A stretch of DNA of 64,000 nucleotides from NCBI GenBank assembly GCA_963971285.1, contig OZ020248.1, positions 19,861,873 to 19,925,872 on the forward strand. Reading direction: 5' to 3'. The first letter of the stretch is position 1. Each line of letters starts with the position of its first letter. Positions 1 through 64,000 of this stretch are shown here, one piece after another. A program made the translations under genes and the position numbers. The notes under the pieces were generated by a model that worked only from the letters and a program-made list of their open reading frames with translations, was not told the DNA's origin and did not search any database. The DNA comes from Astropecten irregularis. Lineage: Eukaryota > Echinodermata > Asteroidea > Paxillosida > Astropectinidae.

Positions 1-122
1 GCTATGGTGATACATGTATTTGTTTTACTATACCTCATACATATTCAGTTGCCTTTATTGCCAAAATTTTCATCAATATCACGGCAAAATGCCACTTTTG
101 CCATACGCCAGCCACCTTTTTA

Positions 123-263
123 AGTAAGGCCGTATCCCAAATTTCTGGCTGTGGCTGTAAATAACACGCCCCAATGGCAGCCACTAGCAAGTGACTGCAG
201 CCGTTTCCATAAACTTGTGCATTGTTTGCAGCCACAGTCAGAGATTTGGGATAGACTTTACTA
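123..263. mobile_element. MITE-like element with imperfect terminal inverted repeats
   Basis: The left end (GGCCGTATCCCAAATTTCTG then GCTGTGGCTG) is matched in reverse at the right end (CAGCCACAGTCAGAGATTTG then GGATAGAC). The inverted repeats are about 35 bp and roughly 80 percent identical. The element is about 140 bp and has no ORF of its own. This is the form of a short non-autonomous DNA transposon. The superfamily is not determined. Confidence 0.6.
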
Positions 264-888
264 ATTTGAAGTTCACGCATCTGCACTGCAAACTTTGCCT
301 CGGATGTGTGACAGTGAAATGATCCATGTGGAACATTTCCTCGGAAGCTTCACCCCCTACAATGGGGATTCGGCTCAAGGCAATTAATATGTATGAGGCA
401 TACTAATTCACATGAACAATGCTCTATTTAAGATGGAGAATTGTTTGATCTTCTTACAACCCTTATGCTGAAAGAAAACAGAATAGTAATTTTTGTGCAA
501 ACCGCAATAGGAAAATAAACTACCGGTACCGGTGAGCAAAATGTGCTTGTGTATGCTACATGGACTTTGCAGAATTAATTTTTTTATATGGTACAAAATG
601 TTCTGTGGTCATATAAAAACTGTTAGCAAATACTAATTTACAAAAAAGTCCAATTTTACTGGCAACATGGAGGCAACTAACTTTAAGATATAAACATTCA
701 CTGAGTTGTAAAGTTTGTATAGGCACCTCTACCCAGTGGCCACCCATCCTTTCACTTTTCATCCAAAACAAATCACTGCTTCCAATGCAGCACCGAAGCA
801 AGCAGCTTGGTAAGTGAAGCATTCTCTGAGGATAATCAAATTAAGTTGTAACTTCAACAAAACCATAACAAACATGAGCAGACTATGA
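264..888. other. Non-coding flank downstream of the HECT-like gene
   Basis: AT-rich sequence without a convincing ORF or repeat. It includes the presumed 3' untranslated region of the minus-strand gene whose stop codon is at 889-891. I saw no clear polyadenylation signal that fixes the transcript end. Confidence 0.4.
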
Positions 889-1160
889 TTAAACAGACCC
901 AAAACCCTGACTCTCAACAACTAGGGCAGCATACTCGTCAACAATTGAGTTGAGGTTCTGGAATCTCTCTGTGAGGGGTAGAGTGATCACAAATCCACAT
1001 GTATTTATTTTGGGAAGCACTCTCTTCTCAAACCCAACGTTAAGTCGAACATTGTTGCTTAGCTCACAGGGCAGCTCCTGTAATCCTGTGAGCCACATGA
1101 GAATGTCAGGGAGGGAAACACGAACAGCATGGCCATCCACTTTGGCCACAGCTTCTCCGG
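889..1160 (-). CDS. Last exon of the HECT-like gene: C-lobe with catalytic cysteine
   Basis: This exon encodes about 90 residues ending VVESQGFGSV and a TAA stop. It carries the HECT signature LPKINTCGF, the L-P-x(3)-T-C pattern around the active-site cysteine, followed by LPLTERFQNL. The acceptor is a clean pyrimidine-poor TTTCAG at 1161-1163. The preserved cysteine and intact frame argue that this copy is functional, unlike the broken HECT-like piece at 30.2-30.7 kb. Confidence 0.85.
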
Positions 1161-4100
1161 CTGAAATATACAAATTTTTAGAGTAAATGGTCATGAACTT
1201 CTGTTACTTAAACATGGTGTAAAGATATTTGAACATTCTGGTAAAATAAACACTGTAGAATTTTGATTTATTTGGAAATGTTCTTGGAAATGTTTTATGT
1301 AAAGTGCACCTTAATCAAATCCAGTAAAATCTATTTAATAGCAGACAAGGCAGTGTCTGCACCAGAAACAATATTTTTTTTTTACTTAGGTTGCTGAATG
1401 GGACATATTTTGCAATTTTAGGTTTGGTAAGAAAAAGGGGGTCAAATTCAACATGTTCATTGCTCAAGGTGATTTTTTTTTTACAAAAGTCTGTCTGTTC
1501 TGATTCTTTAACATGTTTACTGATGAAAACCTTTGTTAAAGTTGTTGCATTACTTTCTTGTCGTAGACCGAACCAAACTGAATTTAACCTTATTTCCTGG
1601 TGTCTTTACCTTCTGCTGCCTGCAAGAACATTATCCAACCTTGGGCCACTGTCTCCTCAGCCATGTAGTTGTTTGAGCCAGGTTCACCTGTGAAGTCAAA
1701 GGTCATAATATCTTGCAATGCTGAGGCAGTCAGTTCCCTTGGCTTGCGGCCTTCCAGGAGTACTGAGCACTGGCGAGGGTGGTCCTTCATCATTTTGAGC
1801 ACACCACCTAGAGACAAACCTGCAATAAATAAAAATAAATAAAACAATAATGTATGTCTTCAATATTAATGCAATTAAAACAATACATGCTTCTGGTTTG
1901 GACCCACTGGAAGGTTAGGCCCACTTGACCCTTTGTCAATGTGGTATTGTGTATTTTCTAGAAATCTTTTGATGATCAAACTTGAAATCAATTTAATGGT
2001 TCAGAAGTTATTAAAAAAAAGTGATTAAAAAAAACAACAACATTCAATTCGTCTAATTTCAGATCTGATGTCACTATAGTATCGAAACTGTTTACCACTT
2101 CAAAATAATTTAAAGCTGTTCAATATGTTTTTGCATAGAGAAGAACTTTCAGTTATATTATATAAAGGAACTTGATCCAAATAATTAATAAACGTTGCTT
2201 TTTAAGACCATGCTATGGTCGAAACGTGTCATGCACTTCTCCAAGTGTAAAGGAACTTAATTAAAAATACATCAAATCATATCAGACTCAGTTTTACTTT
2301 TTAATCACTGGTGCCTGAATTGCCAAAGGACAAATCGACATCAAGAATACAGATGATGGTTTCAACAAAAATTAAAATTCTGTATGAAGGTTATATATAG
2401 TATTACAATATTGTTACTTTAAAAAAACATTAAAAGAGGATTCTACAGGGGAAAAAACTAGATAAAGAACACCTGGTTTACAGCAAAAAGAAAAAGAAAA
2501 AAGATTCTCAAAAGCAGAATATACTGTTAAGAGTTTCAAGTGTGTGATGGTGCCTTAACATCACTATAACTTACCATCCATGAACTGATCAAGCTCCATC
2601 CTAGGCTTGCAAAGTACATGATGCTGAACCAATGCCTGCAACAACTTTGGCAGATCATCTGGTCTGACAAGTGGCTTACAGTACCCAGCATCATACCTAC
2701 TTGGGAGTAATTGGTCAATGTTGGCAGTGATGTCAGTTTCATCCATAGACTCCAACTAGAATTAAAAAAAACGTGAGAAAAAGCACCATGATAATTTTAT
2801 GGCTAGGTGGATTCTTAAAACAGTTAAAACATGTATGGCAATGTATGTTTTGAGTAGATCATACACAGTTACTAAATGTGATAAAAGCCTTGGACATGAG
2901 TAAACTTAACAATATCTCAAACAATGGTAGTTACATCTGACACCAAATGTTAAGAGCAAACTATAAGATTACATAATCAACTTGCATTGATCCCTGTTGA
3001 TTCAATAACGCACGGTCCACTTCAACTGCAGGCTATGCCTACATTAATAATTTCATAATAAAGGAATAGTACTTAGGTACCATTGTGAATCAACATGTGG
3101 ATAGTATTTGTGCTGGAGATGCTAAATATGAAGTGACGTCATGTGCCATGTCAAGGCATGTTAAAAGGTCAAAATTTTATAATGGAATGTCAATTGAGAT
3201 GAAAGTTGATATGAATCCAAGTTATTAAGTATCGTTCATGTAAATACGGAAAAGCCCTATGATCTTTTTTTCAAACAGACATAGATAGGTCTAGTATTCA
3301 GTTCACCTGTGTTAGTGCATCTTGCATACTGGCTGGTAGGTGGGCCTTCTTGAAGGTCTCTGCCTTACCCCGCAGGATGTACTCCACCATGGGCTTGGCA
3401 AAGATAGGGAGCCCATGCCCTCCATTTAAAATTGTGGTAGCAGTAAGCTGACCAAGGAAGCGGAATTGCTTCCTTTCCAGCCGGATGAAGTTTGGCCGAA
3501 AAAAATGATTCCCAGCAATTCCTGCGTTGAAATAAATTCTGTTAATTTATTGTATTATCATTACTGTAAATAATTCTTAATGGAAATTGTTTATAGTGGT
3601 ATGGATCTTACATTGTTTCCAATTTGATTTGTTTACTGAGAACATTTGTTGACAGCTGCGACTCAGGGCAGGGCTTCTAGGACGGTACATAACCATCATT
3701 CCACCAATAGTATACATAGGTATGGTAGCATAGCAGGCAGGGCTCGAAATATCCACTAGACCTTGGACCGAGTCTAGTGATTTCAGTGTTGGTCTAGTAA
3801 AGTGTGTACTGCACTAGTCCGGCTGTCTAGTGAATATTGTTTTCTTTGCACAGATAAAATGGTTGCTAAATTGATGATTTTTGACACAGTATTGCATACA
3901 TGTAGGGGCCTATGCAACAGGTCTAGTGGAAAAAGTTCAGGTCTAGTTAAATGCTTCAATTACTAGACCTGCTGTCCAGAGCTTTTTTTTTCACGAAATT
4001 CGAGCCCTAAGCATAATGATATCCTGCACATTGTACAGTTGTTAACTTTTGGTCTTTTTCTTTTAGCAGAGTAATATAATAGTTGTGTTCCAAAACACAA

Positions 4101-7100
4101 TAGACCTCATACCTTGGTTTACAGCAATGGAAATTAAACTTATGGTACATTGATGTTTACCTTATGAGAACAATGCAACTAACATAACTGAACGGCAATC
4201 AAAATGGACAGCAATTGAACCTTACCTTCTGTCATGTCAGAGCTGGCAACTTCCTTTACAAACAGAGTACTAAACTCTCTGGTGAGGCCACCAATATCAA
4301 CCCCAGACTCCCCTGTGAAAGTTACTGCTAACTTGTACAGTAGATTGGCTTGGTTATAACCAATCCCAATCAGTGCATCACTGAGGATGTGCCGTCTCCT
4401 CACTGATAGTGACAACATTTTGTCTTCACTGTGCTCTGGGAGCATGGATACAGTTTCCCCTATCAGCTCCTGCAGGGACCTATAACACAAACATTATACA
4501 CAGTAGTCATTACAATACCAACTCAATTATTGTTGTTATTATTGTTATTCCATATTCATTATAACAAAAAATGCAACTCCCTGTCAAATAATAACTCACC
4601 AAACCAAAACAGATTTATTTGTAGGAGACAACATCTGAAATATTGAACTATTTATGCTTTATTAAATAGAGTGTCACTGATTAAAAGTAACAAGCAATAA
4701 ATTGTAAAGGTCGGTAATAGATTTAATTGTGATTAATTTCAGCATGATATTGGCAAATCTTGCAGCAAGATGGTTGTTTCTGCCTCACACCCATCATGCC
4801 TTCAATGTGTATGTCCATAACTACAGAATTTCTGTTACACATGCAGGAACATTGGCTCATCAAACATGTACAACAAAACTTAATTTCTTAATGGAACACC
4901 ACAAAGCAGGTACTCCACAATGCATTACTTATGACATCAAAATGGACAGTGTCAAGTGTGCTGGGGCAATAGACCTACTGCATTTATCATGTTATGATTC
5001 CTAGTTCATATGAATAAGAAAAAAGAATAAGAAAGGTCAAAGCTGTAACAATGATAATCTAATTGTTTCCATTTGTGCCAGCTAGTGACTCCACAAATCA
5101 AGCTACCTTTGTAATTTTGGATGCTCTGATTACTTTGCAAAAATACCTGTTGTCATTGTCATCATCAGCTTTTTCAAGATCTGGTACATCATCTGCTAGC
5201 ATGTCCATGATGTGCTCATCACTCATGCGCTCTTCTTCACAATCTTTTTGGTATAATACATCACTGTAACATAAAGAGAGAGTGTGGAAAGCTTAGTTTA
5301 ATTTCATCTGACACCAAAAATACAAGCTTAGAGCCATGAAACAGATTCAAGTCAAGTAATCACTTGTAGTTTCATCAAGCTGCAATAGTAAAGTTAAATG
5401 TCAAAATTGGAGCTGAGAATGATAACACCTGCAGTGAAATGAAATGTTTATCTCTCCTTTCCATGAGTGTTATGGTCAGTTAATAAAACAATCCCTTAAA
5501 ATAAATTTTCTTATTTTATAAAAATGAACCAAATGTGTTGCAATTCATGCAAACAAAATATTTTTCAAAAGGCATTCAATGTCCTTATTTCATCAATGCT
5601 TGATCTCTTCTTTTACATCTCTTCATAAATTGATTCTTAGGGTCCCACCTATAAGACTCTTCAGAAAACACTTATCTTTGAGGAATGTCAGTTGGTTATC
5701 ACATTTCATACAAACAATCAGGTTTTTGAAATGACTGCATTGCAAAACAGGATTAAAACTATACTACCCATGCAAACAAGCAATAAACATGTATGTTACC
5801 TGACCACTTGAGCGAGGCATCGTGTGGTGTCTGGTGAAGTGCATGTTGTCAAGGTATTTGCATCCCTGACAGCAATATTTTCCTCATCACTGTTGTGCTG
5901 TTTCAAAAGTGGAAATGTGTTCAGGTTTAGACAATATAAGGTCTTCAGCCACGCATTAAGACACAGAGCACAAAATGGTGACTTTGTTAATCCACAGATT
6001 GGAGGACTTCATGATGTATTGTATACATATGCAATGCACAATATCTATCAAACTCATTGTGTAAAAATACATGCATGCTACACTAGATGAACTATGACCC
6101 AGGCAAATGAAGGGTGTAACTGTAGATGAACTCAGCCAGGTAAAAATAAGTATCAGAAATATATCATTATACATGTACCCATAAACTCACCTTATGAGTG
6201 CCAACCCTTCGCCGCTTCAATGGTTTAATCTCGGGAAGGTCTTCCCCATCTGAAGAATCTTGATTCTAATAGGGGATAGGAGCAGAGAGAGACATTTAGA
6301 ATATTGCAGAATAGTGTACAATCATGTAATTGCAGAAATAATATTATGCACACTTAGAGTATGATGCTACATTAGAATAATTTCATACAATTCTATGAAT
6401 GTGAAACAATCATTATTCGTTTTTATATAATATAATGCACAGGGGATCACCTCGGGTATCATAGATTACCTGTTCATTAGTATGGCTAATTTGGTGACAT
6501 GTCAGGATCCACCAATCAGATGACTGGGATTTGTGCAGGCATGATATAAAGTCAAATATTTTTGAACAATCTACAACAAACAAACAATTTTTAGTGAATA
6601 GCAATATACCAACCAGGACATCCAGCGGATTTGAATAGGTGCGGTCGCTCCTTATGTAAATGCATCCTTGCCCGGCAAGGCTCAGAACTGCCCTTCCATT
6701 CCAGGTGAAGGAAGCTGACGTGGGCGGGACTTGCAGGCGCCTCGTGCCGGGAATGATGCTGAAAAAATAGAAACATAGTCCTACTTACAAGTCTAGATTC
6801 TAAAGTATTCCACCAAGAGTTTGCACATCACAGCAGATAAAATGTTCATTCAAGCAGGCAAGTTTGTTAATGTCCCGGGACATCTCCACGTCTTACATCA
6901 CTTGATAGGATAATTGGTTATTCTTTTAGATATTTTTTTTCTATCAGCCAATTGGCAGCTCACCATAAAAGCTTCACTGTTCGTTTTTTTATAATGTATA
7001 CAATTTTTTTTTAATCATGAAATAAACACAAAGGGAAAATGACTGAATTATTTTAAGTCATTGAAAAGTGAACAAAGAAAAATTGACTGGAGCGGGATTC

Positions 7101-7637
7101 GAACCGGCGACCTCCTGAATACCGTACAGGCGCTCTACCAACTGAGCTATCCAGCCCTACGTTGGTGGTGTCCCTAATAGTCAATTTGTCAATTTTATTT
7201 GACTATTTGGGACACAACCAACGTAGGGCTGGATAGCTCAGTTGGTAGAGCGCCTGTACAGTATTCAGGAGGTCGTCGGTTCGAATCTCGCTCCAGTAAA
7301 ATTTTCTTTGTTCACTTTTAAATTTTTTTTAAACGTACCTCAGAAATTGAAACTTGAGGTCGGACTCCTCACTAAATATCCCTGCAAAAAGGGAAGAAAT
7401 TTCTTCCCTTATTTGCTTGTATGTCCATTGGTGGCAAATTGCAATTTTGCCAACAAGGCCAGCTGCTGCCAGCTGGCCCTTGGCAGCGCCCCGTGGAATT
7501 TGGTCAGATTCATATGGTATACATACGATCTCCTTATTTGTGGATCTACTATTGCCATTTTTCCTAGTCCTAGCAAGGACACCCCTTCGTGGTGGTCTTG
7601 ACTGCTGGACAGCTGAGGGCAAACGGAATCTTCTTTC
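889..7637 (-). CDS. HECT-domain E3 ubiquitin ligase-like protein, ten exons, 5' end not found
   Basis: Ten exons on the minus strand join with matching phases: 7339-7637, 6614-6758, 6191-6265, 5800-5897, 5147-5263, 4226-4479, 3307-3521, 2575-2755, 1610-1819, 889-1160. They total 1866 nt, 621 residues plus stop. Residues 1-150 are a family-specific N-terminal region (GRAVLSLAGQGCIYIRSDRT). Next come acidic and basic stretches with a likely nuclear localisation signal (PLKRRRVGTHK) and an Asp/Glu-rich segment. The HECT domain follows. Its N-lobe opens with GVDIGGLTREF and continues with FIRLERKQFRFLGQLTATTI. The C-lobe ends with VLPKINTCGFVITLPL, where the Cys near residue 586 sits about 35 residues from the C-terminus, as expected for the ubiquitin-thioester cysteine. 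All introns are GT-AG; the donor of exon 6614-6758 (GTTGGT) is weak but is the one that keeps frame. No start Met is identified, so further 5' exons should lie above 7637. It resembles G2E3-like families expanded in invertebrates. Catalytic activity is inferred. Confidence 0.85.
3738..4008. mobile_element. Intronic MITE-like element with AGGGCTCGAA termini
   Basis: It begins CAGGGCTCGAAAT and ends ATTCGAGCCCT, an inverted repeat of about 12 bp. Inside are repeated GGTCTAGT / ACTAGACC motifs in both orientations. The element is 271 bp, lies in the intron between exons 3307-3521 and 4226-4479 of the HECT-like gene, and has no ORF. Confidence 0.6.
7085..7156 (-). tRNA. tRNA-like sequence, probably tRNA-derived repeat and not a working tRNA
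   Basis: The 72-nt sequence has a perfect 7-bp acceptor stem (GGCTGGA with TCCAGTC), a D arm with TAGCTCAGTTGGTAGAGC (A box) and a T arm with GGTTCGAATCCC (B box). The anticodon arm CCTGT-ACGGTAT-TCAGG has a T-T mismatch at its base and lacks U at position 33. The T stem has one C-C mismatch. The internal pol III promoter boxes look good, but the decoding arm does not. It may be transcribed without serving translation. Confidence 0.5.
7227..7298 (+). tRNA. Second tRNA-like sequence, inverted mate of the 7085-7156 copy
   Basis: Same family and length as the mate, in the opposite orientation, with A box and B box retained. It is more decayed: the terminal pair 1-72 is G-A, and the T stem and anticodon loop carry transitions (ACAGTAT loop). 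It is best read as a tRNA-derived repeat. Confidence 0.45.
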
Positions 7638-7887
7638 CTGTAGTGTATGCAGAAAACATGTACAGTTTACAGAAACAATCTTTATAATTTGACATGTAAT
7701 GTTCATTCATAGGCATGAATAACATGATTAAGTTAGTGCACCCTCACGGGTCACCTCCATGGAACCGAGCTTTGAGAAAGGCCCGCCCCCAGGCGAATAA
7801 AACTTTTTTATTTACCGCTGGACTGGTACAACTCACCAGTGCATGTCATGAGCATCAACATACTGTCTCAGATCATGAAGGAATCAA

Positions 7888-8085
7888 ATAAGGTATATCG
7901 CAAATAGCGACAGCGGGGAGTTGTGGGATGCACAAGGGTCGAAAGGGCGCCACCACCTGCTTACTTTTGGTCAGTTTTCTTTGTGCACTGTGTCACGTGA
8001 ATATGTAAATCGCCCAAAATGTATCCAACAATGCTTTGCAGAAGCGCCCTCTCTTGGTGAAAATGCTATTTGCGATATACCTTAT
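7888..8085. mobile_element. MITE with perfect 21-bp terminal inverted repeats
   Basis: The sequence AAGGTATATCGCAAATAGC near 7890 recurs as its exact reverse complement, ending at 8085. The repeats are 21 bp with no mismatch and the element is 198 bp. The interior has no coding capacity beyond a chance ORF. Perfect termini suggest recent mobility. Superfamily is unknown. Confidence 0.75.
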
Positions 8086-8350
8086 GTAGGTTATAAAAAT
8101 CTATGATTGTAAATAGAATAGTGGCATGTTGTGGTCGGGCGTTTGGGAAAGAAGATCGCCCTCTTTCTCCCCCCTTCAGCTTCCATCCGGTATCCAGGAA
8201 TCGAATTCCGCGGGTACGGGTCCCGATTACAGCACACAGCGCCCCCTCGTGATTGCACTGGATAGGATTGGTTGATGACCACAATGCTTGGGAAGGAGGT
8301 TGAATGTTCAGTGTTTATGGTTTATAAACCATTAAATTGTGAACACAATT

Positions 8351-8388
8351 AATTGACAGACGGCGCGTTGGGGCGCCGTCTGTCAATT
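8351..8388. repeat. Perfect hairpin at the left edge of the palindrome array
   Basis: AATTGACAGACGGCGC at 8351-8366 is followed after 6 bases by its perfect reverse complement at 8373-8388. The same sequence recurs at 9098-9116 at the other edge of the array. Confidence 0.8.
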
Positions 8389-9116
8389 CGCGATACCGAT
8401 CCCATACGGTACGGCCGGCCGAGTTGGTCATACCACGGAGCGGAGGAAGGCAGGTGATACGGACCGAGTTGATTCAAACTTTTTTTAGCTCGATTTTCGT
8501 GGTTTATAAACCACGTTTTTATGGAGCTTCAAATTTCATGGTATATAAACCATGTTTTTTATGCTATAGTTTTCATGGTTTGTAAACCATGTTTTTTATT
8601 CCTGTAATCTTCATGGTTTATAAACCATAATTTGTAAACCATGTTTTTTTATGCTAACATTTTCATGGTTTGTAAACCATGTTTTTTTTATGCTATAATT
8701 TTCATGGTTTATAAACCATGATTTGTAAACCATGTTTTTTATGCTTTTATTTTCATGGTTTGTAAACCATGTTTTTTTATGCTATAATTTTCATGGTTTA
8801 TAAACCATGATTTGTAAACCATGTTTTTTATGCTTTTATTTTCATGGTTTGTAAACCATGTTTTTTTCATGCTATAATTTTCATGGTTTATAAACCATGA
8901 TTTAAAAACAAGGTTCAATGCTCATGGTTTATAAACCATGATTTAAAAACAAGGCTCAATGTTCATGGTTTATAAACCATAAATTATTGTATATTCATGG
9001 TATATAAACCACAAAAAAAGCTGACAACACTTTTTATGGTTTACATGTAATTGTTACAAACCATGGTAAAAAGAGGTCCAAAAAACACTAAACAATAAAT
9101 TGACAGACGGCGCCCC
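8370..9116. mobile_element. TIR-bounded element filled with an array of 18-bp palindromes
   Basis: The ends are a perfect 19-bp inverted repeat: GGGGCGCCGTCTGTCAATT at 8370-8388 and its complement at 9098-9116. Most of the interior, about 8490-9065, is an array of CATGGTTTATAAACCATG and close variants (one or two changed central bases), about 17 palindromes spaced by T-rich linkers such as TTTTTTATGCTATAATTTT. Higher-order spacing is visible because a four-palindrome block recurs near 8640, 8700 and 8830. One more palindrome lies outside the left terminus near 8318. No ORF is present. This is a non-autonomous element with an internal satellite. Confidence 0.65.
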
Positions 9117-9441
9117 ATAGTCATGGAAACATTCATAAAAGACTACCATATGCGCCCTCGAACATGATGCAAATAGTTGCAAGCTTACTTGGATGCATCA
9201 CCCGCTGCTTTCCGCCTCGGATGAGCTGGCTGGAGATGTCAGGAGAAGTCTTAGTAGTGCTTCAACTTGTGGAAACATCCCACAAACTTGTGGAAGCATA
9301 TCTTTGAAGACCTATCTGTACGATAGGTTGAATCGTAGGATTGGGTTTGAAGCACACGTCTGAAGATAAGTCCTCAGCCTCAGCATACGTTTTGGCCGAA
9401 GCATTGGCTCTGGCACACTTGACTCTCAGCTCAAGTTCCCG

Positions 9442-9663
9442 CTATCTCTGTTGTAATTTGAGCTGATGCTGCTGTATCTCCATTTGAACTGGAAGACTTA
9501 ACCTTGTCCTAAAAGGACCTTTCAACCTAAAGCTGACAAGTCGTTGCATTACCCCCAGACAAATAAGGTGCATATAGTCAAGTGGAAAGGTTGAAATCAT
9601 GTCTATCCCAAGTCTAACTAGTGGTGTGGTGCCTTGCAGGTGGTGTTCTTTGTTGTTACACAC
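9442..9663 (-). pseudogene. Fragment of a transposon-encoded protein with DYMHLICLGV motif
   Basis: The minus-strand frame contains LDYMHLICLGVMQRLVSF. This matches the LDYMHxxCLGV motif of large uncharacterised transposon proteins common in invertebrates, from memory of the family. The frame is only 73 residues, has no neighbours in the same frame, and is interpreted as a relic. Confidence 0.4.
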
Positions 9664-9982
9664 AAAGACACACTAAAACTCTACAATTGTTGTTTACAAA
9701 ATACCTTTAATACAGATTGCATGAAATCGCAGATGGAATGTAAACACGTCCTACCTGCCCTGACATCATGTAGATATTAGTCTGCCAATCAGAAAAATTG
9801 AGCTTCCAGTGGTCATTCTTGAGCTCCACGGTATGAGCATCAGCTTTTTTGGTGATGCTTGGATCGCTGAGTACAGCACATACATTGTTCTTTTACCCTG
9901 GCAATGTTCTCATGAGTCAAATTCCACTGAGTAGGGCAGCTTCACTGGCTTTGATGCAAAATCTGAAACTAAATACCACATT

Positions 9983-10120
9983 TAATGGGAGACTTTGGAG
10001 ATCCAGTCTTCAAGTCAACAGCATACATGCGTACGCATGCGCAAAACATCGCGCGCATGCTCACAATTATGTGCGTGTGCACTTTTGACTTAAAGACCGG
10101 TTCTCCAAAGTCTCCCATTA
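9983..10120. mobile_element. MITE inserted into an hAT-like transposase relic
   Basis: Inverted termini TAATGGGAGACTTTGGAGA at 9983 and TCTCCAAAGTCTCCCATTA ending at 10120, with further complementarity (AAGTCAA / TTGACTT) inside. The 138-bp element has possible TTA or TAA flanks. Its centre is rich in alternating purine-pyrimidine steps (CGCGCGCATGC, GTGCGTGTGCAC). It interrupts the minus-strand hAT-like frame at 10121-10469. Confidence 0.7.
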
Positions 10121-10674
10121 GCATTTCCCTCAATTCATCTCTGGTGTGCTTCACAGAATCTGGACTGGAGTCTGTGTTGACACCGATGTGCACCCATGCC
10201 AATCCAAACCTTGGGTCAAGAACAGCAGCCAGCATATACACCTTATTGATGAATGGCTCATTGTGGCTGCCAGCTGAGGGTTCTGTCATCAAACAGTTCT
10301 GGAAGATGCCCCTGAACTGCGGGTGAAGGGATGTTATCATAAGGGCATTCATGAGGGGCATGCAATGTCTGCCACTATCTCTCTTCTTCTTTAGATGTGA
10401 GTTAAGGTCCAACACAGTAAGATGAGCAAAACTAATCGTAACCCCCTGGTCACCTGCAATGTAAATCATCCTCCTTCTCTTCCATCATATGCTGGAGAGC
10501 ATAACCCTGACTGACCGACACGCTTTCCTCATCCATCATTGCAGCTATCTTGGTGCAGAGAGCAGCATTCACTCGAGAGATTACATTTCTGATGTGTGAT
10601 GAGGTGGAAATCTCCCAAGACATTGCTCCTGGAAGACAAGATGTCATCACTGTCAAGTCCACCTTAAATATCAC
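10121..10674 (-). pseudogene. hAT-type transposase relic
   Basis: Two minus-strand frames, 10450-10674 and 10121-10469, carry hAT-like sequence. The latter contains HCMPLMNALMITSLHPQF and then VYMLAAVLDPRFGLAWV; the ALLDPRFK-type motif is characteristic of the hAT catalytic region before the dimerisation domain. The frame is broken between the two pieces and cut at its 3' end by the MITE at 9983-10120. No C-terminal dimerisation domain is seen downstream, so the copy is dead. Confidence 0.5.
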
Positions 10675-10795
10675 ACATACCTCACATTGGATTGCTGGCT
10701 TCGGAATAAGCAGGCATCATTTCTTGTGCCAAACTGTTACACAAGGGTGGAATTGCACAAAATCATTCCCAGTTATGGTGGTGATAATCTGACCT

Positions 10796-10934
10796 GCAGC
10801 CGATTTCACGAAACTTTACGCCATGGCGTAAGTCCACTTACGCCACAAATGTTGCGTAAGTTGCGCCACTTACGCAACATTTGTGGCGTAAGTTGGACTT
10901 ACGCCATGGCGTAAAGTTTCGTGAAATCGGCTGC
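10796..10934. mobile_element. Near-perfect palindromic MITE, copy 1
   Basis: The 139-bp sequence is almost entirely self-complementary. The arms start GCAGCCGATTTCACGAAACT and contain TTACGCCATGGCGTAAGT and CCACTTACGCCACAAATG. The arms are about 65 bp with a few mismatches and an 8-bp centre. It lies within a transposon-like ORF region (10935-11222 on one side). A second family member is at 11559-11669. Confidence 0.75.
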
Positions 10935-11222
10935 TGGGCTTTCATTGGCCTTGACTAGTTTTTTGAAATCTGGTTTGCCAATACAGGTGATGTAGTTTTC
11001 TAGAGTTGTCATCAGATTAGATACATACTGAACATCAGCTGAAACTGATAGCTCCCCAAAACCTTTACAGCCAGATTCCTTCACATCAATATTACAGACT
11101 TTGTCTTGCCAGGTCAAATCCTCAGCCACCAAGATCTCAATCTCTGGACATCCACTGCTGCCATAATACACAATCTTCGCATGATTGGAACCACGCAATA
11201 AAAAATGATGAATTGGATCCAA
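10935..11222 (-). pseudogene. Unrecognised transposon-associated ORF fragment
   Basis: The minus-strand frame includes ILVAEDLTWQDKVC and DVQYVSNLMTTLENYITC and runs into the palindromic MITE at 10934, where it ends by chance. It probably belongs with the hAT-like frames at lower coordinates on the same strand, which would follow it in transcription order. No domain is recognised. Confidence 0.3.
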
Positions 11223-11275
11223 GAACTTGACTCAAGCATTCACAGAATGATGGCAAGGCCCGTGGCCCTCGGCAA

Positions 11276-11307
11276 CCCCCCCCCCCCCCCCACACACACA
11301 CACACAC
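11276..11307. repeat. (C)n(CA)n microsatellite
   Basis: A run of about 15 C is followed by about nine CA units. Confidence 0.9.
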
Positions 11308-11558
11308 TCATACGCTGAATAGGTTACAACATTAATATTTATCTGCTGCTACTTTCTGAGCTTTGCTGTTTACCACCACTTCCATGTAATCTTTAAGGGA
11401 GTAAATCATCCAGACATAGAAATGACTAAATTAGAGTCATGATAAAGGCCTAATGCCAGAATAGAAGATGATTAAATCCTAGTGTCTCCTCACTGGAGCT
11501 GGAACCTCACGTTCATCACGGCGAATCACCCAGTTCTGCTGGAGTGCCTCATTCCCTC

Positions 11559-11669
11559 CAGTGGCCGATTTCATGAAACTTTACGCAGTTGCGTAAGTCC
11601 ACTTACGCCACAAAATTCGTGGCGTAAGTGGACTTACGCAACTGCGTAAAGTTTCGTGAAATCGACTGC
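11559..11669. mobile_element. Near-perfect palindromic MITE, copy 2
   Basis: The 111-bp copy shares GCCGATTTC.TGAAACTTTACG termini and GTAAGTCCACTTACGCCAC with the copy at 10796-10934. It has a different inner arm (CAGTTGCG in place of CCATGGCG) and a shorter centre. It is also almost fully self-complementary. Confidence 0.75.
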
Positions 11670-11784
11670 AGATCAAGGCCATCGACGAACTGCTCCTTGA
11701 GTATTATATCCGGTTGTTTATACAACTGGGGGTAACCGTTGCCTTGGGTTTGAAATCTCTTTACATACTTAGATTAAACGGATA

Positions 11785-12870
11785 CGATTCTATAATAGTC
11801 TTCGGGTCTCATCCGATCCAAAATGTGTTCGTCCCCGCTGTCTTCTTCCTCATCCTCGATTTGTGGCGGGGTTCGATACAGATCGGGATCATCATCTTCG
11901 AGTTTTAGAGTGGCGTCGTCATCATCAAAAGGTAATCCCTCCGATGATGAAAAGGAGGCCGACTTAAGAATTCTTTTAGCCGCCGGAGGTGATTCATCCT
12001 TGCGTGCGTCGGGCGCCTCGTCTTTGTTCTTTGCACGACTGGGATGCCCTCATCAATGGGTAATGAACCATCAGGCACAATAGGGTTTCCACCGCCGTAC
12101 TGGACAGGCTTCTACACATCAACGAACAATGAAAAAACATCATCAAATACAGGTCAATTTTTTTTTTCAATACGGGTAAAATTTGAGATAACGAGAATGG
12201 TTACTGATAAACCCACAGGACTATATCGTACCTCCTTTTCGGTGCATCTGTCGGGCTTTGCCGCGATGGTAATATTGTTGGAGGCGCTATACATGTTAAA
12301 CTCAATGCTCACTAAAATAATGGATGACCAAAACTTCCGCGATGTCTTCATACATTTCAGAACTAACCTGTATGGTCCGATCCAGTTTGGTTCCAGCTTG
12401 CTCCCCTTGCATTCAATCTTCCTGTAGTTCCTCTTTTAGGACGTACAAGCATGCCTTCTTCCAGCTGGAACACCTTGACATTTCTCCCCTTTCTCTTTGC
12501 ATAGGTTTTCTTGTCGTTCTCTTGAGCGGCCTTGATGTTTTCATTTACCTGTATATTGAGGATTCTAAATTTGTCAATGGTTCTGAGCTTATAATTTTGA
12601 CATTGGAATATAGATCAGCTAATAATCAGTAATTACACGACACTACACAGCTTCTACCTGCTCTGTCGCTTTTCTGGTGAATTCTTGCAGCGTCTGGAAA
12701 TCAGGAGTTTCCGGGTGTTCCTCCTGTGGAGGTAGGACAGTCAAAACTTTATCACTTTCCTTGGTAGGGATGTGGAACTTTTGTTTCAACTGATCTATCA
12801 TATCTTTTCCATCATCAGTGAACTGTTTTCTTATTTCATATTTCTTTGGCACGCAAGCAGCAGAAATCAC
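11785..12870 (-). pseudogene. Ty3/gypsy polyprotein relic: integrase C-terminal (GPY/F-like) region and acidic tail
   Basis: Three adjacent minus-strand pieces form the 3' end of a gypsy pol. At 12643-12870 is a lysine-rich segment. At 12370-12530 is the integrase C-terminal module: AAQENDKKTYAKRKGRN, then QLEEGMLVRPKR, then in a shifted frame KGSKLEPNWIGPYR, the GPY/F-type signature. At 11785-12040 is an acidic tail ending DRMRPEDYYRIVSV and a stop. At least two frameshifts separate the pieces. No reverse transcriptase, protease or LTR was identified next to it, so this is a truncated retrotransposon. Confidence 0.55.
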
Positions 12871-12879
12871 TGCAACTCA

Positions 12880-13500
12880 CAGAATCCTTTGTGTACATAT
12901 TGCTTGTGTTTCTGACACAAAATGCTGTTCTTTGAAAGCATCTGCACTTTAAAAAATGAAGTGCTATATTCAGCACCTTAGGACTTGGAGATAGCACTTG
13001 TTAGTGCTCGCATAGGGACTGCACAACTTGTGCTAAGCACTTGTTCAAGTGTTGTTGGTTAGCACCGGTCTGGGTGCTTAAAAAAGACACTTTAAGTGTA
13101 AGAACCTTTGCTCTTACGGTGCTAAGGAATGTATACGCTCCCAGTATCCAAAAATTTGCACTTCAAGTGCTTAAAACAGCTCCTTGTAAAGACTGTAAAG
13201 CAACCTTTATAGTGTAACTTCAGCCTTCTTCCAGCACTCAAAATCCCCTTCTCAAAACAGCCGGTCGTTGTAACACTCCAGTAGTAAAAAGGACAAACAG
13301 AAGAGTTATGAACTTAAGTACCGGCATAAACGGGCTCTTTAATTAATCTTCACTATACAACGTGTGTTTTTGTATGAAGAATGTTCAAACACATACCGTA
13401 TCGTAGCAATTCTAAACATTTGATATTAGCAAAAAGCTCAACAACTGTCTAAAAACTGTAGAAACACATAAATAGAACTTTTTGTTGTAATTGTTGTGTA
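12880..13500. other. Gene-free stretch with clustered AGCACTT / AAGTGCT motifs
   Basis: No coding feature. Between about 12940 and 13180 the words GCACTT, AAGTGC, GTGCTAA and TTAGCAC recur in both orientations at short spacing, a local low-order repeat. Confidence 0.35.
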
Positions 13501-13510
13501 ATCATTCAGG

Positions 13511-14190
13511 TCAAATCAGCCGTGCATTGGAAGGCAGGATGAACACTATTACATGATGATTGTTGAGGGCTCGGTGAATAATATTTGTGTAGGCGTCTTT
13601 ATTATGTGGTATCCTGCCAACTTGCACAGTCCTGTCTTTTCCACAGAGTCTACAAATGTTCTGAAGAGACAATTTAGAACTGGCCATGATAAAATAACAT
13701 GGTAGAATGAGCCCCCATTTGAAGCATGTGTGTTGCCAGCATTCATGAAGCTTAAGTTGGGCAATCAACTGACCAAACATCCAGATGTCGTATTCGCGAT
13801 CTTCCCGGCGACAAATATTTTCCATCTCGCGCTCTCTTTCCATCTATCACTCCTCCCACTCCATGATCTGTTTGTTAGCTGTCGCTTGTTGCTCAGCATA
13901 GGCTGTCAGTGCATTGTTCATTATTTCCTCAACCTTTTGGTGCTTGGCCTTCTTGTGAATGCTGGCAGTGGGTGGACTGCTGGTCTTCCTCTTTTTCTGG
14001 ATCTGTGGAGTTTATGGAGTTGACGTGGTCTTCATTATCATTGGCCTCTATAGAAGTCCCTGGCATGGCAGCTGTATCACATAGCATCTCCCCTGGTTCA
14101 ATCATTAGCCTGCAACCATGGACTTCATCCATGATGTCAAAGTGGGGACATGTCTTCCTCTTACCACCAGACTGATTCCGATTGTAATCT
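13511..14190 (-). pseudogene. Myb/SANT-like accessory protein relic (Harbinger-type)
   Basis: The minus-strand pieces read as the C-terminal part of the Myb/SANT-like proteins that accompany PIF/Harbinger transposases. First comes an acidic linker with HFDIMDEVHGCRLMIEP and NSTDPEKEEDQQSTH. After a frameshift near 13990 comes a charged helix KAKHQKVEEIMNNALTAY, then after an in-frame stop EREREMENICRREDREYDIW. The helical charged C-terminus is typical of the family. The DNA-binding N-terminus was not found. At least one stop and one frameshift make it a pseudogene. Confidence 0.45.
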
Positions 14191-17100
14191 TTGACCTATT
14201 TAAGCAATGGAAACATGCCAGCAAGATAAATATATTATCAAATATTTTGTTCTCCCATTATCAAATATTTTTTTCTCTCAATACCAGAAATGTGTAAGTT
14301 ATTATTACGGTTAAACCATTTTTGTTCTCATTGTGCAGATCTGACCTTGCCAACAAATGAAAACAATACCACTGAAATATTATTTGTAAAAAAAATACAT
14401 TTGTGATCAAATTTAAATTCCTGTCTAGTGTCAGTGGCCATTGAAAACTATGCCGAATTTGATGTAGCTAATCCTCATAGCTCTTCTGTCTTTGCCAATG
14501 GTTTTGGCTGACCATCACACTCATGTTTTTATTGATGATCAAGCACAGCTTGTGCACATAATTCTTCATTTTCCTCCTTTCCTGCAATCCCAACCCAAAC
14601 CACCATTTTGTAATCTGTAGAATGCAAGCTCAGTATTTTGACAGTACTATGTTTAGTGTGCGGGAAAAGTGTGATTCTGCTGATGTTCATACATACATGT
14701 AATATGTACTCAATTTGCATACATGTCTTTCTGAATGTTTCTATTATTATTATGTAGTCATTATACAGGAATTGACATCATTTGTTCAGACACTGGGTAA
14801 ATAATTGCAATGTCACTACTCAATGCCACAATGAAATACCAGGTAAGTATCTTCACATCAGTGTGACAAGTGTTCACCAGTGTTATGGTTTACATCCTCA
14901 GATCTTACACTTCTGCTTTCAACCATATTTAGACATTACAATGTAGGAACGATGCTGTTTTACAGGATTTTATTTAGACTTAAGACCTTAGACTTTTAGG
15001 CTTTAGGCTAATTTAAAATACATGCACACTACATATGTAGTAGATTGTGGATTGATCCATGTGCTTTTAAATTAAGCAGGGCTTTCTTAAGTTTGTATTG
15101 TTTAAACAGAACATTTTATTTAGATACTACAAATATTTAAGAGATAGTTGGTGTTAGCACCTGAACCCTGGAATGACCCAACTTCAGGGTGTCACTGGGG
15201 CTTCAAACCTCAGCTGATGGTTCAGGTTATGACCCATACTAAGTTTATATTCAGCTAATGAATATTGGATTATGTTAAAAAAATTGTAGGTTTGTGAATT
15301 TGTTGAAGTTGTTTCATGGGTGTAGTATAGCAAACTTGTATTTTATTCTTAAATGCTTAGCTTTTTATAACAAGTCTAGAGATGAAACATTTAACAAAGA
15401 CTTGATACCAATTTTTGCATCTGAACTCTGCAGACTTATAATGATGTACTGCTTTGATAGATGATTCAGTTTTCTGGGTTGTGCAGATTGTAAAACAAAT
15501 GATTAGATTTACTGAGTGTAGGTTTGCAAACTATACAATGTACATGCATTCTTTAGCAGCTGTTTACTACACTGCTGATGTTATGACATTTGTAATGATA
15601 CAGCAGCCCAAACATGCAAATTAATGTTTTGTCAAAATGTTACACTGTCACTGCAAAATGCTCCACACTGCTGAAATACCTGAGAATCTTCTCCAGAGCT
15701 CTTGGGAAGATCAACATGCAGCTTGAATGTTAAGCAAGAGACACCTTGAACACAGTATCAGAACTGTCATTGCCTGAAGAATTGATGTATGAATCAACAT
15801 GTGCAGTTATGACAACTGACATGCAACATGAGTGGAACAAACATCCTCAGCCTGCACCCTCATCATCATCACTTTCACTCTCTCCAAGACAGCAGTGAAT
15901 CTGTGTCAGGTACTGAGCTTGTGATGTGTTTCTTCTTCTCATCAGTCAGAGATCTGCCAAGATATCAGATTTCAACAATGTCACTGATTCTCTTCAAGAC
16001 TGGTACAAGTGCCTAACTAACATCCTGATGAAGAAGGCACAACTGTGCTGCATGGGTAAAGGTGCAGGAGTCCTGAAAATCCATTGAGATTATTGAGATG
16101 AAGTGAACACACATCAGTGTTATCATTGAACTTCACTACATTGCAGAAGCTGTACAGACACACAGTACAGCCAACCAGTAGGAGAGTGATACTGCTACCA
16201 TGCAGCATTCATTGATAAATGACATGCAGTGAAACATCCTGATGAATGATACATGTGAAAAGCCATCAGTGTGTACAGAACTACAGAGATAATCATGGTA
16301 TCCTCAACAACAACTTGTGGACTTGAGCAGTGAGCATCAACAGTGGAGTGGAGCATATGGCAATTCATTCTGTCAACCATTTCCTTTTGAGTTATGTTGC
16401 TACAGGTTCACTTTGATCTGCACATTCCTTCTTTTACAGTTAATGGAAACAAATATAGTAAAATATTAAGTTACAATTTAAGAACTAGCAATTACTTTTT
16501 AGACACTCTAGTGTAGCTGAAAGCAGAAGTGTTGTTGTAGTTTCTTTCCAAATCAAACTTTCCAAGTAATATTTTATAAATGACCACAATTCTTGGTCAA
16601 ATTTGTATGAAAAACATGGGGGAATGTTATTGTTCTTGCATGTTTGTTCCAGCACAAAATATAAAGTTGAAGTGACATTGCATGATTTTGCTCACAGCTG
16701 TCAAGAAACTGTGATTATTAAACATGTATACAATTGACACGTTTGTAATAGCTTTTAAAATGGTATGATCTGCATATCTTAAAAATACTCCATGGTGTTG
16801 TCAAATGCTGAGCTTTCATGACAACTTCACCCTTGGTCCCTGTAGATTTGTTCTCTTTTCTTTCTCTTTTTCTTTACGAATTTCAAACAGAAGATTCCTG
16901 TTGATCTTGAAAGATTGCTAGAAATCCTCCCACAATGTCTTGGTCACAGAGTCAAAGATCCATGACATCACTCTGTAGTGAATGTTTTTGGCAGCTGACC
17001 TCTTTTATGCCAATTGCCTCGCTCATGTAATTTGGGCTTTTTCCATTCTCCTATCAATTTCTTTCATTCTTAAGGCACTCTACATCCATGTCTCTCTGTA

Positions 17101-17376
17101 AATTGACACCTGATTGTGGAGGCCTTGATGCATAAAGAGTCTGCACCACTGGTGATGTCATGCAATAGGGTAATGGTCTAGTTAGTGTAAGTTGAAACAC
17201 TTGAAAGAAGGCAACAATGAGTCAGGTGGTTCCTGATGATACCCCCACCTCTGAGTGGTTAATACAAAGAACCAGCAATGGATATTGTTGGTCTTTGGGG
17301 GACCTTTATACCACAAGTGTTTTTAGTTTTTAAGGAATAAATAAACCTTCACATCATTTACTGAAAAGAAAATTGT

Positions 17377-18277
17377 GGTCCGTATTCACGAAAGGTGTTT
17401 TTCTTCTACACGCGTCTAACTTTCCTAAACGGGTGATCATCTTTATTTGCGTTTAGTTAGTCATCAATTATGGGTGTCTATGCAGACGCCGTTTATCTTT
17501 TAGTCACTATAGTGTCTACTGAACAAAAGAAAATTTTAGACGTGCCAGGGGGTTGTTTAAGCCCTGTTTTACCTATATGTACTTGATGATGTGGCAGTGC
17601 CGTTAATTTGGTCATGGTCGCGATAAGAATACTGGAGCTTGCACTGAAGACATCTGCGCCTCTGATTCTCTTCCTTTAGCCGGCCCTGTATTCGGCTACG
17701 GCCTTCATTTTCATTCCTCGCCACAATTCCTTCAGTTCCTTTTATTTTTGTTACTTTCTCTTCGATTGGTGTCTTTAATGTCACTTAATTTCATTTCATT
17801 CCAGGATGTTTAATTGTTTCTTTCTGTTAGTGTCTGTACCACATTTCTTGTCATCAACCCCGGCCTTTTGTCTTCTGATGAGCTGAAGGAGGCCCATTCA
17901 CTGATCACATGTGAAATGTTCCACTCCTATTTTCGCTTTTTATCCGACTTGTTCAATGCGCAAAATTGACATGCATGTGCTTTCACCCCCTGCCCCCCCC
18001 CCTAGAATCTTGTCCAGGGAAAGGTTACGCAACGGCGCGGACGACCGTAACAAAGGAACCTGGGTCATTACGATTGCTGCTATTGTATTATCACCACTTA
18101 AACACAGCTTACGAGACAGAATGCACGCGTGTAGCTAAACGGTTGCAAAACAACCGTTGTGAAATTGGAAAAACAAATGCGTTTAGCTATCTGCGTGCAA
18201 AGTGTGTTTAGACACTATTTAGGATGTAAACAGTGATTACTAAAACGGAAGAAAAACACCTTTCATGAATTCGGCCC
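17377..18277. mobile_element. 900-bp TIR element inserted in repeat copy A
   Basis: Inverted termini GGTCCGTATTCACGAAAGGT plus GTTTTTCTTC on the left match ACACCTTTCATGAATTCGGC on the right, about 30 bp with a few mismatches. Subterminal GTCTAAC / GTTTAGACAC motifs repeat inside. The element is absent from the equivalent position near 62250 in copy B. It has no recognisable transposase and is a non-autonomous DNA transposon. Confidence 0.65.
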
Positions 18278-18944
18278 TGTGTATTTTATTTGAAGGAATT
18301 ACTATGACCATCTTTTCTGTGCTGTTTGTTTTGTTTGTTTACTTTTCTTTGTTGTTGTTCTTTTTTTGCTGCTGTTGTTGTTTTGGTAGGTAGACCATTC
18401 ACTCTGATCTTGTATTTTTCTGGATGCATTTCAAAAAGAGGTTTTTTGTTCAATTCATGAGAAACTGAGGATTGCATCAAGCAAAACAGTGTAATTGATC
18501 AGTGGAACATTGCCATTGACATTCTCCTAATTCATAAATTATCAGGGGAGGGGGAAACTTGGCCTCATCCCCCACCAGGATTGGCAGGGAAATGCCACCA
18601 CCCATGTATGAGAGATGTATATGTAGAAAGAGCCCCCCTCCCCCTCCCCTAACCCCTTCCCCTCCTGTAATAGCGCTCAGCACTAATGACGTCACAAAAT
18701 CCCCAGATGTCAGACAAACATTGACTCACACACGTAGTGTACATGGATGCGCACACCCACACTACACGTTTGCATGGTTGCATTGTTTGTCAAAGATCCG
18801 GTGCTATTTTTAGCACAAGTGCGGAGCACTATTCAGAAATTGCAAGAAAGTGAGAACAGTTGATTGATTCTTAATTCAAAGTAAATGTGCTTATTTATGC
18901 TTCAAAAAAGGAAGATGAAATCCTCATAAAATGTTTGAATATTT

Positions 18945-19450
18945 GGACCTTTATTAGAACCTCTAGATACCACCAGGCTTCTTACAACGGACAATGTACA
19001 GTGAATTTAATCTTGACATATGCAGACCAGTAAATAGGTCCAAATCAGTCTGCAGAGCTCATTCATATTTTGAATACCTCAAAATATTTGTATAAAAGCA
19101 TTTACTGAGCCCTCCACAACCATAAACCCCTCCTCAACCCCTCCCCCTCCTGCACTTCAGAAATTGCAAGAACGTATCAAGTGAGAAAAGGTTATTCTTG
19201 CTTCGAAATAAATGTTCCTATTTATGCTTTGAAATATGGTCAAATCCTCCTACAATGTTAGAATATGATATTTGCAGTGACCAGGCTTAAAAACCTTATT
19301 AAAGAAAACCTCTAGAAACCACCAGGCTATTAAAACAATGGACAATGTACAGTGAATTTAATCATGACAGATGCAGACCAGTAAATTGGTCCAAATCAGT
19401 CTGCAGAGCTCATTCATCCTCTTTTCAAAATCTTTTTTATAAAAGCATTT
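18945..19450. repeat. Internal tandem duplication within repeat copy A
   Basis: The segment with AACCTCTAGATACCACCAGG, GGACAATGTACAGTGAATTT and GCAGAGCTCATTCAT near 18957-19070 recurs at 19309-19420 with about 90 percent identity. The period is about 350 bp. Copy B has only one version of this stretch near 62520-62560. Confidence 0.6.
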
Positions 19451-20544
19451 GCTGGGCCATACATTGGAAGTCTTGTAAAGAAAAAAAATGGATGGAGCGC
19501 GGTCCCCAGACTTTGGACTTTCAACCGTGATCTGTTTGGATGAAATCAGGGCCTAAGGTCGCTCTATTTCTACCTCCATGCTCTATTTATGCTATGTAGT
19601 GGAGGGGTACATTTTTTAGTCCGACACCAGTCAATTTGGCAGTTTTTAGGGTCATTTTTCTTTGGATGGTGTTTTCTCAAAAAGTCATTGGTTACCCTAT
19701 AGAAAATTTAGACGAAAATGAAATTGGAAGTTTTAAGCTCCATTTTGGTGTATGGCTTGATTGCCTGAGAATCTTGTGAGTATTTGTAATAATTGTTTGG
19801 AAATTGGTCATTCTTTTTTTATGGGAGCCTATGGGAAATTATTTACTGGTCTGAGTGTCTGCCGCCCTCTGTTGGGATGGGGACATAGTATGGTGCACTG
19901 TGTCCCTGGAGCAGGTACCCAGACTCCACAATGGAATTCCATATACGTACTGTATAATATCTCACATGTTGACTGAACGCGTGTTCATTTGCTTTGGAGT
20001 GTGGAAGTAAACAAGTTAGGTGTTGCGTTGCCGATGTTGCTCAAGTTTTAATGTTCCTAAATGTTCTGGACAGTCGTTCTAGGTGCAAACATGTATTTCC
20101 AGGTTGCGTTTAGTCACCTCCCGGAAGTCTATGGCCATGTCATGAATGTTGATAGTTGGTGACTGATGATGACCAGTCTCAGGAATGATCGAATGCCTTT
20201 TTTGTGGCCCAGGCTGCCACGCATCGCATGCACGGACAACGGACTTGTGGAGGTCATGAACGCAACAACATACAGTATACATGAACCTTGTGACAACAAA
20301 GTATTCCTTCAGTTTGAATGTGCAACGTGGACCTGATGACATACCAGCATACATGGAGTGCATTGAGTGCTATTAATTAGCTTGTAATGTGTACTTCCAA
20401 GATGCAAAGAGTAAGCTTCACGTCTACAGCAACTCGGTGGGTTTTGACTTCTTGCTAGCCTGGTCCCTTCCTCCATGCCTGGGCTAAGGAGTAAGGTAAG
20501 TACATGTACATGATGCATGGTGCTGCAGACAGGTAGGTACAGTT

Positions 20545-21172
20545 AAACCTCAGCTGAACAAACATTCTGAACATCAGCTGGTCATGTTCTTGGTCGTCTC
20601 TTCTTTGACGTTCCTCTCTTTCTGCCTCCATTTGGGCTTGACGTTCATGTCACTGCATCATTGACTTCATAAATGACTCCTGTTGACCATTGAAAGACGT
20701 TATCAATGTGTCAATGGTAAACTCTATTTTCGATGTCTCCTTTGTCTTCTTCTTGGGGGGATCCTTCTGTGTCACGACTTGTGGAAAGGCTTCCCTGTAG
20801 AAATAAAAAATAAATCATTTATATACATGTTATTAGCTTACAACTGGTGTGTTAAAAAATCAAATATGTGCCGTTCTTCAAGTTACAAGCAATGTTGGAA
20901 GTGCTCTAGTATTGACCATCAGTCTCACTTGGTTGCTGCTTGGACAAGCAGGAAATATACTGCTCAAATTCTGTGTTTTCCAATGGGTTGAAATGTTCAT
21001 TTAGTGTTTGCTTTGCGCTGTTAGTCGGATCCACTATGGGATCCAGTGTGTCAAAAATCTCATTGATTTCCTCTCCAGAATAGTGGAGCTCTTTCATTCT
21101 TTGCTGACAGTCATAGACTACAATGTTGAAACCAACAAACAAGTCTCTAGTCTTTTGACATATTTCTCTCAC
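20545..21172 (-). pseudogene. Myb/SANT-like transposon accessory protein relic
   Basis: The minus-strand frame 20906-21172 carries EIFDTLDPIVDPTNSAKQTL and HFNPLENTEFEQYISC. Downstream at about 20545-20800 is a lysine-rich linker (KDPPKKKTKETSK) and a charged helix (QAQMEAEREERQRRDDQEHD), with an in-frame stop inside. This order fits the C-terminal half of Myb/SANT-like proteins of Harbinger-type elements. It is related in type but not in sequence to the 13.5-14.2 kb relic. Confidence 0.4.
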
Positions 21173-21464
21173 CGGAGACCATTATCGGTCGGCTTGCTGT
21201 TTCCATCTTTGTCTTGTCAGCCCTTGCCATTGGGAGAGGACACAACTAAATGGCTCACATGATATAGACATTCCTGCCATTGGGCAGATGGTCTTTTACA
21301 AAATTCCTTGTACTTAACTGGATGTCTACATCTTCATGTCCAATGTGGGTTGAAATTAGAGGTACATGTATAAGGTCAATTGGATTTCATTGATTGGGAG
21401 GAAGAACAGTGAGCACGGCTGTTAACCTCCCCTTCTAAAAATCCTGGTTCTGTTGTAATTTGCT

Positions 21465-21762
21465 CAGGGCCCAATTTTTTGGAATCCGTTACCATTAGCA
21501 AAAATTCTTCGCTTACGGTAGCAGAATTTTTTTGGTTATGGTTATCGTATTTCACGGAAGAGTTTCCTTTTTGGTAATGGTAAGCAAGGAATTTGTGCAG
21601 AATGCATACGACAGCGCGTTAGCAGAAAATGATCACAGTTACCCTAGAAATTCTTCGCTAACCGAGAGTCTTGCTTACGGATTCCATGAAATAGATTTCA
21701 CGCGTAGCAGTGCCCGTTAGCACAAAAATAGGCCGTAACGGATTCCATGAAATTGGGCCCTG
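21465..21762. mobile_element. 298-bp MITE with CAGGGCCCAATTT termini
   Basis: It starts CAGGGCCCAATTTTTTGGAA followed by TCCGTTAC, and ends GTAACGGATTCCATGAAATT followed by GGGCCCTG. The terminal inverted repeats are about 28 bp with a small internal difference. Inside are scattered repeats of TTCTTCGCT and CGTTAGCA. No ORF. Confidence 0.75.
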
Positions 21763-21787
21763 GTCATTATTGTTTGATCGTCTTCCG

Positions 21788-22135
21788 ACTGTCTCTTGAT
21801 CGTTTCCTGTAATCCTGTCATTTGTGACCTGGGATGAGGCGGTAGTAACAGATTATTTTCCTATGGTTGTCATTGTTTCGATAGTTGTTAGTGTTTCGTG
21901 GATTGGGACTTTGATACTGATTACGTCTGTCACGTCTGCTGCTGCGTCTTCTGTCACCCGATGGATGACAGTTAGTCTCTCTTTCACGGCTGTCTTTGTC
22001 TCGTCGTCGTGGTGAGGATGAGTGTCGGTCATGATGAAAATGTCGCTTTGTATTGTCTAGTTTCAGAGAAGCTATTTCTTTCCTGAGTTTATGAATCTCA
22101 TCGGTTTGAGCCGAAAATGAAACTTTTTTTTGCAA
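21788..22135 (-). pseudogene. Retrotransposon gag-like basic protein with degraded zinc knuckle
   Basis: A short coiled-coil start (DEIHKLRKEIASLKLD) leads into an Arg/Ser/Asp-rich basic domain (SSPRRRDKDSRERE, RRSSRRDRRNQYQ). It ends with ICYYRLIPGHK, which looks like a CCHC nucleic-acid-binding knuckle in which the second Cys is Arg and the last Cys is missing. This is the usual layout of gypsy-type gag nucleocapsid regions. It has no protease or RT neighbour. Confidence 0.45.
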
Positions 22136-22329
22136 TAGATTGTGTTTCCCCTTTTATTCAGTAAAGCATTGAAGATAAAATATAAGACAAAAATGAATTA
22201 CTAAATAAAGTCCTCTAGGTGGGCTTGATTTCTGTCTCCCATTCTGCGCTCGTTCGTCTAAACTGCTGCCTTGGACCCACTTCGTCAACGGGATTTTTAG
22301 GGTAATCTTGGATCATTGCTTCGACATTA

Positions 22330-23003
22330 TCCAGTTCCGATTCTTGCGATATACATGAACAGACCTCCAGCATTAGCGCAAGCCAAGACGGTTATCTGGG
22401 TCTTGTCTGAGGAGCCTTGGAGGTACACATCCTTTGCTCACTTCGGAGCCAGCACTCGCTCGAACTTTCCTCCAGCTAGAGGAAAGCCGCTTCCATCGGC
22501 ATTAAAAACCCACATGGGGTTTTCGAAGATTTCCAGACCTTCAATGACTTCTTCCTGGAAATATTTGTCAAGGCCATCAAACCAATCGTACGCGGATCCT
22601 TTCCAGGGTGACTGACGCCCTTTCTCGGCTGAGATTCTCCGGCATGCAGAGCACAAGCTCAGGGTGCCGGCGAAGGAAACCTTTTATCCAATCCCTCCCT
22701 GGTGTATTATCTTTAAAGGGATTGGTTCTCCCGTCATCGTCGATGATTTTCTTCACTATTGACACAAGCTCCAGTTTCGTACGGCCATAACCAATTTTGG
22801 CTATACTTCTTCTTTGTCGGTCAGATAGGGCTTTGGACCTTGGCGTGAATGCAATAGGGAGCGGTCATTCACCTTGTCGTTCAGTGTCGTCTTTGGGACA
22901 CCATAGGTGCGGCTGGCCCCCGAGATAGAAATCTCCCCAGCTCTTATACGGTTGACCGCTGTTTCCAGGGCTTGGGCGTCATAATTCTTTAACTTCCGTG
23001 GCA
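22330..23003 (-). pseudogene. pogo/Tigger-type transposase relic
   Basis: Three minus-strand blocks in family order. At 22801-23003 is MPRKLKNYDAQALETAVNRI with the helix-turn-helix GASRTYGVPKTTLNDKV, the Psq/CENP-B N-terminal type. At 22577-22765 is a CENP-B/Tc5-type HTH piece (DWIKGFLRRHPELVL). At 22330-22610 is the start of the DDE domain, with WVFNADGSGFPLAG and DKTQITVLACANAGG. Frameshifts separate the blocks and the rest of the DDE domain is missing. It belongs to the Tc1/mariner superfamily and is inactive. Confidence 0.65.
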
Positions 23004-23789
23004 TTGCGTTACTTGGAATGATACGGAATCTGGAAAATGAAACATAATTTTGATCAGCTTCAACTTTAACTAGACTTTTTTTCCATTGGCTCCAGACGGA
23101 AGAAATCTTACACAGAAACATTATAGCCAGTTCTCTCGGGCTTCACCACCGAGGTGTTTTATTTTTTGTTTCAAACATTCTCCTGAAACATGATATAATA
23201 AAACAACAGGTGTACCTGTAGCTCAATTGCTCAGAAATGTAACACTGATTTAAGGAATTAACAAACTGGTACACAGAGGATAATTATTCATTTAAATGTT
23301 CAAAGAGAGTACTTCAAGAGGGACTAACAACTTACTAAAACATGAATAAGAAAAGTCCCAACTTCGGTGTAACCTGATAAAATGTCAACAACAAACAACT
23401 CTTGATTTAGCCATTAGATTTTGTTTGTCCCGAATTTCGTGGTCGCAAGAAAATGCGGACCCCCATCCGGCAGAATTGTGTCTGCACGGGCCAAGCTTCC
23501 AGATTGGGCCCCGCCCCCTTCCCGCCTATGCAAGACATGCAGAGGCATGGCCCGAGAAGAGATCTCAAGGCCGTAAGTGAGGCAGATCTTTTTGTTTACC
23601 TAGCCAATCTTTCTTGCTTTTTTCCACAACCAAACCCAATTATATATAAACCCATCCTTGAGTTTGATCTACCAATATGGTCAATAAATGCGTCATTCAA
23701 CAAGGCCAAAATCATTGCCTAACCTCACCCCAAATCGATTCCCTGGGATAAAACAAAGTCCAAGGTCCAACATGCAACTGCAAACACAA

Positions 23790-24560
23790 AACACTGTACT
23801 AGCACCCAGGCCTGTAATGCCCCGTTTCAACCCAACTGGGGCTAGGCCTTAATTTCTTGTCACTGAATAGAGACACCTGACAGCACCAGGCCTCAGACCA
23901 TTCCCCGTTTCAACCCAACGTGGGACTAGGACTGGAAACAGGCCTTAATTCCTGTGGCACAACCTGTCTGGACAAGCACCCAGGCCTCAAACTGCCCCGT
24001 TTCAACCCAACTGGGGCTAGGCCTTAATTTCTTGTCTCTGAATAGAGACACCTGACAGCACCAGGCCTCAGACCATTCCCCGTTTCAACCCAACTGGGGC
24101 TAGGCCTTAATTTCTTGTCTCTGAATAGAGACACCTGACAGCACCAGGCCTCAGACCATTCCCCGTTTCAACCCAACGTGGGACTAGGACTGGAAACAGG
24201 CCTTAATTCCTGTGGCACAACCTGTCTGGACAAGCACCCAGGCCTCAAACTGCCCCGTTTCAACCCAACTGGGGACTAAGCCTTGCTTTAGCTTCCAGCA
24301 CAAACCACTTTGGACAACACCCAGGCCTCAGACAACCCCTGTATCCACCCAACTGGGGTTTAGGCCTTATTCATGTCCAGCCCAGTGGTGTCGGATAACA
24401 AACCCAGGCCTTACCTGTCCCAGCTTAGACCCAGCTGAAACGGCCTTAACAGATTATCCACAATGGCTGAACCGACAACACAGGCCCCAGGTCAGGAATG
24501 CCCCAATTCAACCCAATTGGGGCCCTCCGCCTTAACTTGTCTAACCAAGTACCTGTAGCT
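23790..24560. repeat. GC-rich imperfect tandem repeats with AGGCCT and CCCGTTTCAACCC motifs
   Basis: Units such as CCCCGTTTCAACCCAACTGG followed by GGCTAGGCCTTAATTTC recur at about 23820, 23903, 23996, 24079, 24161 and 24254, spaced alternately by about 83 and 94 bp, giving a roughly 259-bp higher-order period. More diverged units continue to 24560. Each unit contains the self-complementary word AGGCCT and a CCCC...GGGG inverted pair. No coding meaning is seen. Confidence 0.7.
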
Positions 24561-25490
24561 CTCGGACCTCAGTGCCAACTGAACATAGTAAACAACAACT
24601 ACTGCATTTTTATTTATTTTATTTTTTATAAATTAACCTGCAAGGAGGAATCACAAAATTTGGGCGGGTGGGTGGGATTTTTTGAGAGATGTGAAAATGG
24701 TGGTGAAGGCCGAGAAAAAGAAAGTTTTCCCGCGCGCTACACGCTTAATCTCCTATGTGATTGGTTGCCTCTGCGCGAGCTGCGCTAATGCCAAAACCAT
24801 ACTCCCTCCCCCTGGAGCCAAAGGGCGTTTTCTGGAGACAAGCACCAGAAAACTGTATTGTCATGTAGCTGACATGAGTGTTTACGTATACATTCTCTCC
24901 AATCAGCTTGAACTCTGGGTGTCCCTTCATGTTGTATTCCTGAATGTTTTTGTTGTAAGGTTGGCCGGTTTTGAAAAAAATTAAAACCGACAAAACCGTG
25001 AGACCCTGACTCGGTTAAACCGTAAAACCGCAAAACTGTTAAACAAACAAAATAATAACACAAATTCACAGACACAGGAACGTTACAACTTGACTCCAAA
25101 AACCACCATACAAATCACAAAACGAACAAACGAAATATAAGGAATACACACAATAATGTAAAGTAAACCCCAATCAACGATATAATAAATATCAGCAAAA
25201 ACGCTCGCTACATTTGACACTTTTAGTCTCCTCTTGACCTCTTTCTGTTACGTATCTCACTCAAGCCATGCTGAAACTATCAATCATGTAAATCCTAACA
25301 ATAAAAATGCCAACACATGAACATTACTAACCATGGGCAAAATACGTCCGATGACTCTCAAAAACTCTCAATACACGAAAAGAAAGGTCATGCTGTAGGC
25401 CTACATTGCGTTGATCATGCACCGGAAGTGCTCACATGCACAGTGCTGAATAAAACATAATAAACGTGTGACCAACTTTCGAACAGCGAC
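24561..25490. other. Gene-free stretch
   Basis: No supported gene. At about 24960-25050 the words AAACCG / CGGTTTT are repeated. The remainder is AT-rich unique-looking sequence ahead of the 25.5-kb palindrome. Confidence 0.35.
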
Positions 25491-25966
25491 CAATAAGCCA
25501 TTTGCGAGTTAAATCTGAATAGTATCTGGTAAGCAGACTTCTTTCATTGCATATAAACACCCCAGTTTGAATTTCCCAGACTAAAGACTCTGTTGCTATA
25601 TCACATGATTCGGGGCAAGCTTTTACTTAGTTACATAACAGACGTCTTGCACCAATGCACTGTTCATAATGGATAAGAATGGCACAAAGGAACCAGACCA
25701 CTCCAGAGATGGCTATGGAAAAGCAAGCTTTTCCATAGCGATACCCATCTCTGGAGTGGTCTGGTTCCTTTGTGCCATTCTTATCCATTATGAACAGTGC
25801 ATTGGTGCAAGACGTCTGTTATGTAACTAAGTAAAAGCTTGCCCCGAATCATGTGATATAGCAACAGAGTCTTTAGTCTGGGAAATTCAAACTGAGGTGT
25901 TTCTATGCAATGAAAGAAGCCTGTGTACCAGATACTATTCAGATTTATCTCGCAAATGGCTTATTG
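25491..25966. repeat. 476-bp near-perfect inverted repeat
   Basis: The arms (CAATAAGCCATTTGCGAG at 25491 and CTCGCAAATGGCTTATTG at 25966) are about 230 bp with few mismatches and meet at GGAAAAGCAAGCTTTTCC near 25725. They lie just 3', in minus-strand sense, of the hAT dimerisation exon at 26332-26488. They may be the end of that hAT element joined head to head with a second copy. Confidence 0.8.
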
Positions 25967-25975
25967 TCAACCACA

Positions 25976-26205
25976 TGCCGAATTTGGCTGGTAGGCTGGT
26001 AGCTTTTGCACGAAATGTCAAGCGTGGGTACCAGGCAAAATCGTCAGTCTCATGGCTATGGAAAAGCAAGCGATACCCATCTCTGGAGTGGTCTGGTTCC
26101 TTTGTGCCATTCTTATCCATTATGAACAGTAGGTAGGCTGGTAGCTTTTGCACGAAATGTCAAGCGTGGGTACCAGGCAAAATCGTCAGTCTCATGGCTA
26201 TGCGT
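25976..26205. repeat. Direct duplication joined to the palindrome arm
   Basis: A block with GCTGGTAGCTTTTGCACGAA through TCGTCAGTCTCATGGCTATG occurs at 25996-26058 and again at 26136-26201. Between them, 26049-26128 repeats part of the palindrome arm (GGAGTGGTCTGGTTCCTTTG to TTATGAACAGT). The duplications point to a local rearrangement after the palindrome formed. Confidence 0.7.
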
Positions 26206-26331
26206 GATGGCCGGAAGACTATTGATTGAAGTAGTATTATTTATTTTCACACAGACGGATCAAAAACATATAAAGCAGGGATGGAAAATAATTGAAACAA
26301 CTCATGGCAATAAAGTGGCAAAGGGAATATT

Positions 26332-26490
26332 TCACAGGTTTTTAGCCAAGAAAACCAACATGTCGACTTTTTCTGGTTTAAGCAAAGAACGCTTGGCAGT
26401 GACGACGTTCCCAGCTAAACTGAACAGTCGCTCCGAGGGAGAGCTTGTGCCGCAAATACACAAATATTTACAGGCAAGCTTGGAAAGACT
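26332..26490 (-). pseudogene. hAT transposase C-terminal dimerisation exon (ZBED1/Ac-like)
   Basis: The minus-strand frame reads LSKLACKYLCICGTSSPSER then LFSLAGNVVTAKRSLLKPEK and ends at VFLAKNL and TGA (26332-26334). The pattern S-x-x-S-E-R-x-F-S-x-A-G is the hallmark of the hAT family dimerisation region. A plausible acceptor (CCCCAG) sits at its 5' side near 26489. No catalytic exon was found immediately upstream; a pogo/Tigger fragment begins there instead. Confidence 0.6.
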
Positions 26491-26577
26491 GGGGTAAGCC
26501 ATTTATTTTTTATTTTTTATTTCCACTTTGTTTTTCATGACATATTTTATTTCTTTCGTTTGTGGGTAAGTTGTGGT

Positions 26578-26593
26578 GGCTCTGAAAAGAACC
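26578..26593 (-). promoter_or_regulatory. Histone mRNA-type 3' stem-loop, variant copy
   Basis: The minus strand reads GGTTCTTTTCAGAGCC, a 6-bp stem with one G-T wobble and a TTTC loop. It is followed by ACCACAACTTACCCACAA and then ACGAAAGAAA, which resembles the purine-rich histone downstream element (CAAGAAAGA in sea urchins) at the expected distance. Confidence 0.55.
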
Positions 26594-26757
26594 AGTTTCT
26601 TTAGGGAGGGGAGTTTTTGGACTTTATTTTATTTTTATGTTTTATTTCCACCTTTTCTTTTTTTTGGGGGGGAGATTTGTGGTCTTTATTAAATTTTTCT
26701 GTTTTATTTCCACCTTTTTTTGCATGACATATTTTATCTCTTTTGGGAAGACATGGT

Positions 26758-26773
26758 GGCTCTGAAAAGAGCC
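26758..26773 (-). promoter_or_regulatory. Histone mRNA-type 3' stem-loop
   Basis: The minus strand reads CAAAC-GGCTCTTTTCAGAGCC-ACCA, matching the animal histone stem-loop core and its usual flanks. A purine-rich AAAAGAGA follows 13 nt after the stem. It lies at the 3' end of the pogo/Tigger fragment, where the present reading frame runs through it (encoding KRLFSEPP), probably because the original stop was lost or bypassed by a frameshift. Confidence 0.65.
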
Positions 26774-26793
26774 GTTTGTTGAAAGGCATCTCA

Positions 26794-27209
26794 ATATGCT
26801 GAGCCAATCTAGCCCAGATATTGTGCGGTGGTGCGTTGTCGGACTCAGGAACAGTCTGGACGGCTGCGGCCGGGTCTTCAGTTCCTTCTTCCTCTTCAGC
26901 TTCATGACGTTTGAAGCCAGCTTTGGCAAAGCATTTGGCAATGCTTTCAGGTTTAACACCCTTCCAAGCTGTGTCCACCATATTAATGGCCTGCTTCATG
27001 TTGATGGGCTGGGGAGTTACGTCCGAGTTGTAACTGGCTAGAAGGGTTGTCAGTAGCGCCCGGCGGTAGTGCACCTTCATGTTCATAATCACACCTTGAT
27101 CTAACGGCTGTAGTTGTGATGTCGTGTTGGGCGGCAGGAACTGGAGGGTGATGGCATTCAATTGAGGGACTTGTGGATGGTTTGTCATCTGAATTTCTGT
27201 CCTTGACAA
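26794..27209 (-). pseudogene. pogo/Tigger transposase, C-terminal DDE fragment
   Basis: The frame contains QFLPPNTTSQLQPLDQGVI, the conserved block around the third catalytic Asp of DDE_1 transposases. It is followed by the helical tail (KQAINMVDTAWKGVKPESIA, KCFAKAGF) and an acidic stretch. The N-terminal half, including the first Asp and the HTH domains, is missing. The open frame runs on to 26601 through the stem-loop duplicates, giving a low-complexity lysine tail unlikely to be native. Confidence 0.6.
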
Positions 27210-27295
27210 TTAATTCAAAAACAAACTGCAGTAGCTGTTGGTAGACTATATGGGTATGCTTTCCTTCTTCATCGATACCCACATAATTAAAAAAG

Positions 27296-27630
27296 TTATA
27301 AATGCCAAGTAATAGCATGATCACTATTTAATCTAAAGTTGTGAAAAGCCTTCCACATCATCGTGGATGCATCAGGGCCAAGTTTCTCTTTATCCCCAGA
27401 TGTAGCTATGATCCAAATGTTACTTACAAGAAAAAGTGAGAAGTCAGTGAACTCTGATGTATCGCTAAACATTAAAAGATTTGTAACTAATGCCATGACA
27501 CATAAGGCAATGGGATAACTAGCAGAAAAAACTGGATGACTTTGTATGCCGTGTAGTGCTTCCTTGACATACAGGCTGGCCTTTAGATTGGTGTCCTCTT
27601 TATTGAAGTTAGCACATGGTCGTTCAACAC
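27296..27630 (-). CDS. Unrecognised ORF, possible terminal exon
   Basis: About 110 residues starting GVERPCANFNKEDTNLKASL after a plausible acceptor (AATACAG at 27631-27637) and ending SDHAITWHL and a stop. The sequence is hydrophobic in the middle (ALCVMALVTNLLMF) and has balanced composition, so it may be real. No family is recognised. Its phase does not join the exon at 27858-27971. Confidence 0.25.
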
Positions 27631-27857
27631 CTGTATTCATGAATAAATGAATGAAAAACAATGTTAGAAATCAAATCATACAATATTAATGAATCTACAA
27701 TCTACAATGAACTAAATCTTGTGATTTCATTGCATTTACATGTACCTTCCTTAGATGCCACACAGAAATATACATGTACGTAGTTTGGCAGTGGCATGTG
27801 CAGCAGTTTGTCACGGAATAACGAGTAAATCAAATCATAAATAAACAAATTGCTTAC

Positions 27858-27971
27858 TGATTTTCTTTTGCGTTTATCCTTTGGTTTCTCTTTAAAGTAT
27901 AATCCTGTTGATGGTGTATTGAAATAAACTCTTAACTTAGACGGTGTGTGCTGGTTTTGAGCTTCCGCCAT
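27858..27971 (-). CDS. Possible first coding exon with nuclear-localisation-like cluster
   Basis: ATG at 27969-27971 in the context ATATGGCGG starts MAEAQNQHTPSKLRVYF and runs to KEKPKDKRKRKS, where a strong donor (GTAAGC) follows. The basic cluster suggests a nuclear protein. No domain is recognised and the downstream partner exon is not established. Confidence 0.3.
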
Positions 27972-28141
27972 ATTTCTTGGGACAGTTTCAAAGATTTGGA
28001 TGGTATTTTCTTCTTACCCTTACAAAATGCGTCGCAGAATTCCCTCTGTAGTGGGAGCATGTCACGTTCATAATTTATTACAAAATTTGTTATTGCTCTG
28101 GATCGATTATGGTTCATTTTCGCTTGTTTTACCTCTTGCAT

Positions 28142-28520
28142 ACTTTTCTCAATAATACCTTGTGTTTTGATCTAGACATTTATCTTTATTCACTTTTCAA
28201 TTAGTTAAGCGTAGTCCAGTCAATGAGTCAGTTTGCTGACAGGTTGACATACATGTACCGTTTTTCATTGACGCCAGGGTTCATTCCCTAGTCAGCATGC
28301 TACAATATGGTAGCACGTCCCCCTAGTGGTACATGGGCAAGACTCTTTTGGGAACAGACTTATAGAGTAGAAGTTTCCTTGCAAGCCCTCTACCAAGAAA
28401 ACCCCTTTACTGGCAACACAAGTAAGCTTGTTGTTTTGGATTACCATTCTGGCCATACTGAGCTGAGAACGGTTTTTGTCTTGGTCACCTTTATCAGGTG
28501 TGTCTGATTTCAGGACTTAC
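28142..28520. other. Gene-free stretch
   Basis: Nothing supported. A short self-complementary region is present near 28230-28310 (TGACAGG / CCCTAGTC), but no structured RNA is called. Confidence 0.3.
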
Positions 28521-28532
28521 TGAAATTCATAC

Positions 28533-28860
28533 CTCGTCCTCCTCAGCATACCAGGTTTCCAAGTAAATTCTCACTGGATGTGTTTTAATCTCTCTGAAGA
28601 AATCATCCAGAGTGAATTTCCCTGACGGAAAGAAAGACTTTATATTCTCTCCACTAAAGGTTGTGACCGCTGCTTTGAGTTTTGCCAGTTGCAACTTCTT
28701 GGCTTGATTTCTCCCTTTAGGGATAAAATCTGTACAAAAGTGTTGATGAAGCGTAGCAGGGGAAGCATCACACTGGAAGTCCAACTTCTTGATACCACCA
28801 CCCCTGCTGGCAATAACCTGTCTAGCCGTTCTGTCATGTTTGTTTTTTTCTCGCATCTCT
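28533..28860 (-). pseudogene. GGG-domain exon of an invertebrate SAM/HECT-family gene, second copy
   Basis: The frame reads ASRGGGIKKLDFQCDAS, then LHQHFCTDFIPKGRNQAKKL and KFTLDDFFREIKTHPVRIYL, ending at a donor (GTATGA) at 28532. It is homologous to the exon at 28979-29384. In related invertebrate genes this GGG-plus-FTLDD module follows a SAM-like exon. Its acceptor is not certain. It belongs to a locus with several frame breaks, so it is probably a pseudogene. Confidence 0.45.
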
Positions 28861-28978
28861 CATCTGGCATCTTGCATCTCACATTTGATGGCCTTGTAAT
28901 ATGACACTTGACGGCCGGCACGCTTCCAGTATTGTTGCTTTGCGGGGTTTGTCAGAGCGTGTTTCATCGGATCATTAC

Positions 28979-29384
28979 CTGTTTTATAGTGACCGAGTAG
29001 CCGACCTTTATGCTTGTGGTTTTGAGGACTCGTATCAGATCGTCAAGTGTGAAGTTTGCCTTATCCATAAATTCCCTGATACATTTGCCACTGAATGTAG
29101 TTATGCAAACATCAAGAGCAGCCAACTGCAGATTTTGTGTTTCATTTCGCCCGCCAGGGAAAAAAAGGGAGTGCATCTCTTCTTCTATCTCATTCATTGA
29201 TGCAGAACGAGAAACATCGACTCACACTGACTTGCTTAATTCCACCAGCTCCAAGCTTTCTGTGTTTCCAGCCGGCATATATTCGCCAGGTAGGCTTGTC
29301 AGCAGCGGAGGAACCCTTTTTATAAGTGTCGGTTCCTGACAAGCTGTCTCAATTTAGTGACAGCCGGCAAACTTTTTGCGGTGC
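28979..29384 (-). pseudogene. GWKH/GGG-domain exon with two frameshifts
   Basis: Acceptor TATAG at 29385-29389 and donor GTAATG below 28979 enclose 406 nt. Across three frames it reads TKLRQLVRNRHL, then WRIYAGWKHRKLGAGGIKQV, then EIEEEMHSLFFPGG and NFTLDDLIRVLKTTSI. The first piece continues the phase of the SAM exon upstream. The later pieces need frame changes near 29330 and 29225. It aligns by eye with 28533-28860. Confidence 0.5.
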
Positions 29385-29490
29385 CTATAGAGAGTAAAAA
29401 GGAAACGTGACTGTGTATGACAAATAAATCATCTGATATAGTAAGAATTAAAAACAAACAAACAAAAAACAAACGAGAAGGTGCACATAC

Positions 29491-29602
29491 TTTCAACTTC
29501 TACCAGGCATCTTTGTCTTATTCTTATCTGATCCCCGACTTTAGAAACACCGAGGGCTTCAAAGTTTAGATCTGACAGATGGACTGCCTCTTTTGGCCCC
29601 AC
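29491..29602 (-). pseudogene. SAM-domain C-terminal exon (112 nt), locus 1
   Basis: The exon starts at a CAG acceptor and ends with GTATGTG as donor. It encodes VGPKEAVHLSDLNFEALGVS then KVGDQIRIRQRC. The L-x-x-LGV-x-x-x-GDxxRIRQR pattern is the end of a SAM domain. An exon of identical length and phase is at 57036-57147. A likely preceding exon (MVCETACTEGTSTKLAFQIC) lies at about 29838-29940 and joins in frame. Confidence 0.5.
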
Positions 29603-30009
29603 CTGCACGGAAACAGGAATGGAAACGAATAGGGATAAACACAAATGCTATAATATAATGCATGACAATCAAACAATAACATACAACACAACATACGCCA
29701 CACGCATCCATGCCAGGCACGTCAGTTATACATTTGTATTCCAATAAGAAAATGATTACAAGCTAAACAAAAGTATAATACAATGAAATCTTCTCTAAAA
29801 ATAGAAAAAACCTTATTGTTGACTGTTGGAGTCATGCTGAACATGGAAACTAGATCTGTTTTATCAGCGGAGTTGCCATCAATGAAATTACAAATCTGGA
29901 AGGCCAGTTTTGTTGATGTGCCTTCAGTGCATGCTGTTTCACAGACCATAATTTTTGTCTGTTACCTGTGTGTAATAGCTGTGGTTTTTCCTTGAGTTGA
30001 AATTGTTCA

Positions 30010-30190
30010 TCCATCAATTCTTGATCAGTAAGATGAGCTCTTCATTTGGAAAGTCTTTGTATTTGTGTGGGCACTTCACTTCCAGCATCTCAAACCTACA
30101 GATGATGCAGTGCACGAATGTGCAGCCCACAGCTGTGCCCATCAGTTTGCTTTGTGGCCACTTCTCTACCTCATGAATTTCCTAATTTAA
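30010..30190 (-). pseudogene. YqaJ-like recombinase-domain fragment (tentative)
   Basis: The minus-strand frame reads EKWPQSKLMGTAVGCTFVHC then MLEVKCPHKYKDFPNEE. The LxEVKCPxxxxD word resembles motif II of YqaJ-type exonuclease domains found in many invertebrate transposon proteins. Only about 55 residues are visible, without the other motifs. Confidence 0.3.
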
Positions 30191-30222
30191 AGACTTTTCA
30201 ATTGATAGACATTATGGGGAAG

Positions 30223-30718
30223 TTAGCTGCTGAGCATGAGCACATATTTAGGATGTAGCTCTGCAAATTTGGCTCTTCCCAATCTTAATATATTGATATT
30301 CCTGTAAGAAGAGCGCTTCTTCATACCAATGACGACTCCAGGAACAAAATATACCATGTCGTCCATGAAGGTTGCAGTGTCTTCAACAAGGTCCCTTGAC
30401 TTGGCTGGACCTTTGGTAACCCTGTCATACAGAGTGGCTAGGCCCAGGCCAAGGAAATTATTTTCTGGGTCCACCTATACCCTGTGCCTGCTCACCCATA
30501 AATGCAACCTTTATGGGTAAGTGGGCATTATAAGATGGCGCTGACAGTTCATCCACCATACTAGTGAAGATGCTCAGCCTTGAGACTGTGATTTCGCAAG
30601 TGTCACCCTCAGTGAAATCCACAGCATTTTCAGGAATGTTTAGTGACCTACCCTGTAGGTACAACTGCCTGAAGGCGATAATCACTTCTCTTGTTGGGGA
30701 ACTGCTGTTACTGTAAAT
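30223..30718 (-). pseudogene. HECT-like N-lobe fragment with frameshift
   Basis: After an acceptor at 30719 the frame runs through ENAVDFTEGDTCEITVSRLS and SAPSYNAHLPIKVAFMGEQA to GIGGPRK, the HECT entry motif (GGPRREFF type). There the frame breaks and continues shifted as FLGLGLATLYDRVTKGPAKS to HPKYVLMLSS and a stop. No C-lobe or catalytic Cys follows. It is a broken relative of the 0.9-7.6 kb gene. Confidence 0.5.
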
Positions 30719-30739
30719 GAAGAAAATCAAACTCTCAGT

Positions 30740-31040
30740 AAGGATAGCCTGTAATGATGATATGAGATCTACAGACTTCTTTGTGAGTTCTACAGGCCTA
30801 TATTACAGTCACGTCTCAGGTGTTGCACAATGGCGCGGCCAGCATGCAAAAAAGGAAAGGTTTTCTGGTTCATTGTGAAAAAAATGTAGCTATATAGTCA
30901 TTAGTTAGACAAGTAAGGTTTACACCATATAGCTAAGTTTAGCATTTGAAGCCTTCAAGAAGCATTTTGCAACATCATTTTTTAATTGTGTTCTCGCAAT
31001 TAATGTCCTTCATATTGACCAACACTCATCAGCAAGGAGT
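30740..31040. other. Gene-free stretch
   Basis: Nothing supported between the HECT-like fragment and the gypsy integrase fragment. Confidence 0.3.
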
Positions 31041-31059
31041 TTATTCATTTTCTCATCTG

Positions 31060-31591
31060 AATTTTTGAAAACCATTTGTGAAATTCATGGCCAAAAGAAC
31101 CTACATGTATGCCGGACAGCTTCCTGGGTTCCCTCTGCTGCAAAATGTCTTGCTTTATCATGAAGCTCTTCCAAGACTGTTTTCTGGAAGGTGCTAGACA
31201 GGACCACCTGTCATCTCTCTTCCAACTGCTTGGGATCCTTGGTGACTCTGTAGAGAACGCCACCATAAATGTCTAGCCTCTTTCTCTCACTCAGCAACCG
31301 TCTGGACATCTGACTCAAAGCTCCCTTCTCCTCAGTAGTGGGACACCTTTGTTGCTCCACGAATTGTATCACAGGACTGATGTCTGGGCCATCATGTTGC
31401 GCTGAGGAAAGCTCCTGCCTGCTGAGGCCAGGCATTGCATCTATTTGGCGAAGGCATGCTGTCGGGGTAGGTGGACCATTGTGACTATGGCCATGGACCT
31501 TATCGCAAAACTGGCTGTGCGCAAAGCACTCTGGGAAACGCAGGGTTGTTAGGGCTGTCGCTGAGTGCATAAAACGTACGGACATGAACAT
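31060..31591 (-). pseudogene. Ty3/gypsy pol fragment with integrase zinc-binding region
   Basis: The frame starts above 31480 and passes PVIQFVEQQRCPTTEEKGAL and KRLDIYGGVLYRVTKDPKQL. It then continues after a stop as FQKTVLEELHDKARHFAAEG and TCRFFWP. The LHD...H...RFFWP spacing is the HHCC-type integrase N-terminal zinc-binding module preceded by the RNase H to integrase linker. Two stops are visible. No LTRs found. Confidence 0.55.
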
Positions 31592-31615
31592 TCAACTATA
31601 AATAAGTACTCAACT

Positions 31616-32074
31616 TTACATCGCTGGAACAAGTGACTCGACAGTAACATTCCATGGATCGTTGTGCAGCATCGTTATGTATAACAATTCAAAGCAAGGC
31701 TTTGTTCTAGGAAAAAAGACAAATTTAAACTTCGCGAGCCGGCAGCTATACGAATACACGCGTGTCGACGCGTGTGGTAAAACTTTTAAACCCAATGTTA
31801 CCCACTGTCCTTTGCGCGCACACGCGCAACACGGAAAACAGGCTATCTTCGATAAGGTCCATCGAAGCAGGCTTTCATGACGGCCACGATTAAGGTTGGA
31901 GGTGATTTTCTGCTCACCGTAGCCAATATCTTTAAGGGATTGTCTCTCCCTTGGTGTAGGTGCCTTAAATGTATCCACATCAGTCAGGATGGCAATCCTA
32001 CTTGTCCACGGTGTGGTCTTTGTCTTCTTTTTAGGGGGAACTGGGCCTACCCTGAGTTTAAGGACAGCACTGAG
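31616..32074 (-). CDS. ORF downstream of BEN-like copy 1, interrupted by TGA in this copy
   Basis: Beyond the TAG at 32168 the same frame continues with DEDKEYTVRTE, then TGA (32075-32077) in this copy only, then KLRVGPVPPKKKTKTTPWTS and DVDTFKAPTPRERQSLKDIG. Past the repeat boundary at 31831 it reads unique sequence to a stop at 31616. In copies 2-4 the TGA is CAA. Confidence 0.35.
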   Translation of the reverse strand, partial: LSAVLKLRVGPVPPKKKTKTTPWTSRIAILTDVDTFKAPTPRERQSLKDIGYGEQKITSNLNRGRHESLLRWTLSKIACFPCCACARKGQWVTLGLKVLPHASTRVYSYSCRLAKFKFVFFPRTKPCFELLYITMLHNDPWNVTVESLVPAM

Positions 32075-32167
32075 TCATTCTGTTCTTACTGTGTATTCTT
32101 TGTCTTCATCATCGAGTAGTGAACTGATGTTGCTGAAGTCAAATTGAAGAACAGTGGAAGGATACCA

Positions 32168-32758
32168 CTAGAAGCTCAAGTTTTTGAATACTGAATACTG
32201 CTGAATAATGTTGTTCAGCTGTCTGGATATACATTTATCCAGAACCTTTGCATGAGTCCTCATCTTCTCTCTGGCCTTATTTTTACTCCTATTTGAATTG
32301 CTCTTGCCAAGAACATGACCCCCAACTAACTCCTTTGCAAAGGAAATAATGTACAAGATGCACACATCCACTTGCTTACCTTTAATGGCTTTGATAATGT
32401 GAACAGGAAGACCTGGCCGATCCATGCTACAGCTATTAGCAAGTTGCTCTTCCAAAATGAAGGCCTGAAGTAAATTTCTTACCAGCTTAGCTGGAGCTCT
32501 TTTTGCTGAAGTGATGCAGGAGTCGTAGATTACTTTCTTGATAGCTACCCCTCCTACATCAACCATCTCTTGCTTGCTTGGCTGGGCCAGTGGCTGGATC
32601 TGGTGATGGAGATGAGGCTGGAGCTGGAGCTGGTGATGGAAGCAAGGGAGGCTATCAGAGGGGTTAGAGTATTTATTCCAACACTCTCTGACAAAAACTT
32701 GATGAATTGCCTTTGCTGAAACATGGTCATCAAATTCAGCACATCTGCAAGATTTCAA
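32168..32758 (-). CDS. BEN-domain-like ORF, tandem copy 1
   Basis: A 196-codon frame. The C-terminal two thirds contain VDVGGVAIKKVIYDSCITSA, RNLLQAFILEEQLANS and LPVHIIKAIKGKQVDVCILY. This fits the BEN domain pattern (Leu-rich RLLxxLFxxEELAxSS block followed by a LDPxxIxAI-type block), a DNA-binding fold of chromatin proteins. The first 60 residues (HHQLQLQPHLHHQIQPLAQ) look like a proline-rich linker read in a shifted frame, see copy 4. The frame ends at TAG 32168-32170, which also forms an acceptor-like TTCTAG. Function is inferred only. Confidence 0.45.
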   Translation of the reverse strand: MKSCRCAEFDDHVSAKAIHQVFVRECWNKYSNPSDSLPCFHHQLQLQPHLHHQIQPLAQPSKQEMVDVGGVAIKKVIYDSCITSAKRAPAKLVRNLLQAFILEEQLANSCSMDRPGLPVHIIKAIKGKQVDVCILYIISFAKELVGGHVLGKSNSNRSKNKAREKMRTHAKVLDKCISRQLNNIIQQYSVFKNLSF

Positions 32759-32778
32759 TTGCTAATACATTGACATGC

Positions 32779-32912
32779 CTGAATCCTATCAACCTCAACC
32801 GCTCTAACACCCAAGTTCCTGGCCAACTTCTTCCAATCATTCCCAAGGTTTGAGGCGATTCTCCCTAGTGTGGTCTCACTCAGAGCAGCAGCAGCAGCAG
32901 TTTCTGTTTGAT
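32779..32912 (-). CDS. Death-domain-like exon, tandem copy 1
   Basis: The frame reads LSETTLGRIASNLGNDWKKL then ARNLGVRAVEVDRIQ. The LGxDWKxLARxLGV...VDxIQ pattern is the first half of a Death domain (helices 1-4). The second half may be in the BEN-like frame (HVSAKAIHQVFVRECWNKYS) or in the alternative frame 32554-32742 (RQFIKFLSESVG); the 34-nt gap between is too short for an ordinary intron. The same exon recurs at 34771 and 36763 but is absent from copy 4. Confidence 0.5.
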
Positions 32913-34159
32913 TTTGGAGAACGATCAAGCATCACATTAATTCAAAGAAAACTAACAATCGATTTAATATTACATTTGTACAGTCGCATTCGACTGATGT
33001 ACTAATAGAGCCAGTGATGATCCTGATGATTCTAGTAAATCTCTTCTCCGATCAAACCGTGATTATACAGGGTGTCCCAGAAAAAAACCAACAATAACCG
33101 AGATTTGACAATGTTTAATCCTATTTTGATTTAACTTTTGAATAATAAATGACATATCTGGAAAGCTTATTTCCTCATCTTTCATTTGATACCATTTATA
33201 TGATTCATACTTCACGCATGAGTGAGTAAATAAAATATGAAGGAAGGCTATCAAAAAGCCGTTTTATTTTAAATAATCAATCACATTTCTAGAAACTACA
33301 TATCCTGGCCTTTCAAATGATGCCTAAGTCAGGAAAATATGCGAGGGGTGACAGAGATATCTGCCTTTAAATGTGGATTGAATTTTCATGTTTTTGAAAT
33401 CCTTCGTTTTTCACGACAGACCGATTTTTCAGTATGAACGAATTGGACGAATTAGAACAGTATGCATACAAGATTTTTGTTTTTGTTAATGTTTCCTTGA
33501 CTGATGTTACCTTTCTGATTCTAACCATTTTGCATTGTAGAATCCATCTCAAAATCACTTTAGTCATCACGATATCGTCCAAGAGGTCTGGCGCTACGAT
33601 CGATCATAACTCGAGTTACGAAGGACAACCCATCGTATCTTACGTAAAGCCGCAATGCATCATAAGACAGTCCTGCGATTGATATACTTTATTTGCTGTT
33701 ACTATCAGGTTTGACAATCTCATAGTGCAAAGTGTGTACATAAGTGTGTGTATTATACCTTGGCGAGAGTCAGACTGTTTCGATTCAGTAGGTTCGTTGC
33801 TTGGTGCAGGAACATCGTGTCCACGGAAAACAGGCTATCTTCGATAAGGTCCATCGAAGCAGGCTTTCATGACGGCCACGATTAAGGTTGGAGGTGATTT
33901 TCTGCTCACCGTAGCCAATATCTTTAAGGGATTGTCTCTCCCTTGGTGTAGGTGCCTTAAATGTATCCACATCAGTCAGGATGGCAATCCTACTCGTCCA
34001 CGGTGTGGTCTTTGTCTTCTTTTTAGGGGGAACTGGGCCTACCCTGAGTTTAAGGACAGCACTGAGTTGTTCTGTTCTTACTGTGTATTCTTTGTCTTCA
34101 TCATCGAGTAGTGAACTGTTGTTGCTGAAGTCAAATTGAAGAACAGTGGAAGGATACCA

Positions 34160-34750
34160 CTAGAAGCTCAAGTTTTTGAATACTGAATACTGCTGAATAA
34201 TGTTGTTCAGCTGTCTGGATATACATTTATCCAGAACCTTTGCATGAGTCCTCATCTTCTCTCTGGCCTTATTTTTACTCCTATTTGAATTGCTCTTGCC
34301 AAGAACATGACCCCCAACTAACTCCTTTGCAAAGGAAATAATGTACAAGATGCACACATCCACTTGCTTACCTTTAATGGCTTTGATAATGTGAACAGGA
34401 AGACCTGGCCGATCCATGCTACAGCTATTAGCAAGTTGCTCTTCCAAAATGAAGGCCTGAAGTAAATTTCTTACCAGCTTAGCTGGAGCTCTTTTTGCTG
34501 AAGTGATGCAGGAGTCGTAGATTACTTTCTTGATAGCTACCCCTCCTACATCAACCATCTCTTGCTTGCTTGGCTGGGCCAGTGGCTGGATCTGGTGATG
34601 GAGATGAGGCTGGAGCCGGAGCTGGTGATGGAAGCAAGGGAGGCTATCAGAGGGGTTAGAGTATTTATTCCAACACTCTCTGACAAAAACTTGATGAATT
34701 GCCTTTGCTGAAACATGGTCATCAAATTCAGCACATCTGCAAGATTTCAA
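34160..34750 (-). CDS. BEN-domain-like ORF, tandem copy 2
   Basis: Identical in length and nearly identical in sequence to copy 1 (Q to R change in the linker). The downstream same-frame ORF (33785-34159) is open here, with CAA where copy 1 has TGA, and ends CSCTKQRTY. The Death-like exon lies at 34771-34904. Confidence 0.45.
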   Translation of the reverse strand: MKSCRCAEFDDHVSAKAIHQVFVRECWNKYSNPSDSLPCFHHQLRLQPHLHHQIQPLAQPSKQEMVDVGGVAIKKVIYDSCITSAKRAPAKLVRNLLQAFILEEQLANSCSMDRPGLPVHIIKAIKGKQVDVCILYIISFAKELVGGHVLGKSNSNRSKNKAREKMRTHAKVLDKCISRQLNNIIQQYSVFKNLSF

Positions 34751-36151
34751 TTGCTAATACATTGACATGCCTGAATCCTATCAACCTCAACCGCTCTAAC
34801 ACCCAAGTTCCTGGCCAACTTCTTCCAATCATTCCCAAGGTTTGAGGCGATTCTCCCTAGTGTGGTCTCACTCAGAGCAGCAGCAGCAGCAGTTTCTGTT
34901 TGATTTTGGAGAACGATCAAGCATCACATTAATTCAAAGAAAACTAACAATCGATTTAATATTACATTTGTACAGTCGCATTCGACTGATGTACTAATAG
35001 AGCCAGTGATGATCCTGATGATTCTAGTAAATCTCTTCTCCGATCAAACCGTGATTATACAGGGTGTCCCAGAAAAAACCCAACAATAACCGAGATTTGA
35101 CAATGTTTAATCCTATTTTGATTTAACTTTTGAATAATAAATGACATATCTGGAAAGCTTATTTCCTCATCTTTCATTTGATACCATTTATATGATTCAT
35201 ACTTCACGCATGAGTGAGTAAATAAAATATGAAGGAAGGCTATCAAAAAGCCGTTTTATTTTAAATAATCAATCACATTTCTAGAAACTACATATCCTGG
35301 CCTTTCAAATGATGCCTAAGTCAGGAAAATATGCGAGGGGTGACAGAGATATCTGCCTTTAAATGTGGATTGAATTTTCATGTTTTTGAAATCCTTCGTT
35401 TTTCACGACTGACCGATTTTTCAGTATGAACGAATTGGACGAATTAGAACAGTATGCATACAAGATTTTTGTTTTTGTTAATGTTTCCTTGACTGATGTT
35501 ACCTTTCTGATTCTAACCATTTTGCATTGTAGAATCCATCTCAAAATCACTTTAGTCATCACGATATCGTCCAAGAGGTCTGGCGCTACGATTGATCATA
35601 ACTCGAGTTACGAAGGACAACCCATCGTATCTTACGTAAAGCCGCAATGCATCATAAGACAGTCCTGCGATTGATATACTTTATTTGCTGTTACTATCAG
35701 GTTTGACAATCTCATAGTGCAAAGTGTGTACATAAGTGTGTGTATTATACCTTGGCGAGAGTCAGACTGTTTCGATTCAGTAGGTTCGTTGCTTGGTGCA
35801 GGAACATCGTGTCCACGGAAAACAGGCTATCTTTGATAAGGTCCATCGAAGCAGGCTTTCATGACGGCCACGATTAAGGTTGGAGGTGATTTTCTGCTCA
35901 CCGTAGCCAATATCTTTAAGGGATTGTCTCTCCCTTGGTGTAGGTGCCTTAAATGTATCCACATCAGTCAGGATGGCAATCCTACTTGTCCACGGTGTGG
36001 TCTTTGTCTTCTTTTTAGGGGGAACTGGGCCTACCCTGAGTTTAAGGACAGCACTGAGTTGTTCTGTTCTTACTGTGTATTCTTTGTCTTCATCATCGAG
36101 TAGTGAACTGTTGTTGCTGAAGTCAAATTGAAGAACAGTGGAAGGATACCA

Positions 36152-36742
36152 CTAGAAGCTCAAGTTTTTGAATACTGAATACTGCTGAATAATGTTGTTC
36201 AGCTGTCTGGATATACATTTATCCAGAACCTTTGCATGAGTCCTCATCTTCTCTCTGGCCTTATTTTTACTCCTATTTGAATTGCTCTTGCCAAGAACAT
36301 GACCCCCAACTAACTCCTTTGCAAAGGAAATAATGTACAAGATGCACACATCCACTTGCTTACCTTTAATGGCTTTGATAATGTGAACAGGAAGACCTGG
36401 CCGATCCATGCTACAGCTATTAGCAAGTTGCTCTTCCAAAATGAAGGCCTGAAGTAAATTTCTTACCAGCTTAGCTGGAGCTCTTTTTGCTGAAGTGATG
36501 CAGGAGTCGTAGATTACTTTCTTGATAGCTACCCCTCCTACATCAACCATCTCTTGCTTGCTTGGCTGGGCCAGTGGCTGGATCTGGTGATGGAGATGAG
36601 GCTGGAGCCGGAGCTGGTGATGGAAGCAAGGGAGGCTATCAGAGGGGTTAGAGTATTTATTCCAACACTCTCTAACAAAAACTTGATGAATTGCCTTTGC
36701 TGAAACATGGTCATCAAATTCAGCACATCTGCAAGATTTCAA
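36152..36742 (-). CDS. BEN-domain-like ORF, tandem copy 3
   Basis: Same 196-codon frame as copies 1 and 2. The downstream ORF (35777-36151) is open. One silent difference in the BEN-like frame changes the overlapping frame (FLSESVG to FLLESVG). The Death-like exon is at 36763-36896. Confidence 0.45.
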   Translation of the reverse strand: MKSCRCAEFDDHVSAKAIHQVFVRECWNKYSNPSDSLPCFHHQLRLQPHLHHQIQPLAQPSKQEMVDVGGVAIKKVIYDSCITSAKRAPAKLVRNLLQAFILEEQLANSCSMDRPGLPVHIIKAIKGKQVDVCILYIISFAKELVGGHVLGKSNSNRSKNKAREKMRTHAKVLDKCISRQLNNIIQQYSVFKNLSF

Positions 36743-38143
36743 TTGCTAATACATTGACATGCCTGAATCCTATCAACCTCAACCGCTCTAACACCCAAGT
36801 TCCTGGCCAACTTCTTCCAATCATTCCCAAGGTTTGAGGCGATTCTCCCTAGTGTGGTCTCACTCAGAGCAGCAGCAGCAGCAGTTTCTGTTTGATTTTG
36901 GAGAACGATCAAGCATCACATTAATTCAAAGAAAACTAACAATCGATTTAATATTACATTTGTACAGTCGCATTCGACTGATGTACTAATAGAGCCAGTG
37001 ATGATCCTGATGATTCTAGTAAATCTCTTCTCCGATCAAACCGTGATTATACAGGGTGTCCCAGAAAAAACCCAACAATAACCGAGATTTGACAATGTTT
37101 AATCCTATTTTGATTTAACTTTTGAATAATAAATGACATATCTGGAAAGCTTATTTCCTCATCTTTCATTTGATACCATTTATATGATTCATACTTCACG
37201 CATGAGTGAGTAAATAAAATATGAAGGAAGGCTATCAAAAAGCCGTTTTATTTTAAATAATCAATCACATTTCTAGAAACTACATATCCTGGCCTTTCAA
37301 ATGATGCCTAAGTCAGGAAAATATGCGAGGGGTGACAGAGATATCTGCCTTTAAATGTGGATTGAATTTTCATGTTTTTGAAATCCTTCGTTTTTCACGA
37401 CTGACCGATTTTTCAGTATGAACGAATTGGACGAATTAGAACAGTATGCATACAAGATTTTTGTTTTTGTTAATGTTTCCTTGACTGATGTTACCTTTCT
37501 GATTCTAACCATTTTGCATTGTAGAATCCATCTCAAAATCACTTTAGTCATCACGATATCGTCCAAGAGGTCTGGCGCTACGATCGATCATAACTCGAGT
37601 TACGAAGGACAACCCATCGTATCTTACGTAAAGCCGCAATGCATCATAAGACAGTCCTGCGATTGATATACTTTATTTGCTGTTACTATCAGGTTTGACA
37701 ATCTCATAGTGCAAAGTGTGTACATAAGTGTGTGTATTATACCTTGGCGAGAGTCAGACTGTTTCGATTCAGTAGGTTCGTTGCTTGGTGCAGGAACATC
37801 GTGTCCACGGAAAACAGGCTATCTTTGATAAGGTCCATCGAAGCAGGCTTTCATGACGGCCACGATTAAGGTTGGAGGTGATTTTCTGCTCACCGTAGCC
37901 AATATCTTTAAGGGATTGTCTCTCCCTTGGTGTAGGTGCCTTAAATGTATCCACATCAGTCAGGATGGCAATCCTACTCGTCCACGGTGTGGTCTTTGTC
38001 TTCTTTTTAGGGGGAACTGGGCCTACCCTGAGTTTAAGGACAGCACTGAGTTGTTCTGTTCTTACTGTGTATTCTTTGTCTTCATCATCGAGTAGTGAAC
38101 TGTTGTTGCTGAAGTCAAATTGAAGAACAGTGGAAGGATACCA

Positions 38144-38620
38144 CTAGAAGCTCAAGTTTTTGAATACTGAATACTGCTGAATAATGTTGTTCAGCTGTCT
38201 GGATATACATTTATCCAGAACCTTTGCATGAGTCCTCATCTTCTCTCTGGCCTTATTTTTACTCCTATTTGAATTGCTCTTGCCAAGAACATGACCCCCA
38301 ACTAACTCCTTTGCAAAGGAAATAATGTACAAGATGCACACATCCACTTGCTTACCTTTAATGGCTTTGATAATGTGAACAGGAAGACCTGGCCGATCCA
38401 TGCTACAGCTATTAGCAAGTTGCTCTTCCAAAATGAAGGCCTGAAGTAAATTTCTTACCGGCTTAGCTGGAGCTCTTTTTGCTGAAGTGATGCAGGAGTC
38501 GTAGATTACTTTCTTGATAGCTACCCCTCCTACATCAACCATCTCTTGCTTGCTGGCTGGGCCAGTGGCTGGATCTGGTGATGGAGATGAGGCTGGAGCC
38601 GGAGCTGGTGATGGAAGCAA
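38144..38620 (-). CDS. BEN-domain-like ORF, copy 4, with proline-rich linker in frame
   Basis: The BEN-like part is identical except for one residue (KPVRNLL), but one T is missing relative to copies 1-3. The BEN-like part is thereby joined in frame to LPSPAPAPASSPSPDPATGP, a typical disordered linker. Upstream there is no Death-like exon but a coiled-coil exon (38738-38902), the usual partner of BEN domains. This copy probably represents the parental gene structure. Confidence 0.5.
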   Translation of the reverse strand: MLPSPAPAPASSPSPDPATGPASKQEMVDVGGVAIKKVIYDSCITSAKRAPAKPVRNLLQAFILEEQLANSCSMDRPGLPVHIIKAIKGKQVDVCILYIISFAKELVGGHVLGKSNSNRSKNKAREKMRTHAKVLDKCISRQLNNIIQQYSVFKNLSF

Positions 38621-38704
38621 GGGAGGCTATCAGAGGGGTTAGAGTATTTATTCCAACACTCTCTGACAAAAACTTGATGAATTGCCTTTGCTGAAACATG
38701 GTCA

Positions 38705-38902
38705 TCAATTGCTAATACATTGACATGCCTGAAGCTGTTTTCTGAGCTGACTGATTATGTTGTCTTTCTCCTGTAGTTGACTTTTCAACTTTGTGATCTC
38801 TTCATCCAGGATGATCTCTTCATCACTGTTATGATGTACTAATGGTACTAGGGTAGCACATGGCACTGGTGACATCTCATCATCCACAACTTGTTCTCTC
38901 AT
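38705..38902 (-). CDS. Coiled-coil exon upstream of BEN-like copy 4
   Basis: The frame encodes EQVVDDEMSPVPCATLVPLV followed by an acidic heptad segment ITKLKSQLQEKDNIISQLRK, strongly coiled-coil in pattern, and then enters the repeat boundary (QACQCISN and stop). The 20-nt deletion at 38707 removes the acceptor present in copies 1-3. Coiled coil followed by BEN is a common animal arrangement. Confidence 0.45.
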   Translation of the reverse strand: MREQVVDDEMSPVPCATLVPLVHHNSDEEIILDEEITKLKSQLQEKDNIISQLRKQLQACQCISN

Positions 38903-39191
38903 TCAGGAGAGATAGCAGCATATTTTGCATGCCAGTAATGGTGGATGACAAATGTTTAATACCGTACAAACAAGTCTGAAGATAAGCTTTCCTTTCCACT
39001 TGCAATGACCAATGGAGGGGCTCCATTGGTTTGCTCTGTGGCTTGAGGTAAGCTTGGAAGGAACGGTAGGGCCATCAGCTTACAGATGACGCATTACATC
39101 GCAGTTCTGATGTGTAGGGGACAGCTAGACCTATGTTTTGACACTTCCTCCAGATCACCTGCTACCAGTGGTAAATACTTTGCTCTTCTCG

Positions 39192-39410
39192 TCATAAAAT
39201 GGGGATGACACTCTCCCACGTCCCGATTAATTTTTTTTCCGCTTGGCTGGGCAGTATTTTTTCTCTCAAATATTCAACTCGATCTTTCACGCTCTCCCAT
39301 GTGTTGTAAGGACAGCTTGGGAAACTCTTGACAAATTCCGTTGTGATGGCAGCCCAGAGTTGTATTTCATCCCCTTGAATCCGGACTGATGATTTTCCTT
39401 CTCTTTTCAT
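39192..39410 (-). pseudogene. Possible Myb/SANT-like fragment
   Basis: The frame reads QGDEIQLWAAITTEFVKSFP then TWESVKDRVEYLREKILPSQ. The W...I...F...W..V.DR...L spacing is reminiscent of Myb/SANT or MADF DNA-binding helices. It may be the N-terminal exon of the BEN-like gene or a transposon accessory protein. Identification is weak. Confidence 0.25.
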
Positions 39411-39489
39411 CTATGTAAACGACAAGCAATTCAGCCTATTGCTACAAAATGTCTGCAATAAACCATTAATAATAATAATAATAATAATA

Positions 39490-39950
39490 GTGCCTTGTCA
39501 CTTTGTCAGCATCAAGGAGTTGCTGGATGAGGGCACTTCCAACTCCAATGACTGGCTGGAGAAAGCTGGCCTGGTGGTTGTAGAATGTCCTCTCAGACAT
39601 GCAGGCTAAATTAAGATTATTCAGAATGTGCACAGTTGTTGCAAAGTTGCCACCTGCAAACAGTGTAGCAGCTGGCAAGAGAATGTTGCCAGATGGTACG
39701 TTGTTAAACCATGGCTGGCTCTCCCAGATCTGCTGCCCCAGGTTGCAACTTTGGCACTCCTGTGTCACCGATAGCATGGTGCTAATCTCATAGGAGCAAC
39801 ATCATAGGAGCCGCAACCCTAGCATCTCTTTAGGAGCTTGAACAATCTAGAAGCACAAACTATATATTTGCGCTCAGTGTGAGCATCCATGCTGCCCATT
39901 TCAGAAAAGTCCACAACTGTGCGTGAGCTCCTCCCTCTTTTCCTGCATTA
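39490..39950 (-). pseudogene. Transposon-derived protein relic (FYNHQ family)
   Basis: The frame 39466-39777 contains MLSVTQECQSCNLGQQIWES, NILLPAATLFAGGNFATTVH and SERTFYNHQASFLQPVIGVG. Upstream in another frame is ERKYIVCASRLFKLLKRC followed by a stop and GCGSYDVAP. This order (IVFExxLLxLLxxC, a cysteine module, GTMLSVTQxC, then TFxxHQxxxLxPxI) belongs to a widespread uncharacterised invertebrate transposon protein. A stop and a frameshift make this copy dead. An ATT microsatellite (39466-39490) follows it. Confidence 0.5.
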
Positions 39951-40232
39951 AAAATACAAATGAAATTGTAGAAACAAAATGAAAAATAACGTAATAAATC
40001 AAATGGTAACAAGTTTCCTGTATGAATGACACTCAGATGTCCGCCACAGTTTATGATGGGTCATGCTGAAAGAAAAGTATAAGTGGACAATTGTTCTGTT
40101 TATTTATATTACATTAAAGAGTTTTGGTCCATTGGAAGTCAAAGTAAGAAAGGATGCACCTTCCCAGCTATGTGAGGAATCCTTTGCTATTAAATAAAGA
40201 TATACACGAGTCAAATCTATGACTCTTATTAA

Positions 40233-40445
40233 AAATAAGAGATAATACCTTTTGAAGGGTCTTTGGGTTTTCTTTTTCGGGGTGGAGTTGTCATACTCTG
40301 ATGATTATTCTGATGATGGCGTATAGCCAGGGGATTCGGGTTGAGAAGGACCAACATTCTCGTCCTCTTCATCCTCGTCAAAGCTGCTGCTTTCCTCATC
40401 AGAACGATCATCCAATAGTTTGCACACGACACCAGTGGAAGTAGT
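40233..40445 (-). pseudogene. Acidic N-terminal exon of the same transposon-derived protein
   Basis: The minus strand reads VVCKLLDDRSDEESSSFDED then PSQPESPGYTPSSE, stop, and STPKKKTQRPFKR up to a GTATTA donor. It is serine/acid-rich with a basic cluster and sits just upstream of 39490-39950. The in-frame stop supports decay. Confidence 0.35.
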
Positions 40446-40503
40446 GTGTGGCTTAGTGACCATGCCTTGGCTTCTTGTTTGCCCTGTAGCCTGTACAGCT
40501 GTA

Positions 40504-40718
40504 TTAAAACCCTAACAGCGCAAAATGCTTTCCATTACTAAGTACCATATACTAAATTTTACTATTTAGTATTTTGTAGTACTGTCATAATGAGATTGTA
40601 AAGAGTACCTAGTACTACAAAGTACTATTTGTCTATGAAATCCAAATACCTTGAGTACCGAGTACTACAGCATACTACTTGTAGTAATTTTTAGTATTTG
40701 GTGCTTTTAGGGTTTTAA
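40504..40718. mobile_element. MITE with AAAACCCTAA termini flanked by TTAA
   Basis: The left end TTAAAACCCTAACAGC and the right end GCTTTTAGGGTTTTAA are inverted repeats. TTAA occurs at both borders, which would suit a piggyBac-type target, though this is not proven. The interior is built of TAGTACT / AGTACTA words. 215 bp, no ORF. Confidence 0.6.
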
Positions 40719-40753
40719 ACAACATATTTGCAATTTGCATACAACATTATACA

Positions 40754-40845
40754 GTCAAACCTGTCTATAAAGACCGCTCAAGGGAAACGGAAAAAGTGGT
40801 CTTTATAGACAGGTGGTCTTTATAGACAGGTTGGCAATTTTCGAG
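40754..40845 (-). repeat. pogo/Tigger terminal inverted repeat with internal duplication
   Basis: CAGTCAAACCTGTCTATAAA (after TA) is the typical Tigger-type end. Within 90 bp the complementary word GGTCTTTATAGACAGGT occurs twice. It lies 3' of the transposase ORF at 41308-42306 and probably marks that element's 3' terminus. The opposite terminus was not found. Confidence 0.65.
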
Positions 40846-41253
40846 CACCCCACGTTGTACATGTAGATTAAGTCCAATAAACCTGCCCTAATACTAGCGA
40901 CCACTGTGTTAAACATGCCCTAAAAGCGACCACTGTGTTTTGTCCCCAGTGAAATGATTTTGTTGTACATATTTTGCTAAGTTGTGTACATGTATAAATG
41001 TTTTCATTGTACTGTACATGTATGGTTGTTTTTCCTTTAGTAATCATTTTAATTAAGACTGTAGCACATGTACTCTTAAAAAGGACAATGGCTAAAATGT
41101 ATTGGGGTGGAGTTGTTTATGTTTATGTTTATGTTTTTTTAACCTGGGATCTTTGTTTTGGGATTGTCCGTGTCTGTGAGAATCAGCTACGCTGCATCAG
41201 CGCATTACCAGCACAACGACGGGGACGTTTCTCACACAGTGCCATAAAATGTT

Positions 41254-41269
41254 GGCTCTGAAAAGAGCC
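41254..41269 (-). promoter_or_regulatory. Canonical histone mRNA 3' stem-loop behind a transposase stop codon
   Basis: The minus strand reads AAAC-GGCTCTTTTCAGAGCC-AACA. It is a perfect 6-bp stem with TTTC loop and the conserved AAAC 5' flank. It begins 38 nt after the TGA stop (41308-41310) of the pogo/Tigger ORF, the spacing seen in replication-dependent histone genes. A purine-rich GTGAGAAACG lies about 20 nt further, a possible histone downstream element. Confidence 0.75.
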
Positions 41270-41307
41270 GTTTGGTTCAGGGGTTTGTTTCAATCTGTGA
41301 ACAGGGT

Positions 41308-42306
41308 TCACCGGTCTAGGTCTTCAAGCCTTTTTGAAGAAGTCCAGAAGTGATGATTGGCTGGCAGCTTGACGGTGATGCAGGGTTTCTCTGTGATCTT
41401 CTCTTCCATGGCCATGCAGGTATCCACCAAATCAGCACAACCCTTTGTGACTGCAAACTTGCGCATTTCTGCAAGCATTTCTGCAAACTGTTCAAAGTTC
41501 TTTCCAGTGCTTGCTGCAGGCTCTTCTCCGCCATCGTCATCCTCCCCGTCGCTCCCATCATCTTCAAGGCTTTCATGGACCCGTTGCTGTAGATCAGCCA
41601 TGGACACAACCGGGTTGTTGTCAGAGGTGGCCAGTCCTTCATCGAGAGCACTGAGTTCTGTCAATGTGGTGTTGAGTGCATTCTGACAAGCAGCATCCAA
41701 GGCCTCATCTTCTGCTGTTTCTTCCTCTTCTTCATCTTGAGCTGCAACCATGACTGCTGGAACTCCACACTTATGGAAGCACTTCTGGAAGGTCTTGGTG
41801 TCCACGTCTGTCCAAAACTGGTCGACCCAGTAGATAGCCTGCAGGACATCCGTTGTCTTCAACAACTCAGGACCGGTCATGTCCTTGTTGGCTTCCATCT
41901 TCTGCAGCATGCTTCTCAGTTGCCTCTTTCTGAACTTTAGTTTCAGTGCCTGGATGATGCCTTGATCCATCGGCTGTGCCACAGATGTTGTGTTTGGAGG
42001 AAGAAAAAGCATCTTGATGTTCTTCAGCTGTAGATGCGGATGACATGTGGCGTTGTCCAGAAACATTTTCCTCTTCTGGCGGCCTATTTTCTTGTCAAGC
42101 TTCTTCATGTACACTTCAAACACGTTGCTTGTCATCCAGGCTTTCTTGTTTGCGTGGTACTCAACAGGAAAATCCTGTCGCTCTAGTCTGCCAAAGCAGC
42201 GGGGTTTGATGGCCTTGCCAATGACCAGCGGATTTCCTTCTCTCCGAGGGCGTTGGCACACAGCATCACAATGACTCGTTCCTTGGAGCGCTTGCCACCG
42301 GAACAA
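41308..42306 (-). CDS. pogo/Tigger-type DDE transposase, long C-terminal ORF
   Basis: This 332-codon frame is the longest in the window. It contains GNPLVIGKAIKPRCFGRL, then FLDNATCHPH (second catalytic Asp in the DN motif) and LFLPPNTTSVAQPMDQGII (third Asp). The helical YWVDQFW...CFHKCG region and a long acidic C-terminus (DDGSDGEDDDGGEE) follow. The DNA-binding HTH domains and first catalytic Asp are missing or lie upstream. In another frame at 42240-42310 the family sequence GGKRSKERVIVMLCANALGE precedes it, so a single frameshift separates the two parts. It may be a recently inactivated copy. A Tigger-type terminal repeat lies 3' at 40754 and a histone-type stem-loop directly after the stop. 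Confidence 0.75.
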   Translation of the reverse strand: MFRWQALQGTSHCDAVCQRPRREGNPLVIGKAIKPRCFGRLERQDFPVEYHANKKAWMTSNVFEVYMKKLDKKIGRQKRKMFLDNATCHPHLQLKNIKMLFLPPNTTSVAQPMDQGIIQALKLKFRKRQLRSMLQKMEANKDMTGPELLKTTDVLQAIYWVDQFWTDVDTKTFQKCFHKCGVPAVMVAAQDEEEEETAEDEALDAACQNALNTTLTELSALDEGLATSDNNPVVSMADLQQRVHESLEDDGSDGEDDDGGEEPAASTGKNFEQFAEMLAEMRKFAVTKGCADLVDTCMAMEEKITEKPCITVKLPANHHFWTSSKRLEDLDR

Positions 42307-42589
42307 TCCTCTCCTTTTATATGAAGTGTATTATGAAAACTAGATCATGCTCATTTAAACATGTTAAACTTAGAAAGCTCTAGGTTAAGGCCTAGGCTTA
42401 CCATCTTGTCAGTTCACTCATCTGGAATTGGAAATCCACAAAGTCAATTACTGTGAAGCATGCAGAACAGTAACCGCCATTGCAAAGGCGGCACCTACAG
42501 TCAAAAGCCTGAGCTTTTGCCCAATGGATCTCTTGAAGCTGAACGCCATCATGGCCATCATTCATACCATCATCATGAGCAATTTGTCA

Positions 42590-42850
42590 GCACCACAACA
42601 TGAACCGGGGCCCGCAAGGGTTCCTCTTATGTCCCCTCATCGTCACTCTCTGCATCAGATTCGGAATTTGAAGTCAATGAATCTGAATCGGAATCAGACC
42701 TTTCACCGCCATCATTACCAGTGTTGGTGAGGAAGTACTCTTCCACAAAGCCAATTGCATCACCCTCGAGACTAGTTAGATTGGCATCATGAAGCTGGTT
42801 CAGCGCCCTGGCAAGGCACCTTTCTCTTTTTGTCTTTCTTAATTTCTTTT
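42590..42850 (-). pseudogene. Acidic/basic ORF fragment of unknown family
   Basis: The frame reads LRKTKRERCLARALNQLHDA, then LEGDAIGFVEEYFLTNT, then SDSDSDSLTSNSESDAESDD and a stop. It looks like the acidic N-terminus of a transposon or nuclear protein. The adjoining unrelated frame has ATG in MSTQGKNKQKEIKKDKKRK. No domain is recognised. Confidence 0.3.
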
Positions 42851-43659
42851 TGTTTGTTTTTCCCTTGGGTGCTCATTTATTTCACTTCACTGATTTTTTT
42901 GTTAACATCTTTACAATTTTTCAACAGATACAAATTAAAATTCCAATTAATGAAAAGCAACTTCATGTAACCTTGGACTAAAGTCAAAAATTTGTCCCAT
43001 TTTTTGTAGAATTTGTAACCCACTCCATTAGTAAAAAACATATATTTTTCCATCAAGCAATAATTCTTCACATCTGTTTTCAGAGCTGAGAGAGAGGGAC
43101 ATTTTTCATTCATTTTCATTTTGTACACGTGAAATCTACAAATCAGTAATATCAAATTGACCACTTTACTGTTGACATTGGTGTTAACAAATAGAAATAC
43201 AGGTTGGTTTTTCTTTAATCCATAAGAGTACTGGTACCTTTCTCTTGACGACATTTCCAGAACCCAGTAGTGTACTAGAGGTTCAAATTTGGCAAAGAAA
43301 TTCGAATTTTACAGCGAAAAAGCAAGTGGAGTAAAAACGTAAAATCGGTAGCGTCCTGCACAGCACGCCTAATACATGTAAGTTGCTGACCGATTGCGCA
43401 TGCTTTCTCAGTAGAAACTTTCTCAGAAGTACAAGAGGAAGATTGTTACTTTATTGAGTTATGTATTGTATTCATTTTTGGCATACCATATTTCTTGTTG
43501 GTAATTGGTAGTTTCTCACTGTGAAATGGCCTTCCTTATCAAGAACAGTGCAGCAGGTTTCATCGGTACATCCACCTTCTTGTAAAACACTTTGCTGAGA
43601 ATCATCTTTCTGATGCAAGTTGATGAGTTGATGAGGATGCTTTCAGTTCTTTAAGAAAT

Positions 43660-43928
43660 GAATCTTTGTAGACGGGTACCATATTTAAAATGGTAAATAG
43701 CAGCCTTGCCTCTAATTGCCTTCCATCTCTCCCAGCTCATCTAATGTATGATACGCTAATTGTGATTCTCAGCTTATTCAATTTTTAGTAACCGCTATTG
43801 CGAATCTTTGTAGCCTGGTACCATACTTAAGATGGTAAATAGTAGCCTTGCCTCTAATTGCCTTCCATCTCTCCCAGCTCATCTAATGTATGATGCGCTA
43901 ATTGTGATTCTCAGCTTATTCAATTTTT
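43660..43928. repeat. 142-bp tandem duplication
   Basis: GAATCTTTGTAG...GGTACCATA starts at 43660 and again at 43802. The two copies share GCCTTGCCTCTAATTGCCTT and TCATCTAATGTATGAT with about 93 percent identity. No coding content. Confidence 0.85.
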
Positions 43929-44167
43929 AAATATAATGCTACATTTAATATTTATTACCTCAATAGAATAAATCAAGGCAAAAAAATGACACCCGCCAAT
44001 TACAATTCCGGCGACATAAAATGCTTTCCTATCAAGGTATGAAGTGCCCGAACTTTTGCTCAGTAACAAGTGACCTTGATGTGACCTCCCACCGACCGGC
44101 CTGCCCCGCGATTCCGAACATTCCTAACCGCTTTGCCCTCTTTCCGAGCGCGCCCTCTTTGATGTGC

Positions 44168-44272
44168 GTTAGGAAAGTGTTAGGAATCTGTTCGGAATTG
44201 GTTCGGAATTTGTTAGGAATTGTTCGGAATGTGTTAGGAATGTTGCCACAGTGCGTTAGGAATTAGGAAAGT
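44168..44272. repeat. Degenerate octamer repeat TTAGGAAT / TTCGGAAT
   Basis: GTTAGGAAT and GTTCGGAAT alternate about nine times between 44168 and 44272. The complementary words ATTCCGAACATTCCTAAC occur just upstream at 44112-44129, so a large hairpin can form. Confidence 0.7.
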
Positions 44273-44279
44273 GCGGCCA

Positions 44280-46500
44280 TTTCCGACAGGGGGGAAAGCG
44301 CCGCGCTGTTTTCGAACGGGGAAAAGAGCGTGGATCGACGGGTTGGAAAGATGGAGAGACTGACGCACGGCGAAGGTAAATAAAGGGGAGATTGAGGTGG
44401 GAAATGTGAATAAAATGGTGACTTTTCCATTCGTCTTTCGCTGAATTTGGGCCATTTTTGGGCGTTGGTATTATGACAAAATATGAGTGTACTGTAAAAA
44501 TACACGTAATATAATATGGGCCCAGGCCTACATGCATGTACTAGGCCTATAATTAAATGTAGGCCCCCTAGGCCTACATTAAATTGTTTTTTCTCAATAG
44601 TAATGATATAAGAGCCCTTTTTAATTCATAAATTAATGTGTAAACAATTTATTTGGGTCCTACCGGTGGTGCGAATAGTAAGGAAAAGTGTCAAAACTCT
44701 TCATTTTTATGGTAAGTCGACCCCAAAGGATTCTCTAATTCATTTTTAAACTTAGACAGTTAAAGGGTTAACCTGATTTAACAATTACACGTCAACTCGT
44801 CCGTTAACAACTCGTCCCCATGACCAACTCGCCACTCGACCGGCCCACACGCACCTCTACCAACACGCCGGGGCGGGTTGGTAAGGGACGATTCGTTCAG
44901 GGGGCAAGTTGTAAAGGGGCAAGCTGCATGTAGGGGACAATTTATGTAGGAGGCGACTGGACCTGTTACTCATGATTATACTAGCTAGTTAGTTAATTTA
45001 TGTATAATAGCTGATTGACTAGATGAACATATGGAAATGATAAACATGTCACACAAAGCATTTGTTCTCAAAACCGTCACAAGTCACAACACTTTTTTTT
45101 ATTCTTGAAATAAAACAAGTGCACATTGAATACAAATCCTGACCATGAAAAAAAACTCGTAAGCTCAAAATAAGACTGAGAAAAGATGGCAAATAATGGT
45201 GTCTTATTATGTTTTGAATGGAAATTTACATGTAAATCTTCTTTTCTATGCTTGCCATCCACAACGCGTTAAAGATTGCTTGCTGCCATCTTGCAAAAAA
45301 CATGTACCAGTACAAAATGAAAGATTACATAAAAAACATACAGTATGTACAAAGTATAAAACATGTGGATGGCAAGAGCATAAACTGTTAACCGATAGAG
45401 TAAAATGAACATGTACCCTGAACAATTTCATTTTTCTGACTCCATGTCCTGATCATATGAACGCCGGTATAAAAATGAGAAATTACACATGTTTACAACT
45501 CCTTTACATGTGAACATACATGTTCATGTTCTTTTCTCTGCTTGCCATCCACAGAGCCTTAAAGATTTCTAGAGGCAGGTTGTCATCTTTTTTTCAAATA
45601 CCACTACAAAATCAAAGATAGCCAATAAAGTAAAATGAACCCTGAACAATTTCATATGACCATATGAACAATTAAATATAAAAACTGAGGAATTAAACAT
45701 GTTTAGAACTCCTTCAAATGTTAACATGTTCATTTCTCTGCTTGCCATCCGTAGAGCCTTAAAGCTTGGTACAAAATATTACATGATAGTTGTACAGATT
45801 ATACTACATGTGGTTGTTTAAATAACAGTACAAAATGCAAGTGTACAAATCATAATACTGTACATGCATAGCAAGAGCATGTACCGTAAACTATTGTATA
45901 CCAATAATTTGTATGCACATGTACCATTAAAAATTTCATTGCACATCGACAGTAATGCATACATTTACTGGTTGTCCTGAAAAGCAAGGTTGTATCACAG
46001 AGATGCAATTTTTTTAGATTTTCTATTTTTCACCCAAAGTATTTCACCCGTTATTTTTTCTAAACATTGCTAAGCTGCCTTGAATCATGACCACTGTGTG
46101 TCACATGCAGCACACAAACGAGTACCGGTATACATCAATAACAAACAGTCATTTTCAATTTTTGGGGGGAACAATTAAGTTGCATCTCTGATTGTTACCT
46201 GTGCCTGTTTCTCAGTCCATACTCATTCCTCAGAGACTGCTTTAGTCCTACCCTGAGCAATGTTCAAAGTTTCTATAAAATTAGACAATAAATAAAACTG
46301 GATCTCTCTTCCAAGGTTTCAAACTTTTTGGTAGGTCTGAACAAATGGTTGTTTTTCCTTCGCAGACAGCATAACTTAGATGAAGCACACAGATTTGTTT
46401 TTATGTGAAACAATAATGCCTCACTTCAAACATTCTCCAAAACATGTTACAAGTTACATAGGATTTGCGACAGTTAACACCATGTGACACATCTTTTATG
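44280..46500. other. Gene-poor stretch with three dispersed CTTGCCATCC repeats
   Basis: No supported gene. Near 45250, 45540 and 45740 similar blocks recur (CTTGCCATCCACA, GCCTTAAAGATT, then TACAAAAT), spaced about 200-290 bp. They lie on the 3' side of the minus-strand gene at 46.6-48.7 kb and could be its downstream or untranslated region. Confidence 0.35.
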
Positions 46501-46650
46501 AGTATACATGTATGGTGGCTTCACCTCGCAACTGCAGCATTCTCCTGAGAACAAACAGAGTATACTGTGGAAAGATTTATGTCACATAGTGTTACCGCGA
46601 ATCCTGTTATTTTATGACAATCAACAACACCTAAAGAGCCAAAGAGTTGT

Positions 46651-48725
46651 TTATTTTGGAAGACTTTCCTTCCACTCATTGAGGGAGAGACCAGAACCTG
46701 GACAGTACCATTTGCCCTTATATTGGCTGTGGCCTGTAACCTTTGACTTGGGTTGATGGCACTGTCTACAGGTGTATGGTTTCTCCCTCTTTCTGTACTT
46801 TTTTTTGGAGGCTCTCCCCTCTCCTCCCGCTTTTTATCTTCGTCAATAGCAGCATGCTGCCTCCAAACGTTCTGTCTTGACGGTGGAGCAGCAGGAGCCA
46901 GCTGTGGTGCTTCATCTTCAGGTTGGGGAGGAGGGGGAGGGGGGGGGAGGAGCCTGATATTGTGGAAGCCATCCAGGGTGTCCAGCTGGCCAGCCGTACC
47001 AGGGAGGCATGGGAGGGGGATTATAGATGGCATACGGTGGTGGGTAAGGTCCTGGCCATCCCTGCTCTGCTGTTGCCATCACCGGAGGGCCAGCTGCTGT
47101 AGTTGCCGTGGCTGCTGCTGTAGTTGCCGTGGCTGCTGCAGGCACTCGCGGCATCGTTATCCGCCTGCGAGTAGCCTGGCCCTCCATGTTCTCGGGTTCG
47201 GTGAATATAAGTGGGGTGTGGCTGTGTGGAACGGGGGCTGATGGGAGTGTTGTTGCTGCAGGTAGAGGTTGCCTCGACACCTGAATGGTTCACACCTTGC
47301 AGCAACGCATCCCGTTCAGCCCGCCTCTGTCTTGCGTTGAGCCTGTGAAAGAAAAGCATTGGAACCTGTCTTACCAAGTTCTGACGGTGGTGGTGTTAAT
47401 GGTGACAAGCACCAAGTCCGTCTCCCGCTGGAGAAGGTCGCAGTCCTGTACCACCTGGCGGATGTGCGAGTACGTCTGTACAATGGACTGCGGGATGGGG
47501 AGTACCTTTCCAGCGATGTCTCTTGGTGGATTCCTCTTCTGTCTATACTCTTTCTCGAGGTGAATGCAAATGCATTCTGAGACTCTGGCCGAGTCTGGCC
47601 GGTGCGCCACCACCCCACCAGACAAGAATAGTCTGTAATGTAAGACAAAATCACTTTCTTTTAATTTTTTTAAGAAATGAATGCAGTGCATGTAGAATTG
47701 CATTCAACATATTTTCTGTTTTCTGCATCAACTGTACGGTATGTACATTGCTTGATAAAAGTTGCTTTCCATTGTATAAGTTTTCATTTACAGTCTTACT
47801 TTATGCAGAGTTCATTTTCTTCTTAAAGTAATATCATACTTTGGTTTTTGTCAAATAAATACGGATCCATTGTAAAATTTCCATTTGCATTTCCATTTCT
47901 GCCCAGAAAACATTGAAAAACAGGCACAGTATTTCTTAAGTCTTTTCTCTTTTGTTTTTGCTCTTTAAAAGATCAAAAATATTTTGGTCACTGGTTTTAT
48001 TCTTTTCTGGAGAAATACAGCATTTTAGGGAGAAATATTTGAACGGTATATATTTCTACCATCACAATCTTTATACCATGTGAGTTATAGGTAAATCTGT
48101 GAAGATTTCTGTTCCGGTATGCTACCAAAGTATCATATTACCTCTCAGCTATTATTTTCCTGAAATTCTTCATTGATTAAATGGCAGACTCGTGGCAGCT
48201 TGGTTTTGACTATTATTTCCTTATACTTATCAGTAATATTCTATATATTTTCCTTTGAATAAATGTATGTACTTAAAGTAAGTGCATAATCTCCCAATAT
48301 TTTGAAGTATAAAACTTTGTTTTTGTCAAAGTTTCAAAAAAGGAATTGAGTATTCGATTTACCGGAATACTAGTATCTGAACTTGCACTGAAATCTTATT
48401 TTCCTAGTAAAAATGAAGATTGACAACCTATTCAACAAATCAAGTAATTTTTCGGAAAGGTACCTCTCTGCAACCTGTTGACCAGGTGCTGATCCACTCC
48501 GCTTACGTGTAGCCCTCCACGGTCCGTGCAGCTGACTCTTCCTGGCTTTCAAGGCATACTTAGGGGGGACTTGTCCGCTCCATGCAACTTTGAATACAGC
48601 TCCACCACTCGCTCAGCTTCAGCCAGAGACAGTGCAGTGATGGTCCGATTCAGGCCAGCGAGGAAGGTAGCAAGGGCGTCAACTGCTTCCCAGCCAGGCA
48701 GACCTCTGGCATCGACTAGCTCGTC
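46651..48725 (-). CDS. Proline-rich protein with C-terminal zinc finger; broken only at homopolymers
   Basis: Exons 48464-48725, 47375-47632, 47296-47342 and 46651-47255 join with consistent phase. The first carries EAVDALATFLAGLNRTITAL and a basic RATRKRSGSA. The second carries AGKVLPIPQSIVQTYSHIRQ and LVLVTINTTTVRTW. The third is LNARQRRAERDALLQ. The last holds a Pro/Trp/Tyr-rich segment (YNPPPMPPWYGWPAGHPGWL) and then a zinc finger CRQCHQPKSKVTGHSQYKGK with WYCPGSG, ending ESLPK and stop at 46651. Three frame breaks all fall in homopolymers: C6 near 48566, C9 at 46939-46947, A8 at 46799-46806. They could be sequencing errors or slippage mutations. The family is an uncharacterised, probably transposon-linked one in invertebrates. 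Confidence 0.55.
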
Positions 48726-48804
48726 CTGAATGAAATGGGAATTTATTGTTCCATCAATACAACAATACAATTTTCCAGTTGAATGTAGACCACTAATTTC
48801 AGGC

Positions 48805-49098
48805 ATGAGTCACCAATATGCTGAGATGCAGCACCAGTAGCACCAACGTAACTGACAGCACTTGGCGGAGCACGAATTGAGTCACCACTATGCTGAGATG
48901 CAGCACCAGTAGCAGCAGCGTAACTGACAGCACTTGGCTGAGCGCGAGTTGAGTCACCACTATGCTGAGATGCAGCACCAGTAGCACCAACGTAACTGAC
49001 AGCACTTGGCGGAGCACGAGTTGAGTCACCACTATGCTGAGATGCGGCACCAGTAGCACCGGCGTAACTGACAGTACTTGGCGGAGCACGAGTTGATT
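48805..49098. repeat. 72-bp minisatellite, four copies, open in one minus-strand frame
   Basis: GAGTCACCACTATGCTGAGA units repeat every 72 bp (48879, 48951, 49023). On the minus strand one frame reads the 24-residue unit SAVSYVGATGAASQHSGDST plus RAPP without stops. It may be part of an upstream exon of the 46.6-48.7 kb gene or a non-coding satellite. Confidence 0.8.
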
Positions 49099-49210
49099 GG
49101 TGTATCTAGGTTTTTGTATGTCTGTTTAATTTGTACACACTAGTAAAAAAACTATACGTTTTTCACAGACACAAGAAACTTATTGTACATAAATAGTAAT
49201 ATTTACATAT

Positions 49211-50730
49211 TCTGTGACACACTGAAGCGCCCCGTAGGTGAGATACAGTCGGTCCTCAATTTGAGGTGTCTTTGTTGTCTCCTCCTGGATACGCTGTCAG
49301 TATGAGGTCAAGGGATCTAGCCACGGTGGGCGGCGCTGGGCGGGCCAGCCCGGCACTGGAAATTTGCGCCCGGAACTAAGGTCTCAAATAAACTCTGCCG
49401 TCCAGCACGAATTTCCGCAGAGTGAATAAAAGTATTGCCAATATCGTGAATTTTGATCACATTCCTGTATAAAAGTTAATTCTTTTCTGTTATACACCTG
49501 TATTTCTTTGAATATCAGTCCTTAAAATGTAGCTTTATACCATTAGATGGCGTTGCCGTCGGAACGGTGAAAATGTTGGCCCTGGACCTTGATCATGTTG
49601 CACTGCATTTTTGTCACTGCGGCTAAACTTCATTTCTAGAGCCCACCACTAAAATTGGTCTGGCTAGAACCCTGATGAGGTCATGATGACTTCCTTCTTG
49701 TTCTGTATGTGCTGACCCTCAGATATTAACAGTGGCATATTCTGTGACACACAGAAGCGCCCCGTATGTGAGATACAGTCGGTCCTCAATTTGAGGTGTC
49801 TTTGTTGTCTCCTCCTGGATACGCTGTCGGTATAAGGTCATGATGACTTCCTCCTCGTTCTGTATGTGCTGACCCACATATATTAACAGCGTCATATTCT
49901 GTGACACACAGAAGCGCCCCGTAGGTTAGATACAGTCGATCCTCAACTTGAGGTGTCTTTGTTGTCACCGCCTGGATACGCTGTCGGTATGAGGTCATGA
50001 TGACTTCCTTCTTGTTCTGTATGTGCTGACCCACAGATATTAACAGCGGCATATTCTGTGACACACAGAAGCGCCCCGTAGGTGAGATACAGTCGGTCCT
50101 CCATTTGAGGTGTCTTTGTTGTCGCCTCCTGGATACGCTGTCGGTATGAGGTCATGATGACTTCCTTCTTGTTCTGTATGTGCTGACCCACAGATATTAA
50201 CAGCGGCATATTCTGTGACACACAGAAGCGCCCCGTATGTGAGATACAGTCGATCCTGAACTTGAGGTGTCTTTGTTGTCGCCTCCTGGATACGCTGTCT
50301 GTATGAGGTCATGATGACTTCCTTCTTGTTCTGTATGTGCTGACCCACAGATATTAACAGCGGCATATTCTGTGACACACAGAAGCGCCCCGTATGTGAG
50401 ATACAGTCGATCCTTAACTTGAGGTGTCTTTGTTGTCACCTCCTGGATACGCTGTCGGTATGAGGTCATGATGACTTCCTTCTTGTTCTGTATGTGCTGA
50501 CCCACAGATATTAACAGTGGCCTATTCTGTGACACACAGAAGCGCCCCGTAGGTGAGATACAGTCGGTCCTCAACTTGAGGTGTCTTTGTTGTCACCTCC
50601 TGGATACACTGTCGGTATGAGGTCATGATGACTTCCTTCTCGTTCTGTATGTGCTGACCCACAGATATTAACAGCGGCATATTCTGTGACACTCAGAAGC
50701 GCCCCGTAGGTGAGATACAGTCGGCAGTGC
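49211..50730. repeat. 157-bp tandem array, about eight copies, with one interrupted unit
   Basis: Units starting TCTGTGACACACAGAAGCGC occur at 49211, 49741, 49898, 50055, 50212, 50369, 50526 and 50683. All spacings are 157 bp except the first, which is 530 because of the insertion at 49311-49674. Since 157 is not a multiple of three, the minus-strand ORFs (with VIMTSYRQRIQEATTKTPQ) shift frame each unit. An amplified exon fragment is possible. Confidence 0.85.
49311..49674. mobile_element. hAT-like MITE inserted in a 157-bp repeat unit
   Basis: The left end AGGGATCTAGCCACGGTGGG and the right end GGCTAGAACCCTG with upstream CCCACCAC form imperfect inverted repeats. ATGAGGTCA is duplicated on both sides (49302-49310 and 49675-49683), an 8-9 bp target duplication as for hAT elements. 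The first repeat interval is 373 bp longer than 157, equal to the 364-bp element plus the 9-bp duplication. Confidence 0.8.
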
Positions 50731-51480
50731 GTGAATAGCTTCCCCCTCCACTTCCATACGCCTTACAGTGTAGCTTGTTTCGTGATTGCTGTACAGTATT
50801 CCTCCGTTCATGTCTAATAAAAGGGACTATCACTACCCTTGACATGGCCCTGATGGGTGGAAAAAGCGTGATGATTTATGCTTGGAGTGTGAAAGATCAT
50901 GCATTGAGGGTATATCGGACTATACAAACAATGACAAATTGTATCTTTTGTTCATCAATTGACATTATACAGAACACACATTTTCTCATCATTAATTCAA
51001 TCCTACTCATATCAGTGTAACCATAGTGAGCACAGTCTGAACCGTTGTGGCCTTTCCTACTCAACAATTTCCCTTGGAGTAGTGGATTAGAGTTGCACGG
51101 TATTGTTGCAGTGAAAAATAAACTTTTATTGTAAAACTAAAAATCAACTGATCTGTAACACATTAATGTCGCTTGTAACTTGGAGTGAATGTGATGGAAG
51201 ATTTCTTTGACTCATGGTAAACCTCAGCTGGATTCCTGAACTCCACTTGCTTTCTGATCTTCTGGTCAGATTATTTTTTTTAAACTTCCCACATACAGCG
51301 TGATACTAATACAGCATAATACTAATTAGGCTACAACCATGACAGCACTAAGTTAGTTTGAAATTAAGTTTTGCTTTATACCTAAAACCTTGTCCATCTC
51401 CTCATTGAAAATGAACATCATACGTCCACGTCCTGAACTGCTGTTGTGTTTTTAAACTTCTCTGTATTGCCGCTTTAGAT
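50731..51480. other. Gene-free stretch
   Basis: No supported coding or repeat feature between the 157-bp array and the Myb/SANT-like fragment. Confidence 0.3.
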
Positions 51481-51484
51481 AGGT

Positions 51485-51691
51485 TCACTTATCACGGCAT
51501 TGTACTGGAGTGTGGCAGCAACTTAATTTTATGGGAGACAAGTTTCCAGATGTTGTGGTTGTGTACCGTTCCCTCCATTTAAATAGTATTTCCTCCTGGT
51601 TCATTATGTTGATAAGTGCTGTGGTTTCATCGTGGCTGCATACCACTTTCTTCGCCTGTGGATTGCTGCTTGATTTCTTTGCATTTTCCAT
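51485..51691 (-). pseudogene. Myb/SANT-like DNA-binding domain with two compensating frameshifts
   Basis: MENAKKSSSNPQAKKVVCSH leads to DETTALINIMNQEEILFK, the first helix of a Myb/SANT-like domain in transposon accessory proteins. The middle (HNHNIWKLVSHKIKLL) is readable only in another frame. The end returns to the first frame with TPVQCRDK. It probably derives from a Harbinger-type element. Confidence 0.45.
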
Positions 51692-51759
51692 TACTTATTG
51701 CGAGGGACTGATGAACTACGAACAAATGGATTCATCAGCAGAAGATTTAATAATTTGAA

Positions 51760-52410
51760 TAGAACAACGAAATATTGGATTGCACACTAGTGAAGAGGAT
51801 TGAACAGCGAAATATAACAATATAAAAAACATTGAGGGTTGAATAGCGCGGCAATCTGGAAAGGAGGGCATTCTCCTGCACACATCTCATGCGGGAAAAT
51901 CACGGATAATTCAGAAAAAACGAACAATGGTACGAACACCGCGCGCAGTACCAGTGAAATATTGCTTGCATCGTCATAACCTTTGACCTTTCATATGTAA
52001 CTGGGATCGCTGACTTCGCGTGCCCACTGTGCTGTGTGGAAGCTTGCTAAAAAATCGCAATCAGGGGAGGTGACAGACAAGACGATGCCGATCACCGAGG
52101 ACCCTTGTTACGGGCGCTCGTGTGTAAGGGGCTGAAGATGCCCAGCACTCGCAGCTCAGCCTTGAAAATCTTTTCATTGGTATCTTCTTGAACTGCAAGT
52201 CAGGAGATTATTCTTGTTAGTCAGCATACTCAGGAATGAAGAAGCTAGGTGCCCCCATAGAACAACATACCTTATACCAGTGATATCAATTCCCATTTCA
52301 AAGTTGCCATAAGCAGTCTGGTTTCAGACTCAAGTCTGCTGAACTCAGTCAGGATGTATTCAAGATCAACTTGAGACAGACTGGTATGAAACATGTCTCC
52401 AATAAGCATG
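51760..52410. other. Gene-free stretch
   Basis: Nothing supported. Confidence 0.25.
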
Positions 52411-52469
52411 GCTCAGTCATCTTGATTTTTTGAGAACACATTCTGATGTCTCTGTAGCACTTTCCCAGA

Positions 52470-52720
52470 CTTGCCAAAGCCATATGATACAAGTAATAAA
52501 GCTTACTACAAATGCTGTTTCTTGTGTTCCTCTCAAAACAGTTTCTTGCTGGTATGCATCTGTCAGAATGTTTTCTACTATTACATGTGTGCCATTGGGT
52601 GGCACACTGTATTTAGTTAGTTCATTCCATAGGTTCACTTTGATCCTGTGTTTTGCAGAGTCGACAATTTCTAGTGATCGCAGTTGGTAGGTTGCACTGT
52701 CTTTTGTTGGTAAGAGCTGA
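52470..52720 (-). pseudogene. OB-fold-like fragment
   Basis: The minus-strand frame reads YQLRSLEIVDSAKHRIKVNL, then WNELTKYSVPPNGTHVIVEN and LTDAYQQETVLRGTQETAF. The alternation KVNLWNEL...ILTxxY resembles single-strand DNA-binding OB folds of uncharacterised invertebrate proteins related to replication protein A. It may pair with the exon at 52919-53149. Confidence 0.4.
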
Positions 52721-52918
52721 AGAAAAAATCAGTAAAACTATGATTAATTAAGGATATGTATTGCAAATATTAAAAGTGTGTGAAAATTGTAATGTGAAAG
52801 TGGTATATTATTGACTGAGGTAGTTGAAAGATGTGAGGTCAAAGAAAACAGTGCATAATGAATAGATCACCTACTGAAGCACGAAGCCTGCAGTGAAGTT
52901 GACATCGTAGACTCTTTG

Positions 52919-53149
52919 TGACTTATTCTGTGACCTTCACCCCATTCTTGAATCTGGATGTGGTGTGCACCTCTTTGACTCGCTGGATGTTTCCAGACAT
53001 CATAATCTTCAAGTCTGGGTTGCTGACTGGCACTGCACGCAATTACACAACATCATCTTTACTGATCTTGAAGATTCGGGCAGAGACTGGTTTGGAGTTT
53101 GAGGTATTCTGAGTAGCTCCAGTGGCAAGGGCACTGGTGTGATGCTGAT
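52919..53149 (-). pseudogene. N-terminal piece probably of the same OB-fold protein, with in-frame stop
   Basis: MNQHHTSALATGATQNTSNS and PVSARIFKISKDDVV are followed by TAA, then LRAVPVSNPDLKIMMSGNIQ to NGVKVTE and a stop. The in-frame TAA breaks an otherwise coding-like sequence. Confidence 0.35.
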
Positions 53150-53320
53150 TCATCTCCTGACACAGGTTCCATTTTGCTCTGGATGTCCTTTTATCAAGTT
53201 TTCAGGGCTTTGTTAAATGTAATAATTAATTGTATATTGGTGAATTTGTATGTTTTTATGTGTGCAAATCAAAAATGGAATTTCATGTTGCGGTGTGATG
53301 AATGAATAAATCTAATCTAA

Positions 53321-54378
53321 TCTTGGAGAAGTAACCAGCAAACTGATGTCTTGGTTTGTAGATTTAAGCTGGAAATCATAAGATATACTCTATTCTATTG
53401 TGATGTCTCACTGAACTGCATCTTGGATAAGTAACCAGCAAATTGATGTCTTGGTTTGCAGATTTAAGCTGGAAATCATGAGAGATACTCTATTCTATTG
53501 TGATGTCTCACTGAACTGCATCTTGGATAAGATGCCATCAAACTGATGTCTTGGTTTGCAGATTTAAGCTGGAAATCATGAGAGATACTATATTCTATTG
53601 TGATGTCTCACTGAACTGCATCTTGGATAAGATGCCAGCAAACTGATGTCTTGGTTTGTAGATTTAAGCTGGAAATCATGAGAGATACTCAATTCTATTG
53701 TGATATCTCACTGAACTGCATCTTGGATAAGATGCCAGCAAACTGATGTCTTGGTTTGTAGATTTAAGCTGGAAATCATGAGAGATACTCTATTCTATTG
53801 TGATGTCTCACTGAACTGCATCTTGGATAAGATGCCAGTAAACTGATGTCTTGGTTTGCAGATTTAAGCTGGAAATCATGAGAGATACTATATTCTATTG
53901 TGATGTCTCACTGAACTGCATCTTGGATAGGATGCCAGCAAACTGATGTCTTGGTTTGTAGATTTAAGCTGGAAATCATGAGAGATACTATATTCTATTG
54001 TGATGTCTCACTGAACTGCATCTTGGATAGGATGCCAGCAAACTGATGTCTTGGTTTGTAGATTTAAGCTGGAAATCATGAGAGATACTATATTCTATTG
54101 TGATGTCTCACTGAACTGCATCTTGGATAGGATGCCAGCAAACTGATGTCTTGGTTTGCAGATTTAAGCTGGAAATCATGAGAGATACTATATTCTATTG
54201 TGATGTCTCACTGAACTGCATCTTGGATAGGATGCCAGCAAACTGATGTCTTGGTTTGCAGATTTAAGCTGGAAATCATGAGAGATACTATATTCTATTG
54301 TGATGTCTCACTGAACTGCATCTTGGATAGGATGCCAGCAAACTGATGTCTTGGTTTGTAGATTTAAGCTGGAAATCA
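53321..54378. repeat. 100-bp satellite, about 10.5 copies
   Basis: Units such as TCTTGGATAAGATGCCAGCA...AACTGATGTCTTGGTTTG...AGATTTAAGCTGGAAATCAT repeat every 100 bp from 53321 to 54378. Identity between units is above 95 percent except for the first two. Alternating AAGATGCC / AGGATGCC and GTAG / GCAG variants give subfamilies. Confidence 0.95.
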
Positions 54379-54571
54379 TCACCTTCATACATAGTTGCTG
54401 AACCTGTAACATGGAATTACCGGGTGTTAGCTTGTGCTGAGTAGAAAGTAGAAACACACTGATTGGTGCTGACATATTCATCACAGTGTTGATTGGATTC
54501 TTTAGTTGATCTACTTTTACTTTTCACCCACCTTCCAGAATTCGTAGGAACTCTTCTTCAATAGGAATTTC

Positions 54572-54935
54572 CTACTCGGCTCTGGCATCATCTGATGCGT
54601 AACTCGACTCATTGTTGCTGATATATTCGTCATCTGTGTCTATGTCATTGCCTGATTCTTCATTACTTTCTCTGCCATGATTGGAGTATAGGCTGGATTC
54701 TTTAGTGGATCTATTTCTTTTTTGAACTCTTCTTTGATAGGAATTTCCTACTCTGGCATCTTCTGATGCGTAACTCGACTCATTGTTGGCGATATATTCG
54801 TCATCTGTGTCTATGTCATTGCCTGATTCTTCATTACTTTCTCTGCCATGATTGGAGTGTACATGTAGGCTGGATTCTTCAGTGGGTCTACTTTTTGTAC
54901 TTGCTTCACGGTAACAATTTCCCAAGTGCCTGTGA
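54572..54935 (-). CDS. Acidic protein ORF with 171-bp in-frame duplication
   Basis: The frame contains two copies of SNHGRESNEESGNDIDTDDE followed by YIANNESSYASEDAR, separated by a basic spacer (NSYQRRVQKRNRSTKESS). The period is 171 bp, 57 codons. It ends at DDARAE and a stop. A preceding exon could include RERERAAFTKLVKMAKAHPV from about 54960-55030 in another frame. It resembles disordered acidic tails of transposon or nuclear proteins. No domain. Confidence 0.4.
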
Positions 54936-55199
54936 TATCTCTTTTTGAACTGGATGAGCTTTGGCCATTTTTACAAGCTTGGTAAAAGCAGCTTCTCTCT
55001 CTCGAATGGCAACCATGGCTGTATACCCTGGATACAATGCATTTTCCTAGTGCCCTTAACAGGTTGGACATTGGTTCTATCCAGACGAACTCTGTTTATA
55101 TCTTTCTTCTCAATATATTATGAAACGCCTCTTGGTGTGGACATGTCCAGCCTTGTCTTTTGGCAGAGACAGTCTTTTGTAGGTAGTGTATAACTCTTC

Positions 55200-55526
55200 T
55201 GGTGTCCTTCGCACACAGAATCTGCCTTAGTGTCTTTCCTGTACATTGTAATGCAGACGTGCCTTCTTGTTGTAGGGTGTCTGTGATTTGGCTCGTCTAG
55301 AGACGAGCAAATCATCATTGCTGTACTGAGCAGGCTCGACACACTTGTTGCGGCTATTGCCCTTTGCACAAAGAATCTGCCTAAGTGTTTTTCCTGTATT
55401 TCCGTACAACTTCCTTGTTACGATGAATATTGGTAGGGGACGCTGGGGCAGCCACTCCGCGCCCGGTGAATCAGAAGCGAAGGAGGGAAATGGCGAGTCG
55501 GGAAGTGCAAACCTCGATAGATCCAA
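55200..55526 (-). pseudogene. Unrecognised ORF region with an internal duplication
   Basis: Minus-strand frames include LYGNTGKTLRQILCAKG near 55380. A related word in another frame lies near 55220, because GAATCTGCCTWAGTGTTTTT-type sequence is duplicated about 145 bp apart. No family recognised. Confidence 0.25.
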
Positions 55527-55760
55527 TTTACTTATTTATATACGTACTTCCTATTCTATTCAGTGTGGTTTGATGCACGATTGCCCCCTTTCATCACCCC
55601 TTGCTGGGCTTTGTTCCTGCCACTGGACAGAAACTTTTTCATCTGTTTCTGTAGCTTCTGGTTTCGCCGTTAAATGCGAATTTGGGTATGCCCCATAGAC
55701 CCCCGCTTCACTCGCTCAGACATTTTGATCGATTCAGCTTTGTATCTATCAGCAACAAAA

Positions 55761-56000
55761 TCAACACGTTGGGCACGGTGTTTCTTTGCTACTTGAGAGT
55801 AACTGTTTTAGGATGTTATCAGCCAAATCATCAAAGGTTACTGGAAAATGGCACTGCTGCTGGATCATCACCATTGCATCAACAATAACTACATCTGCAG
55901 ATTTGTTTGTTTTGGCCATACACCCATCAAACTTTGCAAGTGCTGCTGACACTGGGCACAATAGATACTTAACAACTTCCTTTATTAGAGGGAATGTCTC
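55761..56000 (-). pseudogene. Transposon-associated protein fragment
   Basis: The frame reads FPLIKEVVKYLLCPVSAALA, then SADVVIVDAMVMIQQQCHFP and FDDLADNILKQLL. The ADVVIxDAMxMIQ block recalls the active-site-like region of large uncharacterised invertebrate transposon proteins. The identification is from memory and tentative. Confidence 0.3.
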
Positions 56001-56120
56001 AAACCAACACCACATGATAAATTTTTGCTTTCACTCAGAGTTGAAGAAAAAACCTGAGTAAAGCAACTTCTACATTTACAGTTCAGTCGGATGTCTAATG
56101 ATTAGTAACGTCTTCACATT

Positions 56121-56340
56121 TCATACATTGATGCCAAGTCCAAATGCAATTGTTGCAAAGAGGATACGTACTTCACCCTGTGATTCTGAATGTCTGCTTC
56201 AGTGTTAGTGTGATACATGTTGAAGTGGCAGTGAAAATCCCTTGGCACCAGTGATTTGAAAAGGCAGTACAGGTCATTGACCTGCCTCTGTAAGTTACAA
56301 TACACAATATTGTCCTCTCTGTTTTCTTTCCTTTTTGAGG
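56121..56340 (-). pseudogene. RecQ-like helicase fragment with frameshift
   Basis: REDNIVYCNLQRQVNDLYCL with FHCHFNMYHTNTEADIQNH matches the start of helicase lobe 2 (IVYCxSxxxxxxLYxxF...MFHxxT). After a one-base shift it continues VRILFATIAFGLGIN and stop, the ATxAFGMGID motif. The helicase is truncated on both sides. Confidence 0.55.
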
Positions 56341-57035
56341 TTCACTCAGCAGACGTATCCAGGATCCTGTGATGTATTTGGCAACAATGCCTAATGCTTG
56401 CATAGACACATCGCAGCTTCCATTCCAGCATTCATTACTGCTAATGGTGTTTGATGGTCTTTGCACTTTGCAGAAGAATTCCTGGATGACTTTTGAATAT
56501 GAAAATGCAAGCATGGCATTTTAGGAAAATACTTATTAAAACGGTTTCCTTCAAAACAGAAATAGATTGCAGATTTGTGTTCAATTTCAGTCGTATTAGT
56601 GTACGTACTTATCTGAACGAATGAAAGCTCTTAGTTCCTTTCTACATCCACATGCAAGATCATTCAACAGCTTATTGATCGCATGAAGCAAAGCATGTGT
56701 TTGACTAGAGCTCTTATCATCACAGAAGTACTACTGCCCAAGTTTTCTGGCAGTGTTTTGGCCAACAGGGAGGATCTAAAATACTCTGTTGTCAAAAATA
56801 TAACACGTCCATAGAAATTTATTGTAAAAAAAGGAAATACCATCCCACTCCTCTGACACCAAAGGAAAAACATGAATAGTAGTGACAATGTTCCTTTCCA
56901 CCCATCGGAAAGCATCAAAGAGGCTTTAGGCAGCAAGAAATTTAATACTTCACCTCTACACAGAAATGTATCAAAATCTATACAATCAATAAAAGAAATG
57001 TTTGAACAAATCAAGTTCTATCAGCCCAAACATAC

Positions 57036-57147
57036 CACTGAGAGCCTCTTGACAGCGCTGCCTGATACAGACTCTATCCCCAATTCGCATTACACCTAGT
57101 GCCTGTAATTCCCCATCATTCAGGGAAACTGCCTCTTTGGGCCAAAC
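57036..57147 (-). pseudogene. SAM-domain C-terminal exon (112 nt), locus 2
   Basis: It encodes VWPKEAVSLNDGELQALGVM then RIGDRVCIRQRCQEALS, with acceptor TTTGCAG and donor GTATGTT. Length, phase and sequence pattern equal the exon at 29491-29602, so the two loci are paralogous. No downstream GWKH exon was seen here. Confidence 0.5.
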
Positions 57148-57217
57148 CTGCAAATGAAGCGAAATTAACACTAAATTAACAGACTAATCGTGTAGGACGA
57201 GCAAGTTTTCATCTAAA

Positions 57218-57478
57218 TTAAAAGTATTTTGGACACAAATCATTTGTCCCTATATCGAGTAACAATATATCTATTGGATTTGACTTCAGTTTGGTGAGAT
57301 AGTGTGGCAAATTATCAAAGATACGGGCATAGGTCAGTCCAGGATGACCTTCCACAAAAATGGTAAAATTATCATTTAATCCAAGTATCTCCGAAATCTC
57401 TTTCCCTTGGTCTCGGGAGTGTCTTAAGAGCCTAGCTGGGAAGGAATGTCCAGAAAGAACAACAATGATAATCAACAT
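57218..57478 (-). pseudogene. SGNH/GDSL-hydrolase-like fragment
   Basis: The frame has VVLSGHSFPARLLRHSRDQG, then VEGHPGLTYARIFDNLPHYL and DILLLDIGTNDLC. GHSF (block I), a Gly in block II (GHPG) and GTND (block III) appear in order. The catalytic block V Asp-His is not reached. Such domains accompany invertebrate retroelements. Confidence 0.5.
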
Positions 57479-57599
57479 CTATAGAACCGTTTACAATTCT
57501 AAACAATCACACATAGTGTTCCATCTCACATCTTGTGGCATCAGTAGCTTTGTGCATCCATGTTGGCGATATTGTGCCAAAGCAAAAGTGATTGTTCCT

Positions 57600-58240
57600 G
57601 AAGTTTTTGACCACATGCTTAATTTGCTCCTTAACATTGTTGAAGTTAATTGGCGGACTTCTATATGTCAGAGTTCCTCTTCTTCTTCAATGGCCGTTGT
57701 TACTTGACGCGTGGCGATGTCTAACACCCTGGGTCTTTCTCCTGGTGGCAGGAATGACATCTTCTTGTATCTGCCATTAAGAAATGTTGCCATCAATAAC
57801 AAACTCATGCAGGAAGGGTGCGTTGTAATATTGTTCAAATTTCTCAAGCATCATTTCTTTCAGGGCCCTGATTTTGTGGATTTCTCAGTCTTGTGGTTGG
57901 GTGACATTTTCTAGGTAGCTCAAAGGTGGTATTACACCAGACAAAGTCACATAGGACTCCACTGACAAGGACTCTGTGACACCCTTGAAGGGCTTCAGAA
58001 CTTGAAAAATTTTCTCTGCAATGATCACTTCTTTGTCGGAAAGATCCACATCCTTCTGCTTGGTTTTAACCAACAGGTTGCAAATAGGCTGTTGCTGCTT
58101 TAGTATGCATTCAAGCATATCGTGTGTTGAGCCATATCTTGTTGGCACATCCTGTATTAGTCTGTGGCCCGGGACCTCCAGCTTCATCTGCTCTTCTGCC
58201 AGGGAATATTTTGCCGGAGCAGACCTTCCTAGCTAAACTC
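57600..58240 (-). pseudogene. hAT-type transposase fragment
   Basis: The frame 57885-58187 contains GHRLIQDVPTRYGSTHDMLE and VDLSDKEVIIAEKIFQVLKP then FKGVTESLSVESYVTLSGVI. This is the LxQDVxTRWNSTxxMLERL...LxPFxxxTxxLS region of hAT transposases (Trp replaced by Tyr). Downstream, shifted frames continue family-like sequence (KEMMLEKFEQYYNAPFLHEF) down to about 57600. No dimerisation domain seen. Confidence 0.6.
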
Positions 58241-58388
58241 TGGATAAATTGTTCCTTCTTCTTAAAGAGGACTGACTTTCCTTTTTTGTCTTTCTGTAGA
58301 GTCTCCCTCTATCCTGTAGGTGAGGGGGGGGGGGTACTTTTTCCCCTTTTACCCTCCTGCACCCTCTTAATTCCCTTAAAAAAACGAC

Positions 58389-58537
58389 TTAGCCATAGGC
58401 CTGTATAGTGTCATGTATCATAGGCTTAGCCATAGGCCTGTATAGTGTCATGTATCATAGGCTTAGCCATAGGCCTGTATAGTGTCATGTATCATAGGCT
58501 TAGCCATAGGCCTGTATAGTGTAATGTATCATAGGCT
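58389..58537. repeat. 37-bp tandem repeat, four copies
   Basis: TTAGCCATAGGCCTGTATAG followed by TGTCATGTATCATAGGC repeats at 58389, 58426, 58463 and 58500 with almost no variation. Confidence 0.9.
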
Positions 58538-58539
58538 GT

Positions 58540-59263
58540 GCAGTGTAGGCATACTCTGTTTTATACCATGATAATATAAATATTTTCTTATCAATGTTTA
58601 CAAAACACTGCTTATTATCTACATGTATCTGAACTCCATGCTCTACTTACCGATTCACAAGAACTTTTCTGAAAAAAAACATCAAAAGGACGAGTTCACT
58701 GGCGAGAATTGGCGATCGTGATCCCAGTAACCGTGTATTAACGTACGTGATGTGGGATGCAAGCCATGTGTCACACCAAAGTATGATATTACCTTTAAAC
58801 AGGTCTCAGTTCCCATTCTAGGGAAAAATTTCTCTTTTCTTCAAGAAATGTGAGTATACCTTGTCCTTATTGGAATCTGGGATTCTCCGCATGCAACAGT
58901 TTTGGAGGTGAAATCACGATTTTTAGGGTCCAAGTTACTCGGACAACCGACAACCTTATTACAATACTAGCCCCATACCATGCATATGTTGAGCACAATC
59001 TTTCGTCCTGCGCAATCTTTAACTGTTTGTACGAAGTGACTTGTTGTTAAAGAAAATCTTTGACAGTTTGAATTTTGAGGCTGTCATAACCCAGGCCTAA
59101 CTGCAGTGAATGTAGCTCTTCTTGGTTTCTCTATACCAACGTTTTAAATACCGGTACGTCCATCGGTCTGGGCATTACTCGCCAGTGCGTCCAAATATTC
59201 CCTCTACTATACAGTATTGCTTTCTTCTGTTTTGTAACCACACTTTTTGCAGTACATCACCTT
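58540..59263. other. Gene-free stretch
   Basis: No supported coding feature between the 37-bp repeats and the second copy of the long repeat. Confidence 0.3.
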
Positions 59264-62200
59264 GGATGTAGCTAAGCCTCATAGCTCTTCTGTCTTTGCC
59301 AATGGTTTTGGCTGACCATCACACTCATGATGTTTTTTATTGATGATCAAGCACAGCTTGTGCACATAATTCTTCATTTTCCTCCTTTCCTGCAATCCCA
59401 ACCCAAACCACCATTTTGTAATCTGTAGAATGCAAGCTCAGTATTTTGACAGTACTATGTTTAGTGTGCAGGAAAGGTGTGATTCTGCTGATGTTCATAC
59501 ATACATGTAATATGTACTCAATTTGCATACATGTCTTTCTGAATGTTTCTATTATTATTATGTAGTCATTATACAGGAATTGACATCATTTGTTCAGACA
59601 CTGGGTAAATGATTGCAATGTCACTACTCAATGCCACAATGAAATACCAGGTAAGTATCTTCACATCAATGTGACAAGTGTTCACCAGTGTTATGGTTTA
59701 CATCCTCAGATCTTACACTTCTGCTTTCAACCATATTTAGACATTACAATGTAGGAACGATGCTGTTTTACAGGATTTTATTTAGACTTAAGACCTTAGA
59801 CTTTTAGGCTTTAGGCTAATTTAAAATACATGCACACTACATATGTAGTAGATTGTGGATTGATCCATGTGCTTTTAAATTAAGCCGTGCTTTCTTTAAT
59901 TTTCATTTTTAAAACAGAACATTTATTTAGAGACTACTAATATTTAAGAGATAGTTGGTGTTAGCACCTGAACCCTGGAATGACCCAACTTCAGGGTGTC
60001 ACTGGGGCTTCAAACCTCAGCTGACGGTTCAGGTTATGACCCATACTCAGTTTATATTCAGCTTAGAAATAGGCTATTGAGTAATGTTTGAAAATTTAAA
60101 ATTTGTGAATTTGTTAAACGTTTGTTATCATTGGTATATAGCAAACTTGTATTTTATCCTTGAATGCTTTATTACTTTAAACAAGTTGCAGCCCAAATAT
60201 GCAAATAAATGTTTTGTCAATATGTTCCACTGCCACTGCAAAATGCTCCACACTGCTGAAATACCTGAGAATCTTCTCCAGAGCTCTTGGAAAGATCAAC
60301 ATGCAGCTTGAATGTTAAGCAAGAGACACCTTGAACACAGTATCAGAACTGTCATTGCCTGAAGAATTGATGTATGAATCAACATGTGCAGTTATGACAA
60401 CTGACATCCAACATGAGTGGAACAAACATCCTCAGCCTGCACCCTCATCATCATCACTTTCACTCTCTCCAAGACAGCAGTGAATCTGTGCCAGGTACTG
60501 AGCTTATGATGTGTTTCTTCTCATCAGTCAGAGATCTGCCAAGATATCAGATTTCAACAATGTCACTGATTCTCTTCAAGACTGGTACAAGTGCCTAACT
60601 AACATCCTGATGAAGAAGGCACAACTGTGCTGCATGGATAAAGGTGCAGGAGTCCTGAAAATCCATTGAGATTATTAAGATGAATTGAACACACATCAGT
60701 GTTATCATTGAACTTCACTACATTGCAGAAGCTGTACAGACACACAGTACAGCCAACCAGTAGGAGAGTGATACTGCTACCATGCAGCATTCAATGATAA
60801 ATGACATGCAGTGAAACATCCTGATGAATGATACATGTGAAAAGCCATCAGTATGTACAGAACTACAGAGATAATCATGGTATCCTCAACAACAACTTGT
60901 GGACTTGAGCAGTGAGCATCAACAGTGGAGTGGAGCATATGGCAATTCATTCTGTCATCCATTTCCTTTTGAGTTATGTTGCTATGGGTCCACTTTGATC
61001 TGCACTTTCCTTCTTTTACAGTTAATAAAAACAAAGATAGTAAAATATTAAGCAAAATGCGATCTCATGCAACATTTAGGGAATTGCATAATAAATAAGT
61101 TAACCTAATAATATTATTTGTTTCACAAAGGTTAGATAGGTTTATGAATCCTGGTTAGATTTTATTCACATTGTATTAAGTCCTGTCACACATAATATGT
61201 AACATTCATTCATTTACTGAACTGCAGGAGGTGCTCACATTTTAGAGCAAACTGAAGAAATCTGTGAAACTCTGATGATAATTCTCATGTTGAAGTTACT
61301 TTCTATATTTCATTGATTTGTATTGAATTCTATGAGCATCCTAACAGCACATGAATGGCAAACTGTTATGAAATACAGTTGTTAGATGTTACAAATTAAG
61401 GACTAGCCATTACTTTTTTACACTTTAATGTAGTTGAAAGCAGAAATGTTGTTGTATTTTTCTCATTCCGTGTCATAAATGTATCTCTAAACATGTTAAA
61501 TGACCACAAATCTTGGTCAAATTTGTATGAAAAACATGGGGAAACTTAATGTTCTTAAAATGTAAAGTTGAAGTGACAATGCATGATTTTGCTCACAGCT
61601 GTCAAGAAACTGTGATTATTAAACACGTCTTCAATTGACAAGTTTGTGATAGCTTTTAAAATGGTATGATCTGCAAATACTCATGGTATTGTCAAATTCT
61701 GAGCTTTCATAACAACTTCACCCCTGGTCCCTGTAGATTTGTTCTCTTTTCTTTCTGTTTTTCTTTCAGAATTTCAAACAGAAGATTCCTGTTGATCTTG
61801 AAAGATTGCTAGAAATCCTCCCACAATGTCTTGGTCACAGAGTCAAAGATCCATGACATCACTCTGTAGTGAATGTTTTGGCAACTGATCTCTTTTCTGC
61901 CAATTGCCTCTCTCATGTCATTTGGGCTTTTTCCATTCTCCTATCAATTTCTTTCATTCTTAAGGCACTCTACATCCATGTCTCTCTGTAAATTGACACC
62001 TGATTGTGGAGGCCTTGGTGCATAAAGAGTCTGCACCACTGGTGATTTCATGCAATAGGGTAATGGTCTAGTTAGTGTAAGTTGAAACACTTGAAAGAAG
62101 GCAACAATGAGTCAGGTGGTTCCTGATGATACCCCCACCTCTGAGTGGTTAATACAAAGAACCAGCAACAGATATTGTTGGTCTTTGGGGGACCTTTATA

Positions 62201-63035
62201 CCACAAGTGTTTTCAGTTTTTAAGAAATAAAAAACCTTTACATCATGTACTGAAAAGAAAATGGCGTCTTTTTAAGGAAGACCAAATTCGTTGTGCTGTT
62301 TGTTGTGTTTTGTTTACTTTTCTTTGTTGTTGTTGTTGTTGTTTTGGCAGGTAGGGCATTAACATTGATCATGTATTTTTTCAAAATTCATTTCAAAAAG
62401 AGGATATTTGTTATCTGTTTCCAGAGAAACTCATGTATGAAGATTGCATCAAGCAGAACAGTGTAATCAATTGATCAGTGGGACATTGCCATTGACATTC
62501 TCCTAATTCATAAATAAATAAGTAAATTCAATAAATAGGTCCAAATCAATCTGTGGAGCTCATTAATATACATGTATTTTGTAAACCTCAAAATGTTTTT
62601 TTTTTTCCCTAAAATCATTTGCTGGGCGCTACATGGGAAGTCTTGTAAAGAAAAAATGGATGGAGCCTGGTCACCAGAGTTTGGACTTTCAGCTTTGAGC
62701 TGTTTGGATGAAATCAGGCCCTAAAGTCGCTCTATTTTTTCCATGTTGTGGAGGGGTACATTTTTGAGTCTGGCACCAGTCAATTTGGCAGTTTTAGGTA
62801 CATTTTTATTTGGATGGTCTTTTCTCAAAAAGTCATTGGTTACCCCATAAAAAAAAAAATTGACAAGAAAATGGAATTGGAAGTTATCAGCTTCATTTTA
62901 GCGTATGGCTTGATGGCCTGAGAAACCTTTGAGTATTTGTAATAATTGTTTGAAGTTGGCCATTTTTGCATGGGAGCCTATGGGAAATTATTTACTGGTC
63001 TGCGTCTATTGAGCAGAGTGTCTGCTGCCCTCTTT
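59264..63035. repeat. Long dispersed repeat, copy B (matches 14461-19875)
   Basis: Same orientation as copy A, starting GGATGTAGCTAAGCCTCATA. It lacks the 900-bp TIR element and the internal duplication of copy A, and has its own 330-bp extra segment at 61052-61385. A (TTG)n microsatellite lies near 62325. The similarity to copy A is lost near 63035 (TGTCTGCTGCCCTCT). No gene is recognised inside. Confidence 0.75.
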
Positions 63036-64000
63036 AGGAAACATCAGGTACATTCTCACATTCCAGCAAGCCCCGAGGGCTGGGGGATGGAAGGTTTATT
63101 AGCCTGGGACCATGGGTGTAGATCCGGGGGGGGGGGGGGGGGGGGGGCTAGGGGTGTTGCAACCCACGTTTTCACTTTTTATATATAAAAATGATTTTGT
63201 GCACAAACGTATATGGAAGTACAACCCACCTACAAGATCAACCCCCCAGGTCTGAGGACGTGTCTACACTACTGCCTGGGACACTACACTTCACCATTTG
63301 GACAGTTACTATACACACCTATAATTCCATACCAGTTAGCAGTTACCAGAAAAGTGTCATTTTACACAAATCAGATATGAAGGAGAACAAGGTATACAAA
63401 AATACATTTTTCTGTGTCTGACTTCTATGACTGGAAAGTGCTGCGACCAATATGAGCCAGGGATGGGGAGGGGTTTGGAATAGAGGAGGGGGAGGCAGAA
63501 CGGTGTAGGGCAGGAGTGGGATGAGTAGTAATGAAAACAGGAAAATGTCTTTTTCTGAGTTTAAATTTATAAGACATTTCGGGGTAGCGACAGATAAGCT
63601 CTCATTTGACAAAAAACAAAACTTGCTGCAGGCCAGAAATTGATTGAAAGTTGAAAATAACTTCCAAGATTGTGGGAAGGGGAAGGATTTCCTTCCTCTA
63701 TGCTCGCACATATCCTTTGTGAATTTTTGACAGCAAAATGTTTTTAAGATTCCCCTTCAAAGAAATGCTGGTGGTTCAAGCCCACCCAGGACCGGGGGTT
63801 AATGTTTTGCTTTATCTCATTTATTTTAAGCAAAAGGTCATTAAGATCCCCCTTCAAGGAAATGTGAGACACCTGTTTGCTTGATGAGTTCACACAGTTT
63901 ACCATGAGTGACAACTTGACACGACATGAGAGGGCGCTCTCCATAAAAACTGTTTATTGGCACCTGGATGAGACGGTACCCAGACGTCTACAGTACAAAA
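63036..64000. other. Gene-free end of the window with poly-G tract
   Basis: It contains an uninterrupted run of 22 G at 63126-63147 and two imperfect copies of an AAGATYCCCCTTCAARGAAAT word near 63748 and 63843. No supported gene. Confidence 0.4.

Follow-up and report, generated by a model that had tools for sequence, protein, structure and literature searches.

In Astropecten irregularis, stem-loops of the kind that ends replication-dependent histone mRNAs lie directly behind the transposases of certain pogo/Tigger DNA transposons, where they probably serve as the signal that forms the 3' end of the transposase mRNA, whose processing would then resemble that of histone messages. By sequence, a conserved SLBP-type hairpin stands at a histone-like distance past the transposase stop codons and is accompanied in some types by a histone downstream element (HDE), which suggests that several kinds of Tigger borrow the histone machinery of the cell. 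From this arrangement we infer SLBP/U7 cleavage, absence of a poly(A) tail, a timing in S phase or the early embryo and a benefit to the element. The starting point was a stretch of 64,000 nucleotides (contig OZ020248.1, positions 19,861,873 to 19,925,872; hereafter the window), and the genome searched was its own, with 475.7 Mb in 168 contigs. The window holds two transposase fragments, elements 1 and 2, and the former has a copy elsewhere in the genome that is 95% identical (L104). Their features, in window positions, are the following:

41308 to 42330, minus strand: element 1, a 5'-truncated pogo/Tigger transposase fragment with DDE_1 over residues 33–185
41324 to 41326, minus strand: TGA closing the family's own frame (LLDFFKKA, then stop), 54 nt 5' of the stem, with the same end in L104
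41308 to 41310, minus strand: TGA of the shifted frame, 38 nt 5' of the stem
41254 to 41269, minus strand: histone-type stem-loop of element 1, GGCTCTTTTCAGAGCC, kept in L104
41176 to 41235, minus strand: conserved downstream element GTGAGA..TCTCAC, a predicted three-way-junction RNA replacing the HDE
26601 to 27209, minus strand: element 2, a Tigger fragment with DDE_1 over residues 15–94
26758 to 26773, minus strand: histone-type stem-loop of element 2, a 16-mer identical to that of element 1
26737 to 26744, minus strand: histone downstream element AAAAGAGA of element 2
26578 to 26593, minus strand: variant stem-loop GGTTCTTTTCAGAGCC, inside a 79% tandem duplicate (26501–26601 and 26688–26780)

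The sequence-only reading had described a minus-strand hairpin with a GGCTCT/AGAGCC stem, a TTTC loop and an AAAC 5' flank, and this hairpin is indeed found at 41254–41269, with CAAAC directly before the stem. It had also placed the stem 38 nt after a TGA. A TGA does lie at that distance, but it ends a shifted frame, and the stop of the family is located 54 nt away. The purine-rich stretch proposed downstream proved weak in element 1, since no AAAGAG-type HDE is present there and only GAGAAA occurs, 20 nt past the stem. The pattern GGYYYTYHWYARRRCC has three sites in the window, compared with an average of 0.07 in shuffled windows, and none of 100 shuffles reaches three. The Rfam model Histone3 (RF00032, gathering score 34) matches element 1 at 41233–41274 with 27.9 bits, and it yields matches in 11 of 18 sources tested. 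Element 2 (36.3 bits), L118 (36.3) and L119 (39.3) exceed the gathering score, which the other eight hits do not reach; no match was obtained in L105, L107, L108, L122, L125, L126, and L129.

Both window copies are remnants, with DDE_1 detected at E-values of 1.9e-34 and 2.7e-18. Element 1 is a dead, 5'-truncated fossil whose reading frame is shifted near both ends and whose best tblastn match to the relative P0002 starts at P0002 residue 188. Element 2 is missing about 110 C-terminal residues relative to sea-star proteins, its nearest ones (Patiria, 60%; Acanthaster, 52%), and runs into its hairpin. The relatives, from sea urchins, sea stars, molluscs, and fish, are named Tigger-derived protein 4 or 6. 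An N-terminal CENP-B-type HTH (PF03221) is present in full-length relatives, e.g., P0002–P0006, and is not present in the truncated window copies. Element 1 and L104, which share DNA past the element and are separated by 0.36 Mb on a single contig, may derive from one local duplication. A Tigger-like terminal repeat at 40752–40775 was considered as the end of element 1 and rejected because the 95% copy lacks that stretch; the region 40733–40901, absent from L104, holds this repeat together with inner repeats (40752–40838). A minus-strand frame at 26334–26490, directly behind the second hairpin, resembles the C-terminus of a hAT transposase.

Elsewhere in the window, an N-terminal fragment at 22801–23142 carries an HTH of the Psq type (PF05225), which pogo-like transposases also have, and a further fragment of this kind lies at 22577–22864. 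A unit of 1992 bases is repeated head to tail at 31830–38708, with more than 99% identity and the same ORFs in each copy, and the segments 14458–17373 and 59262–62262, 45 kb apart and in the same orientation, are 90–97% identical. Moreover, an inverted repeat of 264 bases (7060–7323) has a tRNA match in each arm (7084–7156, minus; 7227–7299, plus), and tandem repeats spaced by 157 and 100 bases occupy 49193–50724 and 53320–54379.

The persistence of the hairpin was followed through the family. A protein search of the genome with element 1 gave 46 matches, from which 20 Tigger-like 3' flanks were chosen solely by protein match; small fragments, and additional pieces of a copy already represented, were excluded. 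A consensus hairpin (stem form GGYYYT/ARRRCC, 6 bp with a 4-nt loop, near the stop), shared with elements 1 and 2, is found in 10 of the 20 flanks: L104, L114, L115, L116, L117, L118, L119, L120, L121, and L123. The distance from stop to hairpin is 54 nt in L104 and 26–34 nt in five more divergent Tigger types. Nine of the other ten flanks are truncated, interrupted, or decayed. Homology to element 1 breaks off 3 nt before the hairpin in L105, and ends earlier in L108 and L110 than in L105 and L107; in L107, the 3' portion of the hairpin survives along with the beginning of the downstream element, and no family end was recognised in the translations of L106, L109, L111, L112, and L113, although L109 has a two-mismatch hairpin at another place. 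In the tenth, L122, the DDE_1 frame (689 aa, 36% identity to element 1) closes with a stop, and the next 190 nt or so contain no hairpin. By identity alone this counter-example is indistinguishable from the hairpin-bearing copies, which, L104 aside, are 34–46% identical to the element 1 protein. Six further DDE_1 places (L124–L129) showed the hairpin in none; in the more distant L125, L126, and L129, about 370, 240, and 370 nt, respectively, past a likely stop are free of it, and in L124, L127, and L128 the transposase end was not recognised. Therefore, judging by these flanks, the hairpin characterises several Tigger types and does not accompany every DDE_1 protein. The expectation that other family members keep it is largely borne out, by the 95% copy and five divergent types, with L122, L125, L126, and L129 standing against it.

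Sequence variation within the stem is compensatory among types, with the forms GGCTCT/AGAGCC, GGCCTT/AAGGCC, GGTCTT/AAGACC, and GGCCCT/AGGGCC. In an alignment with one row per type, comprising five Tigger types, L019, and L016, all six stem pairs are held in 7/7 rows and three pairs show two-sided changes. Of 500 shuffles, none attains the observed covariation score or degree of pairing and 34 attain the observed count of pairs changed on both sides, and slid versions of the alignment reach at most 55% pairing. The search pattern has Y opposite R, which biases it toward pairing, though C-A mismatches are still admitted.

The position of the hairpin was examined at the genome scale with the pattern AAACGGYYYTWTTCARRRCCA, which has 103 places (AAACGG hairpins) and none in the reversed control. 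Among the 100 listed, 55 are inside a tandem histone array (C18:15.63–16.05 Mb, all on one strand) and 45 elsewhere. Fourteen of these 45 lie 129–515 nt downstream of one of 61 DDE_1 matches, on the same strand, compared with an expectation of 0.003, and no other placement of DDE_1 occurs within 1 kb of the 45. The distance is 490–515 nt in ten of the 14 and 129, 151, 174, and 378 nt in the remaining four. The family test had already yielded nine of the 14; two more are those of the window, and three are new (C11:20010486, L137; C14:14724021, L136; C28:8000182, L138). At least two of the remaining 31 listed hairpins stand behind histone genes (C10:20574078 and C10:26578627), and three behind the L027 family described below. 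A chance origin of the hairpins was rejected on the basis of the window shuffles, the reversed-pattern controls of 0, and the positional expectation of 0.003.

The host histone genes provide the reference for these ends. One H3 and one H4 gene read in the array have the same hairpin 26 and 23 nt past the stop, followed by TTCAAAAGAGA and TTTTCAAAAAAGAGA, respectively, the H4 gene (L140) being assigned from its last residues; a dispersed H3 gene has GGCTCTATTCAGAGCC and an H2B gene has GGCCCTATTCAGGGCC. The stop-to-stem distance is 23–27 nt in these four genes versus 26–54 nt in the Tigger types. That the host genes share the 16-mer and the CAAAC flank, and that over half of the listed AAACGG hairpins belong to the array, would suit the idea that the Tigger hairpins descend from decayed histone genes, or were expelled from the array, and came to lie beside transposons by accident. 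This is extremely improbable: the distance between DDE_1 and hairpin is nearly constant in ten of the 14 cases, the GGCCTT/AAGGCC and GGTCTT/AAGACC stems were seen behind Tigger, with neither of them present in the four histone genes read, and no histone ORF was detected by tblastn with H2A, H2B, H3, and H4 (E 1e-4) in L009–L028 or in the window, as the sequence-only reading had noted for the surroundings of the hairpin.

Downstream of the hairpin in the transposase genes, two forms can be distinguished. The HDE form, carrying AAAAGAGA, comprises element 2, L118, L119, L136, and L137. Its AAAGAG-type HDE lies 10–15 nt past the stem in all of them except L119, where the distance is 3 nt, and L136 and L137 have TTTTCAAAAAAGAGA in common with the host H4 gene. 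L120 has AAAGAAA 22 nt past the hairpin. No purine-rich HDE (AAAGAG) was found 10–15 nt past the stem in element 1, L104, L114, L115, L116, L121, and L123. The junction form has the start of GTGAGA..TCTCAC in common among element 1, L104, L114, L115, L116, L117, L121, L123, and L138, and the element is predicted to fold into a three-way junction. Its alignment has 8 rows, one of which is L089 (not Tigger); L115 was left out for its differing middle, and L138 was fetched later and is partial. In this alignment, 96.7% of cells are paired and four pairs show two-sided changes, with 0/500 shuffles matching the covariation score and 19/500 matching the count of two-sided pairs. Apart from chance-level matches, Rfam revealed no other family in the downstream region (E<=10 for element 1, E<=0.5 for the others). 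The absence of an HDE in the element 1, L114, and L116 types, where another conserved RNA structure is present, could indicate that the hairpin is selected for something other than SLBP, namely a role in DNA, a plain terminator, or an RNA stability hairpin. This is improbable, given that loop, stem length, and flanks hold to the histone consensus and that other Tigger types retain the histone HDE at the histone distance.

The genome contains 691 exact hairpins, with 0 in the reversed-pattern control. The 100 places listed are all on three contigs (64 in L009–L068 and 36 in L069–L103), and about 88 of them, sorted by eye, belong to a short dispersed palindromic repeat. Its layout is ..GTCGAGTTAACC, the hairpin, and ACCCCATACTCACAAAAGAG.., with an HDE of its own, and several copies have a mirrored second hairpin. 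In such repeats (e.g., L015, L018, L022, L023, and L053), the element AAAAGAG is found, and the two hairpins of mirrored copies face outward, 43–106 bases apart. A hammerhead-like core suspected in this repeat was dropped, as Rfam matched nothing of the kind in one copy (L022). The repeat is a warning that a hairpin beside a transposase can be an insertion. Its abundance among the hairpins listed, and the occurrence of hairpin and junction element behind another ORF (L089–L091) and in L017, where no transposase was found, speak for a short mobile hairpin-carrying repeat inserted behind the transposases. Nevertheless, such an origin is very improbable, because the flanks of the Tigger hairpins are unlike those of the dispersed repeat, on which ground an insertion of this repeat was rejected for element 1, and the hairpin keeps one place by the stop in types with 34–46% protein identity to element 1.

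Hairpins also accompany other elements. In L019, a single case, a Tc1-type DDE_3 ORF (E 5.3e-17) stops 85 nt before a hairpin with an HDE (40.8 bits). The ORF of L027, DDE-like only at E 0.012, belongs to an echinoderm family (Patiria, 65%; Asterias, 63%; sea urchins, about 50%) and stops 43 nt before a hairpin with an HDE. Nine copies of this family have a 3' flank that was read or can be placed; the hairpin is present in four (L027, its double on C27, by position, L016, and L135, the last with GGCCCTTTTCAGGGCC) and absent from the 3' flank of five (L130–L134). The ORFs of L089 and L102 end 56 and 22 nt before a hairpin, respectively, and the ORF of L089–L091 and L102 presumably resembles MULE-type transposases. 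Pfam found nothing in the ORFs of L089, L102, and L098 and gave no lead on pieces of L016 and L027; neither did searches for relatives in viral_contigs and genome_contigs, or for the hairpin in viral_contigs. A hairpin and junction element near-identical to those of element 1 are found at L017:4791–4872 and in L089–L091, with no Tigger transposase. Because L089–L091 share both parts with element 1, the cassette of hairpin and junction seems, on sequence grounds, to move between unrelated elements. The broader proposal, that histone-type 3' ends are a general DNA-transposon device in this lineage (six Tigger types, the Tc1-type L019, L027/L016/L135, and L089–L091/L102), with a cassette moving between unrelated elements and one form in which a three-way junction replaces the U7 site, is tentative and about evenly balanced. 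The element 1, L114, and L116 types without HDE, L122 without hairpin, the hairpin in only 4/9 of the L027 family, and the fact that most of the 691 exact hairpins belong to the dispersed repeat are counterpoints to reading these ends as histone-type.

If the hairpin serves as a histone-type 3' end, the transposase gene would be transcribed beyond its stop codon, SLBP would bind the hairpin of the message and, where AAAAGAGA exists, the U7 snRNP would pair with the HDE. The message would then be cut a few bases past the hairpin and lack a poly(A) tail, its synthesis and persistence being largely limited to S phase or to eggs and cleavage-stage embryos. In the three-way-junction types, either a variant cutting route might operate or the structure might recruit the same machinery. 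The gain for the element may be transposase at hand during replication, an idea at this stage. A search for U7 snRNA (RF00066) gave no match in this genome and none in the control genomes either. Transposase messages with a histone end would break the rule given in the abstract of a 2018 eLife article (PMC6303110), would offer natural substrates other than histone messages on which to test SLBP and U7, and would give cut-and-paste transposons a concrete route to act during replication. Should the device be general, mobile elements would be the first protein-coding class besides histones on the SLBP pathway, with transposase tied to DNA replication. Moreover, the HDE-less form, with its second conserved RNA structure, may reveal another way to such a 3' end.

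No report of a histone stem-loop in transposons was found among the titles and abstract openings listed from a library that lacks most subscription articles, and in the term passages of PMC7386202, PMC9219625, and PMC7325037 neither "stem-loop" nor "polyadenylation" was found. The elements resemble pogo/Tigger in their DDE_1 transposase and in the naming of their relatives, and differ from the pogo/Tigger passages of these three papers in the histone-type end, which those passages do not describe. Compared with the 3' end of replication-dependent histone mRNAs, the Tigger hairpins stand behind a transposase, one form has a three-way junction replacing the HDE, and two of the stem types are not among the four histone genes read. 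However, they share with it the 6-bp stem, the 4-nt loop, the CAAAC 5' flank, and a location 26–54 nt from the stop and, in some types, the HDE AAAAGAGA about 13 nt further on.
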